Shown: positions 1-64,000 of the stretch, piece after piece
Layout of the letters: each line of letters opens with the position of its first letter
Position numbering within the stretch: position 1 is the stretch's first letter
Assembly: GCF_027213965.1 (NCBI RefSeq)
Contig: NZ_JAPWGX010000004.1
Span: 310,001-374,000, forward strand
Length of the DNA: 64,000 bases
Reading direction: 5' to 3'
From: Maritalea porphyrae
GTDB lineage: Bacteria > Pseudomonadota > Alphaproteobacteria > Rhizobiales > Devosiaceae
The notes under the pieces: generated by a model
Seen by the model: the letters and a program-made list of their open reading frames with translations, nothing else
What the model was told of the DNA's origin: nothing
The model's database searches: none
Program-made: the position numbers and the translations under genes

Positions 1-27
1 TCTAATCCAGTCCAAAGATGAGACCCG

Positions 28-1836
28 ATGGCCGCTGCGCTTTTAAGCTTAAAAGATGTTCACTTAACCTTTGGCGGTACACCGCTTTTGGAGGGCGCAG
101 AACTGTTTGTTGGGCCCGGAGAGCGCATTGCGCTGGTGGGTCGAAACGGTTCGGGTAAGTCAACACTGCTAAAAATCGCTTCTGGCGATGTGGAAGCAGA
201 TAAGGTTGAGCGTTTTGTGCAACCAGGGGTTACTGTGCGGTATTTGCCGCAGGAACCAGACCTGTCTGCATATAAGACGGTGTTGGAGTATGTTGAAGCC
301 GGGTTGGCTCCAGGCGACGAGGATTATCGGGCGATCTATTTACTTGATCAGCTCGGTGTTGCGCATGACGCGGACCCAGCGTCTTTATCGGGTGGTGAAG
401 CGCGTCGTGCGGCACTGGCCCGCACTTTGGCGCCTGAGCCTGACGTATTATTGCTTGATGAGCCTACCAACCATTTGGATTTGCCCGCTATTGAGTGGTT
501 GCAAGCTGAACTGTCTTCGATGAAATCTGCAATGCTGATTATTTCGCACGATAGGCGGTTTTTGTCGGATTTGACGCGCTCAACCATTTGGCTTGATCGT
601 GGGGTAACCCGACAAACCAGCAGAGGCTTTGCACATTTTGAAGAGTGGCGCGATGAGATATTGGCGCTTGAAGAATTAGAACAACATAAGCTAGATCGCC
701 AGATCGTGCGTGAAGAGCATTGGGTGCGCTATGGCGTGACCGCAAGGCGCAAACGCAATGTGCGGCGAATGTCAGAGTTGGCCGATTTGCGCCAAAAACG
801 GGATGATCACCGTGGGCCAACCGGCAGCGTAAAGCTGAGCGTTTCGGATGGTCGTCAATCCGGCGCTATTGTTGCTGACATTGAAGAGGTCTCAAAGGCT
901 TTTGGCGACAAGCAGATTGTCAGCAAGTTTTCGACCCGGATCATGCGTGGGGATCGCATTGGTATTGTTGGACCAAACGGCGCGGGCAAAACCACGCTGA
1001 TCAAAATGATCATTGGCGAACTGGCGCCAGATAGCGGCAAAGTAAAGCTTGGGACAAAGCTTGAAGTTGCAACGCTTGACCAAAAACGCGCGCAATTGGA
1101 CCCAATGACCACGCTTAAGGATGCGCTGACCGGCGGTGGTGGCGACAATGTTGTCATCAACGGGCAAGCCCGCCATGTGGTTGGTTACATGAAGGATTTT
1201 TTGTTTCTACCTGAGCAGGCCAACACAGCTGTTGGAAAACTCTCTGGGGGGGAACGTGCGCGGGTGATGATTGCGCGTTCGATGTCTTTGCCTTCAAACT
1301 TTTTGATTTTAGATGAGCCGACCAACGATCTTGATCTTGAAACGCTTGATTTGTTGCAAGAAATGATTGCTGACTATGACGGTACGGTGCTGGTGGTTAG
1401 CCATGACCGTGAGTTTTTGGATCGTGTTGTAACTTCTACCATTATTGCAGACGGTGATGGGGTTTGGACCGAATATCCGGGCGGCTATTCGGATATGGTG
1501 CGGATGCGTGGTTATGGCGTGACCAAACCTAAAGGTGGGGTAAAAACGGTCAAGCCGAAGGCCCAAAAAACAACATCAGCTGCAAAGCCGAGTGCGAAAA
1601 AACTCTCGTTTAAACACAAGCATGCGCTTGATACGCTGCCAGGCGAAATAGAAAAACTTGAAGCTGAAATTGTTAAATTACAGGCTGAGTTGGCCGATCC
1701 AAACCTATATGCCCAAAATGCTGAGAAGTTTCAAAAGTTGAGCGACCAATTGTCTCAGATACAGCGAAAGTTGGACGAAAAAGAAGAGCAGTGGCTTGAA
1801 ATTGAACTGCTCAAAGAAGAAATAGAAAACAGCTGA
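28..1836 (+). CDS. ABC-F family ATP-binding protein (Uup-like)
   Basis: Soluble duplicated ATPase of the ABC-F family, which binds ribosomes and relieves translational stalling. The first nucleotide-binding domain shows Walker A GRNGSGKST (residues 38-46), signature LSGGE (about 120-124) and Walker B LLLDEP (141-146). The second has Walker A GPNGAGKTT, signature LSGGERARV and Walker B LILDEP. A Lys-rich linker near residues 505-535 leads into a predicted coiled coil over the last 60 residues, as in Uup rather than EttA. There are no membrane segments. Length (602 residues) is usual for Uup-like members. The ATG at 28 fits the family N terminus, although the ribosome-binding site is weak. The assignment to Uup rests on the C-terminal coiled coil only. 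Confidence 0.93.
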   Translation: MAAALLSLKDVHLTFGGTPLLEGAELFVGPGERIALVGRNGSGKSTLLKIASGDVEADKVERFVQPGVTVRYLPQEPDLSAYKTVLEYVEAGLAPGDEDYRAIYLLDQLGVAHDADPASLSGGEARRAALARTLAPEPDVLLLDEPTNHLDLPAIEWLQAELSSMKSAMLIISHDRRFLSDLTRSTIWLDRGVTRQTSRGFAHFEEWRDEILALEELEQHKLDRQIVREEHWVRYGVTARRKRNVRRMSELADLRQKRDDHRGPTGSVKLSVSDGRQSGAIVADIEEVSKAFGDKQIVSKFSTRIMRGDRIGIVGPNGAGKTTLIKMIIGELAPDSGKVKLGTKLEVATLDQKRAQLDPMTTLKDALTGGGGDNVVINGQARHVVGYMKDFLFLPEQANTAVGKLSGGERARVMIARSMSLPSNFLILDEPTNDLDLETLDLLQEMIADYDGTVLVVSHDREFLDRVVTSTIIADGDGVWTEYPGGYSDMVRMRGYGVTKPKGGVKTVKPKAQKTTSAAKPSAKKLSFKHKHALDTLPGEIEKLEAEIVKLQAELADPNLYAQNAEKFQKLSDQLSQIQRKLDEKEEQWLEIELLKEEIENS

Positions 1837-1966
1837 AATGCTGATTCACTGAGTTTTAGAAAATGAGACGCTCCGTTCACGTCGCGTGCAGGGGGGCAAT
1901 CTACTCGAAATATTTAAGGTCAGGGCTTATCCTTTATTTAGGTTGGCCCATTTTTTTGAGGTGCAC

Positions 1967-2500
1967 ATGTCCAAGTACCATACTCGACAGGTGGTTATCG
2001 TCGCTGAACAGCGGTTGATCATTGATTGTGTGCGAAGCGCGTTGCGCGCAATGGGTATTAGCAAAATTACGCTTTTTACAAAGCCGAAAGAGGCGATGAC
2101 ACACATGCAGACCAAGTCGGTGGATGTTTTGGTGCTCGATGACAGTTTGAGCACCCAAAATCCGCTCGAATTCGTCGCCAAGTTGCGAATGGACAAGGCG
2201 GTTGTGTCTCGCTTCGTGCCAGTCATTCTTATTTCGGACAATGGTATGCCCAAAACCATAATGCGGGCAATCAAGGCTGGGGTGGATGAGGTGCTGGTGA
2301 AGCCAGTTGCTGAGAAGGCCGTAAGGCAACGCATTGAGAAGACCATTGATAATCCGCGTGCATGCATTTCAGTGCCATCGGGTTATGTTGGGCCTGACCG
2401 GCGTCGGTCAATTAAAGAATTCATGGCTGGGGATGATCGCCGCACAGAAAACAAAGCCGATGTTTTACAACGTAAATCTGGTACTGTGCCCGAAGAATAA
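1967..2500 (+). CDS. Divergent single-domain response regulator
   Basis: Receiver-domain protein of 177 residues. The likely phosphoacceptor is D58 or D59 in VDVLVLDDS, and the conserved Lys is in VLVKPV. The N-terminal acidic pair is reduced to a single Glu (VAEQ), so Mg binding and phosphorylation may be altered. The C-terminal tail after the receiver carries GPDRRR and GDDRR motifs, a feature seen in alphaproteobacterial receiver proteins, and no DNA-binding domain. The ATG at 1967 is preferred because GAGG lies five bases upstream; an in-frame extension to 1886 has no such site. No kinase gene is adjacent, so the partner is unknown. Confidence 0.8.
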   Translation: MSKYHTRQVVIVAEQRLIIDCVRSALRAMGISKITLFTKPKEAMTHMQTKSVDVLVLDDSLSTQNPLEFVAKLRMDKAVVSRFVPVILISDNGMPKTIMRAIKAGVDEVLVKPVAEKAVRQRIEKTIDNPRACISVPSGYVGPDRRRSIKEFMAGDDRRTENKADVLQRKSGTVPEE

Positions 2501-2608
2501 ATCTTCGTTCTCTTAATGCATCTTGCTTCGCTGCAATGATATGGGATAGCTTTGAACGATCTTGGCATGTCGTGTTCTGCGACATCAGCATTCAAACTTG
2601 GTGGTTCT

Positions 2609-3493
2609 ATGCGCAACTTGGGTGCCGCGCAGGCGCTTTTTCTGGCTACAGGCGGCGTCGCTGTTTTGGCCTTGATGGATGCGTTAGTGAAAAGCTTGTC
2701 GGGCGGTTTGCCGACCATTGAGATTTTGTTCTTTCGACAGATCGGGGCGGCCGTCTTGCTCGGCATTTTGGTGCTCGTCACCGGAGCATCATTGCCCCAT
2801 CCTAGCCGGTTGAAAACCCATGTTTTGCGTTCGCTGATGATCGGGATGACGGCATTCGCCTTCTTTTATGCGCTTGGTGAGTTGCCGCTGAGTTTGGTAA
2901 CCGCAATTTCGCTTACCGCGCCGATTATGGTGGCGGTGCTTGGCGTTGTGGTTTTGAAGGAAGAATTGAACAAAACGCTGGTCGTTGCATCCTTGTTGGG
3001 GTTTGCCGGTGCCATGATTGTTACGTTCGGTGGCAATCAAACCCCGATCAGTGAAGGCGGGAGCATTTTGGCGTGGGCCGCCGCAATCATTAGCCCGATC
3101 ACCTACGCCATCAGTATTATTATTCTGAAAAACCAAACCTCGCAGTCCAGTGCGCAGGTTATCACTTTCGTTCAGGCCGGACTAATTGCTATGTTTTGTC
3201 TTCCGTTTTTGATGGGCAATTTTGTTGTCCCGGTGGGGGACCAGATTTGGCAGGTGGCTGCGCTTGGTTTGCTTGGTGCAGTTGGTTTTATGCTTTTTGT
3301 GACAGCACTCAAACACGTGCCCGCATCAATGTTTGCCATGGTCGACAATACAGCGCTGATTTGGGCAGCACTATATGGTTTTTTGTTCTTTACCGAAGTG
3401 CCGCACCCAACTTTGTGGGTTGGTGCGGCAATGATTGTTTGTGCTTGCCTTTTGGTCGCTAGACGCCATGTGCGAAAAAGCCCAAAGCGTTAA
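2609..3493 (+). CDS. DMT-superfamily (EamA) transporter
   Basis: Inner-membrane permease of about 294 residues with ten hydrophobic segments in two repeated EamA halves (for example the N-terminal ALMDALVKSL element and the LKEELN motif before the fifth helix). Family members export metabolites or amino acids; the substrate cannot be read from sequence. The ATG at 2609 starts directly before the first helix as is usual, with GGTGG upstream. Starts at 2552 (TTG) or 2567 are possible but would add an atypical N-terminal tail. The stop codon overlaps the convergent DUF3224 gene by four bases. Confidence 0.88.
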   Translation: MRNLGAAQALFLATGGVAVLALMDALVKSLSGGLPTIEILFFRQIGAAVLLGILVLVTGASLPHPSRLKTHVLRSLMIGMTAFAFFYALGELPLSLVTAISLTAPIMVAVLGVVVLKEELNKTLVVASLLGFAGAMIVTFGGNQTPISEGGSILAWAAAIISPITYAISIIILKNQTSQSSAQVITFVQAGLIAMFCLPFLMGNFVVPVGDQIWQVAALGLLGAVGFMLFVTALKHVPASMFAMVDNTALIWAALYGFLFFTEVPHPTLWVGAAMIVCACLLVARRHVRKSPKR

Positions 3494-3882
3494 ATACCTT
3501 CAACTTCTAGCGAAAAGTTAACTGCCCTGTCCGTTGCCGCATAGCTGCCGGCACCCACGATTTTCGCAAAATCTCCTTGCCCTGAACCCTTAATTATTGT
3601 CCAAGCTGTTTGCGCAATATCGTTGGCAAATGTGCCCGTTTCTTGCAGAAAAAATGTACCTTCCAATCCACCAATTGTGCCGGTGAATTGTAAAGCGCCG
3701 CAATAGGATGCAGTTTGCTCGTTCTGGTAAATCAACAGATATTTGCCTGACAATTGTCCTTTTAGATCTCCGCTCACACTGTAAACAATATCGGCTTCAT
3801 TGGCTTTTGCTGGACCGCTTACCTCTAGGAAGCTTTTTTCTTCCCATTTGGCGATTGTGAATTCACCTGCTAAAATGCGCAT
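3490..3882 (-). CDS. DUF3224 family protein
   Basis: Small soluble protein of 130 residues matching the DUF3224 pattern: an N-terminal GEFTIAKWEEK strand, then alternating beta strands with the YxGxxxFTGTIGGLEGTF core and a GAGSY motif near the end, suggesting a small beta barrel. Biochemical function is unknown in the family. A strong Shine-Dalgarno AAGGAG sits just before the ATG. Its stop codon shares the TTAA at 3490-3493 with the convergent transporter gene. Confidence 0.8.
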   Translation of the reverse strand: MRILAGEFTIAKWEEKSFLEVSGPAKANEADIVYSVSGDLKGQLSGKYLLIYQNEQTASYCGALQFTGTIGGLEGTFFLQETGTFANDIAQTAWTIIKGSGQGDFAKIVGAGSYAATDRAVNFSLEVEGI

Positions 3883-3959
3883 ATATTCTCCTTTTTGCTA
3901 TAGCTTGCACAGACAAGGGGCGAAGGAATTGTAATAATGCGACAGGGAACGGCTATAAA

Positions 3960-4766
3960 ATGGGTCGTGCAAAACCTAATCAGCCCAAGGGCTTGATTGA
4001 AAAACACGTAAGCTTGCAACACTTTGATCTGACTTTGGTGACACCAAGTGCAGCGCTTGAGCAGGTTGTTGCCAATTATTGGATCATTGAGTGGGATTTG
4101 CCCAGGGGCCGCGCCTATGCGCAAGAAAACCTGCCCCATGCCAGTCAACATTTAGTGTTGGATCCTCAGTATCAGTCGGGCGTATTTGGCCTAACGAGCG
4201 GTGCTTTTACTTATCACCTACAGGGTAAGGGACGTGTTTTTGGGGTTAAGTTCCATCCCGGACAGTTTCGTCGATTTGCGGCGCATGATATGCGCAATTT
4301 GACCGATCACTGTGTGCCAGTTTCTTCATATTTTGATGTTGATGATAATGAGCTTTTACGCGGCTTTTGCGCGGCCAAACATTGTGCAGATTTCGCGCCG
4401 GCGATTGAGCATATGCTGCTGAACTGCGAAATCAAAGAGGACGCGAAGGCCAAACTTGCGCAAGAGGTGGTTGAGTTTATCGAGGTGAACCGCGAGATAT
4501 TTGAGGTGGCGGTTGTTGCCCAGCATTTCCACGTGTCCCCCCGCGCATTACAAAGGCTATTTGCAGAATATGTGGGCATTGGCCCCAAATGGGTGATCGA
4601 GCGCTACCGGATGATCGAAGCGATCGAGGCGCTGAACAATTCAAGCCATATTTCGCTGACTGAATTGTCCCACGCGCTGGGGTATTTTGATCAGGCGCAT
4701 TTTTCCAGGGCTTTTAAGCGCCTGACCGGGCGTCGTCCAACCGAAATTGGTTTGCCTCCGACTTAG
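3960..4766 (+). CDS. AraC-family transcriptional regulator
   Basis: Transcription factor of 268 residues. The N-terminal half is a DUF6597-like sensor region (GKGRVFGVKFHPGQFR motif near residue 90). The C-terminal half (about 165-265) is an AraC double helix-turn-helix with the diagnostic GYFDQAHFSRAFKRLTGRRPTE second helix region. Such regulators activate or repress neighbouring or distant genes; no target is obvious here, although it is convergent with the transsulfuration enzyme gene. The start lacks a clear ribosome-binding site, so it could begin slightly later. Confidence 0.88.
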   Translation: MGRAKPNQPKGLIEKHVSLQHFDLTLVTPSAALEQVVANYWIIEWDLPRGRAYAQENLPHASQHLVLDPQYQSGVFGLTSGAFTYHLQGKGRVFGVKFHPGQFRRFAAHDMRNLTDHCVPVSSYFDVDDNELLRGFCAAKHCADFAPAIEHMLLNCEIKEDAKAKLAQEVVEFIEVNREIFEVAVVAQHFHVSPRALQRLFAEYVGIGPKWVIERYRMIEAIEALNNSSHISLTELSHALGYFDQAHFSRAFKRLTGRRPTEIGLPPT

Positions 4767-5920
4767 GAAAGGGCCTCATTGAGGTCGCCGATGAGGTCTT
4801 GGATGTGCTCGATGCCGACGGATAGCCGGATTAGGTTTTCAGGCACACCTGTTGCATCCCCTTCAATCGAATGGCGATGCTCGACTAAGCTTTCAACGCC
4901 GCCGAGCGATGTCGCCCGTTTAAACGTTTCCAATTTCGCACAGACTGCAAGCGCAGTTTTGGCGTCGCCTTTTACTTGAAAGCTCAACAGCGAGCCATAA
5001 CCATTTGGCATTTGCTTTGTGGCAAGCTCGTGTTTCTCGTGAGAAGTAAGGCCAGGGTAAAGGACCGCTTCGACCTTTGGATGGTTTTGCAAGAAGGTTG
5101 CTACGGCCATCGTGTTTTCGCACATACGTTCCATACGCAAGGGAAGGGTGCGCATGCCCCGGATCAATAGCCAGGCTTCAAAGCTACCCAACACCGCGCC
5201 AGCGTCATGACGGTCCATAGCGATGGCTTGCCAAATTTCGCTTTGTGCGTCGTTTGTGGCCAAAAAGCCTGCCAGAACATCTGAATGGCCGTTGATCGAT
5301 TTGGTCGCCGAATGCATCACGATGTCTGCGCCAAAAGCGAGCGGGTTGCTTAAAACAGGGCTAGCGGCGGTTGAATCAACAACCAGTTTTGCGCCCACCT
5401 CGTGGCTAAGCGCTGCAGCTTGTGCAATGTCTGTGACACGCAACCATGGGTTTGATGGTGTTTCCACAAATACGAGATCAGGCTTTGCGGTGCCAATTGT
5501 CTTGGCCAAAACGTCCATATCGCTGCATTCGATTTCGTGCAGGTTGATTTCACGACGGGCGCAGAAATCGCGTACCCATTTGGTGGTGCCCCAATAGATT
5601 TGAGACTGCAAGATGATGGTGCCATTGTTTGGCACTGTGCGCATCACAGCTGCGATCGCTGCCATGCCCGAAGGGAATAGGAGGCCTGCATCAGCATTTT
5701 CTGCTTTGGCCAAAATGTCTTCGCCCAAGCGCACCAAATCGTCATCGTCTCGCGCATAGAGGTGATTAGGGCTGATTTGCGAATAATCAGAATTGCGCGC
5801 AAATGTTGTTGAAGACTGGATTGGTGGCACAACCCCGCCAGTTTGGGGATCGATCGCTCCGTTGGCCTGAACCATGCGTGTGGTGACGTGTTGATTGGCG
5901 CGCTTTTGCTGTTCAGCCAT
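4763..5920 (-). CDS. Trans-sulfuration PLP-dependent enzyme (cystathionine beta-lyase/gamma-synthase family)
   Basis: Cys/Met-metabolism PLP enzyme of 385 residues that acts on sulfur amino acids such as cystathionine. Visible family features are the substrate/PLP segment YARDDDDLVRLGEDILAKAE, PSGMAA, the VVDSTAASPVLSNP segment and the PLP lysine in SATKSINGHSD, then GGVESLVEHR near the C terminus. Sequence cannot separate beta-lyase from gamma-synthase or a related lyase. The ATG at 5920 is chosen because GAGG precedes it by seven bases; an in-frame extension to 6004 is less likely. Its stop overlaps the convergent araC-type gene by four bases. Confidence 0.85.
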   Translation of the reverse strand: MAEQQKRANQHVTTRMVQANGAIDPQTGGVVPPIQSSTTFARNSDYSQISPNHLYARDDDDLVRLGEDILAKAENADAGLLFPSGMAAIAAVMRTVPNNGTIILQSQIYWGTTKWVRDFCARREINLHEIECSDMDVLAKTIGTAKPDLVFVETPSNPWLRVTDIAQAAALSHEVGAKLVVDSTAASPVLSNPLAFGADIVMHSATKSINGHSDVLAGFLATNDAQSEIWQAIAMDRHDAGAVLGSFEAWLLIRGMRTLPLRMERMCENTMAVATFLQNHPKVEAVLYPGLTSHEKHELATKQMPNGYGSLLSFQVKGDAKTALAVCAKLETFKRATSLGGVESLVEHRHSIEGDATGVPENLIRLSVGIEHIQDLIGDLNEALS

Positions 5921-6179
5921 AAATGCCTCGCAATGGGGAAAGAAATTGCCGGAGTCGGCAGTTGTAATCATGATATTTGTGCTGTTTAAATTCTTCAAGT
6001 CCATAAAACGAGTTGCCGTACCATTCGGTACATTGTTTAGTTAAAGTAAACAGACTGACGCTTACGTAAATTGTTGGTGGTATTGGTTGCAAAACTGTGG
6101 TTAACACCACCGCTAAGTATTGCGTGCCGAAAACAATCGGCGAAAAAAATGTTATTGCTAGGCGACAGAGGCCGTTTAA

Positions 6180-6347
6180 ATGAAGAACCAAATTTTGCTC
6201 ACCGCGCTTTCGCGCGTGGAGACCCAATCCGTTTATGCCCCATCTGGGGAAGAGATGTTGGTGATTAGCCGACGTGACTATGAACGACTTATCAATATAC
6301 TTGAAGGTGTGGAATTCTTAATCAAAGATGAACATATTGCGTGCTAA
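6180..6347 (+). CDS. Small protein of 55 residues, antitoxin-like (tentative)
   Basis: Short reading frame with ATG at 6180 preceded by GAGG eight bases upstream. The C-terminal half (EEMLVISRRDYERLINILEG) resembles the end of Phd/YefM-type antitoxins or related small regulators, in which a VVISRxEYExL segment is common. No toxin gene is next to it. It fills the otherwise empty interval between the transsulfuration enzyme and the deacetylase lipoprotein. Both the gene call and the resemblance are tentative. Confidence 0.5.
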   Translation: MKNQILLTALSRVETQSVYAPSGEEMLVISRRDYERLINILEGVEFLIKDEHIAC

Positions 6348-6418
6348 GTTGTTGGAAGTAAATAATTAACCATAACCGATGTAAAAAACCTATAGTTTCA
6401 TAGTTGTAGGTTTTGTAC

Positions 6419-7330
6419 ATGTTGTGCGTAAGGGTTGTGTTGGCGTCTGTCTGTCTGTGTGCGTGGCTAACGGGTTGTGCAAAGCCGCCACAAAGACTAG
6501 ATCAGTCAGCAACCCCAACATCACAACAGCTGGCTTATGCCGCACAAAACAAAGTCACTAGCCCGCTGGCCGTTCAAACCGCTAATCCTGAAATTGATAC
6601 AAAGATTAGAACTGCATCGATAAACAATGATGCTGGTTTGAACTTTAGTTTGCGCCGTGGTTTAACTGGTCGTGATCTAACCATAGAGACGCAAGCCGAC
6701 GTGAAGCTGGCCGCTGGTGAAGTGGTGATAACGTTTGACGATGGACCAAGACCGGGCAAAACCGACACAATTCTAGATATCCTGGATCAGTATAACGCCA
6801 AAGCGACGTTCTTAATGCTGGGGCAGGCGGCGCAAAAACATCCGGGTCTGGTCCGCGAAGTGGCCAAAAGAGGTCACACGGTGGGTTTGCACACGCACAC
6901 ACATGGCGACCTCACCAAAGTCAATTTGGTTGCGGCATTGGCAGAGATTGAGCGCGGGCGGCAGCCCTTGGTTGCTGCTCTGTCACCGATCAACAAGGCA
7001 CCAGCACCATTCTTTAGGTTTCCCTATTTGGCGCAAAATCAAAAGCTGCGCCGTGCTGTCAACAATGCGGGTCTTGTGATCATGGATGTGCAAATAGACA
7101 GCAAAGATTATTACAAAGCGAGCTCCGCTGAGGTCTTGCAGCGCACGCTGGCTCGGCTGGATCAACAAGGTAAAGGTATCGTATTGTTCCACGATATCCA
7201 TCAGCGTACTGTCGATATGCTGCCAGATTTCTTAGCCGAGCTGAAATCTCGTGGCTATAAAGTTGTTGCTCTGGTGCCAGATCAGCGATTGCAGTTGCGC
7301 TCCAATACCCTACTTGCCCAAAACAATTAA
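6419..7330 (+). CDS. Polysaccharide deacetylase family lipoprotein
   Basis: Predicted carbohydrate esterase family 4 (NodB-homology) deacetylase anchored as a lipoprotein. A short basic N terminus and hydrophobic stretch end in the lipobox LTGC at about residues 17-20. The catalytic domain begins near residue 100 with motif 1 VITFDDGPRPG (metal-binding Asp), motif 2 HTHTHGD, and FFRFPY as motif 3, followed by a VLFHDIH motif. Such enzymes remove acetyl groups from peptidoglycan or other glycans in the cell envelope. The ATG at 6419 gives a proper signal peptide; a TTG two codons earlier is also in frame. Confidence 0.88.
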   Translation: MLCVRVVLASVCLCAWLTGCAKPPQRLDQSATPTSQQLAYAAQNKVTSPLAVQTANPEIDTKIRTASINNDAGLNFSLRRGLTGRDLTIETQADVKLAAGEVVITFDDGPRPGKTDTILDILDQYNAKATFLMLGQAAQKHPGLVREVAKRGHTVGLHTHTHGDLTKVNLVAALAEIERGRQPLVAALSPINKAPAPFFRFPYLAQNQKLRRAVNNAGLVIMDVQIDSKDYYKASSAEVLQRTLARLDQQGKGIVLFHDIHQRTVDMLPDFLAELKSRGYKVVALVPDQRLQLRSNTLLAQNN

Positions 7331-7379
7331 ACCAAGTATACCGCGCGTCCTTAACTTTGTTGATATTGGGGAAGCGCAG

Positions 7380-7895
7380 ATGAAACGTGTCTTAATTGTT
7401 GGGTGTTCTGGATCCGGAAAATCAACTTTGGGCCGACGTCTGGGCAAACTTCTTGGCTTGCCGGTTGTTCATATGGATCAGCACTTTTTTCACCCCGGAT
7501 GGGTGGTGAAGGAGGGTGAAGAGTGGACCAATATCGTTGCAGATTTGATTGCGAAAGAGAGTTGGGTCATGGATGGCAATTACTCCAACACACTGGCCAC
7601 TCGGATCAAGCGTGCGGATACTGTCATCTTCTTAGATTTTCCAACATGGTTTTGCTTTTACCGCGTTATCAAGCGTTTCATCACCGCATTTGGCACGGCG
7701 CGTGAAGATGTTGCACCGGGGTGTGTAGAGCAACTTGATCCCGAATTTTTGGGTTATGTGTTGAACTACAATCGGCGTTCTCGCCCAAAGATGCTTAAAA
7801 TCATGGAAGCCTTTGAAGGCGATTTCATAACCCTAAAATCAGTCAAGGAGATTGATGGTTTTGTGACACAGTTGGGCGAAAAGGCCGCAGCATAA
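7380..7895 (+). CDS. P-loop kinase-like protein (adenylate kinase/FlaR-like)
   Basis: Soluble P-loop protein of 171 residues related to adenylate kinases annotated as FlaR or DNA topology modulation proteins. Walker A is GCSGSGKST near residues 8-16, followed by LGRRLGKLLGLPVVHMDQHFFHPGW. The DTVIFLDFP strand is typical of this group. It may phosphorylate a nucleotide or sugar, but no substrate is established from sequence. The ATG at 7380 has GGGGAAG upstream; an apparent extension into the deacetylase gene is not coding. Confidence 0.8.
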   Translation: MKRVLIVGCSGSGKSTLGRRLGKLLGLPVVHMDQHFFHPGWVVKEGEEWTNIVADLIAKESWVMDGNYSNTLATRIKRADTVIFLDFPTWFCFYRVIKRFITAFGTAREDVAPGCVEQLDPEFLGYVLNYNRRSRPKMLKIMEAFEGDFITLKSVKEIDGFVTQLGEKAAA

Positions 7896-7926
7896 GCGTT
7901 TGCCCAATTGCCAGCAATAGCGTTTT

Positions 7927-9228
7927 GTGAATAGTAAGCGCTATATGATCAATTCAAATTTCTTTAAACTTTTTCTCGCCAGCGCCGCATCGAATTTAGG
8001 AGACGGGATCGCACTCATCGCGTTTCCATGGTTTGCCTCACTGCTGACCCGTGACCCATTTCTGATTGCACTGGTGCCCCTATTTGGGCGCGCGCCATGG
8101 CTACTATTTTCCTTACCCGCAGGCGTCATTATCGATCGGGTTGATCGTCGACGTTTGATTTTTATGACAGATATCGCCCGTGCTGCCTTAACCCTGTTGG
8201 TATGCGGCGTTGTTTTAGCCTCTGTGAATGAGGTAGGTGCAGATTTGGTTGCTGCTGAGCATTCAATCGCCGCACTGGGCGTGCTTTATACATGCGCACT
8301 ATTGATCGGGATTGCGGAAGTTTTGCGCGACAATGCGGCTCAAACCATTCTGCCTTCGGTTGTGCCGTCGGTGCAATTGGAGAACGCAAACAGCAAATTG
8401 GCAACCGTTGAGTTGGTGATGAACTCACTATGCGGCCCACCGCTGGCCGGCTTCCTCATTGCTCTATCGTTGGGGTTAGCGTTTGCTGTAAATGCCGGTG
8501 TTTTGTTTCTCGCCGCATTGTTGGTGTTTTTGATTGCTGGGCAATACCGCACCACAAAGGCGGATGATTATGTGCCTGTTCATTGGATTGTCGATCTGAA
8601 AGAGGGATTGGGATGGCTGTTCGGGCATACACTATTGCGCGACCTAGCATTCTTGCTTGGTTTGACCAATGGCGCCTACATGATGTCGTTGGCAACACAA
8701 GTTTTGTTTGCGCAAGAGATCCTTGGCTTGGACGCAGCTGGGTTTGGCTTGCTGCTCACCGGGGCTGCATTTGGCGGCGTTATTGGTGGGCTCGCTGCGC
8801 CCCATCTTGCTAAAAACTTTAGATCGGCAACTTTGTTGCGCGTGTCTTTGTTGTTGTTTGCAACAGAGTCGATCATATTTGGCCTCACTAGCCATCCAAT
8901 CATTGCTTGGTTCACCCTTTTCCTTGGCTCAGCTGCGGGCATCGTGTGGAATGTAATCACCGTCACGCTGCGCCAGACCATAATTCCGGACAGGCTGATG
9001 GGGCGTGTGAATAGCGTTTATCGGTTTTTCGGCTGGGGCATGATGCCCGTAGGCACTTTTGTTGGCGGTGTCTTGGTCAGCGTTGCCCAGTTAAGTATTG
9101 GGCGCGAGTGGGCATTGCGAATTCCACATCTGTTGGCTGGAGCTTTGATGTTGGGTGGATTGGTGGTCTTGTTCTATCGACTAACCCATCAAAAAATTGA
9201 TGCCGCTCGGGCGCATGCGAAAGCCTAG
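7927..9228 (+). CDS. Major facilitator superfamily transporter
   Basis: Integral membrane protein of about 433 residues with roughly twelve hydrophobic helices. The N-terminal FFKLFLASAASNLGDGIALIAFPW and the loop motif GVIIDRVDRRRL between helices 2 and 3 are typical of the enterobactin-exporter/MFS_3 group. A second RxxxPDRLMGRVNSVYRF segment occurs near residue 360. It probably exports a small molecule or drug. The start is either GTG at 7927 or ATG at 7945; neither has a clear ribosome-binding site. The stop overlaps the convergent rluA gene by four bases. Confidence 0.85.
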   Translation: MNSKRYMINSNFFKLFLASAASNLGDGIALIAFPWFASLLTRDPFLIALVPLFGRAPWLLFSLPAGVIIDRVDRRRLIFMTDIARAALTLLVCGVVLASVNEVGADLVAAEHSIAALGVLYTCALLIGIAEVLRDNAAQTILPSVVPSVQLENANSKLATVELVMNSLCGPPLAGFLIALSLGLAFAVNAGVLFLAALLVFLIAGQYRTTKADDYVPVHWIVDLKEGLGWLFGHTLLRDLAFLLGLTNGAYMMSLATQVLFAQEILGLDAAGFGLLLTGAAFGGVIGGLAAPHLAKNFRSATLLRVSLLLFATESIIFGLTSHPIIAWFTLFLGSAAGIVWNVITVTLRQTIIPDRLMGRVNSVYRFFGWGMMPVGTFVGGVLVSVAQLSIGREWALRIPHLLAGALMLGGLVVLFYRLTHQKIDAARAHAKA

Positions 9229-9884
9229 AACGGCAATTCTGCATCAAATGTCACGCGTTCCCCGCCTCTTGGATGATGAACGGTGAGCGATAGGGCGTGC
9301 AATCGTAAACGGTCCGCAGCATCAAGCGCTTCGCCCAAAGCGTAAAAGCGATCACCCAAAATGGGGTGGCCAAGGGCCAGCATGTGCACACGCAATTGGT
9401 GGGAGCGCCCGGTGATTGGCGTTAATTCCATTCTTGTCCAATTTTCATTTCGTTCTAAAATGGACCAATTGGTTTGCGCGTTGCGCCCCTGTTCGTGATC
9501 GACCATTTGCTTGGGTCTGTTTGGCCAGTCACACCGTAGGGGCAGGTTTACGGTGCCGTCGTCGCCTTCCACCTTGCCAAATACGTCTGCGACATAGGTT
9601 TTTGCCGTGTGTCGGCGCTCAAATTGCAACCCCAAATGGCGGTGTGCTTCTGGGTTCATGGCCATAATCACGACGCCAGATGTGTCCATGTCCAGACGGT
9701 GGACAATGCGGGATGTCGGGAACTTGCTTTGGGCGCGTGCCTCCAAACAATCTGCATGTTCTGCGGCTTTTCCGGGGACCGTCAGTAAGCCAGAAGGTTT
9801 GTTGAGGACCAGAATTTCATCGTCTTGGTGGATGACGTCGAGAAAGGGATCTGTTGGTGGTGCATAGACGAAATCGCCAATCAT
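9225..9884 (-). CDS. rluA: RNA pseudouridine synthase, RluA type
   Basis: Pseudouridine synthase of 219 residues, the same length as Escherichia coli RluA, which modifies 23S rRNA position 746 and tRNA position 32. It shows the catalytic-Asp motif HRLDMDTSG near residue 62, the LPLRCDWPNRPKQMVD segment characteristic of RluA, and the GRSHQLRVHMLALGHPILGD motif. There is no S4 domain, which also fits RluA rather than RluC/D. The start codon overlaps the stop of the upstream gamma-glutamylcyclotransferase-like gene (ATGA), implying coupled translation. Confidence 0.88.
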   Translation of the reverse strand: MIGDFVYAPPTDPFLDVIHQDDEILVLNKPSGLLTVPGKAAEHADCLEARAQSKFPTSRIVHRLDMDTSGVVIMAMNPEAHRHLGLQFERRHTAKTYVADVFGKVEGDDGTVNLPLRCDWPNRPKQMVDHEQGRNAQTNWSILERNENWTRMELTPITGRSHQLRVHMLALGHPILGDRFYALGEALDAADRLRLHALSLTVHHPRGGERVTFDAELPF

Positions 9885-10450
9885 GCGCCCGTTTTTTCGA
9901 TCAGGTGTCCAAATCCAGACTTGTTGAGCAACATTTCCGCTTCCAGTTTGCCTTCGCGTACTTCGTGCGGGTCTGGCATGTAGGGATGTTGTGCCAACAT
10001 TTCTTGGTGGTGGAGCGGCAAGCCGTTTTCAATGGCGCCAGATAGGCAAAGTGCCCAATACCAATGATAGGGGTGGGGCGGATTTGGATGTGGTTCAACC
10101 ATATAAGTGACAGTCTGGAGTTTCTCGCCGGTTGGTGTTTCCACTAAAAGATTGGGTTCGCGGGTATATTTCATCGGGCGATCCCAGTCTAAACCCTCAA
10201 ACTTGTCGAGCACGGGCGCTTCGCTGATTGCCATCTCGTAGACCACGCCGTGTACTTGGTCGTTGCCATTTTCGGTTCTAAACATAGCCATTTTGCCAGA
10301 TGCACCATGATCATCATCGGCCACCATGCCATAATTGATCGCGTGGCCGCTTACACTGGCGATCGCCACAGGCTTGGCTGATGCGCACCGGTTTTGCAGC
10401 CGGGCGTTTAGCAAATTGGAGCCATAGGCGAAATAGTAAAAGCTGCTCAT
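9881..10450 (-). CDS. Gamma-glutamylcyclotransferase-like protein
   Basis: Soluble protein of 189 residues with the AIG2/GGCT fold signature: FAYGSN near the N terminus, which binds the substrate carboxylate, and GVVYEMAISEAPVLDKFEG around residue 80, where the catalytic Glu is expected. The fold cyclises gamma-glutamyl groups to 5-oxoproline, though substrates vary. The ATG at 10450 begins MSSFYYFAYGSN as in the family and has GGGAAC upstream; the 20-residue extension upstream is unlikely. It forms a two-gene unit with rluA. Confidence 0.8.
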   Translation of the reverse strand: MSSFYYFAYGSNLLNARLQNRCASAKPVAIASVSGHAINYGMVADDDHGASGKMAMFRTENGNDQVHGVVYEMAISEAPVLDKFEGLDWDRPMKYTREPNLLVETPTGEKLQTVTYMVEPHPNPPHPYHWYWALCLSGAIENGLPLHHQEMLAQHPYMPDPHEVREGKLEAEMLLNKSGFGHLIEKTGA

Positions 10451-10568
10451 GATGTTCCCGAGTTTTTTGCAATTGTTATTTGATATGGTGATCTGCACCA
10501 AATTCAGCAAGATTTGTCAATTCAGGATATGTTTATCTTCGTGCATAAATTGGAAGGACTTTGATTAA

Positions 10569-11414
10569 TTGGCGGTAAATAAGATCAAATATCAGGATCG
10601 TCTGGATCGTGTCATCAACTATATTTACGACCATTTGGACGAGGACATCGATCTAAACCGACTGGCGGAAATTGCTTGTCTGTCACCTTATCATTGGCAT
10701 CGCGTTTATCGGGGTATGAAAGGTGAAAGTATTGTCGCCACAGTTAAGAGGTTGCGCTTGCACCGCGCTGCAACCCAGTTGGCCAATACTAAACTACCAT
10801 TGGAACGAGTGATTTCTCGTTCTGGCTACAGTAGCGCATCTGCGTTCTCGCGAGCCTTTTCGGATCGATATGGCATGCCACCAGCAAAATTCCGCGAGTG
10901 CGGACGTCCTTCCAATCTTATTCAATATGTTGCTGAGGGAAATGCACAAATGCACGAGGTTGAGATTAAGAGATTGGATGAGATCGTTCTTGTAGGGTTG
11001 TTTCATCAAGGCTCCTATCATGAAATTGGAAAGGCCTTTGAAAAACTCAATGTATTTGGCCGGGCCAAAGGTTTGATGGGGCCAGATATGCGATCGTTTG
11101 GGGTATATTTTGACGATCCGGACGTTGTGGAAACGGGCGAGTTGAACTCGTTCGCCGGTATTGTCGAGACCCAAGAAACCTTCCCTGAAGACCCGTTTGA
11201 ACGGGTTCAATTCTCGGGTGGGCGGTTTGCTGTGATGCGGTTTAAAGGCCCCTATGCCCAGCTTCCATCGGCCTATCACTGGTTTTATGGCACTTGGCTT
11301 GTTCAAACAGAACAGATTTTGCGTGACGCGCCGTGTTTAGAGGCCTATTTAAACGATCCGCGCGAGGTTGCGCCTTCAGATTTATTGACCGACATTTTCA
11401 TGCCAATTGAGTGA
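10569..11414 (+). CDS. AraC-family regulator with GyrI-like ligand domain
   Basis: Transcription factor of 281 residues in which the AraC DNA-binding domain comes first (residues 10-110; GYSSASAFSRAFSDRYGMPPAKFR) and is followed by a GyrI/SbmC-like small-molecule binding domain (from about 125, ending AYLNDPREVAPSDLLTDIFMPI). This Rob/MarA-like architecture is usual for drug or stress sensors. The start is TTG at 10569, with AAGGA about eleven bases upstream. The next gene, a stand-alone GyrI-like protein, begins at its stop, so the two are probably coexpressed and may sense related ligands. Confidence 0.87.
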   Translation: MAVNKIKYQDRLDRVINYIYDHLDEDIDLNRLAEIACLSPYHWHRVYRGMKGESIVATVKRLRLHRAATQLANTKLPLERVISRSGYSSASAFSRAFSDRYGMPPAKFRECGRPSNLIQYVAEGNAQMHEVEIKRLDEIVLVGLFHQGSYHEIGKAFEKLNVFGRAKGLMGPDMRSFGVYFDDPDVVETGELNSFAGIVETQETFPEDPFERVQFSGGRFAVMRFKGPYAQLPSAYHWFYGTWLVQTEQILRDAPCLEAYLNDPREVAPSDLLTDIFMPIE

Positions 11415-12067
11415 GCTACATGAGCAAAAAGAACAAAATCGACTTCAAACGCCAAGATGCGAAGCTTTACAGCGGAAAGGTCGAACGCTTTGATTTGGTC
11501 AAAGTGCCGCCGATGAATTACCTGATGATTGATGGGGATGGTGGCCCAGGAAGTGAGAGCTATCCGGCCGCAATTGCTGCCCTTTATGCGCTAAGCTATG
11601 GGTTAAAGTTCTTTTCCAAGATCGAGATGGAAAAAGACTATGTGGTTGGTCCCCTAGAAGGCCTTTGGTGGGCCGATGATATGGAAACATTTATCACGCG
11701 GGAAAAAGACAAGTGGAAATGGACCATGATGATCCGGCAACCAGATTGGTTGCTTGGCGAACATCTTGATCAGGTTCTTGAAACTTCAATTGAAAAGAAC
11801 GGTGCAAAATCAGATGCGCCAACGGATGAGGCTACATTGCGTTCTGTTCGTCTTGAAACCTTGGACGAGGGCGATTGTGTGCAAGTTTTGCATGTTGGCG
11901 CCTATGATGACGAGGGGCCAGTTCTAGCACAAATGCATAATGAATATGTGCCACAGAACAAAATGAAGATGATCGGTAAGCACCATGAGATCTATTTGAA
12001 TGATCCGCGCAAAGTGACGCCGGACAAACTTAAGACTATTTTGCGTCAGCCTGTTCATTTGCAGTAG
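11411..12067 (+). CDS. GyrI-like small-molecule binding domain protein
   Basis: Soluble protein of about 218 residues belonging to the stand-alone GyrI-like group. It contains the PPMNYLMIDGDGGPGS segment near residue 35, GLWWADDMETF, and the conserved C-terminal HHEIYLNDPRKVTPDKLKT. Members bind hydrophobic compounds, and some hydrolyse them. Translation may start at GTG 11411, overlapping the stop of the AraC/GyrI gene, or at ATG 11420. The pairing of a regulator with its own GyrI-type domain and a free GyrI protein suggests a shared ligand. Confidence 0.82.
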   Translation: MSYMSKKNKIDFKRQDAKLYSGKVERFDLVKVPPMNYLMIDGDGGPGSESYPAAIAALYALSYGLKFFSKIEMEKDYVVGPLEGLWWADDMETFITREKDKWKWTMMIRQPDWLLGEHLDQVLETSIEKNGAKSDAPTDEATLRSVRLETLDEGDCVQVLHVGAYDDEGPVLAQMHNEYVPQNKMKMIGKHHEIYLNDPRKVTPDKLKTILRQPVHLQ

Positions 12068-12070
12068 CGT

Positions 12071-12346
12071 TCATAGGCTTGAATAACTTTGTTTGCGCGC
12101 CATAGCGCACTCAATCATTTCTTCGCTTGGCGGATCAATTGCTCCGTGCTTTTCTGCCAAGCGAATTACCCCAAGCAAATCCGCAAGTTCCTTTGTAAGT
12201 GCAAAACCGTTCTTTTCACCGGTATCTGCGTTTGTTGTATCCACACCAAACCGCTTGACTTTGGAAACAGCTTGAATGATTTCCGCGCACTCTTCTACGA
12301 GTATTGTTAGAGCTTCTAACTTTTGATCTTCACTAACCGTCATCAT
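12071..12346 (-). CDS. MazG-like nucleotide pyrophosphohydrolase
   Basis: Small all-alpha NTP pyrophosphatase-like protein of 91 residues. It has the metal-binding pattern EECAE near residue 19 and KELADLLGVI about 35 residues later, the ExxE and ExxD motifs of the MazG/HisE superfamily. Such proteins hydrolyse non-canonical or phage-like nucleoside triphosphates. It ends four bases beyond the convergent GyrI-like gene. The exact substrate is unknown. Confidence 0.75.
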   Translation of the reverse strand: MMTVSEDQKLEALTILVEECAEIIQAVSKVKRFGVDTTNADTGEKNGFALTKELADLLGVIRLAEKHGAIDPPSEEMIECAMARKQSYSSL

Positions 12347-12438
12347 CCCTTAGTGCCACTCAGGCACGATCCTACGTAGAATCTCCAGTTGTTTATCTTT
12401 ATGGCATTATCACATTAGATTGACGGGAACGCATTATC

Positions 12439-12467
12439 TTGACAGTGGAAAGATATAGCCCTATCTA
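12439..12467 (+). promoter_or_regulatory. Sigma70-type promoter of the MFS gene
   Basis: TTGACA at 12439-12444, a 17-base spacer and TATCTA at 12462-12467, 24 bases before the start codon. The inverted repeat AGATA/TATCT spans the end of the spacer and the -10 element, so a repressor could bind there. This is read directly from sequence; activity is inferred. Confidence 0.6.
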
Positions 12468-12490
12468 TGTGCCACTATTGAGGAGTGATA

Positions 12491-13771
12491 ATGATGAAAC
12501 TGCCAAAAAATCGAGACTTACGACGAATCCTAATGGCGCAGGTGCCAGCGGATTTTGCAGATTGGCTTGACTATGTGGCGATCATCTCACTGTTTACCTA
12601 CACTTGGTCGGTTGAGCCGATCTATTTTGCTTTCTTTGCTTTGGCATTTTCGCTGCCCTATTTGATTGTGGGTCCTTTTTCTGGCGCCTTGGTGGACCGG
12701 TGTGACTTGAAAACCGTTATGGTTTGGTCAAATCTTGGTCGCGCAGCGTCAACCTTTGCTTTGGCTTTTGCCGGCCAGCCAGAACTTGTGCTGGTTTTGG
12801 TTTTCATACGATCCTCAGTGGACAGTTTTTTCAGTCCTGCCAAACAGACTGCCATACAAGTTTTGGCGGAAAAGTCTGAATTGATGGCGACGAATTCTCT
12901 GAGCCAAATACTCAATCAAGCCTCCAAAATTGTTGGGCCCGCCGTTGGTGGAGCGCTATTGATCTTTGTTAGCAGCCAATCGGTTTTTGTGGTCAATGGA
13001 TTTGTGTCTTTGCTGGCTCTGGCCATTTTGCTCTGGCTGCCAAAGGGATTGCGTCCAAAAAACTCAGGTGAAACCGAGGCAGGTGCCACCGATCAAAAGA
13101 AAATGGGCATATTTGCGGAAATCGCTGAAGGCTACAAAACCGTCGGGCGCATCCCCGCGCTCTGGGTCACCATTGGGCTTGGCGCATTTGGTTTTTTTGC
13201 GATCTTTTTGCACGACACATTGATCGGGCCTGTGACAAAACTATTGGGGTTTGATCAGTCGATTTTGGGTTTAACCGTTACGGCGGTTGGGGCCGGTGGT
13301 GTGCTTGGTGCATTGGCAGTTGGTAGTATCAAGCGACCAATCCATCCTTATGCGCTGATTGGGCCGGGCATGTTCATTGCCTCGCTGTTTACACTGCTGC
13401 TGGGCTTTGCGGCCACAAATATGTGGGCATTTCCGCTTTGGATTTTTGTGCCCGGCGCCTTTGTGATTGGCTTTGCGAGTTCGGGCATATTTGTGCCCAT
13501 GCGCACGGTTTTGCAGCTTGAAACGCCGCCAGACAAAATGGGACGTGTAACCGCAGTCAGTGAAGCCGTAACAGTGACGGCGATGATGGGAGCGCCATTT
13601 ATTGGGGCAATGTTGGCCACCAATTATGGTCTTGGCGTGCCATTTGTTATTGGCGGTGGCCTGTCATTGGTTTTGGGATTGGGCACGATCGCTTTAATCC
13701 CTTTTATCAAATTCAAAAAAGCGGATGAGCAGCCCGATAGCCAAGAAGCCGAACTGGCCAACGCAAGTTGA
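12491..13771 (+). CDS. Major facilitator superfamily transporter
   Basis: Integral membrane protein of about 426 residues with around twelve helices, again of the MFS_3-like type. The loop between helices 2 and 3 reads GALVDRCDLKTVM, and the DKMGRVTAVSEAVTV segment follows helix 10. It probably exports a small molecule. GAGGAG lies just upstream and favours ATG 12491 over the GTG at 12485 or the ATG at 12494. It is not a close copy of the MFS gene at 7927. Confidence 0.86.
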   Translation: MMKLPKNRDLRRILMAQVPADFADWLDYVAIISLFTYTWSVEPIYFAFFALAFSLPYLIVGPFSGALVDRCDLKTVMVWSNLGRAASTFALAFAGQPELVLVLVFIRSSVDSFFSPAKQTAIQVLAEKSELMATNSLSQILNQASKIVGPAVGGALLIFVSSQSVFVVNGFVSLLALAILLWLPKGLRPKNSGETEAGATDQKKMGIFAEIAEGYKTVGRIPALWVTIGLGAFGFFAIFLHDTLIGPVTKLLGFDQSILGLTVTAVGAGGVLGALAVGSIKRPIHPYALIGPGMFIASLFTLLLGFAATNMWAFPLWIFVPGAFVIGFASSGIFVPMRTVLQLETPPDKMGRVTAVSEAVTVTAMMGAPFIGAMLATNYGLGVPFVIGGGLSLVLGLGTIALIPFIKFKKADEQPDSQEAELANAS

Positions 13772-13812
13772 ACGTTTGGCGACGGAGCTGTGTTACTCAG
13801 ATTGGGAAGGGG

Positions 13813-14841
13813 CTATTCGCCCCAGGTTTCTTCTAGAACACGCAGCCAATTGGCGTGGCAGATTTTGTTGAGGGCTTCATCGTCATAGCCTGCGTCACGC
13901 AAAGCACTGGTCAATGTGGGCAGTTTGGCGGTGCTATCAAGATCATAGGGTGGGGGCGCGCCGTCATAGTCAGACCCTAAACCAACATGGTCGATGCCCA
14001 TGATATCCACCATATGGTTTACATGTTCGACCAATGTGGACATGGGTACATCTTGGTTTTTCGCCCCATCTTTGCGCAAGAAAGCAACGGCAAAGTTTAG
14101 GCCCGCAATCCCGTTTGTGTCTTTGATCGCTTTGAGCTGATTATCGGTTAAGTTGCGTGTGGTGGGGCAAAGTGCATGGACATTTGAATGGCTGGCAATG
14201 AGCGGTTTAGTTGAAACGCGTGCGACGTCCCAGAAGCCTTTTTCGTTGATATGCGATAAATCTACAGCAATACCCATTTCATTGCAGGCTTTGACCAACT
14301 CTATGCCATCATTGGTTAAGCCCGGCCCGGTGTCTGGTGAGGCGGGGAACTTGAACGGCACGCCATGTGCGAAGGCATTTGAACGGCTCCACACGGGGCC
14401 GATGGAGCGCAAACCATCGTTGTAAAAGGCTTCAAGGTTTGAAAGGTCCGGCAATATGGCTTCAGCCCCTTCAATGTGCAGCACGGGTGCCATTTTGCCA
14501 TTTGCCATAGCGGAGCGGATGTCTTTGACGGAACGGCAAATTTCAACCTTTCCATTTGAGGCGGCCGCAATATCGCGCAGCAAGGTAATCATGTTCATGG
14601 TATAATCGCGGGCGAATTCTTGTCCCGGGGTTGTGCGGAAAGACTTGCCATCTTCTGGCGGAATAAACATGGCAAATAATCCGCCTGCAAAGCCACCACT
14701 CTGGGCAGATTGCATATCGATATGCTGGCCAGCGCGGGGCTCAAAAAATGCCTCTACAGAATTGTCGGGGCACTCTTCGATGAGTTTGAGCAAAATGTCG
14801 TTATGGCCATCAAAGATTGGAATTTGTGGGGTGTTTGTCAT
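13813..14841 (-). CDS. Membrane dipeptidase (peptidase family M19)
   Basis: Zinc dipeptidase of about 342 residues that hydrolyses dipeptides, including some with D-residues at the C terminus. The family metal ligands are visible: FDGHNDIL near residue 11, HIEGAEAI near 125, AVDLSHINEKGFWDV, SHSNVHAL and GLGSDYDGAPPP. There is no clear signal peptide, so a cytoplasmic location is likely despite the family name. The ATG at 14841 gives a family-like N terminus; the in-frame extension to 14913 is not expected. It is divergent from hemN and shares its upstream region. Confidence 0.87.
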   Translation of the reverse strand: MTNTPQIPIFDGHNDILLKLIEECPDNSVEAFFEPRAGQHIDMQSAQSGGFAGGLFAMFIPPEDGKSFRTTPGQEFARDYTMNMITLLRDIAAASNGKVEICRSVKDIRSAMANGKMAPVLHIEGAEAILPDLSNLEAFYNDGLRSIGPVWSRSNAFAHGVPFKFPASPDTGPGLTNDGIELVKACNEMGIAVDLSHINEKGFWDVARVSTKPLIASHSNVHALCPTTRNLTDNQLKAIKDTNGIAGLNFAVAFLRKDGAKNQDVPMSTLVEHVNHMVDIMGIDHVGLGSDYDGAPPPYDLDSTAKLPTLTSALRDAGYDDEALNKICHANWLRVLEETWGE

Positions 14842-14918
14842 AAATATCCGGAAAAGATAGTGAGTGATTTGCTTGTGATTGTTGCACGGTGATTGGTGGT
14901 TGCCAATGCGCAATTGCT

Positions 14919-14932
14919 TTGATTTCGATCAA
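14919..14932. promoter_or_regulatory. FNR/FnrL-type box upstream of hemN
   Basis: The palindrome TTGATTTCGATCAA matches the FNR consensus TTGAT-N4-ATCAA perfectly. It lies 53 bases before the hemN start and 77 bases before the divergent dipeptidase start. Oxygen-responsive FNR proteins commonly activate hemN, so activation of hemN under low oxygen is the natural inference. Confidence 0.75.
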
Positions 14933-14985
14933 GGTAGAATGTGTTTGGATCAATAATGTGGCACCCATCAGAGATAGGGATTTTG

Positions 14986-16335
14986 ATGGACCACGCAATC
15001 ATCGAGAAATATGCAGCACCTGTGCCGCGTTACACGAGTTATCCAACTGCGCCACATTTTTCGAGCGAAGTTGATAATGCTACTTATTCGTCTTGGGTTG
15101 AGGCGCTGGGCGAGGGGGACCGTCTGTCGCTTTATGTCCATATCCCATTTTGCGATCGTCTTTGCTGGTTTTGCGGTTGTAACACCAAGCAAACGCTCAA
15201 ATATGCCCCGGTTAAATCTTATATGAAACGGGTGCACAAAGAGATTGAGATGGTTGCCAAACTGGTGAAACCGGGTGCACGTGTTACTGCCGTTCATTTG
15301 GGTGGAGGGTCGCCGACTTTGCTTGAGCCGGACGATCTGGAATTGCTGGGCAACAAATTGCGCGCCGCCTTTGCGTTTGCAGATGACGCGGAGATTTCAA
15401 TTGAAATTGACCCAAGCGATGTAACGCCTGAAAAGATTGAGGGCATGGTCGCCTTTGGCATGACCCGCGCTTCGATTGGTGTGCAAGATTTCTCAGAAAA
15501 AGTGCAGGAAGCGATCAATCGCCCGCAGAGCTTTGAACTAACACGTGACGTCGTATTTGCATTGCGTGATGCGGGGATCAAATCCATCAATTTAGATGTG
15601 CTCTATGGTTTGCCGTTTCAAACGACTGAGCGGTTGATGGAGACGATTGATAAAACAACTTCTTTGCGACCTGATCGCATCGCCTTGTTTGGCTATGCCC
15701 ATGTGCCGTGGATGAAAACTCATCAGAAGATGATTGATGAGGACGCCTTGCCCGACACAATCGAGCGGTTTGAACATGCCATGATGGCCGGGGACCGATT
15801 GGCAGACGCAGGGTATGATCGGATCGGTTTTGACCATTTCGCCTTGCCCTCAGATTTTATGGCGAAAGCGGCGGCGGACGGGACGTTGCGCCGCAACTTC
15901 CAAGGCTACACGGTTGATAATTCTGATGCATTGATTGGCTTTGGTGGTTCAGCCATTGGGCAAACGAAAAACGGCTATGTGCAAAACATTGTTGCCACAG
16001 GGCAGTATCAAGCTGCCATCGACAGTGGTGACCTAGCAATTGCCAAGGGTTTTGAATTGTCAGATGTGGACAGGGCACGCGGATGGGTGATTGAGAAACT
16101 CATGTGCGATTTCAAGTTCGATGTGGATGAGTTCATACAGCGATTTGGCGATTTGGCTCCAACCATCATGAACGATGCAGGATATATTGCAGCAGCGGAT
16201 CAAGATGATTTTGTCTACAGCACGCACGACACATTTGGATTAACCGAAAACGGCAAGCCTTTTGTTCGTGCGATTGCGGCAAAGTTCGACACATATTTTG
16301 GTCAGGGTAATGCGCGGCATTCAAAAGCTGTTTAA
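14986..16335 (+). CDS. hemN: Oxygen-independent coproporphyrinogen III dehydrogenase
   Basis: Radical-SAM enzyme of 449 residues that oxidatively decarboxylates coproporphyrinogen III to protoporphyrinogen IX without oxygen. The 4Fe-4S/SAM motif is PFCDRLCWFCGCNT near residue 60, followed by the GGGSPT SAM motif near 110. The N-terminal RYTSYPTAPHF is typical of true HemN rather than HemW. ATG 14986 has AGGGA upstream; the longer frame from 14941 is not expected. A perfect FNR box precedes the gene, and an oxygen-dependent hemF lies at 52.8 kb, so the cell has both routes. Confidence 0.93.
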   Translation: MDHAIIEKYAAPVPRYTSYPTAPHFSSEVDNATYSSWVEALGEGDRLSLYVHIPFCDRLCWFCGCNTKQTLKYAPVKSYMKRVHKEIEMVAKLVKPGARVTAVHLGGGSPTLLEPDDLELLGNKLRAAFAFADDAEISIEIDPSDVTPEKIEGMVAFGMTRASIGVQDFSEKVQEAINRPQSFELTRDVVFALRDAGIKSINLDVLYGLPFQTTERLMETIDKTTSLRPDRIALFGYAHVPWMKTHQKMIDEDALPDTIERFEHAMMAGDRLADAGYDRIGFDHFALPSDFMAKAAADGTLRRNFQGYTVDNSDALIGFGGSAIGQTKNGYVQNIVATGQYQAAIDSGDLAIAKGFELSDVDRARGWVIEKLMCDFKFDVDEFIQRFGDLAPTIMNDAGYIAAADQDDFVYSTHDTFGLTENGKPFVRAIAAKFDTYFGQGNARHSKAV

Positions 16336-16353
16336 CTCTAGTGTGCGACGCCT

Positions 16354-16536
16354 ATGACGAATGCTCTGACTATCATATGCTTTCTTGGCTGCCTGACAGC
16401 TGCGGCGTTTCTTGCTTACACATTGCTCAATCTTGATGCGCTTGGGATAGGGCTTTTCCACCCAAGGGTGCTGGTTGAGTTTGGGTTGGTCGTGCTCTTT
16501 GGGTTGTTTGGACTGATAACACTTTTTCTGGCCTGA
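16354..16536 (+). CDS. Small membrane protein, two predicted helices
   Basis: Reading frame of 60 residues, 18 bases after hemN, with two hydrophobic segments (residues about 4-24 and 40-59) separated by a short loop. It is not recognised. Codon use resembles that of neighbouring genes, but no clear ribosome-binding site is seen, so it could be a chance frame. Confidence 0.4.
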   Translation: MTNALTIICFLGCLTAAAFLAYTLLNLDALGIGLFHPRVLVEFGLVVLFGLFGLITLFLA

Positions 16537-16747
16537 CTTGCGACGCACAGACGCAGAATTGTTTTGCGAAGTTAATCAGGTGCGAAGCTGCGACAATCAA
16601 CCGTGTGGTGCTGATGCCAAGACATGTGCAAATCGGGCCCGTGCTTCGTGATCCCAATGGAATTGGATTTTCGACCGTTTTGACCACATCGGGCTTGGTT
16701 TCGTCGAATGGTGAGAAGCCAACTCAACAGGGGATCGGAAAGAATTA

Positions 16748-16774
16748 GGGGTGCCCTTTGAAAAAGGACACCCC
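16748..16774 (-). terminator. Hairpin downstream of acs
   Basis: The sequence reads GGGGTGCCCTTT then, after a short loop, its near-complement ending CACCCC, forming a stem of about twelve pairs with one mismatch. It lies 31 bases after the acs stop codon. The T-run on the minus strand is poor, so termination is likely but not certain. Confidence 0.55.
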
Positions 16775-16805
16775 GAATTACGACTTAGAGGTTGTGGGGA
16801 CGGGT

Positions 16806-18746
16806 CTAAGTCGATCTGTTTTGGCGGTTCTCGATCAGCTTTTCGACCACTGAAGGGTCAGCAAGCGTGGAGATGTCGCCTAAGTTGGAGAATTCGTCCT
16901 CGGCAATCTTACGTAAGATGCGTCGCATGATTTTGCCCGAACGGGTTTTGGGCAGGTCCGGTGCAAATTGGAGCAAATCCGGTGTTGCAATCGGCCCAAT
17001 TTCCTTGCGCACCCACGCGCGCAGTTCTTTATAAAGCTCGTCGCTCGGCTCATTGCCTGCCATAAGGGTGACATAGACATAAATGCCTTGGCCCTTGATG
17101 TCATGGGGATAGCCAACCACAGCGGCTTCTGACACTTTGTCGTGTGCCACCAATGCGCTTTCCACTTCAGCGGTGCCCATGCGGTGGCCAGACACGTTCA
17201 ACACGTCATCGACGCGTCCAGTGATCCAGTAAGCGCCATCTTCGTCGCGTTTGCAGCCGTCGGAGGTGAAATATTTCCCCTTATAGGTGGTGAAATAGGT
17301 GTCCACGAACCGTTGATGATCGCCATAGATGGTGCGCGCTTGTGCGGGCCAACTATCCAAAATGCACAAATTGCCTTCGGCTGCGCCTTCAAGCACATTG
17401 CCTTCATTGTCAACAAGTTGAGGTTTGATGCCAAAGAAAGGCGCTGTGGCGGCCCCAGGCTTAAGCGCATGCGCGCCGGGCAGTGGGGTCAACATGCAAC
17501 CACCGGTTTCTGTTTGCCACCATGTATCAACAATCGGGCAACGGGCTTCGCCCACAACGTGGTAGTACCATTCCCATGCTTCTGGGTTGATCGGTTCTCC
17601 AGCCGTGCCCAAAAGCTTGAGCGAAGAGCGGCTGGTTTTGGTGACAAATTCATCACCTGCGCCCATCAATGCGCGAATGGCAGTTGGGGCGGTGTAGAAC
17701 TGATTGACCTGATATTTGTCGATGATTTGCCAGAAACGCGAAGCATCTGGGAAGTTTGGTACACCTTCAAACATCACCGATGTGGCACCATTTGAAAGCG
17801 GTGCGTATAGGGTGAAACTGTGCCCAGTGATCCAGCCCAAATCAGCGCCGCACCAGAAGATATCGCCTTCTTCATAGTTGAAGACGGCGCGGTGAGCGAA
17901 GTTGATATAAGTGAGGTAACCGCCAGATGTGTGGACCACGCCTTTTGGTTGCCCGGTTGAACCAGACGTATAAAGGATGAACAAAGGATCTTCTGCGTTC
18001 ATAGGTTCGCATTCGCAGAACTCATCAACCCCAGCTGCTGCTTCATGCCACCAGACGTCGCGCCCACCCTTCATGGTGATGTTTGCGCCAGTGTGCTCAA
18101 CCACCAATACTTTTTCGACACCCAAAGCGTGCGGCATGGCGTCGTCGACATTTTTCTTTAGTGGAACGGTTTTGCCACCACGGCGTCCTTCGTCGGCGGT
18201 GATCACAACGGTACTGTCGCAATCATTGATCCGGCCCGCAAGCGCTTCAGGCGAGAAGCCCGCAAAAACGACAGAGTGAGCAGCCCCAATGCGCGCGCAA
18301 GCAAGCATGGCATAGGTGATTTCTGGGATCATGGGCAGATAGATGGTGACCCGGTCGCCCTTTTTGACGCCCAAAGATTTGAGCACATTTGAAAACCGAG
18401 AAACCCGCTCGTGCAGCTGGTTATAGGTGATTGTTTGCCCGGGTTGATCTGGATGATCTGGCTCCCAATGGAACGCCACGCGATCACCATTTTCTTCCAA
18501 ATGTCGGTCGATACAATTGTAGGCAACGTTCAGCACACCATCTTCGAACCATTTGACCGACACAGGGTCGAAACTGGTGTTTTTGATGATGGTTGGCTCT
18601 TTGATCCAATCCAAGCGTTTTGCTTGTTCTGCCCAAAATCCATCGGGATCTTTGACAGACCGATGATACATCTCTTGATATGTGTCCGCGTCAATTAGCG
18701 CGTTGGTTGCCCAATCTGAAGGGACTGGATAGATTTTCCCGGACAT
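16806..18746 (-). CDS. acsA: Acetyl-CoA synthetase (AMP-forming)
   Basis: Enzyme of 646 residues, the usual length for Acs, that activates acetate to acetyl-CoA through acetyl-AMP. Visible motifs are [14 protein letters not shown] (AMP-binding P-loop), [18 protein letters not shown] and the C-terminal [11 protein letters not shown] whose Lys is the site of regulatory acetylation in homologues. ATG 18746 with AGGAG upstream gives the standard N terminus; an upstream extension to 18860 is not coding. It is the last gene of a minus-strand series after the ABC transporter genes, and the divergent regulators across 24.2 kb probably control it. Confidence 0.95.
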
Positions 18747-18873
18747 AGCTCTCCTCTTGTCCGCCAACAGCAATGACAGCCGGCGAACCCTTTTTGAAAC
18801 CTTCAATGTTAATTGGCCGGTCCCTACCGTGCCCGGTCTCTTGGAGGCTTGCGCCCCCAATCTTTGCTATGAA

Positions 18874-19638
18874 CTAAATCGCGAGATACTCGTGACGAAG
18901 TTCTTCGTTATCCAAGACCTCTTGTGCGGTGCCGGTAAAGGCCACCTCACCAGTATCAAGAATAACCGCCCTATCGGCGAGACGAAGCGCGGCAACCGCG
19001 TTTTGCTCAACGATAATGGTCGTGATCCCAAGAAGCTTGATTTCTTGCAGGATCTTTTCAATCTCTTGCACAATCACTGGTGCCAAACCTTCATAGGGTT
19101 CGTCCAATAGCAAGAGTTTGACATCCCGTACCAATGCACGGCCAATGGCCAGCATTTGCTGTTCGCCACCAGAAAGGGTCACGCCTTCTTGGTTGCGGCG
19201 TTCAGCGAGGCGTGGGAAACGCTCGTAAACTTGTTCGATGGCCCAGCCGTGTCCCGGCGCCACTTGGGCAAGGGTCATGTTTTCTTCAACGGTTAGGCCT
19301 TGGATGATGCGCCGATCTTCTGGCACCAGTTGTAGCCCGGCAAGGGCTGCTTCGTGCGAACGCATTTGGTGCAATGGTTGACCATCCAGCCAGATTTCAC
19401 CCTGCTTTAGCTGCGGGTCATCTGTGCGGGCGAACGAACGTAATGTTGATGTTTTGCCCGCACCGTTTCGCCCCAGCAGTGCCATGATTTCGCCCTTGGG
19501 CAAATCCATTGATACACCTTGCACGATATAGCTTTCGCCATAATAGGCGTGAACATTTTTAACCTGGAAAAATGGGCGTTCTGTGCTTGCGGCGCTTGCG
19601 CTATTTGTAATGTCAGTTTCAGTGTTCATGGCGTTCAT
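18874..19638 (-). CDS. LIV-type ABC transporter ATP-binding protein (LivF-like)
   Basis: ATPase of 254 residues of the branched-chain amino acid type. Walker A is GRNGAGKTST, the signature is LSGGEQQMLAIGRALV and Walker B is LLLLDEPYEGLAP, which is diagnostic of LivF. An unusual N-terminal tail of about 20 Ser/Thr/Ala-rich residues precedes the domain. The start codon overlaps the stop of the LivG-like gene by one base. It forms the second ATPase of the transporter whose permeases and binding protein follow upstream. Confidence 0.92.
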   Translation of the reverse strand: MNAMNTETDITNSASAASTERPFFQVKNVHAYYGESYIVQGVSMDLPKGEIMALLGRNGAGKTSTLRSFARTDDPQLKQGEIWLDGQPLHQMRSHEAALAGLQLVPEDRRIIQGLTVEENMTLAQVAPGHGWAIEQVYERFPRLAERRNQEGVTLSGGEQQMLAIGRALVRDVKLLLLDEPYEGLAPVIVQEIEKILQEIKLLGITTIIVEQNAVAALRLADRAVILDTGEVAFTGTAQEVLDNEELRHEYLAI

Positions 19639-20408
19639 TAGTGAGCTCCCCCAAGATATGCTTCTTGCACTTTCGGGTTGTTGCGCACCTCCTCCGGTGT
19701 TCCCTCGGCGATAATGCGGCCACCCGCCAGAACCGAGATTTTGTCAGCCAGTGAAAACACAACATGCATGTCGTGCTCGATAATGACTTTGGTCATCCCA
19801 CGTTCTTTGATCTTCTTCAGCAAGTCAATTGTGGTATTTGTATCGTGTCGTGACATGCCAGCTGTTGGCTCATCCAACAAGAGCAAACGCGGGTGCTGGA
19901 TAAGGCACATGGCCAGCTCCATGCGACGTTTGTCCCCGCGTGACAATGAGCCTGCTAGCATGTCTTTGCTTGCAGTCATGCCCACATCTTCAAGCATATG
20001 CTCGGCTTCTTCACGGATTTCAGTTTCATCGTCAATTGACTTGAAGAAATTGAGCGTAAAGGAGCCATCGCGCCGTGCAAAGGCGGGGGCCATCACATTT
20101 TGGATCACTGTAAGGTCTGGAAAGATCTCGGGTGTTTGGAACACACGTGCCACACCGACTTGGTTGATCTCATGTGGTTGCTTACCCGTCAAAACTTGCC
20201 CGTCAAATACCACCGCGCCGCGGGTTGGGGCCAAACGGCCCACCACCACATTGAGAAGTGTTGATTTTCCGGCACCGTTTGGGCCAATGATGGCGTGGGT
20301 TTTGCCTTCTTCGATTTGCAAATCGATATCGCTTAGGGCGTGCAGTCCACCAAAGGTCTTGTGCACATCAGCGACGTGAAGAACAATATTGTCTTTTTCT
20401 GTCGTCAT
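19638..20408 (-). CDS. LIV-type ABC transporter ATP-binding protein (LivG-like)
   Basis: ATPase of 256 residues. Walker A is GPNGAGKSTLLN, the signature LSRGDKRRMELAMCL replaces the usual SGGQ with SRGDK, as in urea/amide-type LIV ATPases, and Walker B is LLLLDEPTAGMSRHDT. The C terminus ends in EVRNNPKVQEAYLGG, typical of LivG. It couples ATP hydrolysis to the permease pair encoded just upstream. Confidence 0.92.
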   Translation of the reverse strand: MTTEKDNIVLHVADVHKTFGGLHALSDIDLQIEEGKTHAIIGPNGAGKSTLLNVVVGRLAPTRGAVVFDGQVLTGKQPHEINQVGVARVFQTPEIFPDLTVIQNVMAPAFARRDGSFTLNFFKSIDDETEIREEAEHMLEDVGMTASKDMLAGSLSRGDKRRMELAMCLIQHPRLLLLDEPTAGMSRHDTNTTIDLLKKIKERGMTKVIIEHDMHVVFSLADKISVLAGGRIIAEGTPEEVRNNPKVQEAYLGGAH

Positions 20409-20428
20409 TTCAAATGTCCTTTCAAGAC

Positions 20429-21592
20429 CTATTCAGCGGGTGCTGGGGCTGGTGCTGGTTCATCGGGTTTTGCCTTGTCGCCGCCATCGCGGTTAAACAG
20501 GGAACCAATGCGCCTAAAGCCTTCCATCATGCCGCCGGGCAAGAAGGTCACGACAAGCACGAAGATCAAGCCAAGTGTTAAGTGCCAGCCTTCACCCACA
20601 AACATTGAGGTGACGCTAACCACAAAGCTTTCCACGTTGTCTGGCAAGAAGCTGAACAGATTGTGCAACACGCTTTCGTTGAACGAGGAAAAAATGTTCT
20701 CGAAATATTTGATCAACCAAGCGCCAACCACGGGGCCAATGAGCGTGCCAACACCACCAAGAATGGTCATTAGTACGATTTCGCCCGATGCGGTCCATTG
20801 CATACGCTCAGCGCCTGCAAGGGGATCCGTTACAGCCATCAGACCGCCAGCAAGACCGGCAAACATGCCAGAGATCACAAATGCTGTCAGGGTATAGGGA
20901 CGGGTGTTAAAGCCCGTATAGTTCATGCGGGTTTGGTTGGACTTGATCGCACGTAACATCATGCCAAATGGTGAAGCGAAGATGCGTTGAGTGATAAAGA
21001 AGCCGATGATCAAGAAGACCGCACAGAAGTAAAAGCCCGAGATGCCGCTCATATCCACAAGGCCAAACAGATTGGACACGGGCAGAGAGCCGTCGTTGAC
21101 GCCACCAAATGCGCTGTCGACAATTCTTGGATCATCTAGGGTCAGCTGCAAACCTGTTTCACCGTTGGTGATTGGCGTTAGCACTGAGTAGGCTAGATTG
21201 TATGACATTTGCGCAAATGCAAGGGTCAAGATTGAAAAGTAAATGCCAGAGCGCCGCAAGCTTACAAATCCAATGGCCAAGGCGAATATGCCTGAAATGA
21301 CCACCGCAAGGATAAGAGCGGGGATTGGGTTCATTGAAAACAGCTTAAACGTCCAAACTGCAGTATATGAACCCACACCAAGAAATGCGGCATGGCCAAA
21401 GCTGAGGTAGCCGGTTAGGCCAAACAGGACATTGAAGCCAATGGCGAGAATGCCAAAGATCGCAAACTTTTGCATCAAATCAGGATATGCGGCACCAAAT
21501 GGCTGAAGCCAAATCGGCATCAACAGGACTACTGCAGCAAACAATACAAAGGTAATGACGTCTTTGCGTGACATTGAGAATAGGGCGTTCAT
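20429..21592 (-). CDS. LIV-type ABC transporter permease (LivM-like)
   Basis: Inner-membrane permease of 387 residues with about ten helices. The family segment [20 protein letters not shown] lies near residue 60 and [14 protein letters not shown] near residue 285. The C terminus carries a Pro/Ala-rich cytoplasmic tail. It forms the translocation pore with the LivH-like permease that starts four bases before it in the same series. Confidence 0.92.
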
Positions 21593-21596
21593 GTTC

Positions 21597-22628
21597 TTAA
21601 CTCTCCATCACGCCACGGCGACCCAGAAGACCACGTGGACGAACCAATAGAATAATCACGGCGACCAGATAGATAATGATTTGGTCGATACCTGGAATGA
21701 TGGCTTTGATTTCCGTCATCGAGGCGAGAGATTGGAGTATGCCAAGCAGGAAGCCTGCGGCAACGGCGCCGGGCAATGAACCCATTCCGCCAACAACCAC
21801 CACCACAAAGCTAAGGACCAAGAAGTCCATGCCAAGGTGATAATCAGGCGGAAGCAACGGCGTGTACATGACACCGGCCATACCTGCGACCACGGCTGCT
21901 AAACCAAACATGGCGGTAAAGCGCTTGTCGATGTCGATGCCAATCAAACCAACAGTTTCTCTGTCAGCCATACCGGCGCGCACCACCATGCCAAAAGTTG
22001 TGAATTGAAGGAAGGCAAACACAGCGCCAATAACAACAACTGAGAATGCGAAATAGATGAGACGCCACCAAGGATAAACAATGACGTTCGGATCCATGCC
22101 CATTGCTGCACCAATATCTGCGGCGCCACCAACGACAGAAGGCATCGGCTGCGGAATTGGGTTCGCGCCGAAGTAGTGTTTGATGATTTCTTGCAAAACG
22201 ATCGCTAGTCCGAAAGTTACAAGGATTTGTTCCGCGTGAGGACGACGATAGAAGTGCTTGATCAGACCGCGCTCCATGACGATGCCGATGACCAGCATGA
22301 CGGGGATCGCGAGCAATATCGAAAATGGAACCGAATAGTCCACCATGAATGAACCAAAATCGCCGAACCATGCTTCAACATAGGGTGTGCGAATTTCAAG
22401 CGGTGTGCCCCAAGCCGTGACCTTTTCGGGGTCGGTTGCAATCATTTCCAGTGTCAAAATTTTGCGCACTGTGACGGCACAAAAAGCACCAAGCATAAAC
22501 AATGCACCGTGGGCAAAGTTAACAACGCCCAATGTGCCAAAAACAAGGGTAAGCCCCAAAGCGATCAACGCGTATGCGCCGCCTTTATCCAGTCCGTTCA
22601 AAAACTGTAGAAAAATCGCGTCCATCAT
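21597..22628 (-). CDS. LIV-type ABC transporter permease (LivH-like)
   Basis: Inner-membrane permease of 343 residues with eight to ten helices. The N-terminal [20 protein letters not shown] and [15 protein letters not shown] segments and the [21 protein letters not shown] motif are characteristic of LivH. ATG 22628 is preferred because GGGAGGA immediately precedes it; another ATG follows at 22625. A strong intergenic hairpin separates it from the binding-protein gene. Confidence 0.92.
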
Positions 22629-22690
22629 TCCTCCCAAGCAGCATAGTTGGCTGCAAATGCTTGCGGTTATAGCTCTTTAGAACCGCCGAT

Positions 22691-22714
22691 GCCGGGGTGG
22701 TGAACCACCCCGGC
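22691..22714 (-). other. Intercistronic hairpin between binding protein and permease genes
   Basis: Perfect ten-pair stem (GCCGGGGTGG and its complement) with a four-base loop, 14 bases after the binding-protein stop. No T-run follows, so it is probably not a full terminator. Such structures often protect the upstream binding-protein mRNA and give it higher expression than the permeases. Confidence 0.65.
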
Positions 22715-22728
22715 ACCAAAGTTTAAAC

Positions 22729-24075
22729 TCAACTAACTTCGTATGGGCCTAGATCGCCGCCGAAGATCGCAGGATCATATTCCACTTGTGCCCGTGGAGT
22801 TTGTTGAACCACATTGAGCAAATCGAATTGAGAAGTTGGGTTTTCGTTACCACGCACAACCAATACGTCTTTAAAGCACTGGTGATCTGCTGCACGGTAG
22901 TGTGTAGGACCATTGCCCATTCCATCAAAATCCCAGCCCTCAAGAGCTTTAATGACTTCTGGTGGATAGAATGTGCCTGCACGCTCGCACGCGTCGGCGT
23001 AAAGCAAGGTTTGCACGTAACAAGTATGTGCAGCCATTGATGGTGGGAAGCCGTACTTGGCGCCGAATGATTTCACAAAAGCTTGTGAACCAGCGTCTTG
23101 TAGTGACCAGTTCCAGTTTGCTGAACCCAAAATGCCTTTAATGTTTTCGCCAGCACCCTGCGCCATAAGGCGAGAGAACAATGGCACAACAATTTGGAAG
23201 TCTTTGCCGTTGACTTGCTTGTCACGTAGACCAAACTGAATTGCTTGGGTTAGTGAGTTCACCATGTCGCGACCATAGTGGTTCAAAATCAGAACGTCAG
23301 CGCCTGAATTGAGAACCGGTGTGATGTACTGAGAAAAATCGCCTGCGCCCACTGGTGTTTTAACCGTTTCTGCAGTTTGCCAACCCAATGCTTCAGTAGC
23401 ATTGCGCATGGATTCTTCTTGCGTCCAACCCCAAGTATAGTCAGCTGTGAGGTGATATGCGCGACGGTCTGTACCATATTCTTGACCAAGCACTGGACCA
23501 AGTGCTGCACCAGACATGTAGGCGTTAAAGAAGTGCCTAAAGCCATAGCGTCGCTTGTCTTTACCCGTTGTATCGTTGGAGTGGGTCAAGCCAGCCATAA
23601 AGATGGTGCCCATTTCTTGGCACAAACCCTGCACAGCAACAGCCACACCTGAAGATGAACCACCAGAAATCATCAGTGCGCCGTCTTTTTCAATCATCCG
23701 TTTAGCGGATGCGCGGGCTGCGTCAGATTTGGTTTGTGTATCGCCGGTAACGTAGGCAACTTTCTTGCCTAGTACGCCATTGCCGCCCAAAGATTTGGGT
23801 TGCATTGTGTTGAGCATCCCGCCGTCGCCTTCACCATTAAGGTGTTCAACAGCAAGTTGGAATGCGCGAAGCTCATCAGCACCCTCATCGGCGTAAGAGC
23901 CGGTTTGTGGCACGTTAAAACCAAGAGTTACCGTGTCGCCCATAGGCTTGTTGCGGTATTCTTGGCCAAAAGCAGAGCTTGTCAAAATTGTTGGCGCAAC
24001 ACCTGCGGTCACAAGACCAGCTGCGGCACCTTTGAGAACCTTACGACGGCTAGGGCCATCTTTACGTTCGCTCAT
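22729..24075 (-). CDS. ABC transporter substrate-binding protein, Tat-exported
   Basis: Periplasmic binding protein of type 1 fold, 448 residues. The N terminus has a Tat-like signal SRRKVLKGAAAGLVTAG followed by a cleavage region ending near SAFGQ. The mature domain starts with TVTLGFNVPQTGSYADEG, as in LIV-type receptors, and includes TADYTWGWTQEES. Export in folded form by Tat is unusual for this fold but common in this subfamily. ATG 24075 has AAGGAGG upstream. The ligand is unknown; being encoded with acs suggests a compound that yields acetate or acetyl-CoA, but this is inference. Confidence 0.9.
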   Translation of the reverse strand: MSERKDGPSRRKVLKGAAAGLVTAGVAPTILTSSAFGQEYRNKPMGDTVTLGFNVPQTGSYADEGADELRAFQLAVEHLNGEGDGGMLNTMQPKSLGGNGVLGKKVAYVTGDTQTKSDAARASAKRMIEKDGALMISGGSSSGVAVAVQGLCQEMGTIFMAGLTHSNDTTGKDKRRYGFRHFFNAYMSGAALGPVLGQEYGTDRRAYHLTADYTWGWTQEESMRNATEALGWQTAETVKTPVGAGDFSQYITPVLNSGADVLILNHYGRDMVNSLTQAIQFGLRDKQVNGKDFQIVVPLFSRLMAQGAGENIKGILGSANWNWSLQDAGSQAFVKSFGAKYGFPPSMAAHTCYVQTLLYADACERAGTFYPPEVIKALEGWDFDGMGNGPTHYRAADHQCFKDVLVVRGNENPTSQFDLLNVVQQTPRAQVEYDPAIFGGDLGPYEVS

Positions 24076-24222
24076 AAATTCTCCTCCTTTTTGGGTGATG
24101 GGCGTCGAATGCACTGACGCTACACATCGCGAGAATAATAGTGTATAAATGAAAACTTAAGCAATAGTACGTTGTAATATAACGATAATTTTGTCAAAAA
24201 CGCGACAGTTTCTTGTAACTTA

Positions 24223-24240
24223 TTGTAAAATATTTTACAA
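24223..24240. promoter_or_regulatory. Palindromic operator candidate for the ScfR regulator
   Basis: TTGTAAAATATTTTACAA is a perfect 18-base palindrome 36 bases before the ScfR-type gene start. A further TTGTAA half-site lies at 24213-24218, ten bases before the first arm. Its position in the divergent interval between the regulator and the ABC/acs genes suits autoregulation and control of both sides. The word TTTTACAA recurs in the pccR-pccB interval. Confidence 0.6.
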
Positions 24241-24276
24241 GTCGGCAAAATATAAAAGAGTGAAAAGGTCAAACAT

Positions 24277-25914
24277 ATGCGCTCGCCTATAGGGTTGAAA
24301 ATCCGCAACCTGAGGAAATCACTTGATTTCTCACAATCTGGGTTTGCGAAGATGGTTGGCATTTCGCCGTCCTATCTAAACCTAATTGAGGCCAATAAGC
24401 GCGATGTCGGTGGCATCTTGTTGCAACGAATTGCGGAAAACTTGAACGTCGAGTTGGATTTGTTAACAGGCGACAGTGAACAGCGATTGATCAATGATCT
24501 AGAGGAAGTGTTTGCGGACCCGCTGCTCGAATCGTTAAATTTGGGACCTGACGACGCACGCAACGTGGTGGCAACAAACCCAGATGCAGGGGCCGCACTT
24601 TTTAGGATTTATCGTGGATTTTTGGACGCGCGCGCTGAAGCAAAAGCCATGTCCAATCGCTTGCGGTCTGACCCTTTGTTCTCTGAATTATTGCATCAGA
24701 TGCTCTCCCAAATCACAGCGGTTAGGTCCGCAGCAGAAATCTTGGCGGATGTGCCCGACCTAGAAAGCGATCAGCGCAAACGGTTCCATGTCTCTTTGTC
24801 GCGAGACAGCCGCACGCTATCCGATGTTGCTCAAACCCTTATTGGCGAATTTGATCGCGAAACGGTGGCGCATCATTCGGTCTCGCCCATGCGAGAAGTT
24901 GACGATTTGATTATCGATGAGAAAAACCATTTTGGCGGACTGGAGGAACTAGGTCGTGAACTTCGGGGTGAGGTGCTTGCTTTTGGTGGTTTTGGGGAGG
25001 CCAGTCTTGATCTGGCGCTACAGCACAAATTTGGTGTGACCGTTGAGCGCGCTGGGCAAGTGGAAGCCGGTGGCGAAGAAGCGCCGGGGCAGTACCGATA
25101 TATAGAAGACCAAAAGCGCATGTGGTTTCAGGGCAATTGTACCATGTCCACGCGCCAATTTCAGCTATCCCGGCTGTATGCGGAATTGTCTGGGGTCGAC
25201 ACGCTGAAGCAAATGGCTAAAGACAAACGGCTAACCTCATCAAACTCTCAACGGCTCGCTTATCGTGCTCTCGGGTCCTATTTGGCTGGCGCTATTAGTT
25301 TGCCGTATGACGATTTCTTAAAGGATGCTGAGGAGCACAAGTATGACATTGACTATCTTGCGCAAAAATACACAGCCAGTTTTGAACAGGTTGCGCATAG
25401 GCTGGTGACTTTGCGCGCGCCGGGGCGCGAAGGTATTCCTTTTGGTTTTTTGCGTTCCGACCCGGCGGGGCGGCTGACAAAGCAGTTTCCATTGCCCGGG
25501 CTCCAATTGCCAAACGCGGGTCATGCCTGTCCGCTTTGGGCAATCTATAGCGCGTTTCGGCGGCCAAATGACGTTGTCCGTCAGCTCGTTACTTATCCTG
25601 ACGGGTCTAGGTATTTGTTTTTTGCGAAATCAATGTCCAAACGGGCAGCGGCTTATTCTCAGGTGCCTTTTTACACGTCTGTCATGCTTGCCTGTGACAT
25701 TTTTTATGCGGATAGGACGGTTTACGGGGAGGGTATGCGGTTGGATGATGGACAATTGGATGTGCCGGTCGGCCCAACATGTCACATGTGTATTCGGCGT
25801 GATTGTGAGCATCGGCAAGAAGAAGTTTTGGCCAGCGTTGATGCGATGCACTCGGTGCGTATGCCGCTTGTAAACACAAAGTTCAGTGTTGGCGAGACGG
25901 ATAAAAGTGCATAA
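24277..25914 (+). CDS. ScfR-type (RamB/PccR-like) regulator with inserted HisKA-like segment
   Basis: Transcriptional regulator of 545 residues. It starts with an XRE helix-turn-helix (about 7-62; LRKSLDFSQSGFAKMVGISPSYLNLIEANKR), has the IrrE-like middle region and ends with the DUF2083 domain including GHACPLWAIYSAF and the Cys-rich GPTCHMCIRRDCEHR. These are the features of short-chain fatty acyl-CoA regulators. It is about 75 residues longer than the paralogue at 32.4 kb because of an insertion at about 132-196 that resembles a histidine-kinase dimerisation domain, with H140 in HQMLSQITAVRSAAEIL. It is divergent from the ABC/acs genes and followed by two-component genes, suggesting control of acetate activation. 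Confidence 0.87.
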   Translation: MRSPIGLKIRNLRKSLDFSQSGFAKMVGISPSYLNLIEANKRDVGGILLQRIAENLNVELDLLTGDSEQRLINDLEEVFADPLLESLNLGPDDARNVVATNPDAGAALFRIYRGFLDARAEAKAMSNRLRSDPLFSELLHQMLSQITAVRSAAEILADVPDLESDQRKRFHVSLSRDSRTLSDVAQTLIGEFDRETVAHHSVSPMREVDDLIIDEKNHFGGLEELGRELRGEVLAFGGFGEASLDLALQHKFGVTVERAGQVEAGGEEAPGQYRYIEDQKRMWFQGNCTMSTRQFQLSRLYAELSGVDTLKQMAKDKRLTSSNSQRLAYRALGSYLAGAISLPYDDFLKDAEEHKYDIDYLAQKYTASFEQVAHRLVTLRAPGREGIPFGFLRSDPAGRLTKQFPLPGLQLPNAGHACPLWAIYSAFRRPNDVVRQLVTYPDGSRYLFFAKSMSKRAAAYSQVPFYTSVMLACDIFYADRTVYGEGMRLDDGQLDVPVGPTCHMCIRRDCEHRQEEVLASVDAMHSVRMPLVNTKFSVGETDKSA

Positions 25915-25971
25915 GGTGTGGCGGTTGGTATCGGCAAGAGGGGCCGGTCTCAGCACGCGGGAGGAATATAC

Positions 25972-26349
25972 GTGTCTGTAGACGTTTTGATTGTCGAGGA
26001 TGAGCCAAGCATCCTTGATTCGCTGGATTTTATTCTCAAACGGGCGGGCTGGAACATCAGCGCGGTAACAGATGGGGATGCCGCTATTGCGGCGGTTGGT
26101 GAGTTGCGCCCAAAAGTTGTGGTGCTCGATGTTATGCTGCCCAAGAAGTCTGGGTTTGAAGTGCTTAAACATTTGCGCGGGCAACCCGGTACAAAGGATT
26201 TGCCCATATTGATGTTGACGGCGAAAGGGCAACAGCAAGATCGCCGGATTGCAGAAGAATTGGGTGCAAATGGGTTTGTCACCAAGCCCTATTCAAACAA
26301 TGAAGTGGTGGAAGCGGTGCGCCAGCTGATGGAGCAAGCAGCCGCTTGA
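25972..26349 (+). CDS. Receiver-only response regulator
   Basis: Response regulator of 125 residues made of a single receiver domain: acidic pocket E9-D10, phosphoacceptor D53 in VVVLDVMLPKKSG, T83 in MLTAKG and K105 in VTKPYS. There is no output domain. GTG 25972 is chosen because GGGAGGA precedes it by about six bases. It lies between the ScfR-type gene and the symporter-kinase gene, so it is the natural phosphate acceptor of that kinase and must act through a protein partner. In CrbSR systems of gammaproteobacteria the regulator carries a DNA-binding domain, unlike here. Confidence 0.9.
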   Translation: MSVDVLIVEDEPSILDSLDFILKRAGWNISAVTDGDAAIAAVGELRPKVVVLDVMLPKKSGFEVLKHLRGQPGTKDLPILMLTAKGQQQDRRIAEELGANGFVTKPYSNNEVVEAVRQLMEQAAA

Positions 26350-26356
26350 GTGCGTA

Positions 26357-26605
26357 ATGGCCGGTCGTAAACGTAGTGAAGGATTTGCGTTTTTTCTCCC
26401 CGTCGTTGGGGCGATGTTGGTTATGCCGCCTATTGTTATGCTGTTTGATGTGGACGTTAGTGTCTTTGGTTTTCCACTGATCGTTGCCTACATGTTTTTT
26501 GTTTGGCTGTTTTTGGTGGTCGCTTCTTGTGTTCTGACACGCGGGTTGCCACGCGCGGAAACTGAAGTGAAAAAAGCTGACACACATGCGGAAACTAAGC
26601 CATGA
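26357..26605 (+). CDS. Small two-helix membrane protein
   Basis: Protein of 82 residues with two hydrophobic helices (about 10-30 and 36-60) and a charged C-terminal tail. It begins seven bases after the response regulator stop and its stop overlaps the kinase start (ATGA). Symporters of the SSS family are often encoded with a small helical partner (for example YjcH with ActP), so it may be an accessory subunit of the fused symporter domain. I cannot name its family. Confidence 0.75.
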   Translation: MAGRKRSEGFAFFLPVVGAMLVMPPIVMLFDVDVSVFGFPLIVAYMFFVWLFLVVASCVLTRGLPRAETEVKKADTHAETKP

Positions 26606-29325
26606 TTTCCGCCAATCTTGTCATCCTTATTGCGGTCGGTTATGTGGTGCTGCTGTTCGCACTCGCCTATTTTTCCGAACGTTGGGCAGAGGGTGACCGG
26701 GGCCATTTTTTGCGTTCGCCATTGGTTTATACGCTGGCTATTTCTGTTTATTGCACCAGCTGGACGTTTTATGGAGCTGTTGGGTCGGCCGCGAGAAGTG
26801 GACTTGAGTTTTTCGCCATTTACTTAGGACCGACCTTAGTTTTTGTGGGGTGGTGGTTTGGTTTGCGCAAATTGGTGCGCATCGGCCGCAATCAGCGCAT
26901 TACCTCAGTTGCTGATTTGATTTCATCGCGCTTTGGCAAAAGCAACCGGTTGGCGGTTTTGGTGACATTGATCGCGGTCATTGGCACAACGCCCTACATT
27001 GCTTTGCAGCTTAAAGCGATCACCACTAGCTTGTCGGTGATCTCGTCCGACAGTATTTTGGCGGGTGTGGGAGATCGCACAGACGACAACCGCCTGGCGC
27101 TTGGTGTTGCTGCTGGAATGGCGCTTTTTACCATCCTATTTGGAACACGGAATGTGGATGCCAAGGAACAACACCATGGCGTTGTGGCCGCCATTGCGTT
27201 TGAAGCGATCGTAAAACTGGTGGCACTGATGGCCGTTGGCATTTTTGTTGTATTTGGAATTGGTGGCGGATTTTCGGAAATCTTTTCGCGGGCGGAAAGC
27301 GTTGGGGTCAATGTTTATGACAACGGTGGGTTTGGAACCCGCTGGGTGACAATTTTGGTGCTTTCTGCTGCAGCCATCATATGTTTGCCACGACAGTTTC
27401 AGATCACAGTTGTCGAAAATTCTGACGAAAACCATTTGCGCACTGCCAGCTGGCTTTTCCCCCTATATTTGTTGGGCATGAGCGTGTTCACCTTGCCTAT
27501 TGCCATCGTGGGGTTGAACTTGCTTCCTGCTGGGACAGACCCTGATATGTTTGTGCTGACCCTTCCGCTGGCCCATGACCAAGAGTTGCTTGCCCTTTTT
27601 GCCTTTATTGGAGGGTTTTCGTCCGCCACATCAATGATCATTATCGCTTCCATCGCGCTTTCTATAATGGTCAGCAACCACATTGTTATGCCTATTGCGC
27701 TTAGAACGCCATGGATCGCTGATTCAGGCGATGGACAGGGGGTGACGAACTTGCTGCTCAATAGTCGGCGCGTTTCAATCTGCGCTGTGTTGGCACTTGG
27801 GTTTTTATATTTTTGGCTCACAAATGGGTCCGGTGCGCTGGCTCGGATCGGCCTAATTTCGTTTTCAGGCGTAGCTCAGTTCTTACCATCAATTATTGCA
27901 GCTCTTTATTGGCGCGATGCGACGTCAAAAGGCGCTGGCGTGGGACTGTTCGTCGGCTTTGCTGTTTGGGCCTATACTTTGTTTTTGCCGAGTTTTGTTG
28001 AAACGGGTGGCATAGTTGCCCAGTGGGTGGAAAATGGTCCCTATGGCATCAGTTTCTTGCGGCCTGAGGCCTTGTTTGGGCTTGAAGGTATTGATCCGCT
28101 TGTGCATTCGGTTTTTTGGAGCTTATTGGCCAACGCGGGACTTTTGGTGTTGGTTTCGCTTTCCACCAGCCAGTCCGCACTCGAACGCATTCAGAGCACT
28201 TTGTTTGTGGACGCGTTCCGGCGGTTGCCCGGTACTGAAACCCGGTTTATGCGCTCCTCAGCGGCCGCGAATGATTTGTTTTTTGTGGCACAACGTGTGC
28301 TAGGTGCTGAGCGCGCAACAGCCATATTTGATGACTATTTGAAACGAGAGGTTGGCAGTCGCGCGCAGTTTGAGCCAACGCCAGATTTCATAGCGCATTT
28401 GGAAAAAGAGCTTGCGGGCTCCATCGGGGCTGCATCGGCCCACGTTATGCTGTCGCAGGTTGTTTCAGGAGACAATATATCGCTGCAAGAGGTGATGCAG
28501 ATCGCTGATGAAACTCAGCAAGTGATCGAATATTCGCAACAGCTTGAACAAAAATCCGAGGAATTGAAACAGACCGCTGAAAAGCTGCAGGATGCCAATG
28601 AAAAACTGCGTGAGCTTGATCAGGAAAAGGATGATTTTCTAAGTCAGGTCAGCCACGAAGTGCGCACGCCCATGACATCAATCCGCTCATTCTCTGAGAT
28701 TTTGCTTGATCCTGAAGGCGTGACCAGTGAGCAACGGGCCCGGTTTTTGTCGACCATTCACACAGAGAGTTTGCGCCTTACCCTATTGCTCGATGAGATT
28801 TTGGACCTTAGCGCTTTGGAGCGCGGAGAAAAAACATGGGTAAATGAGCCTGTAGATGTCACTAAGGTGCTGCAGCGCGCTGCTTTAGTTTGCGACCCAT
28901 TGGCGAAATCGTCCGGCATCAAAATGCGATCTTTAGCAATTGCTGATGCGCCTTTTGCTGATGCAAATGGTGACCGGCTCTGCCAAGTGTTTATCAACCT
29001 AATTTCAAACGCCATCAAATATAATGACAGCCAAAATCCTTATGTGGAATTGAGTATGAAACGGGTGGGGAAACGGCTACAAATTGAGTTTCAGGACAAT
29101 GGGCCAGGCATTGCCCTGAAAGATCGTAAGCGCGTATTCAACAAGTTTTCGCGGGGTCATCGCGGTGTGTCCAATGCGCAAACCGGGTCTGGGTTGGGTT
29201 TGGCCATTAGTTCGCAAATCGTTGGCCATATGAACGGTAAATTGGATTTGGTGCGCGGCAACGGTGAGGGCGCGTGTTTTAGGGTCACCCTCAATCTCGT
29301 ACCGTCACCTGAAATCAGCGATTAG
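26602..29325 (+). CDS. Solute symporter/sensor histidine kinase fusion (CrbS-like)
   Basis: Membrane sensor of 907 residues. Residues about 1-500 form a sodium:solute symporter domain of about 13 helices. A linker and coiled coil (about 630-680, rich in Glu/Lys/Gln) connect to the HisKA domain with the phosphorylated H685 in SHEVRTPMTSIRS, and to the ATPase domain with NLISNAIKYN, DNGPGI and GSGLGLAIS. No PAS or receiver domain is seen. In Vibrio and Pseudomonas, CrbS of this design controls acs; the nearby acs gene supports a similar role. Whether the symporter half transports or only senses solute is unknown. Confidence 0.9.
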   Translation: MISANLVILIAVGYVVLLFALAYFSERWAEGDRGHFLRSPLVYTLAISVYCTSWTFYGAVGSAARSGLEFFAIYLGPTLVFVGWWFGLRKLVRIGRNQRITSVADLISSRFGKSNRLAVLVTLIAVIGTTPYIALQLKAITTSLSVISSDSILAGVGDRTDDNRLALGVAAGMALFTILFGTRNVDAKEQHHGVVAAIAFEAIVKLVALMAVGIFVVFGIGGGFSEIFSRAESVGVNVYDNGGFGTRWVTILVLSAAAIICLPRQFQITVVENSDENHLRTASWLFPLYLLGMSVFTLPIAIVGLNLLPAGTDPDMFVLTLPLAHDQELLALFAFIGGFSSATSMIIIASIALSIMVSNHIVMPIALRTPWIADSGDGQGVTNLLLNSRRVSICAVLALGFLYFWLTNGSGALARIGLISFSGVAQFLPSIIAALYWRDATSKGAGVGLFVGFAVWAYTLFLPSFVETGGIVAQWVENGPYGISFLRPEALFGLEGIDPLVHSVFWSLLANAGLLVLVSLSTSQSALERIQSTLFVDAFRRLPGTETRFMRSSAAANDLFFVAQRVLGAERATAIFDDYLKREVGSRAQFEPTPDFIAHLEKELAGSIGAASAHVMLSQVVSGDNISLQEVMQIADETQQVIEYSQQLEQKSEELKQTAEKLQDANEKLRELDQEKDDFLSQVSHEVRTPMTSIRSFSEILLDPEGVTSEQRARFLSTIHTESLRLTLLLDEILDLSALERGEKTWVNEPVDVTKVLQRAALVCDPLAKSSGIKMRSLAIADAPFADANGDRLCQVFINLISNAIKYNDSQNPYVELSMKRVGKRLQIEFQDNGPGIALKDRKRVFNKFSRGHRGVSNAQTGSGLGLAISSQIVGHMNGKLDLVRGNGEGACFRVTLNLVPSPEISD

Positions 29326-29332
29326 CTTTTGA

Positions 29333-29980
29333 TTACTTTTTGCTGTGTTTTTCTGCCACAAAAGCGCCTGAAAACCCAACGTAGCGGCCGGGTCTAAAGT
29401 TCATCGCGATCACGAGATTGAGCACCAATGCACCAACAATTGAGAGCATGACTTTATCTATGGGTAGCACAAAAAACGCACCCACAAGAATTGCCATATC
29501 GATACCCATCTGCAAATAACCCGCGCGAATGCCGTAGTTTTCTTGCAAGAAAACCGCCAAAATATTGACGCCGCCCAGACCTGCTTTGTGGCGGAAGAGG
29601 ATCAATAATCCTGTGCCCATTAGGATGCCGCCAATGATGGTCGCAAAATAGGGGTTTAAGTGCTCAAAGCTGATCCACGTTGGGGTGACCTGTACAAGTA
29701 CAGAAACAAGCGCAACCGCGCCGAATGTTTTGATCGTATAAGAGGGCCCAAGGCGTTTCCACGCCAACCAGTAGAAGGGCAAGTTGAGCACGAAGAACAA
29801 AGCGCCAAAGCCAAATGGGGTCACATAGTTGAGCAAAAGTGCAAGGCCGTTGATGCCGCCAGTACCCAATAGGGTATGTTTGTACAAGGTGACGCCTAAA
29901 GCAACCAACAGGGTTCCAGTAACAATGGCAATTACATCTTCATGCCACTTGTGTTGAATGTCCGTTGCTGGCTCTACCAT
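29333..29980 (-). CDS. YitT/DUF161-family membrane protein
   Basis: Integral membrane protein of about 215 residues with five or six helices. GTGGINGLALLLNY and RHKAGLGGVNILAVFLQE are the repeated Gly-rich elements of the YitT family. It lacks the C-terminal DUF2179 domain of longer members. Function is not established. ATG 29980 is preferred over a TTG at 30016. It is convergent with the kinase gene, seven bases away. Confidence 0.82.
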   Translation of the reverse strand: MVEPATDIQHKWHEDVIAIVTGTLLVALGVTLYKHTLLGTGGINGLALLLNYVTPFGFGALFFVLNLPFYWLAWKRLGPSYTIKTFGAVALVSVLVQVTPTWISFEHLNPYFATIIGGILMGTGLLILFRHKAGLGGVNILAVFLQENYGIRAGYLQMGIDMAILVGAFFVLPIDKVMLSIVGALVLNLVIAMNFRPGRYVGFSGAFVAEKHSKK

Positions 29981-30085
29981 TTGCCGATTTCCATTTTCTT
30001 TGAATTTGCTGGCCAAGGGCTATCGGCATTGTGCACTTTTGGCAAGCGCTTTGCGGCGCGGCGGGTGACCGCGCCACAATGGATG

Positions 30086-30322
30086 TTATTGAATTTTTTC
30101 AATAAAGCTGTTTGCTGCGAAGTTAAATATAAGCGCAGAAACAACTGCAAGTGGAATGGCGTAAGGGGCAACTTGGCCAAGTGCGTTTCGCCACGCTGGC
30201 CAAAAGGGTGCGCCTTCAGGAATGATTTGCAGCACCAAGATTGCTGGCAAGCATGTGACCATCACGATCATTATGCCCAAGCCAACAATAGGTTGGCGCA
30301 GGCGGGCTGGTAGTTTTTGCAT
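30086..30322 (-). CDS. DUF2798-like small membrane protein
   Basis: Protein of 78 residues with two hydrophobic helices (about 10-32 and 50-72) and the KLPARLRQPIVGLGIMIVM opening typical of small DUF2798-like proteins. ATG 30322 has GGAGAGA upstream; a start at 30352 would add ten residues. It is divergent from the LysR regulator, with a palindrome between them, so it is a candidate target of that regulator. Function unknown. Confidence 0.65.
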   Translation of the reverse strand: MQKLPARLRQPIVGLGIMIVMVTCLPAILVLQIIPEGAPFWPAWRNALGQVAPYAIPLAVVSALIFNFAANSFIEKIQ

Positions 30323-30367
30323 TGGGTCTCTCCAGAATGTTGCAAGTTTCATTCTTCCTGTTTAATG

Positions 30368-30395
30368 TTTCAATATTGTTGGGTATATATTGAAA
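30368..30395. promoter_or_regulatory. Inverted repeat between LysR gene and divergent small gene
   Basis: TTTCAATAT at 30368-30376 and ATATTGAAA at 30387-30395 form perfect nine-base arms around a ten-base spacer, 22 bases before the LysR start. Position and shape fit a LysR-type operator. Confidence 0.55.
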
Positions 30396-30417
30396 TTGGT
30401 AAGTTGAAATTGCATTT

Positions 30418-31311
30418 ATGAAATCATTGGATTTGAACGCTTTAAGCTGGTTTTGCGAGATGGTGGAAGCTGGCAATATGACCTTGGCCGCTAAGCAGCT
30501 TGGTGTGTCGGCACCCACTTTGTCGCGCAATTTGGTACAACTTGAGGAGCGCGTGGGCCAAAAGCTGTTGCATCGCAGTGCCAAGCGTTTTCAGCTCACC
30601 ACGGCTGGCGAGCGCTATTATAATGCGCTAAGCGCTGGATTTTCCCATTTGCAAGAACAGATTTCACTGCTGAGTGACGATGGGGAAACCTTGCGTGGTT
30701 CCATTCGGGTGTCTTGCCCAGAATCAATGGCGATTGACTATTTACATGGCTGGGTAGTGGAGTTTTTAAAGTTGCATCCAGAAGTGGATATCAATCTTAA
30801 ATTCGCGATCAATGATCAGCAATTCATTGATGAACAATTGGATTTGTCGTTGGTTGTGTTGCCGCCGACCCAGCCCGGGTTGGTGCAAAAGAAAATCTTT
30901 GACACAGAAATGTGGGTGGCTGCGTCGCCAGAGTATTTGGCAAGCCACGGCGCACCAACGGTGCCGCAAGATTTGCCAAAGTTTGATTTGCTCACTTCGG
31001 ACCCGGCCAAGGGGTGGGGGTTTATCACACCAAATGGGCGTTATGAATTAACCCCTACGCCGCGCTATGTCATCAGTTCAATTCGTGGTGTGGTTGATGC
31101 GGCTGTGAATGGTTTGGGGATCGTTTATGGTCCAAGGTTTTATCTGCAAGCGCCCGTAGATGACAAACGTTTGGTGCGTTTGCTTACCGACTTTAAGACC
31201 GAGTTGCGCCATGTCTACATGGTCTATGCGGACAAAAGGTTGATGCCGACGCGAGTGCGCGCATTTAAGGCTTACGTTGAGGAGCGCTTGATGAAATTCT
31301 CAATGCTATAG
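30418..31311 (+). CDS. LysR-family transcriptional regulator
   Basis: Regulator of 297 residues with an N-terminal winged helix (about 5-63; GNMTLAAKQLGVSAPTLSRNLVQLEERVG) and a LysR substrate-binding domain from about residue 95. The usual NxS in the helix is altered but the fold pattern is clear. ATG 30418 fits the family start. The probable target is the divergent DUF2798-like gene; the inducer is not predictable. Confidence 0.9.
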   Translation: MKSLDLNALSWFCEMVEAGNMTLAAKQLGVSAPTLSRNLVQLEERVGQKLLHRSAKRFQLTTAGERYYNALSAGFSHLQEQISLLSDDGETLRGSIRVSCPESMAIDYLHGWVVEFLKLHPEVDINLKFAINDQQFIDEQLDLSLVVLPPTQPGLVQKKIFDTEMWVAASPEYLASHGAPTVPQDLPKFDLLTSDPAKGWGFITPNGRYELTPTPRYVISSIRGVVDAAVNGLGIVYGPRFYLQAPVDDKRLVRLLTDFKTELRHVYMVYADKRLMPTRVRAFKAYVEERLMKFSML

Positions 31312-31448
31312 TGCGTGCGACCAGGTTGGGTTTCTTTGGTTTCCGGCTTATTGCCACTTCCTCTACAATTTGAACAATCATTCTAACTGGGCCTTATTTC
31401 GGGTTTGGTAAAGTGCTCCTTGAAGTTTTGAATTCAGGGAGAAGCGGC

Positions 31449-31652
31449 ATGAGCTCGCTTTCAAGCGTTGGGCGCGGATATTCCATCACCCAACCAATTG
31501 AAGATCAGATGAAAGTCACCATCGCCAAAGCGAAGCTGAGCGCGGTGGAGGCGGCCAATACCGCAAAATTGACCGCGCTAAATCAGGTGGTGGAAGAGTT
31601 GCATCTTACCGACACCCAAGGCGTCGGCACACTGCTGGATATTGATGTTTAG
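31449..31652 (+). CDS. Small hypothetical protein (67 residues)
   Basis: Not recognised. It is soluble and Ala/Lys-rich in the middle with an amphipathic helical stretch (residues about 20-50). It ends in GVGTLLDIDV. ATG 31449 follows GGGAGAAG, a good ribosome-binding site. The next gene encodes a protein with a related N terminus and C-terminal GxGTLxDxxV, so the two are likely paralogues. Confidence 0.68.
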   Translation: MSSLSSVGRGYSITQPIEDQMKVTIAKAKLSAVEAANTAKLTALNQVVEELHLTDTQGVGTLLDIDV

Positions 31653-31715
31653 TTTTTGAGAAAGTGCCTTAGTGAATGTGTTGCTAAGGCTGCAACCTTA
31701 TAGGAGGGAAGATAT

Positions 31716-31925
31716 ATGAGTGCAGTAACAGGTTTGGGCTTGGCCCCAGTATATGAGCGACCGGATCCGGTTAAACAACATTTGGATGTGGCGCGCGAAG
31801 GCGAAAAACGCGAAAAAATTGAAGCCACGGACAAAGAAAATATCCAAGTGCTGCAAGAACGGCGCGAGCAGATCAAAGCGCCTGTGAACAAAGGTGAGGG
31901 CACATTGGTCGACAAAGAAGTCTAG
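31716..31925 (+). CDS. Small hypothetical protein (69 residues)
   Basis: Not recognised. It is highly charged, with a helical segment (about 18-55) rich in Glu, Lys and Arg, and ends GEGTLVDKEV. AGGAGGGA precedes the ATG, one of the strongest ribosome-binding sites in the window. It appears paralogous to the 67-residue protein 64 bases upstream. Confidence 0.7.
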   Translation: MSAVTGLGLAPVYERPDPVKQHLDVAREGEKREKIEATDKENIQVLQERREQIKAPVNKGEGTLVDKEV

Positions 31926-32006
31926 CCTATACCCAATGCGGGAATTGAATTGGCCTAACGGCTCGATCTAAAGACGGACCAGTTTCAACAAAGGAATTGG
32001 TCCGCA

Positions 32007-32435
32007 ATGACGAAGTTTAATCAAAGATTTGTCCGCGCATTTTGCATCTATGACTTTATGGGGCTAGGGCTTTTTGCGCTGCCGATTGTCAGTAGTCAGC
32101 AAGTGGTTACTTACAGCTATGCCAATCAAATGTTGGGCGGCATGCCCCTAAGCGTTGAAGACCCATTTGCCCAACTCAGCCTGTGCTTGCTTGGGTTGTT
32201 GGTAATTGCGTGGGGAATATGGCGGTGGATGGATGCCTCGCCACAAATTGCATTTTTCGAAGGCTGTTTGCGGTTTGTCTATGGCCCGGCCATGCTCTGG
32301 TTCGGCATTCAATTTGATATGCCCATATTTGCTCTTGCTGGAATTGCTGACCTAGCGATTGGGCTTGGTCATATGTGGAGCGCAAAGCGCGCTGGTTTCT
32401 CGTTTGGCAGGGCGTTCGTTCAAACAATCTCATAA
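32007..32435 (+). CDS. Uncharacterised membrane protein (142 residues)
   Basis: Integral membrane protein with about four hydrophobic helices (about 12-30, 50-70, 80-95, 100-125) and a short basic C terminus. I do not recognise the family. Its last 16 bases overlap the convergent pccR-like gene. Confidence 0.68.
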   Translation: MTKFNQRFVRAFCIYDFMGLGLFALPIVSSQQVVTYSYANQMLGGMPLSVEDPFAQLSLCLLGLLVIAWGIWRWMDASPQIAFFEGCLRFVYGPAMLWFGIQFDMPIFALAGIADLAIGLGHMWSAKRAGFSFGRAFVQTIS

Positions 32436-33835
32436 GGCACAACGTTTCGCTCATCTGGCGAGATAGAAATCTCTGCGGCGATGGGGGGAACGGAGCGTTG
32501 GGAGCAGTTGCGGCGTTCGCAGATGCGGCAGGAAATACCGATGGGATCGAATGCAGCGGTGTCAGAAATGTCCAAGTCTTCTGAATAAATCAGTTTATGT
32601 GCATGGGTGATTTCACACCCCAAGGCATAGGCATAGCGACGCGTTGGTTGGCGATATCCACCGGCGCGTTTTTCGTTGATCCAAGCAAGGCACAAATATC
32701 GGTTGCCGTCGGGCGTTTCAGCGCGTTGGCGGATAATTTCTGTTGGGAATTCAAAGGCGCGGTGCACGTTCCACAAGGGGCACGCGCCGCCAAAGCGGGC
32801 GAACTGCAAAGCGGTTGCGGAGTGGCGTTTGGTGATGGTGCCTGCTTGGTCAACCCGCGCGAAGAAGAACGGTATGCCGCGGTGTTGGGGGCGTTGCAAT
32901 GTCGATAGGCGATGCGCCACTTGCTCTAAGCTCGCGCCAAAACGGTTTGCCAACACCTCAATATCGTAACGTACGATCTCGGCTTCTTTGAGAAAGGCGG
33001 TATAGGGCATCAGCAATGCGCCAGCGAAATAATTGCCCAACCCGATGCGGCAGATGGCGCGTGCTTCTGGGCGTTTAAAGTTCGCTTTCTCCAAAATATC
33101 GTTGACCAGGCTCGCTTGTTCCAGCAGGGCCAATTGGTTGGCCAGTTGAAAGAACTGCGTGGGTTTTTCAAGGGAGGCATTAATACGGATAATCCGTCTG
33201 GTGCGGTCGAACTGACGGATCATGTCGCGCTTGTTGGGCAGTACAAACTCTACGTTGAGTTCATGCACTTCCGTGCAATAGGCCACAAGTCGCTCAAGCT
33301 TTTGGTGGTGGTTCAGGGAGGCTTCTTTGGACAATTCTTCGGCAGCGCGGTCCAAGTCATCCACATAATTGTCGGCATAATGAAAGAAGTCACGCACCTC
33401 TTCATAAGAGGTTTGCAAATTGCCCGATTGTTCACGCATCAAAACGTCATCCACACCTGCCATGCGCTCGTTTGATTTTTTATAGGCTTCATAAAGTCGT
33501 AAGAAGGCATGTGCCGCATCTGGTGTGTTGGTGGCGAGGTTTTTCAACTCCTGCAAACCCGGTGGAGCATCGGCAAATATTGGGTCGGCGAAGATTTCTT
33601 TGAGATCAACAATCAAGCGATCTGATTTGTCAGCGAGTAGGGTGGTGACGTCCACATTGAAGGTTTCGGCCAGCCCAAGCATGATCGAAGCGGTAACCGG
33701 GCGTTGGTTATTCTCGAGCTGGTTCACATAGCTTGTGGAGATATCCAAGCGATTGGCAAACTCGGCTTGGGTAAGCTTGTTGGTTTCGCGCAATGCCCGA
33801 AGCTTGATGCCTGCAAAGATTTTGCGTTGTGCCAT
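32420..33835 (-). CDS. pccR: Short-chain fatty acyl-CoA regulator (PccR-like)
   Basis: Regulator of 471 residues with an XRE helix-turn-helix (about 8-60; NKLTQAEFANRLDISTSYVNQLENNQR), an IrrE-like middle region (NVEFVLPNKRDMIRQFD, LANQLALLEQ) and a DUF2083 end with GGACPLWNVHRAFEFP and GISCRICERRNCSQR. It is divergent from pccB, the same arrangement as pccR in Rhodobacter sphaeroides, where the protein senses propionyl-CoA status and controls propionyl-CoA carboxylase. It lacks the HisKA-like insertion of the acs-side paralogue. ATG 33835 has AAGGA upstream. Confidence 0.85.
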   Translation of the reverse strand: MAQRKIFAGIKLRALRETNKLTQAEFANRLDISTSYVNQLENNQRPVTASIMLGLAETFNVDVTTLLADKSDRLIVDLKEIFADPIFADAPPGLQELKNLATNTPDAAHAFLRLYEAYKKSNERMAGVDDVLMREQSGNLQTSYEEVRDFFHYADNYVDDLDRAAEELSKEASLNHHQKLERLVAYCTEVHELNVEFVLPNKRDMIRQFDRTRRIIRINASLEKPTQFFQLANQLALLEQASLVNDILEKANFKRPEARAICRIGLGNYFAGALLMPYTAFLKEAEIVRYDIEVLANRFGASLEQVAHRLSTLQRPQHRGIPFFFARVDQAGTITKRHSATALQFARFGGACPLWNVHRAFEFPTEIIRQRAETPDGNRYLCLAWINEKRAGGYRQPTRRYAYALGCEITHAHKLIYSEDLDISDTAAFDPIGISCRICERRNCSQRSVPPIAAEISISPDERNVVPYEIV

Positions 33836-33970
33836 AGTTATTCCTTGTTGCCGCCACCGGTCGCTGCGCTCCAATCCCCGGCACCCCAGCCGGAGTGTCA
33901 GCCATTTGCTTTGGTCGGACCTAGACCCTCACGTAATTGGCAATGCGGCCTGGGAGGCAGATATGTACAG

Positions 33971-34009
33971 TTTCACAAATTACACAATTTTACAATTCAC
34001 AATGTGAAA
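33971..34009. promoter_or_regulatory. Operator candidate in the pccR-pccB interval
   Basis: An AT-rich island in a GC-richer interval is framed by TTTCACA (33971-33977) and TGTGAAA (34003-34009). Between them ACAAAT, ACAATT, ACAATT and ACAATG words recur every seven to nine bases. TTTTACAA at 33988-33995 also occurs in the operator candidate of the other ScfR gene. It is the likely binding site for the PccR-like protein. Confidence 0.55.
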
Positions 34010-34103
34010 GGAGTGTTCTTGTACACCTTTTCAGCCCTTCGCATGGAACGGGCGACACGCTAGGCTGTGCCCAACAAATCAAAATGAACACGCGGGGCAC
34101 CTC

Positions 34104-35636
34104 ATGCAGGAAATCATTGAGCAGCTAGAACACAAGCGCGGCGAAGCTCGTTTGGGCGGCGGTCAGCGCCGGATCGATACGCAGCATGGCAAGGGCAAGC
34201 TAACCGCACGTGAGCGTTTGGATGTGTTGCTCGATCCGGGCAGTTTTGAAGAATATGACATGTTTGTCACCCATCGCTGCACTGATTTTGGCATGGAAGA
34301 AAACATCATCCCCGGCGATGGGGTGGTGACCGGTTGGGGCACCATTAATGGCCGTTTGGTCTATGTGTTCTCACAAGATTTCACCGTTTTTGGCGGCTCG
34401 CTTTCTGAAACCCATGCGCAAAAGATTTGCAAAATTATGGACTTGGCCGTGCAAAACGGCGCGCCTGTGATCGGGCTGAACGATAGTGGCGGCGCGCGTA
34501 TTCAAGAAGGTGTTGCTTCGCTTGGCGGCTATGCGGATGTGTTCTTGCGCAACGTGATGGCGTCTGGCGCGGTGCCACAAATTTCAGTCATAATGGGCCC
34601 ATGTGCGGGCGGTGCCGTCTATTCACCTGCCATGACTGATTTCATCTATATGGTGAAAGACACAAGCTATATGTTTGTCACCGGTCCTGACGTGGTGAAA
34701 ACCGTTACCAACGAAACAGTGACCCAAGAAGAACTGGGCGGTGCTTCAACGCACTGTAAGATTTCTTCAGTAGCAGACGCGTCGTTTGAGAATGATGTTG
34801 AAACATTGCTCGAAGTGCGCCGCTTAGTGGACTACTTGCCCCTAAATGCAAATGAAAAGGCCCCGAAGGTTGACGTAAATGACGTCGTTAATCGCCCGGA
34901 TATGAGCCTTGATACCATCATCCCGGACAGCGCCAATAAGCCATATGATATGAAAGAGGTGATCTTAAAAATCGCAGACGAGGGTGACTTTTTGGAGCTC
35001 CAAGCCGAACATGCGGCAAACATATTGACCGGCTTTATTCGGCTAAACGGCCAAACCGTGGGGGTTGTGGCCAACCAGCCGATGGTGCTGGCCGGGTGTT
35101 TGGACATTAACTCATCCAAAAAAGCAGCGCGTTTCGTACGCTTTTGTGATGCGTTTAATATCCCCATTCTAACCCTGGTTGACGTGCCTGGCTTCCTCCC
35201 CGGGACAGCGCAGGAGTATGGTGGCATCATCAAGCATGGCGCCAAACTCCTGTTCGCCTATGCCGAAGCAACAGTGCCAAAAGTTACCGTGATTACCCGA
35301 AAAGCCTATGGCGGCGCCTATGACGTTATGGCCTCCAAGCACATCCGTGCGGACGTCAATTATGCGTGGCCAACGGCTGAAATCGCCGTGATGGGCGCAA
35401 AAGGCGCAACCGAAATTCTGTACCGCGCTGAATTGGGCGACGCCGACAAAATCGCCAAGCGCACAAAGGATTATGAAGACCGTTTCGCCAACCCATTTGT
35501 GGCAGCCGAGCGCGGCTTCATCGATGATGTGATTATGCCGCACAACACCCGCCGCCGCGTGGCGCGGGCGTTTGAAACGCTAAAGAACAAGCAACAGTCG
35601 ATGCCCAAGAAAAAGCACGACAATATTCCGTTGTAG
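34104..35636 (+). CDS. pccB: Propionyl-CoA carboxylase beta subunit
   Basis: Carboxyltransferase subunit of 510 residues that moves the carboxyl from biotin to propionyl-CoA, giving methylmalonyl-CoA. Motifs include the [20 protein letters not shown] terminus, [18 protein letters not shown] and [16 protein letters not shown] in the first half, and [20 protein letters not shown] and [10 protein letters not shown] in the second. Length is standard. It starts the propionyl-CoA pathway genes; pccA lies 1.1 kb downstream after two inserted genes and repeats. Confidence 0.95.
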
Positions 35637-35651
35637 GGAACAAAAGACCGT

Positions 35652-35689
35652 TTCCCTCCCCCTGGTGGGGAGGGACTAAGGGTGGGGGG
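35652..35689 (+). repeat. GC-rich palindromic repeat, copy A (left of DUF559 gene)
   Basis: Copy A has an eight-pair stem CCCTCCCC/GGGGAGGG around a five-base loop, followed by ACTAAGGGTGGGGGG. It runs up to the start codon of the DUF559 gene. Copy B on the other side is inverted and copy C lies alone at 58.28 kb. Confidence 0.85.
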
Positions 35690-36082
35690 ATGAGCAAGAA
35701 ACGCGCAAGAGAGTTGCGACAAAATGCAACCCCACCTGAAAAGGAAATGTGGAAAATGTTACGCACACTGCGCGCGGATGGTTTTCACTTTCGACGGCAA
35801 GTGCAGCTAGGGCCGTATTACGCAGACTTTGTCTGCCACTCGGCCAAGTTGGTGATTGAAATTGATGGCGACACGCATGGGTCGCCGGAGCAAATGGAAT
35901 TTGATCGGAAACGTGATCGGTTTTTGCAAAGGTACGGATACACAGTTTTGCGATTGACCAATGCTGAAGTGATGAAAAACATGGAAGGGGTATTTGATGT
36001 GGTTCAAAATGCGCTTGCGTCGTCCCCCCACCCCAACCCTCCCCACGATGGGGGAGGGAGCAGAATGAGGAACAACAAATGA
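35690..36082 (+). CDS. DUF559 domain protein (predicted endonuclease-like)
   Basis: Protein of 130 residues with the DUF559 fold, related to very-short-patch-repair endonucleases. Visible are RELRQNATPPEKEMWKMLR, FRRQVQLGPYYADFVC with the catalytic-type Asp, and LVIEIDGDTHG followed by DRKRDRFLQRYGYTVLRLTNAEV. The last about 20 residues (SPHPNPPHDGGG) are encoded by the flanking repeat rather than by the domain. It sits between pccB and ridA and its stop overlaps the ridA start (ATGA). The gene with its inverted repeats looks like an inserted cassette. Confidence 0.85.
   Translation: MSKKRARELRQNATPPEKEMWKMLRTLRADGFHFRRQVQLGPYYADFVCHSAKLVIEIDGDTHGSPEQMEFDRKRDRFLQRYGYTVLRLTNAEVMKNMEGVFDVVQNALASSPHPNPPHDGGGSRMRNNK
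36021..36060 (-). repeat. GC-rich palindromic repeat, copy B (right of DUF559 gene)
   Basis: Read on the minus strand, copy B is CTCCCTCCCC, a loop CATCGT, GGGGAGGG and then TTGGGGTGGGGGGACG. It is the inverted counterpart of copy A, and lies inside the 3' end of the DUF559 reading frame. Confidence 0.85.
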
Positions 36083-36477
36083 CTGATCCACTATTTCATA
36101 TGATTTCAGATGGTCCACGGCCGGTGGCGCCATTTTCTCATGCAACCGAAGCCAATGGTTGGATTTTTGTCACTGGGCAAATGCCGACTGACCCAAATGC
36201 ACCGGACGCGCCGTTGCCGGAGGGGATTGAAGCGCAAACTATCCGCGTGATGGAGAACCTCAAGATTGTTTTGGCGGGTATCGGTTTGGACCTGAGCCAC
36301 GTGATGATGGCGCGGTGTTATTTGACGGATTTTTATGGCGACTATGCGCAGTTCAACGAAACTTATCAGTCGTTTTTCCCAGCGGATCGTCGTCCCGCGC
36401 GCACGACAATTGGCGTGACGGGTTTGGCGCTTGAGGCGCTGGTGGAAATTGATTTTGTGTGTCGTCGGCCTGAGTAA
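36079..36477 (+). CDS. RidA family (YjgF/YER057c) protein
   Basis: Rid-superfamily protein of 132 residues. The archetype deaminates reactive enamine/imine intermediates released by PLP enzymes. The C-terminal motif ARTTIGVTGLALEALVEIDFVC contains the Arg and Glu expected at the active site; the N-terminal PFSHATEANGWIFVTGQMP is also typical. It may act on products unrelated to propionate; its placement within the pcc cluster may be due to insertion events. The start codon overlaps the DUF559 stop. Confidence 0.87.
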   Translation: MTDPLFHMISDGPRPVAPFSHATEANGWIFVTGQMPTDPNAPDAPLPEGIEAQTIRVMENLKIVLAGIGLDLSHVMMARCYLTDFYGDYAQFNETYQSFFPADRRPARTTIGVTGLALEALVEIDFVCRRPE

Positions 36478-36496
36478 ACCAAGTGGTTCCCTCCCT

Positions 36497-36525
36497 CGTC
36501 ATCCTCGGGCTTGACCCGAGGATCC
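36497..36525. repeat. REP-like palindrome, unit 1
   Basis: CCTCGGGCTTGACCCGAGG with seven-pair arms, preceded by CGTCAT. It is of a type common in intergenic regions of alphaproteobacteria. Unit 2 is its inverted partner. Confidence 0.8.
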
Positions 36526-36550
36526 ATCGGGAATGGTCAGCGCTACATGG

Positions 36551-36577
36551 GTTGTCGGGTCAAGCCCGACAATGACG
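36551..36577. repeat. REP-like palindrome, unit 2
   Basis: TTGTCGGGTCAAGCCCGACAA followed by TGACG. It is the inverted relative of unit 1, so units 1 and 2 form a BIME-like pair 25 bases apart. Confidence 0.8.
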
Positions 36578-36611
36578 AAGAAAAATGGACGTGCTTCTTT
36601 GCCCTCGGGGC

Positions 36612-36633
36612 ATTCCCGGACTTAATCCGGGAT
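36612..36633. repeat. REP-like palindrome, unit 3
   Basis: ATTCCCGGACTTAATCCGGG with six-pair arms around CTTAA. It belongs to a second subtype; unit 4 is its inverted partner. Confidence 0.75.
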
Positions 36634-36646
36634 CGAATTGAAATAG

Positions 36647-36667
36647 GTCCCGGATCAAGTCCGGGAC
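36647..36667. repeat. REP-like palindrome, unit 4
   Basis: GTCCCGGATCAAGTCCGGGA and the following C form a palindrome inverted relative to unit 3. The cluster of four units ends 49 bases before the pccA start. Confidence 0.75.
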
Positions 36668-36716
36668 AGCCTAAACATAAACTCTCGCATTGCGCGAACA
36701 AGGAATGGATGAGCAA

Positions 36717-38723
36717 ATGTTCTCAAAAATCCTAATTGCTAACCGGGGTGAAATTGCCTGTCGGGTGATTAAAACTGCCAAGAAAATGGGCATCAAAACG
36801 GTTGCTGTTTATTCAGATGCGGACCGCGAGGCGCTGCATGTGGAAATGGCTGATGAGGCTGTGTACATTGGTGGTTCGCCAGCGGCTGAAAGTTACCTGC
36901 TTGCAGACCGGATCATTAAAGCCTGTAAGGATACAGGCGCAGAAGCGGTGCACCCGGGTTATGGATTTTTGAGCGAAAACGCTTCATTTTGCGAGGCGTT
37001 GAAACAAAATGATATTGTCTTTATTGGCCCACCAACCAAAGCCATTGAGGCGATGGGTGATAAGATCACTTCGAAGAAAATTGCGGCTGAAGCGAACGTT
37101 TCAACAGTTCCTGGGCATATGGGATTGATCGAAGACGCGGAAGACGCGGTGAAGATTGCCAACAAGGTTGGCTATCCGGTGATGATTAAGGCTTCGGCCG
37201 GTGGCGGCGGCAAAGGCATGCGGATTGCCTGGAACGATTCCGAAGCGCGTGAGGGTTTTGATCGTTCAAAATCTGAAGCTGCATCAAGTTTTGGCGATGA
37301 TCGGATTTTCATTGAGAAATTCGTCACCGACCCGCGTCACATTGAAATTCAGGTGCTGGCCGATAGTCACGGCAATTGCATTTATTTGGGCGAGCGCGAA
37401 TGCTCCATTCAGCGCCGCAACCAAAAGGTGATTGAAGAGGCGCCTTCGCCGTTTTTGGATGAAGAAACACGCAAAAAAATGGGCGAACAGTCTTGCGCTT
37501 TGGCGCAGGCGGTTGGTTACACAAGCGCTGGCACGGTGGAATTCATCGTGGATGGCGACAGAAATTTCTATTTCCTTGAGATGAACACACGGCTGCAGGT
37601 GGAACACCCTGTAACCGAAATGATCACAGGGATAGACCTAGTGGAGCAAATGCTCCGCGTAGCGGCGGGCGAAAAGCTTGCAATCGGCCAAAATGAGGTC
37701 ACGCTCAATGGGTGGGCAATTGAGTCCCGGCTTTATGCTGAGGATCCCTATCGCAATTTCCTCCCCTCTATTGGCCGTTTGACACGTTATCGCCCGCCGT
37801 CTGAAATTACTACCGATGCCCTTATTGTGCGCAATGATACTGGGGTGTTTGAAGGGGGCGAAATCTCCACTTTTTACGATCCTATGATCGCTAAATTGTG
37901 CACGTGGGCACCCGATCGTTTGACGGCCATTGAAGCCATGTCCGATGCGCTGGATGGGTTTGAACTTGAGGGCATTGGCCACAATATTCCGTTCCTTTCT
38001 GCCGTGATGGAGCAGGACCGGTTTAAAGAAGGTCGTTTGACCACTGGCTATATTGCTGAAGAATTCCCTGAAGGATTTGATGGGGTTGAATTGCCCAAAG
38101 CTTCACTGAAGCTTCTAGCCGGATTGGCCGCCCATATGGCCCACCAAATTGAGGGGCGTGGCTTTTCCGAAGCGACCACACTGGATCTGGCGCCAAATGG
38201 CAATCAGCGTAGCGTGATTATTGGCGAAAATCGTTTTGACTTCTCAGTGCAAAAAGACGCGGTGATTTGGCAGGACCGAGAAGACAATTTTGAAACGCTG
38301 ATCCGCATCGACACGGACTGGGCGCCGGGCGATACGCTGGCCAAGGGGCGCGTGGGCGATGAAAAGCACATGGTGGTGCAGGTTAAACGCACCTCCTATG
38401 GGTTCAAAATGCGCTATCGTGGTGCGGACTTAAAGGTACAAGTATTGCTGCCCCGGGTCGCTGACCTGATGGAACACATGCCGATTAAATTGCCACCGGA
38501 CATGTCTAAATATCTGCTCTGCCCAATGCCCGGACAAGTGGTGCGCATCGAAGTTGCAGAAGGCGATATCGTGGAAGACGGTCAGGCCCTTGCTATCGTT
38601 GAAGCCATGAAAATGGAAAACGTATTGCGTTCTGAAAAGAAAGCCCGCGTGAAGTCGATTTCAGCAGGCATTGGGTCTGTGCTGGCGGTGGATGAAGTCA
38701 TCATGGAGTTTGAAGAGCTATGA
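36717..38723 (+). CDS. pccA: Propionyl-CoA carboxylase alpha subunit (biotin carboxylase)
   Basis: Biotin-containing subunit of 668 residues. The N-terminal biotin carboxylase domain (about 1-450) starts [21 protein letters not shown] and has the ATP-grasp Gly-rich loop [11 protein letters not shown] and the [14 protein letters not shown] motif. A subunit-binding BT region follows, and the biotinyl domain (last 70 residues) has the biotinylated Lys in [13 protein letters not shown] 36717 matches the family start; ATG 36705 is an alternative. The stop overlaps the mutase start (ATGA). Confidence 0.95.
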
Positions 38724-40864
38724 GCATCAAATCCGACACATATGCCAAGTGGCAGGGCATAGCAGAGGGTGAATTGCGCGGCAAAGCACCTGCTGACCTT
38801 GAAACCCAATATGGCGAGGTTGACGTAAAGCCCGTCTATTTTGCGGAGGACGTGCCCCAAAGCGCAGCCGAAGCGATGCCGGGCGAAGCGCCGTTTACGC
38901 GTGGCGTGCGGGCAACCATGTATGCCAACCGCCCTTGGACGATCCGTCAATATGCGGGTTTTTCAACAGCGACTGAGAGCAATAAGTTTTACCGGCAGGC
39001 GCTTGAGAAAGGGCAAAAAGGCTTGTCCGTTGCCTTCGATTTGGCAACGCACCGCGGCTACGATAGTGACCATGAGCGTGTAACGGGCGATGTGGGTAAA
39101 GCGGGCGTTGCCATCGATAGTGTTGAAGATATGAAAGTCTTGTTCGGTGGTATTCCGCTGGATGAAATGTCAGTGTCGATGACCATGAATGGCGCTGTGA
39201 TCCCTGTTTTAGCAATGTTTGTTGTTGCCGCTGAAGAGCAGGGCGTCAGCCAAGATAAGCTTTCGGGCACCATCCAGAACGATATTCTTAAAGAATTCAT
39301 GGTGCGCAACACCTTCATTTACCCGCCAGAACCAAGCATGCGGATCATTGCGGATATTATTGCGCACACGGCCGAGTTCATGCCCAAATATAATTCGATT
39401 TCGATCTCTGGCTATCACATGCATGAAGCGGGTGCGACCGCCACTCAAGAGCTTGCCTATACGCTTGCTGACGGCATTGAATATGTTCGTGCAGCGCAGA
39501 AAAAGGGCTTGGACATTGATGCGTTTGCCGGGCGCTTGTCGTTCTTCTTTGGTATCGGCATGAACTTCTTTTCCGAAGTGTCTAAATTGCGCGCGGCCCG
39601 CACGCTTTGGGCCGACATCATGAAGGATTTGGGCGCGAAGAACCCGCGTTCGATGATGCTCAGAACCCACTGCCAAACATCCGGCGTGTCGCTGACCGAG
39701 CAAGACCCATATAATAATGTGGTGCGCACAGCTTATGAAGCGATGGCATCGGTTTTGGGTGGCACACAAAGCTTGCACACGAATTCGTTCGACGAAGCGA
39801 TTGCTTTGCCGACGGAGACATCGTCTCGTATCGCGCGGAATACGCAGCTTATTTTGCAGCACGAAACGCGGGTGACAGACGTTGTCGATCCGTTGGGTGG
39901 TTCCTACTATGTGGAAAACCTAACGGCTGACATGGTGGCCAAAGCTGGTGCAATGATCAAAGAGATAGAAGCGCAAGGTGGCATGACCAAAGCCGTGCAA
40001 GAGGGTGCGCCAAAACTGGAAATCGAACGCGCAGCAGCAATCCGCCAGACGCGGGTTGATAAGGGCGAAGACGTGATTGTTGGCGTCAACCGATATCGGT
40101 TGGATCAAGAAGATGATCTGGATATTTTGGACATCGACAATAAGGCCGTGCGGCTTGAACAGATTGCTTCGATTAAGAAAATCCGAGAAACTCGGGACCC
40201 TGTTAAGTGGCAAGAAACCCTTGATGTTTTGCGTGACGTTGCCCGCACTGGCGAGGGCAATTTGCTCGCGGCAGCCATTGATGCGGCACGGGCAAGAGCG
40301 ACGTTGGGCGAGATTTCGGACGCGATGGAAGAGGTGTTTGATCGGCATAAGCCGTCAACCAAAGTCATCTCTGGTGTTTACGATCATCAATATGGGGACG
40401 ACCCTGAGTACAAAGCGGTCCAGTCGCGGATTGCAGATTTTGGCGTTGAACAAACGCGTAAGCCTTCGATTTATATCGGCAAAATGGGCCAAGATGGTCA
40501 CGACCGTGGCGCAAAGGTGATCGCCACCGCGTTCGCAGACATGGGCTTTGAAGTGCATATTGGAGATCTGTTCGAAACACCAGCTGAGGTTGCGGATAAG
40601 GCCATTGCACTGAAAGTAGATAGTATCGGTGCATCTTCTTTGGCGGCTGGTCATAAAACACTGATCCCAGAACTCATTGATTTGCTCAATGAAAAGGGTG
40701 CTGGCCATATCTCTGTTTTTGCCGGTGGCGTTATCCCGGAGCAAGATTATCAACACTTGCGTGACGCGGGCGTCGCCGACATTTTTGGGCCTGGTACCAA
40801 TGTGCTCGATGCGGCAAACGCTGTGATGAGCCGAATTGAAGGCAAGTTGAGGAACGAAGCATGA
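38720..40864 (+). CDS. Methylmalonyl-CoA mutase
   Basis: Adenosylcobalamin enzyme of 714 residues, a single-chain mutase converting methylmalonyl-CoA to succinyl-CoA. The substrate domain has [33 protein letters not shown] and [19 protein letters not shown]. The C-terminal B12-binding domain has [20 protein letters not shown] with the cobalt-coordinating His. Sequence and length fit MCM rather than ethylmalonyl-CoA mutase. It overlaps pccA upstream and the epimerase gene downstream by four bases each, a tightly coupled operon. Confidence 0.95.
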
Positions 40865-41271
40865 TCGGTCGATTAAACCATGTTGCCATTGCTGTCCCTG
40901 ATTTGGCGGCAGCGACGGCAAAATATCGGGATATGCTAGGGGCCGAGGTCTCTGCACCGCAAGGTTTGCCCGAGCATGGCGTGACGGTTGTCTTTGTGAT
41001 GCTCGACAATACCAAAGTGGAGCTGCTTCATCCGCTGGGTGAGGAGTCACCGATTGCGGGGTTCCTTGCAAAGAACGCATCTGGTGGCATTCACCACATG
41101 TGCTTTGAAGTTGAGGATATTCGCGCAGCTGCCAAAAAACTCAGTGATGAGGGTGCCCGCGTGTTGGGTGACGGCGAGCCTAAAATTGGCGCGCATGGTT
41201 TGCCGGTTTTGTTTCTTCACCCAAAAGATTTTGATGGCACATTGATCGAATTGGAAGAGCTTCCAAAATAG
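40861..41271 (+). CDS. mce: Methylmalonyl-CoA epimerase
   Basis: Glyoxalase-fold metalloenzyme of 136 residues that converts the (S) product of propionyl-CoA carboxylase to the (R) substrate of the mutase. The metal-ligand pattern is visible in [38 protein letters not shown] and a C-terminal [10 protein letters not shown]. The start overlaps the mutase stop, and a strong terminator follows. It completes the three-step pathway in this operon. Confidence 0.94.
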
Positions 41272-41273
41272 CT

Positions 41274-41304
41274 AAAGCCTCGAACCATTGCTGGTCGAGG
41301 CTTT
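41274..41304 (+). terminator. Terminator-like hairpin after mce
   Basis: AAAGCCTCG pairs with CGAGGCTTT (nine pairs), extended by ACCA/TGGT across one bulged A, with a TTGC loop. The end of the stem is CTTT followed by A. It ends the propionate operon. Confidence 0.75.
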
Positions 41305-41438
41305 ATGCCGCTCTCACATTCAATTCAATTCTCCAATTTTGGCAGTGCCAATTATCTGCTTTATTGCCACGTGCCGTCTAAGTGATTGGGAAGGGATGCC
41401 CGACCTTTTTTAAGGGAGGAAATGCCGGGCGCAATCGC

Positions 41439-41570
41439 TTAGTAAATTGCAGTGAATTGAGCTGGTGTTTGTTGAATCATTGAGGTGTTAGACATATTCA
41501 CCGAAAAATCCAATGCTAGGCCTGCTGTAACCAACATAAATGCCAAAGTTGTTGCTGCTAGAGTTTTCAT
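41439..41570 (-). CDS. Predicted exported or membrane peptide (43 residues)
   Basis: Tiny frame beginning MKTLAATTLAFMLVTAGLAL, a clear signal-peptide or membrane-helix pattern, with a short polar tail ending in TAIY. GGGGAAC lies about five bases before the ATG. It starts 17 bases after the 46-residue peptide gene and is probably cotranscribed with it. Not recognised; the call rests on the hydrophobic N terminus, ribosome-binding site and pairing. Confidence 0.5.
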   Translation of the reverse strand: MKTLAATTLAFMLVTAGLALDFSVNMSNTSMIQQTPAQFTAIY

Positions 41571-41587
41571 TTTTGTTCCCCGTTAAC

Positions 41588-41728
41588 TTACTGCTTGTTT
41601 GAAACGTTTAAGGCGGCTGCTTGTTTCTGTCGCGCTTGTCTTTTCACTTGAACCACAGCCCGCGTATTTGGCTGGTGGTAGCCATAGACAATCAGCGACA
41701 TCGAAATGGTCAATAGTAGAAATGCCAT
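41588..41728 (-). CDS. Predicted membrane peptide (46 residues)
   Basis: Tiny frame with an N-terminal hydrophobic helix (MAFLLLTISMSLIVYGY) followed by a basic, Gln/Ala-rich tail. GAGGAGG six bases before the ATG is an excellent ribosome-binding site. No family is recognised. It forms a tandem with the 43-residue peptide. Confidence 0.55.
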   Translation of the reverse strand: MAFLLLTISMSLIVYGYHQPNTRAVVQVKRQARQKQAAALNVSNKQ

Positions 41729-41985
41729 GTCAAAACCTCCTCAACGTGTACTGCTTCATGCAGCACATTGGGGACAGTTTGGACCAGAGCGATTTTCAAT
41801 CTCCCAATAAACTAGGTAAAGATTTAGAAAATTGCGGAAACTGTTATATTTCAGTTGGTTAGCGGGATGGTTCATTGTGGAGTTGGTTAAAAAACCTGAA
41901 AAAAGCGCCCATTTGCAGCATGCTAGCCTAAATGAATAGTTAACATACTGAAAGATAATGGTATTTTATTGGAATGCGCGTTAAT
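41729..41985. other. Interval upstream of the small peptides, no gene seen
   Basis: AT-rich interval between the SMR gene end and the tandem small peptides. It must hold the peptide promoter. The only structure I see is a short CTGC-TTCAT-GCAG hairpin near 41751-41763. Confidence 0.4.
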
Positions 41986-42330
41986 CTAATGAATGGTCGC
42001 GGATTTTGAAAAAAGATGAATGACCAGCACTCCGGCCAATATCATGCCCATACCGGTGATCGCCGCAAAATCGAGGGGTTGCTTATAGTAGAGCCATCCA
42101 AAAATTGAGACGGCGACGATACCAACACCTGACCAGACGGCGTAAGTTATGCCAAGGGGCAGCGTTTTAAGCGTAAGGCTGAGGAAATAAAAGGCAACAC
42201 CATAGCCAACAACAACAAGTGTTGAGGGAATGGTTTCAGTAAACCCATCAGACGCTTTTAGGGCAGAAGTGGCAACGACTTCGCCAATAATGGCGAGCAG
42301 AAGATAAAGATAGGCAGCGGGCAAACTCAT
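41986..42330 (-). CDS. Small multidrug resistance (SMR) family transporter
   Basis: Four-helix membrane protein of 114 residues. The first helix carries the conserved Glu in LLLAIIGEVVATSALKASDG, and the motifs GYGVAFYFLSLTLKTLPLGITYAVWSGVGIV and FGWLYYKQPLDF are typical of EmrE/SugE-type transporters, which export cationic compounds as dimers. The LGITYAVWSG pattern fits the EmrE branch. The ATG two codons inside the longest frame (start near 42330) is preferred. Confidence 0.88.
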   Translation of the reverse strand: MSLPAAYLYLLLAIIGEVVATSALKASDGFTETIPSTLVVVGYGVAFYFLSLTLKTLPLGITYAVWSGVGIVAVSIFGWLYYKQPLDFAAITGMGMILAGVLVIHLFSKSATIH

Positions 42331-42360
42331 TTCCAATTCGTCGTGTTGCGTGTTTTGAAA

Positions 42361-42684
42361 TTATCGCGAGAAGCCCGCAACCAGCATGTCGCCGCTCACA
42401 AACCCATAGCCGGTGTTTGTCAATTCGCCATTTTCCATCCACGACATTTTAAAGATTTCACCACTCGCAACAATTGTGAGGTCAAGCTTTATGACTTTGC
42501 CTTGCAACCAATATTCGACTTTATAGTCGCCTTCGTAGGAGTCTGACTTGGCGTTTGATGATTTTGCCAGCCCGATGCCGATTTCACTGTTCGTGCTCGC
42601 AGGGTCATCGTTGACCCACTCGGCAATCAATGTGCCGTCATCCTTGCCAAAGCGATATGTCACTAGTCCGAACGGATGTACCAC
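42361..42684 (-). CDS. Hypothetical beta-rich protein (107 residues)
   Basis: I do not recognise this protein. It is soluble, with alternating polar/hydrophobic strands and aromatic residues (SYEGDYKVEYWLQGKVIKL, FKMSWMENGELTNTGYGF), suggesting a small beta barrel of avidin or lipocalin-like size. There is no signal peptide. It ends 30 bases before the SMR gene and may share its transcript. Confidence 0.65.
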   Translation of the reverse strand: MVHPFGLVTYRFGKDDGTLIAEWVNDDPASTNSEIGIGLAKSSNAKSDSYEGDYKVEYWLQGKVIKLDLTIVASGEIFKMSWMENGELTNTGYGFVSGDMLVAGFSR

Positions 42685-42770
42685 AAAATATCTCCCAAAA
42701 AACTCTTTGAATCATACCAAACAAATTGGTTGGGTCAATTGGGTAAATTTGTTGCCGCACTTAGTGGGGG

Positions 42771-42914
42771 CTAGCCAACAACCAGTTGGGATAGAAAAAA
42801 GCCCCCCTTGCCGACAAATATGCCGGCGGCGAAAATGAATACTAGCACAACGAAAGCGAGCAGCGTAAATTCGCCTGCGTTTAGCTTGTGAATAAAGCTT
42901 TTAAGTTTTGTCAT
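42771..42914 (-). CDS. Small membrane peptide downstream of murD2 (47 residues)
   Basis: Frame of 47 residues with one strong helix (about 16-35; TLLAFVVLVFIFAAGIFVG) after a basic N terminus (MTKLKSFIHKLNAGE). AAGGAC precedes the ATG by about five bases. It starts 29 bases after the murD2 stop on the same strand, so it is probably the last gene of the MurL-MurD2 unit. No family is recognised; the topology suggests a positive-inside single-pass peptide. Confidence 0.6.
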   Translation of the reverse strand: MTKLKSFIHKLNAGEFTLLAFVVLVFIFAAGIFVGKGGFFLSQLVVG

Positions 42915-42943
42915 TCCAGTCCTTTTGCACGATCTGAGTATAT

Positions 42944-44233
42944 TTACGAGATGAATAGCTCTTTTGCCAGTTCCACAAACTTCTCGCCTCGTTCCACATA
43001 ATCGCGGAAGTGATTGTAAGAAGGGGCGGCAGGAGAGAGGATGAGTAATTCGAATTGCTCACGCTTTTTGGCCAGTTCGTTCATGGCTTGGGTGAGATTA
43101 TCCGCTTCAAATATGTCGACTTCAATGCCAAGTTCCGCGATCGCTTCAACAAGCCGGTGCCCGGTGTTGGGCAGGCAAGCTATTGTTGTAACTGAAGAGG
43201 TGCGGATATGATTGGCGAGGTCGTGATAATCCTGTTCGCGGTCGAAACCTCCAACGATTAGGCCAATGGGGTGATCAGGATAAGTGGCGAGCGCTGCTTT
43301 TGTGGCTTCCGGTGTAGTTGATATTGAATCATCAACAATCGTTAGGCCACCGATTTGATGTTCTTCTAATCGATGTGCTGGGGGTGCGAAGCTCTTAAGG
43401 CCCTCAAGGATTGCTTCTTCGCTTGCGCCAAGGCCTAGGGCAAGTTTGGCGGCAATCATCATATTGTCGGCGTTGTGCGGGCCCTTGAGTTTTGATTGGC
43501 GCATTGTGCCGTGTAGGGCCGCCACCATTTCAGCGGAAGGCCCGGGCAATTCATTTGCATATTTGGGCAGGTTGGCTTGAACCTTTTGGTTCACCGCCGC
43601 TTGCGAACCGAGTGCATAACCATAGCGGCCATCGCGGCGCAACAGATTCATTTTGTCGTGGTAATATTGTTCAAGGCTGCCGTGCCAATCCACATGTTCG
43701 GGGAAAAGGTTGGTAAAGCCGACATAATCTGGTTGCAATTGTAGGTCGGCAACTTGGTAAGAAGAGAGCTCCATCACGATGATATCGTGGTCATCAAGGT
43801 CCAATGGGGCAACGCCGAAGTTTCCGCCCAAACAGGCATCTAACCCTGCGCATTTGAGCATTGTTTCGGTCAATTTTACGGTTGTGCTTTTGCCTTTTGT
43901 GCCGGTGACAGCGACGACTTTGGTGTCGCCGCGCCGATATTTGGCCCAAAGATTGATATTGGTGGTAATTTCAACGCCCGCCTTTTTGGCAGCGATCAAC
44001 TCTGGCTTGTAAATCGAGACTCCAGCGGAGCGCACCAAAAGCCCGACTTCTTTTTTGTCGATTAAGGTCTGCAGCTGAGCGGGGGAGATTTGCGTGCAAT
44101 CTTGGACGTCCGCATCGCCGCTATCTACTGTTACATAGACCTTGGTAAGCGGTGCGACTTCGCTCAAGAATTGTCTTGTGGACCTTGCCTCACGGCCTGC
44201 GCCGTAAAGAACGACTGCACCATCAATTTGCAT
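42944..44233 (-). CDS. murD2: UDP-N-acetylmuramoyl-L-alanine-L-glutamate ligase (MurD2)
   Basis: Mur-ligase of about 429 residues. The central ATPase domain has AVTGTKGKSTTVKLTETML, followed by the ELSSYQVADL, TNLFPEHVDWHG and GPHNADNMMIA motifs; the C-terminal domain includes VDDSISTTPEATKAAL and GGFDREQDY. Alone it would be called MurD, but the MurL gene directly upstream on the same strand identifies it as the variant that adds L-Glu, which MurL then epimerises. ATG 44233 overlaps the murL end by eleven bases; a TTG at 44239 is also possible. Confidence 0.85.
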   Translation of the reverse strand: MQIDGAVVLYGAGREARSTRQFLSEVAPLTKVYVTVDSGDADVQDCTQISPAQLQTLIDKKEVGLLVRSAGVSIYKPELIAAKKAGVEITTNINLWAKYRRGDTKVVAVTGTKGKSTTVKLTETMLKCAGLDACLGGNFGVAPLDLDDHDIIVMELSSYQVADLQLQPDYVGFTNLFPEHVDWHGSLEQYYHDKMNLLRRDGRYGYALGSQAAVNQKVQANLPKYANELPGPSAEMVAALHGTMRQSKLKGPHNADNMMIAAKLALGLGASEEAILEGLKSFAPPAHRLEEHQIGGLTIVDDSISTTPEATKAALATYPDHPIGLIVGGFDREQDYHDLANHIRTSSVTTIACLPNTGHRLVEAIAELGIEVDIFEADNLTQAMNELAKKREQFELLILSPAAPSYNHFRDYVERGEKFVELAKELFIS

Positions 44234-45560
44234 TGCCAAACTCTTTTGTCTTTATCGATTTATATATTTGCTCAGGGATAGCATGGGCATCGCTGGGCGT
44301 CATCAATTCGTCCCATGCCGTGTTGAGTTTGTTCGCGCCGTAGAATGCTTCCAGCTCTGGGGCGAGGGTTTTTACAACCACCATATTCTGCCAGTCTTTG
44401 ATTTTAGACAATTGCCAAAGCGCTGCGGCGGCTTCCAATATCTCACCAACACATTCCCAAGGTTTGTGGCCGGTTAGTCCCGAAAGGTCGCGCATGGGCG
44501 CAAGCTTGTTGGCGTCGTCCAAAACATTTGCCCCCACGATGGCGGTCAAACGCTTTGGAGATGTGAAGGGCGCAAAAATGAGCGACACGAAATGGCATTT
44601 GGGGCAATTGCCGCACCATCTCGCGGGGCCAGTTGCATCTTGTTTAAAGTTCTCGTTGCAGCTTGAAAATGCACCGTCAAACTTTGTCGAGCGTAAAAAC
44701 AGGGCGGCGATGTGCAACTCGGAAAGCGGTCGCAACAAGGAGAAATAGCTCAACGCGCCGCCCGTTAGGCTTTCAAGTCCCTTTGCAAAGAGCTGCTCGA
44801 ACGCCAAGCTTTTGGAATGTTGATGATTGACCTCACGGCCATCAAATTCCAGATTGCCTTCACTGGCAGAACGCTCATTGGACAGGATGATGTGGCTCTT
44901 TGTGTAGAGCAGGGCCACTAATGCGGCGATGATGGAGTTGATCGCGGTTGAGGGCACGTGGCCATTATAGAAACCGGGCTTTCCATTGAGTTTGAGCATC
45001 GATTGATCAAGATATCGACGCACAAAGAATGCAGGTTTCTCCATTCGCTCGATTGAGGAGATGATCGGACCCTTTGGGTTCACTGCAAATGGTGTGTAGG
45101 GCCATCCAGCCTCTTCCAACAAATTGATCGAAAGCAAAGAGTCTTTGCCCCCACCCACAAGAATTAGCGCTTCATTGGTGTTGGGGGGCGGCGACACACA
45201 GTTTTCAGTTGTGCGCAAGTCATATGTGATTTGCCCAAACCGCTCTAAATTGTTGCGGGCGTAAAACTCACCAAGACCGTTTTCATAAACGTCGCGCACA
45301 ATTTCCTGTGCAGCGGTGGTGAGTTTTAGGGCGCTTGCGTCAATCGATTTAGGGGCAAGCAATTTATAATAGCTGACACCCAAAATCGCGGCAGCAAGAT
45401 CGAGCATGCGGGCAAAGCTTTCTGACTTGGCCGCGTCGGTATTAAAACCAACGCCAAGTTCAAGCTTTTCGGTGAAATGATGGGGCCCAAGTAAAAAGTG
45501 AAGCTTTGCTTCACCTGTTTCAATATTAAACTCGGGTCGCTCGATGATGAATTTGGTCAT
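44223..45560 (-). CDS. murL: UDP-N-acetylmuramoyl-L-alanyl-L-glutamate epimerase (MurL)
   Basis: ATP-dependent epimerase of 445 residues that converts the terminal L-Glu of UDP-MurNAc-L-Ala-L-Glu to D-Glu, an alternative to glutamate racemase MurI first shown in Xanthomonas. The PP-loop is ILVGGGKDSLLS near residue 135; further family features are SNERSASEGN, SSCNENFKQ and the Cys motif ARWCGNCPKC. It lies directly upstream of a MurD-type ligase, overlapping its start, as expected for the murD2-murL pair. No murI is in the window, so whether it is the only route is open. Confidence 0.87.
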   Translation of the reverse strand: MTKFIIERPEFNIETGEAKLHFLLGPHHFTEKLELGVGFNTDAAKSESFARMLDLAAAILGVSYYKLLAPKSIDASALKLTTAAQEIVRDVYENGLGEFYARNNLERFGQITYDLRTTENCVSPPPNTNEALILVGGGKDSLLSINLLEEAGWPYTPFAVNPKGPIISSIERMEKPAFFVRRYLDQSMLKLNGKPGFYNGHVPSTAINSIIAALVALLYTKSHIILSNERSASEGNLEFDGREVNHQHSKSLAFEQLFAKGLESLTGGALSYFSLLRPLSELHIAALFLRSTKFDGAFSSCNENFKQDATGPARWCGNCPKCHFVSLIFAPFTSPKRLTAIVGANVLDDANKLAPMRDLSGLTGHKPWECVGEILEAAAALWQLSKIKDWQNMVVVKTLAPELEAFYGANKLNTAWDELMTPSDAHAIPEQIYKSIKTKEFGNAN

Positions 45561-45628
45561 GAATTACTTTTTATGGATTTGCGCGCTGGCGTCTAGGTAT
45601 AAAGGTCGAATTCCGGCCAATTTCAGGT

Positions 45629-46519
45629 TTAGTCCAACATCATCTCGAGCCGTTTGGTGATGCCGTCTCCGATCCGTTGAAATCCAAACTCGCTCATTTG
45701 GCACTCAAATTTGCTGCCCACTTTGTGCACGTCAAAAAGGTTGTAGCGCGCCGGGGCATATTTGCCACCATTGCCTGCAGCGGCTGATGCAATACCGATC
45801 AGCGGAATATCGCCAGTTGGACCCTCTAAAGGGTGGATCATAGAGCGATGCAGATGCCCATGCAGCACCAGTTCGGCCCCTTGGTCCTTAATGACTTTTC
45901 TGAAGAGTTTCCGCCCCTTCAAACCGCGTCGCCAGATTTGCTTCACATCATCATGGGGCGGGTGGTGGATCATCACGATGCGGTAAAGCCCTGCATCTCT
46001 GGTGAGTTTTAAGATGTCGATCAAACGTTCTGCTTGGGCTTCATCAAATTCACCATGGGCGAAGAAAGGCGGGGTAGTGATGGCGCTTGAACACCCAATC
46101 AATGCCACACAGCCTTCTTGTCGCCAATAGGGGAATTGGTGGTCTGAAAGGGTCATGCCTTTCATATAGTCACCCCATTGCGCCGCGGCCTCTTCCAATC
46201 CCGATTTGACGTAAGCATCATGATTGCCGGGGATAACGGCAATTTGCTCGGCAGGTCCCAGGTCTTCAAGCCAGGCGCGCGCAGCTTCAAACTCTCCTGG
46301 CAAGGCGAGGTTGACGAGGTCTCCCGACAAGGCGATGAGTTCAGGTTTTTGCAGTTTTAAGTGGGTGCTGAGCTGGGCCAAAAGCCCTTGCTGCATATTG
46401 CCGTGGCGCGACAATTTCCAGTTCGCGTATCCTGTGAGACGTTTGTTCATCAGCTCAAAAGGTGAGATGGTTGGCAGTGGCCCAAGATGGACATCTGAAA
46501 TATGGGCGACTTTTGTCAT
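45629..46519 (-). CDS. Metallophosphoesterase (CpdA-like)
   Basis: Calcineurin-like phosphoesterase of 296 residues. The dimetal motifs are in order: HISDVHLG (DxH), ALSGDLVN (GD), IPGNHDAY (GNHD), MIHHPPHDD and VLHGHLHRS (GHxH). The arrangement resembles cyclic-nucleotide phosphodiesterases such as CpdA, but the natural substrate is not certain. It lies upstream of murL on the same strand with 68 bases between, and may be cotranscribed. Confidence 0.85.
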   Translation of the reverse strand: MTKVAHISDVHLGPLPTISPFELMNKRLTGYANWKLSRHGNMQQGLLAQLSTHLKLQKPELIALSGDLVNLALPGEFEAARAWLEDLGPAEQIAVIPGNHDAYVKSGLEEAAAQWGDYMKGMTLSDHQFPYWRQEGCVALIGCSSAITTPPFFAHGEFDEAQAERLIDILKLTRDAGLYRIVMIHHPPHDDVKQIWRRGLKGRKLFRKVIKDQGAELVLHGHLHRSMIHPLEGPTGDIPLIGIASAAAGNGGKYAPARYNLFDVHKVGSKFECQMSEFGFQRIGDGITKRLEMMLD

Positions 46520-46624
46520 GTGTGATTTTTCAACTGGCTACAAAACGTGGGGCGCACTATGTACAAAACCTAAGGAGAAAAAAAGGCACCAACTGATTTT
46601 TCAGTAAGAATTGTTTTAACTCCG

Positions 46625-47125
46625 GTGTCTAAAGTCCGCCCTATGCTTATGCGATTGATTCATAGTCCGCTTTTTGAACGTTATCAGGCCCGAATATTCC
46701 TGTTCGTCATGGGGTTCGTGCGCCGAACCACATTTGGGGCGCGGGCTATGCTGGTGGACGGCAAAAACGTCCTTTTGATAAAACACACCTATACTTCCGG
46801 GTGGATGTTCCCCGGTGGTGGCGTTGAGGTCGGCGATAGCGCTTTGGGCACAGCAAAGAAGGAACTGTTTGAAGAAACAGGCTATCGCACAAATGACCGT
46901 GGGCAAATATTGTCAGTTTACCACAATAGTGAAGCATCAAAGCGCGATCATGTGGCCCTATTTGTGTTCAAGCAGTTTGAGGTTGCTCGGCCATTTACGC
47001 CAAATGCAGAGATCGCAGAAATGGGCTGGTTCGCGCTGGACGATTTACCCCATGATGCAACCGATGCCACCCGCCGCCGAATAAGCGAATATTTTGGTGG
47101 CACCGCCATTTCTGAAGACTGGTAG
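46625..47125 (+). CDS. Nudix hydrolase
   Basis: Nudix protein of up to 166 residues. The Nudix box is GGGVEVGDSALGTAKKELFEETGY, with Lys in place of the usual Arg before the catalytic Glu pair. An N-terminal hydrophobic/basic stretch (FLFVMGFVRR) precedes the domain. Substrate is unknown. The start may be GTG 46625 or ATG 46643/46649. It abuts the convergent glutathionyl-hydroquinone reductase gene with no gap. Confidence 0.82.
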   Translation: MSKVRPMLMRLIHSPLFERYQARIFLFVMGFVRRTTFGARAMLVDGKNVLLIKHTYTSGWMFPGGGVEVGDSALGTAKKELFEETGYRTNDRGQILSVYHNSEASKRDHVALFVFKQFEVARPFTPNAEIAEMGWFALDDLPHDATDATRRRISEYFGGTAISEDW

Positions 47126-48070
47126 CTATGCCTCGTCCATTGCCGGGCCTGCGGGTACAATGCGATGGGGGTTGATCGAGGTATGTGACCAATAATAGTG
47201 CACTTTGATGTGCTCCATATTGATGGTGTCGTTAACACCCGGCGTTGCTTTGAGTTCTGCAACGAGCCGCGAAATGTTCGGATAATCAGCAATGCGGCGA
47301 ATGTTGCATTTGAAGTGACCAACATAGACCGGATCAAATCGCACCAAAGTGGTGAACAGCCGCCAATCAGCTTCGGTGAGTGTGTCGCCCGCCAAATAGG
47401 TGTTATTGGACAGAATGTTTTCAACCCAATCCAAACAATCAAAAAGGTCGGTGACTGCTTCGTCGTAAGCTTCTTGGGTGGTGGCGAACCCTGTTTTGTA
47501 AACACCATTGTTGATGGCGCCATAGATTCGCTCATTGATCGGGTCAATCGTTTCGCGCAGATGTTCGGGGTAGAAGTCCAACTTATTTCCAGTCAAATGG
47601 TTGAACTCGGTATTGAACATGCGAATGATTTCAGAACTTTCGTTCGATACGATTGTGTTTTGTTTTTTGTCCCACAAAACGGGCACCGTCACCCGGCCCG
47701 TATAGTCCTTGTCAGCGGCCACATAGACTTGCCACATGGTTTTGGCGTCATTGATGGGGTCTTCGCCTTTGGAAATGGTCCAGCCATGTTGGTCCGGCAT
47801 TTTTGCATCAACAACAGATACGGAGATTAAGTCTTGCAAACCCTTGAGCGCGCGAAAAATCATAGTGCGGTGCGCCCATGGGCATGCATGGGACACGTAC
47901 AAATGATAACGGTCTGCTTCGGCTTGAAATCCGCCTGCACCTGTTTGGCCGGGGGCTCCATCTTTGGTCACAAAATTCCTAAACCGAGCTTCTGATCGCT
48001 TGAACCGGCCCCCAGTTGATTTGGTGTCGTACCATTGATTGGTCCAAAGACCGTCGACCAGCATACCCAT
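47126..48070 (-). CDS. Glutathionyl-hydroquinone reductase / omega-class GST-like
   Basis: Glutathione-dependent oxidoreductase of 314 residues, of the Xi class. The catalytic motif SHACPWAHR near residue 60 holds the active Cys. The WTISKGEDPINDAKTMWQVY region and SNESSEIIRMFN (glutathione site) are typical. Family members reduce glutathionyl-hydroquinones. GAGGA precedes ATG 48070 by seven bases, supporting this start. Confidence 0.9.
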   Translation of the reverse strand: MGMLVDGLWTNQWYDTKSTGGRFKRSEARFRNFVTKDGAPGQTGAGGFQAEADRYHLYVSHACPWAHRTMIFRALKGLQDLISVSVVDAKMPDQHGWTISKGEDPINDAKTMWQVYVAADKDYTGRVTVPVLWDKKQNTIVSNESSEIIRMFNTEFNHLTGNKLDFYPEHLRETIDPINERIYGAINNGVYKTGFATTQEAYDEAVTDLFDCLDWVENILSNNTYLAGDTLTEADWRLFTTLVRFDPVYVGHFKCNIRRIADYPNISRLVAELKATPGVNDTINMEHIKVHYYWSHTSINPHRIVPAGPAMDEA

Positions 48071-48336
48071 TGTTATTTCCTCTTACTAAACGCGCAGGGG
48101 GGCAACATAGGGCGCAAATATTTTGAACAAAGAGGGTATTTGAGAACTGATTGTTCGATTTTTTTGGTGTAATTAGTGGTGAGTGTTGATGTTGCGCGAT
48201 GTTTTTTCTCGACAGGCGAAAAACACGGTGCTAGTTGAAGCTTATGAACACAAAAGTATTTGCGCAGCGACCGAGCCGACGACCACGATAATTTCTTCGT
48301 GCCAATTTTGTCGTCCCTAATCGCCTGAGCAAAACT
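48071..48336. other. Divergent interval, no gene seen
   Basis: Divergent interval of 266 bases. It contains a TGTTTTTT...GAAAAACA inverted repeat near 48198-48229. I see no convincing reading frame and no consensus promoter. Confidence 0.4.
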
Positions 48337-48888
48337 ATGACTATCCTTGACATCACAAATGCCCAACAGCCTGAACTTGCGCAAAATTTGTCTGCGCTAG
48401 CCATTCGTCTTGAAACGAACTCCGACGAGAGTTGGATTGAAGACTTGCACGATGCATGTTTTGGCCCCGGGCGTTTTGCAAGAGCTGCTTTTCGCATTCG
48501 CGAGCGCTTTGGGGTGGATGACAGATTAAGCCTTGTGGCTGAGTTGGATGGCCAACCGGTGGCGACCGTTAAAATGTCAGCGATCAATATCTCAGATCAA
48601 AACGGTTATTTGCTCGGACCATTGGCGACGGACCCGAACCGGCGCAAATTGGGTGCCGGCAAAGCATTGGTGCGCGAAGTTGTGGCCAAGGCTTTTGAGG
48701 TGCCAAGTTGTGCATTTGTGCTGTTGGTTGGTGATGCACCATATTATGGCCCATTGGGTTTTGAGCCAACACTGCCCGAGCGGATTGAGTTTCCGGCTCC
48801 TGTTGATCCTGCACGGGTTTTGGTGGCGGCAAAAGATGCTACAATGATCAAAAGACTCAATGGTCCCATTTCGCAATGGGTCGACTAA
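48337..48888 (+). CDS. GNAT-family N-acetyltransferase
   Basis: Acetyltransferase of 183 residues resembling YhbS. The acetyl-CoA binding segment is LGPLATDPNRRKLGAGKALV near residue 100, followed by the VLLVGDAPYYGPLGFEP motif typical of the YhbS group. The acceptor is unknown. Its 3' end may overlap or abut the CoA pyrophosphatase gene depending on the start of the latter. Confidence 0.87.
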   Translation: MTILDITNAQQPELAQNLSALAIRLETNSDESWIEDLHDACFGPGRFARAAFRIRERFGVDDRLSLVAELDGQPVATVKMSAINISDQNGYLLGPLATDPNRRKLGAGKALVREVVAKAFEVPSCAFVLLVGDAPYYGPLGFEPTLPERIEFPAPVDPARVLVAAKDATMIKRLNGPISQWVD

Positions 48889-48929
48889 AAGCTGGATGCA
48901 TTGTTTCCAGTAAGGGATTTTGTTCGCAT

Positions 48930-49565
48930 ATGCCAGATCGTGCTTTGATTGATCGGATTGCAAAGCGTTTGCTAGATCGTCCGCAGGACGATTTTGATAC
49001 GGGATGCCACAAAGTAGATGGCGTGCCACCGCTCAATCATCAAAAACCACCCAAACCGTCGGCTGTGTTGATTGGTTTGGTGCAGCGCGAGACGGGCAGC
49101 CATGTCCTTTATATTGAACGGTCATCGAAGCTGCGCGCCCATGCAGGGCAAATTGCCTTTCCTGGCGGCAAAATTGATGAAGAAGACGAAAGCTCAACCG
49201 TGGCTGCATTGCGCGAAGCCCACGAGGAAGTTGATCTGCATCCGAATGACGTGGATGTAATCGGTTATTTGCCGAACTATTTGTCTGGCACGAACTATTT
49301 GATTACGCCGGTTGTTGGCATTGTGCGCCCTTCGAGTGAGTTCATTGCCAATCCGGATGAAGTGGCGAGCTTTTTTGAAGTGCCGTTGCCCCATCTAATT
49401 CCGGATCAACATTATTCAAAAATTCGTTTTGTGCGTGGTGATGAAGCGCAACGTGAAACATGGCGGATTGATTTTCAAGATAGAGCGATCTGGGGCATCA
49501 CCGCTTCAATGACCCGGATGTTTAGAGAAACCGCATTGGTGCAGGAACTAGCCGAACATGAATGA
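48930..49565 (+). CDS. CoA pyrophosphatase-like Nudix hydrolase (NudL type)
   Basis: Nudix enzyme of about 211 residues. The NudL/CoA-type signature is LRAHAGQIAFPGGKIDEED, followed by the box ALREAHEEVDL. These enzymes split coenzyme A or related dinucleotides. The start is uncertain: ATG 48930 gives a family-like N terminus, but ATG 48876, overlapping the GNAT gene, is also in frame. It overlaps the CCA enzyme gene by eight bases. Confidence 0.87.
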   Translation: MPDRALIDRIAKRLLDRPQDDFDTGCHKVDGVPPLNHQKPPKPSAVLIGLVQRETGSHVLYIERSSKLRAHAGQIAFPGGKIDEEDESSTVAALREAHEEVDLHPNDVDVIGYLPNYLSGTNYLITPVVGIVRPSSEFIANPDEVASFFEVPLPHLIPDQHYSKIRFVRGDEAQRETWRIDFQDRAIWGITASMTRMFRETALVQELAEHE

Positions 49566-50811
49566 GAAGATTTTGGATGGTCTGCGCCAAGCCGACTGGT
49601 TGCAGCGCGATAGCGTGAAAGCTGTGTTTGACTTGCTCGATGGGGCAGGTGGGCAAACCAAAGCGGTTGGCGGTATTGTGCGCAACACGCTCTTGGGCAC
49701 TGAAACGGGCGATGTGGACATGGCCTCTACTTTTACGCCCAATGAGATTATCGACCGGGCTGAAAAAGCTGGCGTTAAAGCAATTCCAACAGGCATTGAA
49801 CATGGCACGGTGACGCTGATCGTTGGTGGCGAAGCGATTGAAGTGACTTCATTGCGCAAAGACATCAATACAAATGGGCGACATGCGGTTGTTCAATTTG
49901 GTGGCGATTGGGAAGACGATGCGAAACGCCGTGATTTTACGTTTAATGCGCTTTACGTGGGGCCAAATGGTGACCTGCTTGATCCACTTGGGGGCCTTGA
50001 AGACTGTTTGAACCGGGAAGTGCGGTTTATTGGCGATGCGAAAAAACGGATCAAAGAAGACTATTTGCGGATTCTTCGGTTCTATCGGTTTTTTGCTTTT
50101 TACGGTTCAGGACGTCCTGAGGCTGAAGGGCTGCGGGCGACGGTGGCGCTTAAATCGGGCCTTGATCAACTTTCGCCCGAGCGCGTGTGGCAGGAATTGA
50201 AAAAGCTACTCAGTGCACCTGATCCGTCGCGGGCTCTGCTTTGGATGCGCACGACGGGGGTATTGGCGGCTATATTACCCGAGGGTGAGAAATGGGGCAT
50301 TGATGCCATTCACGGTGTTGTAGCAGCTGAGCAAGAGTTGAGTTGGCCAATCGATCCAATGCTGCGGTTGCGTTCTATTCTGCCGCCCATGGCAGACAAA
50401 TTGGTGGATTTGGCCAAACGCCTTCGTTTGTCGAATGCAGAAGCAGACCAATTGCAAAAATGGGCGATGGTTGAAGGGCTAAATGCTGAAATGAAGGATC
50501 AAGAGCTTAAGGCGCTGATCTATTGGGGTGATCAAGCCGCCATTATTGCTGCACTTCAATTGTCCTTGGCGAGCATGCGACAAAAGTCTGGCGAAAGCAT
50601 GGAAGCTGTTGAGCGCGCATCGGGTTACTTGCGGCTATTGAAAGTGGCGCAAACTTGGGTGGCGCCGGAGTTTCCAGTTAAAGGGCAAGATTTGATCGAA
50701 CTGGGACATGCGCCAGGGCCCGATATGGGGCAAGTCCTAACGAAACTAGAAAAGCGCTGGGTTGAAAGCGGTTTTGCTTTGAAGCGTGACAGTTTGCTGT
50801 CTGAAGCCTAA
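49558..50811 (+). CDS. CCA tRNA nucleotidyltransferase
   Basis: Class II tRNA nucleotidyltransferase of 417 residues that builds or repairs the 3'-CCA end. The head domain has VGGIVRNTLLG and TGDVDMAST (catalytic Asp pair), and RRDFTFNALYV. The RILRFYRFFAFYG segment marks the neck. The GG-x-VRD motif has Asn for Asp, as in several alphaproteobacterial members. There is no HD domain. Gene order (CoA pyrophosphatase then CCA enzyme) is common in Hyphomicrobiales. Confidence 0.9.
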   Translation: MNEKILDGLRQADWLQRDSVKAVFDLLDGAGGQTKAVGGIVRNTLLGTETGDVDMASTFTPNEIIDRAEKAGVKAIPTGIEHGTVTLIVGGEAIEVTSLRKDINTNGRHAVVQFGGDWEDDAKRRDFTFNALYVGPNGDLLDPLGGLEDCLNREVRFIGDAKKRIKEDYLRILRFYRFFAFYGSGRPEAEGLRATVALKSGLDQLSPERVWQELKKLLSAPDPSRALLWMRTTGVLAAILPEGEKWGIDAIHGVVAAEQELSWPIDPMLRLRSILPPMADKLVDLAKRLRLSNAEADQLQKWAMVEGLNAEMKDQELKALIYWGDQAAIIAALQLSLASMRQKSGESMEAVERASGYLRLLKVAQTWVAPEFPVKGQDLIELGHAPGPDMGQVLTKLEKRWVESGFALKRDSLLSEA

Positions 50812-51014
50812 GCTTTTTTCAGCGCTCTTTGTGTGGCAATTTTGAGCACCATAGCATTTTGCTGATAGGTGGCTTGGAACTGGCCGCCAAAAATTGAATC
50901 AGTCATAAACTGTGTGCTTTGAATGTCTTTTTGGATGTGCTTCAAGCGGGCTGCGCGCCACAGCTGATTTGATTTCCACATCGGTACATTCTGGCCGTAT
51001 AATTGTGCTTTCAT
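50808..51014 (-). CDS. Small hypothetical protein (68 residues)
   Basis: I do not recognise a named family, but the sequence (GQNVPMWKSNQLWRAARLKH, then Gln/Thr-rich helix) looks like a conserved helical small protein. ATG 51014 is preferred over extension into the sigma factor gene. It is downstream of the ECF sigma gene on the same strand, and its stop overlaps the convergent CCA gene by four bases. Confidence 0.65.
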   Translation of the reverse strand: MKAQLYGQNVPMWKSNQLWRAARLKHIQKDIQSTQFMTDSIFGGQFQATYQQNAMVLKIATQRALKKA

Positions 51015-51039
51015 GACGGCGATTATGGTTAGTGAACGG

Positions 51040-52293
51040 TTAATTTTCGGTGTCACTTTTGCAAATTGCAACATTTTCTCGTTTATCGAGCAAGAATCTT
51101 CGCTCGATGAGATTCTTTGTGAGGTCGATGGCGCGGTCTAGGTCGAATAGTGCCGATGTTTTGTCGCCTCGCATAAGATGAAGTTCTGCGCGGGCTGCAA
51201 AAAAGGGCTGATAGCAGCAAAGCTCGTCTTCCAACGTTTGTAGACTTGCGAGTGCAGGTTGCACCTCACCCATATTGGCTTGTGCCATGGCAGCATTGAG
51301 TTGCACCACAGGGGAAGGATCAAATGCCGTGAGTGCCTGATAAAGAGCTGCGATTTGTTGCCAGTCGGTAGCGCCCCAGCTTTGCGCCTGACAGTGCATG
51401 CCACTGATGGCTGCTTGGATTTGATAGGGACCAAATTGGCCAAGTTTAAACTGCTCAACCAATAGCGCGTTGGTTTGCTTGATGGTTTTGTGGTCCCACA
51501 AACTCCGGTCTTGGTGTTCAAGGCTGACCATTTGGCCGTCATTGTCGGTTCGGGCGGCGCGGCGCGCGTGGGTAAATTGCATCAAACACAAAAGGCCGCC
51601 CGTTTCGGGGCAGGGATCAAGTCGAAACAATAGGGCCGCAAGGCGGATCGCTTCTTTGGCGAGATCATCGCGGGTAAGCGTTTGACCCTCAAAGGCTGAA
51701 TAGGATTCGTTGAAGATCAAATAGATGGTTTTTTGCACAGCCACGCGGCGTCCGGCTAATTGCTCAATGCCAGGAACTTCATAGGGAATGCCAGCGTCAC
51801 GGATCTTCTTTTTGGCTCGGGTGATCCGCTGCAGCATCGCTGTTTCGCTGCTTAGAAAGGCTCGGGCAATTTCGCGCACCGTCAGGCCGCCTAGTGTTCT
51901 TAGGGTGAGCGCCAATTGCGCTTCGTTGGACAATGCGGGGTGGCAGCAGGTGAACATGAGCCGCAAGCGTTCGTCTGGAATATCGTAGTCGGTTTCAGAC
52001 ATATCTTCCTTGGTGGCTTCAAGATCGATCAAAATCTGCTGCGTTTCTTTGGCATGGTGGCGCGTGTCTTTGCGGATTTTATCTATCGCGCGGCGCTTGG
52101 CCGCCGTGTGCAGCCATGCTGCTGGATTGTGAGGTATGCCATTTGTTGGCCAAACACGCAGCGCTTCAGCCGCGGCGTCTTGCAGCGCATCTTCGGCTTT
52201 GTCAAAATCACCAAAGCTTTTGATCAAGCTGGCCAATATCCGACCCGAGCTTTTGCGTAAGGCTCGGGTCAGATGGTGTTCAATCTCAGACAA
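51040..52293 (-). CDS. RNA polymerase ECF sigma factor, ECF42-like
   Basis: Sigma factor of 417 residues. Region 2 (DFDKAEDALQDAAAEALRVWP, AAWLHTAAKRRAIDKIRK) and region 4 (LALTLRTLGGLTVREIARAFLSSETAMLQRITRAKKKIR) occupy the first 190 residues. A TPR-like extension of over 200 residues follows, the mark of group ECF42. No anti-sigma gene is seen; the DGPF-domain protein gene directly upstream is the usual ECF42 partner. Start is TTG 52293, immediately after the upstream stop codon. Confidence 0.88.
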   Translation of the reverse strand: MSEIEHHLTRALRKSSGRILASLIKSFGDFDKAEDALQDAAAEALRVWPTNGIPHNPAAWLHTAAKRRAIDKIRKDTRHHAKETQQILIDLEATKEDMSETDYDIPDERLRLMFTCCHPALSNEAQLALTLRTLGGLTVREIARAFLSSETAMLQRITRAKKKIRDAGIPYEVPGIEQLAGRRVAVQKTIYLIFNESYSAFEGQTLTRDDLAKEAIRLAALLFRLDPCPETGGLLCLMQFTHARRAARTDNDGQMVSLEHQDRSLWDHKTIKQTNALLVEQFKLGQFGPYQIQAAISGMHCQAQSWGATDWQQIAALYQALTAFDPSPVVQLNAAMAQANMGEVQPALASLQTLEDELCCYQPFFAARAELHLMRGDKTSALFDLDRAIDLTKNLIERRFLLDKRENVAICKSDTEN

Positions 52294-52644
52294 TTATTGA
52301 TCGAAGACCATAACAGGGCGCACTTCAATCGTGCCGTATTTTGCCGTCGGGATTTTTTGTGCCCACTCAATGGCTTGGTCGAGGTCTTTGCATTCGAGCA
52401 AATAGTAGCCGCCCAATTGTTCCTTTGTTTCAGCAAATGGGCCGTCAGTCAGTTCGACCTTGCCATTGCGTTCGCGGATGGAGGTGGCGGTTGAAACGGC
52501 TTCAAGCGCATCGCCAGTAACCATCACGCCGGCCGCTTTGGCCTCTTCTCCAAATTTCCAATAGTCGGCCATGATTTTTCCCATGCCGCCTTCATATGAA
52601 GATTCTGAACCTTCTGCATTGTAAATGAGAGCCATGAATTGCAT
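52294..52644 (-). CDS. DGPF-domain (YCII-related) protein
   Basis: Soluble protein of 116 residues of the YCII-related family. The motif LTDGPFAETKEQLGGYYLLE near residue 65 defines it. Members are encoded with ECF42 sigma factors and are typical targets of them. AAGGA precedes ATG 52644; the reading frame upstream of that is not expected to be coding. The stop codon is directly followed by the sigma factor start. Confidence 0.88.
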   Translation of the reverse strand: MQFMALIYNAEGSESSYEGGMGKIMADYWKFGEEAKAAGVMVTGDALEAVSTATSIRERNGKVELTDGPFAETKEQLGGYYLLECKDLDQAIEWAQKIPTAKYGTIEVRPVMVFDQ

Positions 52645-52756
52645 TTGCGTATCCTTATGTTGTTCCCAAAAGGCGCGATTTTTGGCGCCTATACCCAATA
52701 GTCGTTTAGGATAAGCGGAATTCGACAAGCTTGAGATTCTTTTTTTTGTTTTTTGC

Positions 52757-53644
52757 CTATGGCCACTTAACTGCAGGGGGCATGGAAGACAGAATGCTCT
52801 CCACATTGCCGCCAGTTTTCAAGCCAAATGTGGTGCCCCGATCATATAGCAGGTTAAACTCCACATAGCGCCCGCGACGCACCAATTGTTCTTCGCGGTC
52901 CGCTTCTGTCCACGCGTTGTTGAAGTTGCGACGCACCAGCTGATTGTAAATCTCTTTGAAGTTCAGCCCAACATTCTGCGTGAAGGCGAAATCGGCGTCC
53001 CAGTCGCCCGAATTGTGGCGATCATAAAAAATGCCGCCGGTGCCGCGTGGCTCCTTGCGATGCGGCAGATAGAAATAGTCATCGCACCATTTTTTGTATT
53101 TGGGGTAGTCGGCACATTTATGTGCGTCACATGCGGCCTTCATCGCTGCGTGGAAATCTATGGTGTCTTTATCTTTCTGGTTGCGACGTCTGTCCAAAAC
53201 AGGGGTTAAATCGCCGCCGCCGCCAAACCACCACTCGCTGGTGGCGACCATGCGGGTGTTCATATGCACTGCAGGAACATTCGGGTTTTGCGGGTGGGCG
53301 ATCAGCGAAATGCCGCTGGCCCAAAAGGCCCGAGACTGTTCTGTGCCGGGCATGCCCTTTGCAAAATCTTCTGAAAACTCGCCATGCACGGTTGAAATAT
53401 GCACGCCGACCTTTTCAAAAACGCGACCCTTCATGATCGACATTTCGCCGCCACCACCTGGGTTGCCGGTGGTTTGATCTATGCGGTCCCATTGTTTGCG
53501 CTCAAACCGTCCCGGGGCTTGATCGGAAAGCGTGCCGACCAAATCGTCTTCAAGCTGTTCAAAACCCAGGCAAATCTGATTGCGCAATTCGCGGAACCAT
53601 GCGCTGGCTTGTTGCTTTTTTTGATCAAGATCGAAACTGGTCAT
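52757..53644 (-). CDS. hemF: Oxygen-dependent coproporphyrinogen III oxidase
   Basis: Aerobic oxidase of 295 residues that uses O2 to form protoporphyrinogen IX. Motifs include [37 protein letters not shown] and [23 protein letters not shown] 53644 overlaps the trmL stop (ATGA), so the two are cotranslated. Together with hemN at 15 kb it allows heme synthesis with and without oxygen. Confidence 0.94.
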
Positions 53645-54111
53645 GAAAGATTTGCCCAATGGTTGGTTTGACGTAGCGCTTCGCTTAGCACAAGAGAAGC
53701 GGATATGGCGACATTGATAGAGCGCATATCTTGTCGCATGGGGATGCGCAAATTGAGATCAGAGATGTTTGCGACCTCGTCAGGCACCCCCGCGCTTTCA
53801 CGCCCCACCATCAAAACGTCATTAGCATCAAAAGTGGCTTGGGTGTGTGGAATTGAAGATTTTGTGGTCAAGAGGACCAAGCGTTTGGTCTCACCCGTGC
53901 GCCAGTCGTTAAAGGCGTCAAAGCTTTTGTGCTCCACCAGATCTACTTGATCTAAATAATCCATTCCGGCGCGGCGAAAGGATTTCTGTGTAAATAGAAA
54001 GCCAGTGGGGTGAATAAGATGCACACGCAAATCAAGACACGCCCCAAGCCGCATCAGCGTGCCAGCATTTTGTGGAATATCGGGCTGATAGAGGGCGAGG
54101 GATATTGTCAC
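53641..54111 (-). CDS. trmL: tRNA (cytidine/uridine-34-2'-O)-methyltransferase
   Basis: SPOUT-fold RNA methyltransferase of 156 residues. The N-terminal [21 protein letters not shown] and the knot motifs [12 protein letters not shown] and [19 protein letters not shown] are those of TrmL, which methylates the wobble ribose of tRNA-Leu. Length is standard for TrmL. The stop overlaps the hemF start. Confidence 0.9.
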
Positions 54112-54419
54112 GGTAAAAACTCATTCTTTTGCTTAAGGCGAATAGTCCACAAAGCGGTTTTGCGCGCACTTGTCGAGTGGTTTTGGCCGCTTTGGCAAAG
54201 CGATTGGGAAATTTTGGCTCTATATAGGGCAGAAAGGGCAAATTTCTAGGGTATTGTGTCGCAGTTTTTACCAGTTCGCGCCGCAAAGGCTGGACAAGCG
54301 CTTTATAGAGTGCAAAAAAGGCCCCGATTTCCGCTTCATCTGTTTCAGATGGGGGTGATTCTGCTATCTAGGATATGGATAGTTGAGCGGGAGCGGATGA
54401 ACGATCTTAGGTAGGGATC
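54112..54419. other. Promoter interval of trmL and petABC
   Basis: Divergent interval of 308 bases. It must hold the pet operon promoter. I see an AT-rich CTCTATATAG near 54219-54228 and a TTGTGTCGCA word near 54256, but no definite -35/-10 pair. No gene is supported here. Confidence 0.45.
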
Positions 54420-54950
54420 TTGACCTTGGCTACACAAAGCAATTCAGAACCGAACAGAAGAGATTTTCTCTATTTCGCAACGGGCGCTGTTGGCGCGGTA
54501 GGTGCCGCAGCCGTGGCATGGCCGCTTGTTGACCAAATGAACCCGGACGCCTCAACTTTGGCGTTGGCTTCTATCGAATTAGATATTTCTTCAATTGAAG
54601 TTGGGCAATCCGTCACTGTGAAGTGGCGCGGAAAGCCTGTTTTTGTCCGTCGTCGGACACAAAGCGAAATTGAAGAGGCGAAAGCAGTGCCGCTGTCAGA
54701 TCTTAAAGATCCAGCGTCAGATGCTGAACGCGTCAAAGAAGGTCACGAAGAGTGGCTTGTTATGATTGGTGTGTGCACGCACTTGGGTTGTATCCCAGTG
54801 GGTGAAGCGGGCGATTACAATGGCTGGTTCTGCCCATGCCATGGTTCGCACTATGACACTGCTGGCCGTATCCGTAAGGGGCCTGCACCTGAAAACCTTA
54901 TTGTTCCGGACTATGAGTTTACGTCCGATACAGTGATTAAGATTGGTTAG
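54420..54950 (+). CDS. petA: Ubiquinol-cytochrome c reductase iron-sulfur subunit (Rieske)
   Basis: Rieske protein of 176 residues in the bc1 complex. A Tat signal/anchor ([23 protein letters not shown]) is near the N terminus. The 2Fe-2S ligands are in [10 protein letters not shown] and [11 protein letters not shown], near residues 115-145. It transfers electrons from ubiquinol to cytochrome c1. The start appears to be TTG 54420, with AGGTAGGGA upstream. First gene of petABC. Confidence 0.94.
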
Positions 54951-54961
54951 GGGGCAGTCTG

Positions 54962-56224
54962 ATGGCACATCAAAGTAACTACAAACCAAATTCTGGTTTT
55001 GAAAAATGGATGGATGAGCGCTTGCCGATCATCCGTCTTGGCTATGACTCATTTGTTGACTTTCCGTCACCAAAAAACCTGAACTACTGGTGGACGTTTG
55101 GCGCGATTTTGGCGATCTTCTTGGTCCTGCAAATCGTTACCGGCGTTGTGCTTGCGATGCACTACACACCGCATGTGGATCTAGCGTTCAACTCTGTTGA
55201 GCATATCCGTCGCGATGTGAACTGGGGCCGCTACATTCAGTCAGCCCACGCAAACGGCGCATCATTCTTCTTCTTTGCGGTTTATGTCCATATTTTCCGT
55301 GGTCTTTATTACGGCTCATACAAAGCGCCACGTGAAGTGCTTTGGATTTTGGGCTGTACCATCTTCTTGTTGATGATGGCGACTGCATTCATGGGCTATG
55401 TGCTTCCATGGGGCCAAATGAGCTTCTGGGCCGCAACCGTGATCACAAACTTCTTCTCAGCGATCCCAGTTGTCGGTGACAGCATCAAAACCCTTCTTGT
55501 GGGCGGTTTTGCGGTGGATAACCCAACATTGAACCGCTTCTTCTCGTTGCACTATTTGTTGCCATTTATGTTGGTTGGCATTGTTGCCTTGCATATTTGG
55601 GCATTGCACGTACCAGGCAACGGCAACCCAACTGGCGTTGAAGTGAAGAGCAAGGCGGACACTGTTCCTTTCCACCCATATCTCACCATGAAAGACCTGT
55701 TTGCGGTCTTGGTTATTATGATCCCATTTGCTTGGTTCGTGTTCTTCGCGCCAGACATTTTGGGTCACCCAGATAACTATATTCCTGCCAACCCATTGGT
55801 AACGCCTCCGCACATTGTGCCTGAGTGGTATTTCTTGCCATTCTACGCCATCTTGCGTGCGATCGACTTCAACGTAGGTCCGATCGACAGTAAACTTGGC
55901 GGCGTGATCATGATGTTTGGTTCGATCGTTGTGTGGTTCTTTGTGCCATGGCTTGATCGTTCGAAAGTACGCTCCGGCGCTTTCCGTCCAATGTTCCGTT
56001 GGTTCTATTGGGTTTGGGTCATCAGCTTCATCGGTTTGACATATCTTGGCGCACAGCCAGCTGAAGGCGTTTATTTGTTCTTCGCAAAATTGTGCACGGC
56101 TTATTATTTCCTCTACTTCTTGGTGATCTTGCCGTTCTTGCCAAATATTGAAACAACCAAACCGCTACCAGCTAGCATTTCGGAAAGTGTTCTTGCTAAG
56201 AGCGCCCCGAAAGCGGCTGAATAG
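54962..56224 (+). CDS. petB: Cytochrome b of the bc1 complex
   Basis: Membrane subunit of 420 residues with eight or nine helices. Paired heme-ligating His residues are seen in the second and fourth helices ([19 protein letters not shown] and [18 protein letters not shown]). The quinol site PEWY is in [14 protein letters not shown]. The single full-length cytochrome b and separate c1 fit Hyphomicrobiales rather than the fused form of some relatives. It is eleven bases after petA. Confidence 0.95.
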
Positions 56225-56231
56225 GAGAGAG

Positions 56232-57071
56232 ATGATGAAAAAATTCACAAAAATCATCAGCGCTGTCCTAATTGCAGCGAGCACATTGTCAGCTGGTACT
56301 GCATTTGCTGCAGGTGGTGGCGATGGTCCGGATCCTGTGTTGCAGGATTGGTCTTTTGCCGGCGTGTTCGGCAAATATGACCCAGCGCAATTGCAGCGTG
56401 GTTTCCAAGTGTTCCAAGAAGTTTGTTCTTCTTGCCACTCTGCCGATTTGTTCAGCTTCCGTATGTTGAGCAAAAAAGGGGGCACTGAGTATTCAGAAGC
56501 TCAGGTGAAAGCACTTGCCGCTGAGTACACTGTGATTGACTTGGAAGTTGAAGATGGCGAGCGTCCTGCTATTGCTGCAGATACGTGGCCAAATCCGTTT
56601 TCAACGCCGCTTGAGGCCGCTGGCTCGAACAATGGTGTTGTTCCTCCGGATTTTTCAGTTTTGGCAAAAGCACGTAACGTGCCGCAAAAATTCCCGAACT
56701 GGATTGGCAACTACTTCACAGCTTACCAAGAGGGCGGTGCAGACTATATCTACAACCTGCTCGTTGGTTATCATGAAGAAGCACCGCACGGCGTAGAGCT
56801 TGGCGATGGTCAATATTACAACGATCACTTCCCAGGTCACAAAATCTCAATGGCACCACCATTGTCAGCTGAGATTGTGGACTATGAAGGCAATGCACCT
56901 GAAACTGTTGAGCAATATGCAAAAGACGTTTCTGCCTTCATGATGTGGCTTGCAGAACCAGACATGACTGCACGTAAGGAACTTGGCTTCCGCGTGATCA
57001 TGTTCCTCATCTTGCTAACAGGCATGATGTATCTGGTTAAGCGTCGCTTGTGGAGCAACGTTGATCACTAG
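56232..57071 (+). CDS. petC: Cytochrome c1 of the bc1 complex
   Basis: Membrane-anchored c-type cytochrome of about 279 residues. The signal peptide ends near SAGTAFA, and the heme-binding motif is CSSCHS around residue 62. The C-terminal helix FRVIMFLILLTGMMYLV anchors it. The axial Met is probably in HKISMAPPL. AGGAGA precedes two consecutive ATGs (56232 and 56235), either being possible. The operon ends here at a strong terminator. Confidence 0.94.
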   Translation: MMKKFTKIISAVLIAASTLSAGTAFAAGGGDGPDPVLQDWSFAGVFGKYDPAQLQRGFQVFQEVCSSCHSADLFSFRMLSKKGGTEYSEAQVKALAAEYTVIDLEVEDGERPAIAADTWPNPFSTPLEAAGSNNGVVPPDFSVLAKARNVPQKFPNWIGNYFTAYQEGGADYIYNLLVGYHEEAPHGVELGDGQYYNDHFPGHKISMAPPLSAEIVDYEGNAPETVEQYAKDVSAFMMWLAEPDMTARKELGFRVIMFLILLTGMMYLVKRRLWSNVDH

Positions 57072-57100
57072 GCCTTTGGGTTGAAATGAAATAAATTATA

Positions 57101-57129
57101 AGGGTCAGCCTTCGGGCTGGCCCTTTTTT
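57101..57129 (+). terminator. Rho-independent terminator of petABC
   Basis: GGGTCAGCC pairs with GGCTGGCCC (nine positions, with one G-T) around a TTCG tetraloop, followed by six Ts. This is a textbook terminator and the clearest in the window. Confidence 0.92.
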
Positions 57130-57381
57130 GTGCCGCTGTTGATTGCAAATGACTGCCTTGAGCCCTTTTTACCGAAACTCTGAAATGGCGCGAAAGACAG
57201 CTATGACAGCTGAAGTGAAACTTGTGGCTGTTGTTTGGATTTGGAACTGTTTTTTTGAAGGGGAGGAACGAGGTAGTTTACAAGTCCCACAAAAACGATC
57301 ATTTGTGCGCGATCTAAATGACTGCTGAAAGTGTAAAATGCTAAACGTCACTACGGCAAGACGAGTTCAAGAGGCACTCCC
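57130..57381. other. Interval between petC terminator and DUF1275 gene
   Basis: Interval of about 250 bases. A 61-codon frame at 57143-57328 is not supported (no homology or ribosome-binding site). The word AAATGACTGC occurs at 57147 and 57316, probably by chance. Confidence 0.4.
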
Positions 57382-58077
57382 GTGTTAATCAAAGTTGGCG
57401 ATAACCGCACATCAAACATTGATTTGGTGCTGGCAGGACTGCTTTCTTCTGTTGCAGGGGCGTTGAACGCTGTTGGGTTCCTAATTGCGGGATCCTTTAC
57501 AGCGAATATGACAGGCAACATTTCTGCCGCAGCAGATCAGCTCGCAAACGGTGGAAATCTAATCTCACTTTCTTTTTTGGGACTAGTGGTTGCCTTTGTC
57601 TTTGGGGCGAGCATGGCAGCACTTGCTATTCAGGTCGGTGAAAGTCGACAAATACGTTCCGTTTACGCTTTAGCGATTACCGCGCAGGCCGTTATACTTT
57701 TTGTATTGGGCATTGCTCTTGGCCTGTCATCGACCAATACAAATGAAACGTTTCTGGTTATCGTCCTAAGTTTCGTAATGGGGCTTCAAAACGCAGTCAC
57801 GACAATGATTTCACGGGCGCGGGTGCGTACAACTCATGTTTCTGGAATGGCAACCGATATCGGCATCGAATTGGCGGCATTGTTGGGTGATAATAAGTCG
57901 CGTCACGATGCGATGCCAAAGCTTTGGCTTCACAGTCTGACCCTTGTTTGCTTTTTCATGGGCGGGGGCTGCGGTGCACTTTTGTATCAATTTATCGGAA
58001 GTTGGCTATTTGTGATCGCCGCAGTGGTATTGATGCTCATAGCAGTGCCAGAAGTTCTTCGGGCACACCGTTTTTAA
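57382..58077 (+). CDS. DUF1275 (YoaK-family) membrane protein
   Basis: Integral membrane protein of 231 residues with about six helices. Family motifs are [20 protein letters not shown] followed by NMTGN near residue 45, and [13 protein letters not shown] leading to [13 protein letters not shown] near 150. The function of DUF1275 proteins is not established. The start is GTG 57382, with GAGG nine bases upstream. Confidence 0.85.
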
Positions 58078-58464
58078 GCGAAAAAACTACTGTATCTTAC
58101 TGAACTTTTCGCCATACCGGACATTGTCGCACGAGCAACGTATGGTCACTTTGTCCGCATTGCTAACCTTCATCTTAGTAACGCAATGAGTGCTTCCATT
58201 CCAAACGTGCAAGTTGGGTCAGTTTCGTGTGACGTTTTGAGGGTGCCCGTATCATTATGTGTTTTGGCGTATCCTTCCGTCTCCCTCCCCCTGGTGGGGA
58301 GGGATTAAGGGTGGGGGGCAAACATGCCGATTGTGAATGAAGCTGGGGTAAAATAGTAATCAGCACTGGCCAAGCCATTATCAAGCTTGATAGGTATGGG
58401 GGTGGCGGGCGCGACCGGGGTGGTTTTAGACGTCCGAGCAGCCAAACCAAAAAAGGCGCGAACC
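58078..58464. other. Interval upstream of apt with a solo repeat
   Basis: Interval of 387 bases with no convincing gene. It contains repeat copy C at 58281-58319. A GCGAAAA...TTTTCGC inverted repeat just after the DUF1275 stop (about 58078-58114) may serve as its terminator. Confidence 0.5.
58281..58319 (+). repeat. GC-rich palindromic repeat, copy C (solo)
   Basis: The stem CCCTCCCC/GGGGAGGG with loop CTGGT is followed by ATTAAGGGTGGGGGG. It differs from copy A by one base in the comparable part (GATTAAG against GACTAAG) and has the same orientation. No DUF559 gene is next to it. Confidence 0.85.
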
Positions 58465-58992
58465 ATGGATTTAAAATCTCTCATCCGCACCATTCCTGAT
58501 TACCCAAAAGCTGGGGTCATGTTTCGCGATATCACGTCGCTAATTGAGCATCCGCAAGGCTTTAAAGAAAGCATTCAAAAACTTGCAGACCCTTTCCGGG
58601 ATATGGGCATTACCCATGTGGCAGGCATTGAAGCGCGTGGCTTCATTTTTGGTGCTGGACTAGCGATTGAATTGGGTGTTGGTTTTATCCCGATTCGCAA
58701 AGCCGGAAAACTGCCAGGCGAAACCATTGGGCAAAATTACGCGCTTGAATATGGTGTTGATACCATTGAAATGCATGCAGGTGCTGTTAAAGCTGGCGAC
58801 AATGTGTTGCTGGTTGATGATTTGGTTGCGACAGGTGGCACAGCGATTGCCGCGATCACTCTGATCCGCCGTACCGGGGCGACGCTCAATCATTCCGCGT
58901 TCGTGATCGATTTGCCCGATTTGGGTGGTGCTGACAAAATTCGTGCGCAAAATGTTGATACGCACTTTTTGCTCGAGTTTGATGGCGATTAA
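58465..58992 (+). CDS. apt: Adenine phosphoribosyltransferase
   Basis: Purine-salvage enzyme of 175 residues that makes AMP from adenine and PRPP. The PRPP-binding loop is VLLVDDLVATGGTAIAAI near residue 115; the N terminus DLKSLIRTIPDYPKAGVMFRDI and GIEARGFIFG are diagnostic. ATG 58465 has AAGGCG upstream; an in-frame extension to 58387 is not expected. Confidence 0.94.
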   Translation: MDLKSLIRTIPDYPKAGVMFRDITSLIEHPQGFKESIQKLADPFRDMGITHVAGIEARGFIFGAGLAIELGVGFIPIRKAGKLPGETIGQNYALEYGVDTIEMHAGAVKAGDNVLLVDDLVATGGTAIAAITLIRRTGATLNHSAFVIDLPDLGGADKIRAQNVDTHFLLEFDGD

Positions 58993-59210
58993 GGGCCACT
59001 GAGCGGTCAGCTTGCTGCGCCATTGCCAATCTTGGAATCTGCGAAGATGGCTAGCTTCAAACGAAGCTGTACGTTCCCATGTGCGCAAAGTCAGTTTTCA
59101 CGGTCTCCAATTTGCTTAAAACTGTTTGGTGTTGATTGCAAAGTTGAGGCGTTGCATTTTTTAGCGTTTCACGCGTTTGATCGGGTTCTTTTTCACTACA
59201 TCGCCATGCA

Positions 59211-59249
59211 AATCGTCATTTAATTTGACATATGAATTAAATGACGATT
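59211..59249. promoter_or_regulatory. Perfect 15-base inverted repeat upstream of PPOX gene
   Basis: AATCGTCATTTAATT and its exact complement flank a nine-base centre, TGACATATG. A TTGACA at 59225-59230 overlaps the centre, with a weak -10 like TTAGAC 17 bases later. It lies 66 bases before the PPOX gene start and looks like a repressor operator on the promoter. Confidence 0.6.
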
Positions 59250-59315
59250 AGACTGATCGACCGATTGGGCTCTTGCTTGATTGGCCTGCTTCTTAATGTG
59301 TCCGAAGGAATGATC

Positions 59316-59963
59316 ATGGGTGTTGAAAGACCGTTCTCGAACTATGCCATTGTTGACGAAGCCGCATTGCGCGACCTATTTCCGCCTACTCACGAGCTTG
59401 CCGTTCAAAAGGTGCAATGTACTTTGGACGAACATTCACGAATGTTCATTTCGCGATCGCCCTTGATTTTTTTGGGCACACAGGACGATGATGGAAAGGC
59501 GGATGTTAGTCCACGTGGCGATCCGGTTGGTTTTGTTCAAGTGCTGGATGAGCAGACTCTGGTGATACCAGACCGACCCGGAAATAATAGACTTGATAGT
59601 TTGTCAAATATAATTGCAAATCCCAGTGTTGGCGTTCTCTTTGTCGTTCCCGGATTTGATGATACTTTGCGTGTCAGCGGGCAGGCCCATCTAACAAATG
59701 ATCCTGAACTGATGACTAGTATGAGCTTCAATGGACGAGAACCCCGCATCGCTATTATCGTCAAAATCGATAGTGTGTTTATTCATTGCGCAAAGGCATT
59801 TCGACGCTCGAAAGCTTGGCATGTTGACCAATTGCAAGATCGCAAAGAGATGCCTTCGCTGATGAAAATCATTCTCGATCAAACCGGCGCACCTGTTAAT
59901 GCAGGAGCACAACAAGAGTTGGATGACAACCTTGAGGAAGAGTATCGGCGGTCCATGTATTAG
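59316..59963 (+). CDS. Pyridoxamine 5'-phosphate oxidase-like FMN protein
   Basis: Flavin-binding split-barrel protein of about 215 residues, MSMEG_1061-like. The segments RSPLIFLGTQDDDGKADVSPRGDPVGFV and LVIPDRPGNNRLDSLSNIIANPSVGVLF are typical of this group. It probably reduces or oxidises a small substrate with FMN. GAAGGA six bases before ATG 59316 supports this start over ATG 59310. Palindromic operator upstream suggests a regulated gene. Confidence 0.84.
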   Translation: MGVERPFSNYAIVDEAALRDLFPPTHELAVQKVQCTLDEHSRMFISRSPLIFLGTQDDDGKADVSPRGDPVGFVQVLDEQTLVIPDRPGNNRLDSLSNIIANPSVGVLFVVPGFDDTLRVSGQAHLTNDPELMTSMSFNGREPRIAIIVKIDSVFIHCAKAFRRSKAWHVDQLQDRKEMPSLMKIILDQTGAPVNAGAQQELDDNLEEEYRRSMY

Positions 59964-60040
59964 ACTTTAATGTTGTTATTGTGTTGCCGACAAAGAACCG
60001 CCTACAATCCGATGAAATAATAGAACAGGGCATCGACTTC

Positions 60041-60673
60041 ATGGACATCATCATCGCGCATTTGCCAAATTTGGCGCTGGCCTATTTTGTTTTCTTTTTG
60101 GCTGTGGCCAGCCCCGGGCCAGCCACTTTGGCCATCGCTGGTGCTTCTATGTCTTTGGGGCGTCCACAGGGCATTGCAAAGGCTGCTGGCATTGTTTCAG
60201 GTTCATTCTTGTGGGGCATGTTCGCGGTGTTTGGCATGGTGGCGTTTATATCCTCATTCGCTGGGGTGCTGTTTTGGCTAAAGATTGCCGGGGGCGTCTA
60301 CCTTTTGTGGATGGCCTATAAGGCGGCTAAAAACGCTGCCTCGACAAAGGACCCGCAGCAAGGGGATGTTGGTGGGCGTTCCTTATGGAAACAATATTGG
60401 GGTGGTTTTGTGCTGCACACCACCAACCCCAAGGCTTTGTTTGCTTGGGCGGCCGTGATCACCCTTGGTTTGCAACCTAATGCGCCATGGTGGATGAGTT
60501 TTGTCGTGTTTGCGGGCGCTTATTGTGTGTCGCTCTTTATCAACTTTTCATATGCTTTGTTCTTTTCCACTGACCGGATGATTAAAGGCTATTTCAAGGT
60601 GCGCCGTTGGGTGCAGGGCATCTTTGGCGTGGTCTTTGCAGCAGCTGGGTTGAAACTGATCATTCAGGGGTAG
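60041..60673 (+). CDS. LysE/RhtB-family amino acid exporter
   Basis: Inner-membrane exporter of about 210 residues with six helices. The N-terminal ALAYFVFFLAVASPGPATLA motif with the conserved SPGP is characteristic. Further family features are GVYLLWMAYKA and NPKALFAWAAVI. Substrates of this family are amino acids or homoserine lactone. ATG 60041 begins just before the first helix; the 20-codon extension upstream is not expected. Confidence 0.9.
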   Translation: MDIIIAHLPNLALAYFVFFLAVASPGPATLAIAGASMSLGRPQGIAKAAGIVSGSFLWGMFAVFGMVAFISSFAGVLFWLKIAGGVYLLWMAYKAAKNAASTKDPQQGDVGGRSLWKQYWGGFVLHTTNPKALFAWAAVITLGLQPNAPWWMSFVVFAGAYCVSLFINFSYALFFSTDRMIKGYFKVRRWVQGIFGVVFAAAGLKLIIQG

Positions 60674-60696
60674 GGCCCGGCATTTGCCGAGCCCTA
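60671..60696. terminator. Hairpin between LysE gene and convergent small gene
   Basis: TAGGGC...GCCCTA with an inner GGCA/TGCC stem, starting at the LysE stop codon. TCGTTTTA follows. It may terminate both convergent genes. Confidence 0.65.
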
Positions 60697-60702
60697 GTCG
60701 TT

Positions 60703-60867
60703 TTATCTCTTCTTCAAGAAGTCGGCCAAACTCGATTGAGTTGGCGGCTGTGCTTTGAGTTTTTTCGGCAATTTGCCTTCAAAGCGTGAACTATTGCCTT
60801 TGCCAAGTTTTGGCGTCTTAATGCCTTTGTTGGCCTTTGGATTTACGTGTGTGAATGAGGCTTTCAT
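60703..60867 (-). CDS. Small basic protein (54 residues)
   Basis: Frame encoding a Lys-rich, Gly/Pro-containing protein (PKANKGIKTPKLGKGNSSRF and a C-terminal SLADFLKKR). No family is recognised; no membrane helix. AAGGA precedes the ATG by eight bases. It may bind nucleic acid, given its charge, but this is speculation. Another frame of 45 codons overlaps its 5' end. Confidence 0.5.
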   Translation of the reverse strand: MKASFTHVNPKANKGIKTPKLGKGNSSRFEGKLPKKLKAQPPTQSSLADFLKKR

Positions 60868-61223
60868 TTAAAATTCCTTCCATCAGGTGGCGCGCTCCTT
60901 GTCGTGCGCCAATATTAAAAATTGTAGGTTTGATGGGTGTTGGAACTTGATCCATGATGCTCTCCATTAGGATTGCGCGCGCCAAAATGGGCGCGAAAAA
61001 AATGTTAGAAGGATTGAAAATATAAGACGCGTGGGGACGAGACCCGTCCTTATGAACGCTATTGAATTATCGTGCCCAAATGCTCGCTAAAACACGTCTG
61101 TGTTTTGTCGCAGAACAAATATCGCGTCGATTAATTCTTAGCTGTCCATTTTATGCGTCACCTCGTTGTTTGAACGGGGTAAGGGTCGCGCAATTGGCGC
61201 GACCTGTCAATGTGGTGGACGTG
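60868..61223. other. Interval with hairpins, no firm gene
   Basis: Interval of 356 bases between the 54-residue gene and the MaoC gene. It includes inverted repeats at about 60976-60994 (GCGCGCC AAAAT GGGCGCG), 61034-61049 (GGGACGA...CCCGTCC) and 61184-61204. A 45-codon frame (60963-60826, minus) with GGAGAG upstream overlaps the 54-residue gene in another frame and is doubtful. Confidence 0.45.
61184..61204 (-). terminator. Hairpin downstream of MaoC genes
   Basis: GGTCGCGC pairs with GCGCGACC (eight pairs) around AATTG, 20 bases after the MaoC stop codon. No strong T-run follows on the minus strand. Confidence 0.5.
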
Positions 61224-61775
61224 TTACTTGCGCAACAGTTTCCTGAAAACAGGCATTGCCGCCATGGCGAGCATCACCCGCTCTTTGAGTTTTGGCTTAT
61301 AGTCGCGCAGCTTTGAGAAACTGGCGATTTCGGAGCGATACACCAGCTCATCTTGCTGGTTGTAGGCGGTAATAATGCTGGTCAGCAGGCCCCAGCCGGG
61401 GAGTGAGTTGGACTTGCGTTTGTTTTTGACGGTCAAGTCAAACCTGATGGTATCACCTGGCCGCACGGGAGCCTTGAACTCCATTTTGTTGACGCCAGGA
61501 GACGGGCCAGAAACGCCGGGTTCTTCGCCATTTGCGCGCTGCATGTCGTCGTGGGCATACATGAAATCAACCATGACTTTATGGCCGATTGAAACCGTGT
61601 GCCAACCAGATGCGATCAGACCGCCAAAGTGGCTGTGTCTTGCTGCTTCTGGGTCTATGTGGAAATATTGTGGATCATACAGTTTGGCGAAATGGATGAT
61701 TTCTTCTTGGGTGAAGGTATATTCACCTAAGGGCCACACCGTTTCTGTGTCGATGTCTTCAAACCAAAGGGTCAT
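61224..61775 (-). CDS. MaoC-family dehydratase
   Basis: Hot-dog-fold protein of 183 residues. The hydratase pattern is visible in LYDPQYFHIDPEAARHSHFGGLIASGWHT near residues 32-60, with the catalytic Asp and His. It likely hydrates an enoyl-CoA. A C-terminal tail of about 30 residues is basic. The start overlaps the stop of the MaoC gene upstream, so the pair may form a heterodimer. Confidence 0.86.
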   Translation of the reverse strand: MTLWFEDIDTETVWPLGEYTFTQEEIIHFAKLYDPQYFHIDPEAARHSHFGGLIASGWHTVSIGHKVMVDFMYAHDDMQRANGEEPGVSGPSPGVNKMEFKAPVRPGDTIRFDLTVKNKRKSNSLPGWGLLTSIITAYNQQDELVYRSEIASFSKLRDYKPKLKERVMLAMAAMPVFRKLLRK

Positions 61776-62266
61776 GCTGCGTCCTCTTCAATCGGGGCAG
61801 ATGGGTCGCGCACTTCAACGATGTTCGTGAGGCTAAGGGTCATCACTTGTTGGTTTTTTTGGTTACGCATATCAAAGTCCAGCACAACAATGCCCATATG
61901 AGGTTGTGAATGTGAACGGCGCAATGATGCGATGGTTACGGTGCCGGTGAGGGTATCGTTTTTCATCAGCGGACGTTTCCACTTGAGGTTGTCGAACCCC
62001 AATCCACCCATGCCGGCAACTTTGCTCAAAAACTCATTCACCAGCATGCGTAGGCTAAAGCCAGCGGTTTGCCAGCCGCTAGAGGCGAGGCCGCCCAGTA
62101 GCGACTTTTTGGCCACGTCTTCGTCCAAGTGAAACGGCAGGGGATCAAACTGTTTGGCGAATGAGATGATGTCATCTTTGGAAAGCTTTCGCTCACCCAA
62201 TTGAATCACTTCGCCGACTTTCAGGTCTTCAAAGTGACGCCTGTCTTTGGTGATCGGATTGCTCAT
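61772..62266 (-). CDS. MaoC-family dehydratase
   Basis: Hot-dog-fold protein of 164 residues. The catalytic region reads FDPLPFHLDEDVAKKSLLGGLASSGWQT near residues 40-66, then GFDNLKWKRPLMKNDTLTGTV. It is the paralogue of the adjacent gene and overlaps it by four bases. The substrate is unknown; enoyl-CoA or a dicarboxylic intermediate are possible. Confidence 0.86.
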   Translation of the reverse strand: MSNPITKDRRHFEDLKVGEVIQLGERKLSKDDIISFAKQFDPLPFHLDEDVAKKSLLGGLASSGWQTAGFSLRMLVNEFLSKVAGMGGLGFDNLKWKRPLMKNDTLTGTVTIASLRRSHSQPHMGIVVLDFDMRNQKNQQVMTLSLTNIVEVRDPSAPIEEDAA

Positions 62267-62358
62267 TGATGTTGCCTCGCAAGGACTGTGCTTTAATTTC
62301 CGTTATCGTACATATATTGACGCATACGGCAACTGTAAAATGAAACGGTTTGATTCTC

Positions 62359-62392
62359 AAAAAAAATGCCCCACCAACTTAATGGCAGGGCA
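62359..62392 (-). terminator. Rho-independent terminator of ychF
   Basis: On the minus strand TGCCCTGCCA pairs with TGGTGGGGCA (ten positions, two of them G-T) around a TTAAGT loop, followed by eight Ts. It lies 26 bases after the ychF stop. Confidence 0.88.
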
Positions 62393-62417
62393 ATTATGAT
62401 TAAACTGCTGGTTCAGT

Positions 62418-63515
62418 TTATGTATTGAATTTGAACAGCATAATGTCGCCGTCTTTCACCACATATTCTTTGCCCTCGTCGCGGGCTTTGCCGGCTTCTT
62501 TAGCTGCGGCTTCGCCGCCCAAGGCCACAAAATCATCATAAGCGATGGTTTGTGCGCGGATAAAACCGCGTTCAAAATCTGAGTGAATAACGCCCGCTGC
62601 TTGTGGGGCTTTGGTGCCGACTTTCACCGTCCACGCGCGGGCTTCTTTGGGGCCAACGGTGAAATAAGTCTGTAGGTTCAAAAGCTTGTAGCCTTCGCGA
62701 ATGATCCGGTTCAAACCAGGTTCTTCAAGGCCAAGGCTCTCAAGGTACTCGTTTTGCTCTTCGTCTTCGAGCTGGCTGAGTTCGCTTTCAATTTCTGCTG
62801 AAATGATCACCATGCGCGCATTTTGTGCTTTGGCGTACTCTTCGACCTTCTTGGTCATTTCGTTGCCGTCTGCTGCTGAATCTTCGTCAACATTGCAAAT
62901 GTAAAGCGCTGGCTTTGACGTCAAAAGGTTCAGTTCTTTGAACGCTTTCTTCTCATCTTCGGCCAATTCCACATGGCGGGCGGGTTGGCCTTCGCGCAAG
63001 ACTTCCAATGCGCGATTGACCAACTCAAGGGTCAATTTCGCGTCTTTGTCTTGACCGCGCAGGCGCTTCTCTAGCGGGCCGATGCGTTTTTCAAGGCTTT
63101 CCATATCCGAAAGCATCAATTCGGTTTCCACCACTTCAGCATCGGCAATAGGGTCGATGTTGTTTGAAACGTGGATAATGTCTGAATTGACGAAACACCT
63201 GAGCACATAGGCGATGGCGTCAACTTCGCGGATGTTGGCAAGGAATTGGTTGCCAAGGCCTTCGCCCTGGGCCGCCCCTTTTACAAGGCCAGCAATATCC
63301 ACAAAACTTAGACGTGTGGGAATGATTTCAGCTGAACCACCGATTTTAGCAATCTTGTCCAACCGCTCGTCGGGCACGCTGACTTCGCCCACATTTGGCT
63401 CGATCGTGCAAAATGGGAAGTTGGCTGCCTGTGCAGCAGCGGTGCGTGTTAGCGCGTTGAATAGGGTTGATTTGCCCACGTTGGGAAGGCCAACGATTCC
63501 ACACTTAAATCCCAA
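62418..63515 (-). CDS. ychF: Redox-regulated P-loop ATPase YchF
   Basis: Obg-family ATPase of 365 residues. G1 is [15 protein letters not shown], the switch region [21 protein letters not shown] and the G4-equivalent YICNVDED (replacing NKxD), which underlies ATP rather than GTP preference. The C-terminal TGS domain includes [19 protein letters not shown] and [13 protein letters not shown]. It binds ribosomes and modulates stress responses. It follows pth on the same strand, a conserved pair. Confidence 0.94.
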
Positions 63516-63517
63516 AG

Positions 63518-64000
63518 TTATTCTCCTTTACCAAACAGCTTCTTCAGCATGTCGGCCATTGGCCCTTTGTCGGGCAGCTTTGTTTTGTTCGCCGTGCGCG
63601 CTTGGTGTATGTGACTTTGCGCTTTTGGGCTTTGTTTCTTTGGCGCTGGCTTTTCAGCTTTTGCTGTTGGGGCGTCGCCGTTTACAGCCAGTGCAATTTT
63701 GTTCATGAAGCTTGACGCTTGGCCAGAGGCCAGCATGCCCGCATGTTCGCCGATTGCGTTCAATAAGGGTTCTAGCCAAATGTTGTCCGCTTTGGCGAAA
63801 TCACCAAGGACGTGGCTGTGCACTCGCTCTTTGTGACCAGGGTGGCCAATGCCAATACGCACGCGATTGAAGTCCTTGCCCAAATGGGCTTCCATTGAGC
63901 GGATGCCATTGTGTCCGCCATTGCCGCCGCCGGTTTTGACGCGCAACTTGCCCGGTGCGAGGTCTAGCTCATCGTACAGCACAGTGATGTCGGCAGGGGA
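63518..64000 (-). CDS. pth: Peptidyl-tRNA hydrolase, C-terminal part (cut by the window end)
   Basis: The frame stays open to the window edge, so the start lies beyond 64000. Visible are [50 protein letters not shown], and a Lys/Ala/Pro-rich tail after about residue 100 of the visible part. The active-site Asn of GNGGHNG is present. It frees tRNA from peptidyl-tRNA. Its Lys/Ala-rich extension is typical of alphaproteobacteria. ychF follows three bases later. Confidence 0.9.

Follow-up and report, generated by a model that had tools for sequence, protein, structure and literature searches.

In this study, we asked why a ScfR-type regulator of Maritalea porphyrae carries a segment that resembles the phosphoacceptor domain of a histidine kinase encoded three genes downstream on the same strand, and what part a response regulator without an output domain, encoded between the two, might play there. 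The window analyzed was a stretch of 64,000 nucleotides (positions 310,001 to 374,000 of contig NZ_JAPWGX010000004.1), and all coordinates below refer to it. The genes, frames and coordinates given by an earlier, sequence-only reading of this DNA proved correct. The regulator (24277..25914, + strand; 545 aa) shows Pfam matches to HTH_3 (residues 9-63), Peptidase_M78-like (329-376) and ScfRs (378-518), and its C-X2-C-X4-C motif (Cys502, Cys505 and Cys510; 25780..25806, +) is conserved in the alignment. The insert, a DHp (HisKA)-like helical hairpin, covers residues 126-198 (24652..24870, +) with helices at 133-158 and 164-198, and contains His140 (codon 24694..24696, +). The response regulator follows (25972..26349, +); it has 125 aa from this start, the longest open frame beginning at 25918, and Response_reg (E = 3e-27) is its sole domain, in accordance with the earlier claim that it lacks an output domain. 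Next come an 82-aa membrane protein (26357..26605, +) with a weak DUF3311 match, which is probably a small partner of the symporter-kinase and precedes the SLC5 kinase in many orthologous loci, and the SLC5 symporter-histidine kinase itself (26602..29325, +; CrbS/SLC5-STAC type), with HisKA at residues 676-742 and HATPase at 790-899. The HisKA/DHp domain with His685 lies at 28627..28827 (+).

An operon running from 24114 to 16806 is divergent to the regulator. It comprises liv-type ABC transporter genes (18874..24114, - strand; two ATPases, two permeases and a binding protein) and, as its last gene, an acetyl-CoA synthetase-type acyl-CoA ligase, acs (16806..18860, -; ACAS_N, AMP-binding and AMP-binding_C). 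This arrangement is common to most orthologous loci, and the genetic tie to an acs operon that had been proposed is supported. A PccR-like ScfR paralog without the insert is encoded at 32420-33874 (-), where it adjoins propionyl-CoA carboxylase and methylmalonyl-CoA mutase genes; the region 32420-40864, with this paralog beside pccB, pccA and the mutase, is a typical propionyl-CoA arrangement.

The insert of about 70 residues, placed between the HTH and the CoA-sensing parts of the regulator, is a homolog of the HisKA/DHp domain of the partner kinase. As the sequence-only reading had noticed, the regulator and the kinase align gap-free with His140 opposite His685, and 17 identities were counted over 59 columns (H-8 to H+50, numbered from this His). 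BLASTP of the whole proteins returned a sole significant segment (17/51 identities, E = 9e-6), and hhalign of a profile of 48 inserts against the kinase covered kinase residues 676-736 with a probability of 97.9% (E = 3.4e-13); both comparisons uphold the proposed homology, for which the evidence is stronger than first claimed. When the inserts were scanned singly against Pfam, HisKA (PF00512) was matched by 39 of 48 (best 5e-11), and any other family by at most 3 of 48. Of seven orthologs scanned at full length, four (L095, L096, L098, and L101) had HisKA above the curated Pfam threshold, each in the order HTH_3, HisKA, Peptidase_M78, and ScfRs with all domains above Pfam cut-offs, and the H-box of L095 was nearly complete (STHELRTFLTSIRSFSEIL). 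The window's own insert, one of the more diverged copies, gave no Pfam HisKA match by itself, and its kinship with HisKA is visible by profile or pairwise comparison only. The absence of similarity to HisKA, named in the sequence-only reading as a refuting result, did not occur. Chance similarity between the insert and the kinase DHp was ruled out by the Pfam matches, BLASTP and hhalign. A profile search of the PDB with the insert retrieved HK853 (1e-5) and DivL (4q20, 8e-4) in addition to protein A helices. A PDB search with the insert as a single sequence also hit protein A helices, which were discarded as a repeat or composition artefact.

The segment is an insertion, as it is absent from both ScfR paralogs of the genome, namely the PccR-like protein in the window and a third ScfR. 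When the insert profile was compared with the 24 HisKA stretches of the Maritalea genome, the neighbouring kinase scored 60.7 bits and the next stretch 26.6 bits, a gap of 34 bits; together with the hhalign result, this makes the neighbouring kinase DHp the closest relative of the insert in the genome. Under the general HisKA model, three other kinases of the genome fit better than the neighbouring one. In the tree of DHp domains, the inserts formed one clade (support 99/94), which supports a single origin. Tree tests on 65 columns did not separate inserts nested in the DHp domains of SLC5 kinases from inserts sister to them (AU p = 0.48), and neither established nor rejected a single clade of the inserts and these domains (p = 0.285). 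Insert-bearing regulators are found in a minority of genomes, 33 of 397 in the order and 32 of 385 in the class, and a sample of 299 genomes drawn from across the phylum yielded none outside Alphaproteobacteria.

The receiver gene lies at most 3 kb from the regulator in 66 of 89 loci, usually in the order regulator, receiver, membrane protein, and kinase. Furthermore, all 22 genomes searched encode an SLC5 kinase (E no higher than 3e-206) and, beside it, a receiver-only regulator; 19 of these genomes had been picked for not having all the genes adjacent, so that kinase and receiver are kept even where they sit away from the insert regulator. This survey, which the sequence-only reading had called for, demonstrated that the insert co-occurs with receiver-only regulators and does not occur regularly without the kinase and receiver genes. 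An output domain was found in none of the 92 orthologous receivers, and the phospho-Asp and the Lys were invariant in all 92. Loci L175-L193, which belong to one order (f93), have the cluster of receiver, membrane protein and kinase on the far side of the ABC/acs operon, past acs, and each of their regulators has Phe at the His position. The converse association is not strict: plasmids of Paracoccus and Cupriavidus encode an SLC5 kinase and a lone receiver with no insert regulator nearby. In L195, L196, and L198, these plasmids carry a second receiver-only SLC5-kinase system, in which genes for a DUF294 nucleotidyltransferase-like protein and a PAS/DnaQ-type exonuclease protein accompany the SLC5 kinase and its lone receiver and a ScfR gene is missing from the vicinity.

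The residues kept and lost in the insert bear on what it may do. Frequencies were weighted, with about 32 effective insert sequences. Three residues that are invariant in the partner kinases are largely lost, since Pro at H+5 has disappeared (0%) and Glu at H+1 and Arg at H+3 are left in 18% and 15% of inserts. The window insert has Gln141 at H+1 and Gln145 at H+5, and the usual Glu and Pro after the His are therefore missing, as first noticed in the sequence-only reading. The H-E-x-x-T/N-P box of HisKA histidine kinases is broken, and Pfam detected no HATPase (CA) domain in the regulator protein. Other positions are highly conserved, including Ser at H+11 (96%), Glu at H+14 (97%), Ile at H+15 (100%) and Phe at H+30 (97%). 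In HisKA domains, Glu at H+1 is needed for kinase activity only and Thr or Asn at H+4 for phosphatase activity only (PMC3510030). The pattern of the insert, in which receiver-facing positions of alpha-1 are kept and the kinase-only residues lost, is reminiscent of DivL, whose DHp domain is a phospho-specific sensor of DivK, binds DivK~P with either Tyr or His at residue 550, and has neither kinase nor phosphatase activity (PMC4211667).

Based on these residues and on the DivL analogy, we propose, with a probability of roughly 0.6, that the insert is a catalytically dead, DivL-like pseudo-DHp domain that would serve as a docking port for the receiver of the kinase and feed into the control of the ABC/acs operon. 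The phosphoacceptor His is present in 82% of inserts by weight, which is more than pure docking needs and weakens this reading. It could instead point to a phosphorelay, in which His140 would be phosphorylated from the receiver, or directly from the kinase, and the phospho-His would switch the regulator, similar to Spo0B or ChpT-like DHp intermediates; the acidic residue after the His, kept in a minority of inserts (e.g., L095, L096, and L123), is consistent with such a route as well. However, the tree shows at least four changes of the His, to Phe, Tyr, Gln or Leu, in lineages that keep both kinase and receiver, and we consider a relay through His140 unlikely. The same replacements speak against a general role for the insert in phosphate exchange, which the sequence-only reading had offered beside docking, and such a role is further disfavored because the H+1 residue and the H-box Pro are also lost almost everywhere. 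A hint from the synteny table that the His was lost where the two-component genes were missing was rejected, as both kinase and receiver are encoded at other sites in the genomes concerned, and an independent-pairs test found no association between loss of the His and non-adjacency.

Position H+4 raises a different reading, in which the insert acts as a feedback phosphatase that dephosphorylates the receiver, so that the two-component system would be reset according to the CoA-thioester bound by the regulator. Thr, Ser or Asn occupies H+4 in 93% of inserts, and the phosphatase activity of HisKA requires Thr or Asn at this position and not Glu at H+1 (PMC3510030). Yet the residue in the window copy and in about 29% of inserts is Ser, whereas Thr and Asn are the residues characterised, Ala is found in L071 and L124 and Asp in L104, and DivL docks its receiver without phosphatase activity (PMC4211667); a phosphatase role therefore appears improbable to us. 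We hold equally doubtful a two-way logic gate, in which the CoA-loaded regulator would read the phospho-receiver through its DHp domain and also dephosphorylate it, resetting the system when acyl-CoA is sufficient.

The docking reading predicts a face for the receiver. Counted from His243, the phospho-His of EnvZ, insert positions H+7, H+8, H+11, H+12, H+14, and H+15 are the counterparts of EnvZ T250, R251, L254, A255, E257, and M258. These EnvZ residues determine receiver specificity (PMC2991266). Insert and own kinase agreed in 68% of cells at these alpha-1 specificity positions and in 35% over the domain, and the alpha-2 specificity positions were not kept (28% agreement). Docking on the alpha-1 face is weakened by the latter value and by a tie at the EnvZ-mapped specificity positions, where another kinase of the genome, L154, equals the neighbouring one (4/6 in alpha-1 and 5/10 overall). 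A seemingly better match over nine positions (7/9 with the neighbour) was abandoned, since the EnvZ helix-2 spacing misfits the longer loop and its correction led to the tie with L154. This kinase (G000:C22:372319-372510), presumably ChvG-like, shares the alpha-1 specificity residues of the insert to the same extent as the neighbouring kinase, and cross-talk between it and the insert system is possible. Similarity was mildly higher in matched than in mismatched insert-kinase pairs (p = 0.0004 for 43 representatives and 0.1 for 9), a signal that fades with stringent thinning and is only suggestive. That the kinase DHp is the closest relative of the insert, with identical spacing from the His to the second helix, would also agree with a hetero-bundle, in which pairing of the insert with the kinase DHp would hold the regulator at the membrane and the receiver would act elsewhere. 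However, identity between insert and kinase at helix-2 positions H+43 to H+48 is 1-7%, which speaks against a shared dimer interface and makes this arrangement very unlikely.

The AF2 model of the regulator, a monomer built from a 48-row alignment, folds the insert into a helical hairpin (pLDDT 88) with the His on helix 1. The best Foldseek neighbours of the hairpin were HK853-RR468 complexes, all with E > 0.01, as is usual for short helical hairpins. The rest of the regulator matched M. tuberculosis PrpR (Foldseek E = 4e-25), in which C-X2-C-X4-C has been described as a [4Fe-4S]/CoA signature and residues 81-154 are invisible and form a flexible linker (PMC6765138). With HTH, IrrE-like and ScfRs domains and this Cys motif, the regulator belongs to the ScfR/IsaR family of PrpR, RamB, and PccR (PMC6765138, PMC10370305), from which it differs by the insert that both in-genome paralogs lack; signature and fold predict that it binds acyl-CoA and a [4Fe-4S] cluster. 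The insert takes the position of the PrpR flexible linker, DHp domains dimerise, and the core hydrophobics of the hairpin are conserved, all of which would suit a dimerisation module that tetramerises or spaces HTH pairs and makes no receiver contact. Such a module would leave both the strict co-occurrence with receiver-only regulators and the conserved receiver-facing positions of alpha-1 unexplained, and we regard it as quite improbable.

Docking of the receiver is the reading that we favor. It is supported by the homology and single origin of the insert, its kept alpha-1 face and lost kinase residues, its co-occurrence with kinase and receiver, the dispensability of His140 and the precedent of DivL. 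Regarding the DNA target, a perfect palindrome, TTGTAAAATATTTTACAA (24223..24240), separates the regulator gene from the ABC/acs operon and is the only exact match in the window. The form TGTAAA-N4-TTTACA was counted 9 times in the 26 kb of DNA preceding the regulators and was absent from 1.52 Mb of other locus DNA, and the conserved word TTTACAAA occurred 75 times in the former and 28 times in the latter. This enrichment supports the view that the regulator acts at the divergent promoter, and the palindrome is likely its operator. The known RamB-type word TTTGCAAA was absent from the intergenic region, where the conserved word is TTTACAAA.

In the proposed mechanism, solute sensing at the membrane would alter the activity of the SLC5 kinase, and the kinase, judging from intact motifs, would phosphorylate the free receiver. 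The receiver, probably in its phosphorylated form, would then dock on the alpha-1 face of the hairpin as DivK~P does on the DivL DHp, between the HTH and the PrpR-like domain predicted to hold the [4Fe-4S] cluster and CoA-thioester. At its palindromic operator, the regulator might change in geometry or in oligomeric state upon docking, and the changed DNA binding would alter transcription of the divergent liv-type ABC/acs operon, on which membrane solute sensing and CoA-thioester sensing would converge.

The closest parallel is DivL-DivK of Caulobacter (PMC4211667), where a kinase-derived DHp domain without kinase function reads a receiver-only regulator, as predicted here, and the insert shares with it a dispensable His position while kinase and receiver stay. 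DivL, however, is a pseudokinase that has PAS and CA domains and targets CckA, whereas the present DHp domain is part of a DNA-binding CoA-sensor without a CA domain. CrbS/CrbR (PMC5436829, PMC9100948) similarly tie an SLC5-fused HisKA kinase to acetate/acs genes. In contrast, CrbS is a hybrid kinase and CrbR has a LuxR output, and in the system described here, with a 125-aa receiver lacking output, the DNA-binding role would fall to the ScfR protein. In Paracoccus denitrificans, Pden_1785 and Pden_2985 belong to the ScfR network and one of them lies beside a two-component system; Pden_1785 was left uncharacterised and set aside (PMC10370305). Paracoccus ferrooxidans encodes a 428-aa regulator with the insert (L197:5009-6292), a receiver, a membrane protein and an SLC5 kinase consecutively, and from this gene row Pden_1785 is probably the same system, differing by a reduced IrrE-like part and by acs not being adjacent. 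In the P. ferrooxidans regulator, most of the IrrE-like part is gone and the insert is still there, so the insert can persist when some of the CoA-sensing half is lost.

A HisKA/DHp domain in a ScfR or other XRE regulator was not found reported in the open-access literature; the docking principle is known from DivL, and the novelty lies in its placement within a transcription factor that senses metabolites. Response regulators that consist of a single domain are common, and their route to DNA is often obscure. A transcription factor that appears to have acquired a relative of its partner kinase's DHp domain would give the receiver an output without fusion of receiver and output domains, and would extend the DivL principle, in which a dead kinase core becomes a sensor of a phospho-receiver, to a DNA-binding protein. 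In addition, it would tie SLC5-type transceptor kinases to acyl-CoA sensing, and would offer a concrete partner for the uncharacterised Paracoccus ScfR gene that adjoins a two-component system. If the two-way gate were true, a single protein would merge the sensing of membrane solutes and of intracellular CoA-thioesters at acs.

Follow-up and report, generated by a model that had tools for sequence, protein, structure and literature searches.

Inside the pcc operon of Maritalea porphyrae lies a short gene for a DUF559 nuclease with an inverted repeat at each end. Does this arrangement represent a system of the REP/RAYT kind, in which a nuclease is tied to a family of dispersed palindromes? An earlier note, made from the sequence alone, had proposed such a likeness together with several claims about the locus. 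Here we follow these claims through the window (the whole stretch of 64 000 nt that was analysed), the rest of the genome and the genomes of other species.

The DUF559 cassette and its repeat units

The features of the locus are listed below by position in the window.

35637-35643, plus strand: GGAACAA, left copy of a possible 7-bp target-site duplication, set against the empty site in a sister species (G003); a single, weak case
35651-35689, plus strand: repeat unit A (64 bits), TTT followed by the palindrome CCCTCCCC-N5-GGGGAGGG and the tail ACTAAGGGTGGGGGG
35690-36082, plus strand: DUF559 nuclease gene, 130 aa (PF04480, E=2.1e-33)
36024-36060, minus strand: repeat unit B (40.5 bits), inverted and more degenerate, tail toward the gene
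36069-36075, plus strand: GGAACAA, right copy of the possible 7-bp target-site duplication, set against the same empty site; a single, weak case
58280-58318, plus strand: repeat unit C (64.8 bits), a gene-less copy upstream of apt
35654-35674, 36037-36058 and 58283-58303: palindromes proper of units A, B and C

The repeat unit is 39 bp long and consists of an 8-bp stem, a 5-nt loop and a G-rich tail. Palindromes A, B and C had no counterpart in 100 dinucleotide shuffles of the window. The tail of unit A is directed toward the gene, and its last base directly precedes the ATG at 35690. Unit B sits within the 3′ end of the DUF559 reading frame and is translated into a Pro/Gly-rich C-terminal tail (SSPHPNPPHDGGGSR...) of low model confidence. 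Of 55 genes in relatives, 38 have a reading frame that enters the palindrome downstream; thus, the Pro/Gly tail of the window gene is typical. The gene is preceded by pccB (34104-35636) and followed by a ridA-like gene (36079-36477), with biotin-carboxylase and mutase genes lying beyond. The anatomical claims of the earlier note (inverted flanking repeats with a shared stem and G-rich tail, a third copy without a gene, a position inside the pcc operon and translation of the 3′ repeat) all held, but the repeats are not limited to three.

A pattern search of the whole genome yielded 13 exact palindromes, with none in the reversed-pattern control, and a covariance model built from these exact palindromes yielded 15 units; only one full-length DUF559 gene is present. 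Copies at unrelated places share only ∼40 bases: TTT or TCT, the palindrome and then ATTAAGGGTGGGG. By the covariance model each of the five sister species of the genus has 3-31 units, and no full-length DUF559 gene was found in any of them. No Rfam family matching the units was found.

Four of the own-genome units (L003, L006, L009 and L014) are embedded in a longer, separate dispersed repeat of several hundred bases that has further internal repeats. The two ends of contig C55 (L013, L015) have in common an inverted stretch of ∼184 bp with the unit inside, so this repeat probably broke the assembly. The gap after pccB (35637-36078; L116-L121, L124) is a recurrent insertion place: in relatives it is filled by differing, unrelated small genes (L117, L118, L119, L121, L124), and in one genome (G014, L120) a DUF559 cassette from another clade occupies the same gap.

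The protein matches PF04480 with 114.9 bits (cut-off 20.6) and also PF18741; a sequence match to TIGR00632 is weak and below the cut-off. The catalytic domain spans approximately residues 3-109, and the C-terminal tail comes from repeat B. Twelve residues are invariant in a 45-sequence alignment (R6, E13, W17, Q33, D42, F43, E53, D55, G56, H59, D68 and R71), and in a second alignment the catalytic residues are conserved, the E in over 90%. The AlphaFold2 model has a mean pLDDT of 83.8, low only at the ends, and Foldseek matched it to 3hrl, to 3r3p, which is the catalytic domain of I-Bth0305I (TM 0.78 over the target), and to Vsr, 1vsr. Judged by conservation and predicted fold, the E-D-H-D residue pattern and a PD-(D/E)XK-like core are present. 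The gene is under purifying selection, with dN/dS of 0.05-0.33 in ten gene pairs. EDxHD enzymes are described as metal-dependent nucleases (PMC3943268). In Caulobacter, the DUF559 protein VsrA is responsible for the SOS response in a methyltransferase mutant (PMC12907096), which supports action of the DUF559 family on DNA in the cell. PADLOC gave only a partial DpdF match, which we do not count as support for a defence role.

Association with palindromes and matching of repeat type to protein clade

Palindromes were sorted into three stem classes: T1 (CCTTCTCCC), T2 (CCTCTCCC) and T3 (CCTCCCC). From 101 related genomes we took the DUF559 genes with their flanks and kept 93 distinct ones. A T1-T3 palindrome lies within 260 bp of the gene in 83 of the 93, and none was seen at 25 control genes (pccB, apt and Y1 transposase). 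About 10% of the genes in relatives have no recognisable T1-T3 palindrome, and some of these have diverged ones. Perfect hairpins (stem of at least 8 bp) occur within 200 bases upstream of 72/93 genes and downstream of 56/93, compared with 41 of the 655 control windows taken from these loci. The control windows are partly coding DNA, so the 6% background is somewhat too low for intergenic DNA. Among units with readable direction the tails face the gene, by 55 to 8 upstream (55/63) and by 41 to 6 downstream (41/47).

The association extends beyond these relatives. At named loci, 80 in number and drawn from at least 577 relatives, a hairpin was found at the DUF559 gene in 66 cases, versus 55 of 898 control windows (6%). 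These loci were found with a 9-sequence alignment, which biases them to close relatives. The hairpins mostly have C-rich arms facing G-rich arms, and the loci that carry them include Gammaproteobacteria, Nitrospirota (Nitrospira), Ignavibacteria (Ignavibacterium) and one Melainabacteria MAG. Such hairpins are also present at DUF559 genes in MAGs assigned to Syntrophia and Myxococcota, and on plasmids of Deinococcus proteolyticus and of the cyanobacterium Pseudanabaena. No palindrome of the C-rich kind was found at the DUF559 loci of E. coli (ycjD) and Thiothrix. The association of DUF559 genes with palindromes across relatives and other phyla is shown, and DUF559, an uncharacterised but very common domain, is tied to several palindrome families in at least six phyla. 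According to the earlier note, its reading would fail if the repeat were absent elsewhere in the genome or had no association with DUF559 genes in relatives; the repeat is dispersed and the association exists, so neither outcome refutes it.

Upstream of ycjD in E. coli K-12 (L221, 2408-2761) there is an inverted repeat, CTCATTCTGACAA...TTGTCAGAATGAG, which is rich in AT and does not resemble the C-rich units. At several other loci (L070, L073 and others) DUF559 domains lie within open frames of 500 to 2000 residues, which may be fusions or, in GC-rich DNA, spurious frames.

The stem class follows the protein tree and not the host. On the tree of 93 DUF559 domains it changes 13 times, against 44.6 changes with shuffled labels (0 of 200 shuffles gave a value as low), and in one genome with several DUF559 genes (G056) different stem classes lie beside different clades. 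The tail core GGRTGRGGG agrees with the stem class at its two variable positions (GGxTGyGGG): A/A in 25/25 T1 tails, G/A in 87/87 T2 tails and G/G in 100/100 T3 tails. This agreement of stem and tail is shown, as are the anatomy and the matched gene and repeat families; the 212 of 212 recognised tails include closely related copies and are not all independent. From the agreement we infer that a single protein reads both the arms and the tail. A G-quadruplex role of the tail was set aside: by eye the window unit fits a G4 pattern, but the T1 and T2 tails are often set apart by another small hairpin and contain fewer runs of G.

Palindrome number also follows gene number. With the three classes summed, the Spearman rho is 0.77 over the 101 genomes, and the correlation persists both inside and outside the family of the window. 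The median is 36 palindromes in the 54 genomes with DUF559, all of which have at least one; in the 47 genomes without it the median is 2, and 22 of them have none. Palindromes of each type are more numerous where a DUF559 gene of the matching type is present than in genomes that have other types only. Shuffled and reversed-pattern controls for the palindrome searches gave 0 or close to 0. The species are related, so the p-values of the copy-number tests overstate the evidence. Some gene-free genomes hold many units, for example 149 in the DUF559-free G054; together with the sister species, this indicates that units persist without a resident gene.

Mobility and empty sites

Mobility of the cassette and the existence of gene-less derivatives are shown by a family with well-defined ends. 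The loci of four DUF559 genes, three in G056 and one in G038, align over the whole length bounded by the inverted ends and not outside it. The outer ends are GCAGTCGGGA...TCCCGACTGC, each end being ∼75 bp long with two hairpins, and DUF559 is the only conserved reading frame between them. Cassettes with one set of ends occupy three unrelated sites in G056. Comparison with ten congeneric genomes revealed many copies made of the ends only, with 18 to 109 matches in seven of the genomes. In G042, 11 of the 15 places that were read are inward-facing pairs of ends without a gene, mostly ∼180-240 bp long, and the L090 cassette is missing from the corresponding place of that genome.

The earlier note had proposed comparing empty sites, and one was found for the window cassette. 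In the sister species G003 the cassette is absent, pccB being followed directly by GGGGGAACAACAA and ridA. This site has no palindrome, which indicates that gene and repeats arrived together or nearly so. In M. porphyrae the cassette has GGAACAA on both sides, the possible 7-bp duplication already listed. In the best-bounded family, none of the six elements with defined ends showed a target-site duplication; the boundary of one of them (L280) is doubtful and was probably mis-set by the mismatch search. Solo unit L008 is also absent from G003, where the spacer has another hairpin and no clean junction; for solo copy C, the upstream region in the sister species is too diverged to be read. The distribution of DUF559 is patchy and its presence differs between sister species; several DUF559 genes keep the same locus across genera.

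Proposed mechanism, rival explanations and known systems

The best reading of these data, likely in our view and reached by analogy, is a REP/RAYT-like system driven by an unrelated nuclease, DUF559. The window locus would then be, again likely, a small mobile cassette with the gene placed between two inverted copies of a unit that its nuclease is inferred to recognise. The unit consists of a palindrome able to form a hairpin and a G-rich tail akin to one of the arms. Probably dimeric, the compact, Vsr/I-Bth0305I-like, metal-dependent DUF559 protein would bind both arms and tail in units of its own type and would nick or cut at the unit, perhaps on an extruded hairpin. Either copied or relocated, the unit, a dimer of units or the whole cassette would then enter a new site, in most cases intergenic and as a rule without target-site duplication. 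Solo unit C and the other dispersed copies would be non-autonomous products, as REPs and REPINs are of RAYT transposases. No cleavage, binding or transposition was observed; recognition, cutting and mobilisation of the unit by DUF559 itself are inferred, and so are the oligomeric state of the protein, the chemistry at the strands and the mode of insertion. It is because of the REP/RAYT analogy that spread of the unit is inferred to be driven by DUF559.

In a bolder reading, which could as well be wrong as right, these cassettes form a distinct and widespread class of minimal elements. A PD-(D/E)XK/EDxHD nuclease of ∼110 residues would be their sole enzyme; it would recognise the palindrome-plus-tail end via co-evolving contacts and, with neither HUH nor DDE chemistry, would mobilise both itself and swarms of palindromes that lack a gene. 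Many bacterial genomes hold short-palindrome families of no known source. If DUF559 does move palindromes, a ‘domain of unknown function’ would gain a function, and REP-like systems would have arisen more than once, from unrelated nucleases. It would also provide a very small sequence-specific nuclease, the target of which could be deduced from the adjacent repeats.

The main alternative, which we consider unlikely, is that DUF559 is a homing endonuclease parasitising a pre-existing palindrome family that spreads by other means. DUF559 would cut units or dimers that lack the gene, and repair templated by a copy with the gene would put it between palindromes. In favour of this explanation, the closest solved fold relatives include I-Bth0305I, units without a DUF559 gene exist in sister species and the <>GENE<> arrangements look like a gene beside dimers. 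Against it, the empty site in G003 is free of palindromes; furthermore, stem and tail class track the DUF559 tree and copy number tracks gene number, which a passive target family alone does not predict. Two observations, the lack of a palindrome at the empty site and the way in which repeat number and type co-vary with the gene, favour DUF559-driven spread over homing-like invasion, which is not excluded.

Two further explanations are very unlikely. One is that the cassette and its gene-less copies are mobilised in trans by a different transposase, DUF559 being either a passenger or an auxiliary nuclease of repair. There is no direct evidence of DUF559 mobilising anything, and many gene-less copies exist in genomes without it; however, DUF559 is the only conserved frame in the cassette, its association with palindromes recurs in several phyla and the repeat type matches the protein clade. 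The other is a domesticated host nuclease for repair or genome maintenance, acting at palindromes (e.g. in cruciform removal) and kept near its targets, with movement rare or past. The constant locus of several DUF559 genes across genera and the purifying selection agree with such a role, but multiplication inside single genomes, presence or absence between sister species and the patchy distribution do not. Chance, or ordinary transcription terminators that merely adjoin an unrelated gene, can be all but excluded: hairpins are common in intergenic DNA, but the shuffles (0), the reversed patterns (close to 0), the control genes (0/25), the conserved polarity and the agreement of stem and tail refute this explanation.

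The reading of the DUF559 cassettes as REP/RAYT-like can be set against what is known of that system. In REPtrons, short palindromes bearing an unpaired tag or tail occur singly and as inverted dimers, and matching palindromes flank the nuclease gene; several gene/repeat families may occur in one genome, and some genomes have repeats and no gene (PMC3733652). DUF559 units are likewise dispersed, solo and in inverted pairs; they flank the gene, are matched in type to the protein clade, form several gene/repeat families in one genome and occur in genomes without the gene. The likeness claimed in the earlier note is supported by the clade matching, the inverted dimers, the gene-less copies and the number correlation; that DUF559 cuts or moves the repeats is unproven. 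Unlike the Y1 HUH transposases of RAYT type, DUF559 is an EDxHD/Vsr-like nuclease of about 110-130 aa without an HUH/Y1 domain, and its units are tagged by the G-rich tail instead of GTAG or CGTC. RAYT-type Y1 transposases (PF01797) are missing in most of these palindrome-rich genomes, being absent from the M. porphyrae genome and from 90 of the 101 genomes overall; a RAYT as hidden driver was rejected on this ground. With no Y1 domain and no GTAG, the DUF559 system is an analogue of RAYT and not a member; cleavage of the unit is assumed by analogy, without biochemical data.

DUF559 shares its fold and E-D-H-D pattern with the EDxHD homing endonuclease I-Bth0305I, a multi-domain enzyme with a target near 60 bp that acts in intron homing (PMC3943268), but it is a single short domain between palindromes in intergenic DNA. 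One specific homologous site, as a homing endonuclease would have, is not what we see, since copies that share their ends have unrelated flanking sequences. The fold is also similar to Vsr (1vsr), and Caulobacter VsrA is itself a DUF559 protein; in contrast to Vsr, the window gene has no cytosine methyltransferase beside it and is associated with palindromes. As with MITEs and their parent IS, gene-less and gene-bearing copies share two inverted ends, but, unlike a classical IS or MITE, the cassette has no DDE transposase; a target-site duplication of constant length was not seen in the six bounded elements, the 7-bp repeat at the window cassette being the only possible case. These repeats may in part coincide with rhizobial intergenic mosaic elements (RIME) and cyanobacterial MITEs; a search for RIME1 gave no hits. 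The claim of the earlier note that DUF559 is undescribed in such a role stands to this extent: no paper linking DUF559, COG2852 or PF04480 to repeats was found in the open-access literature, and a description elsewhere is not excluded.

The CGTC-tagged REPs of alphaproteobacteria were reported without a dedicated transposase (PMC3733652, a 2013 survey). Like the DUF559 units, they are an alphaproteobacterial palindrome family with a one-sided tag, and they differ from them in sequence. Just past ridA, the window carries a CGTC-tagged palindrome, cgtcatcctcgggcttgacccgaggatcc (36498-36527), which resembles these REPs and is separate from the DUF559 units; more palindromes follow it to about 36670.
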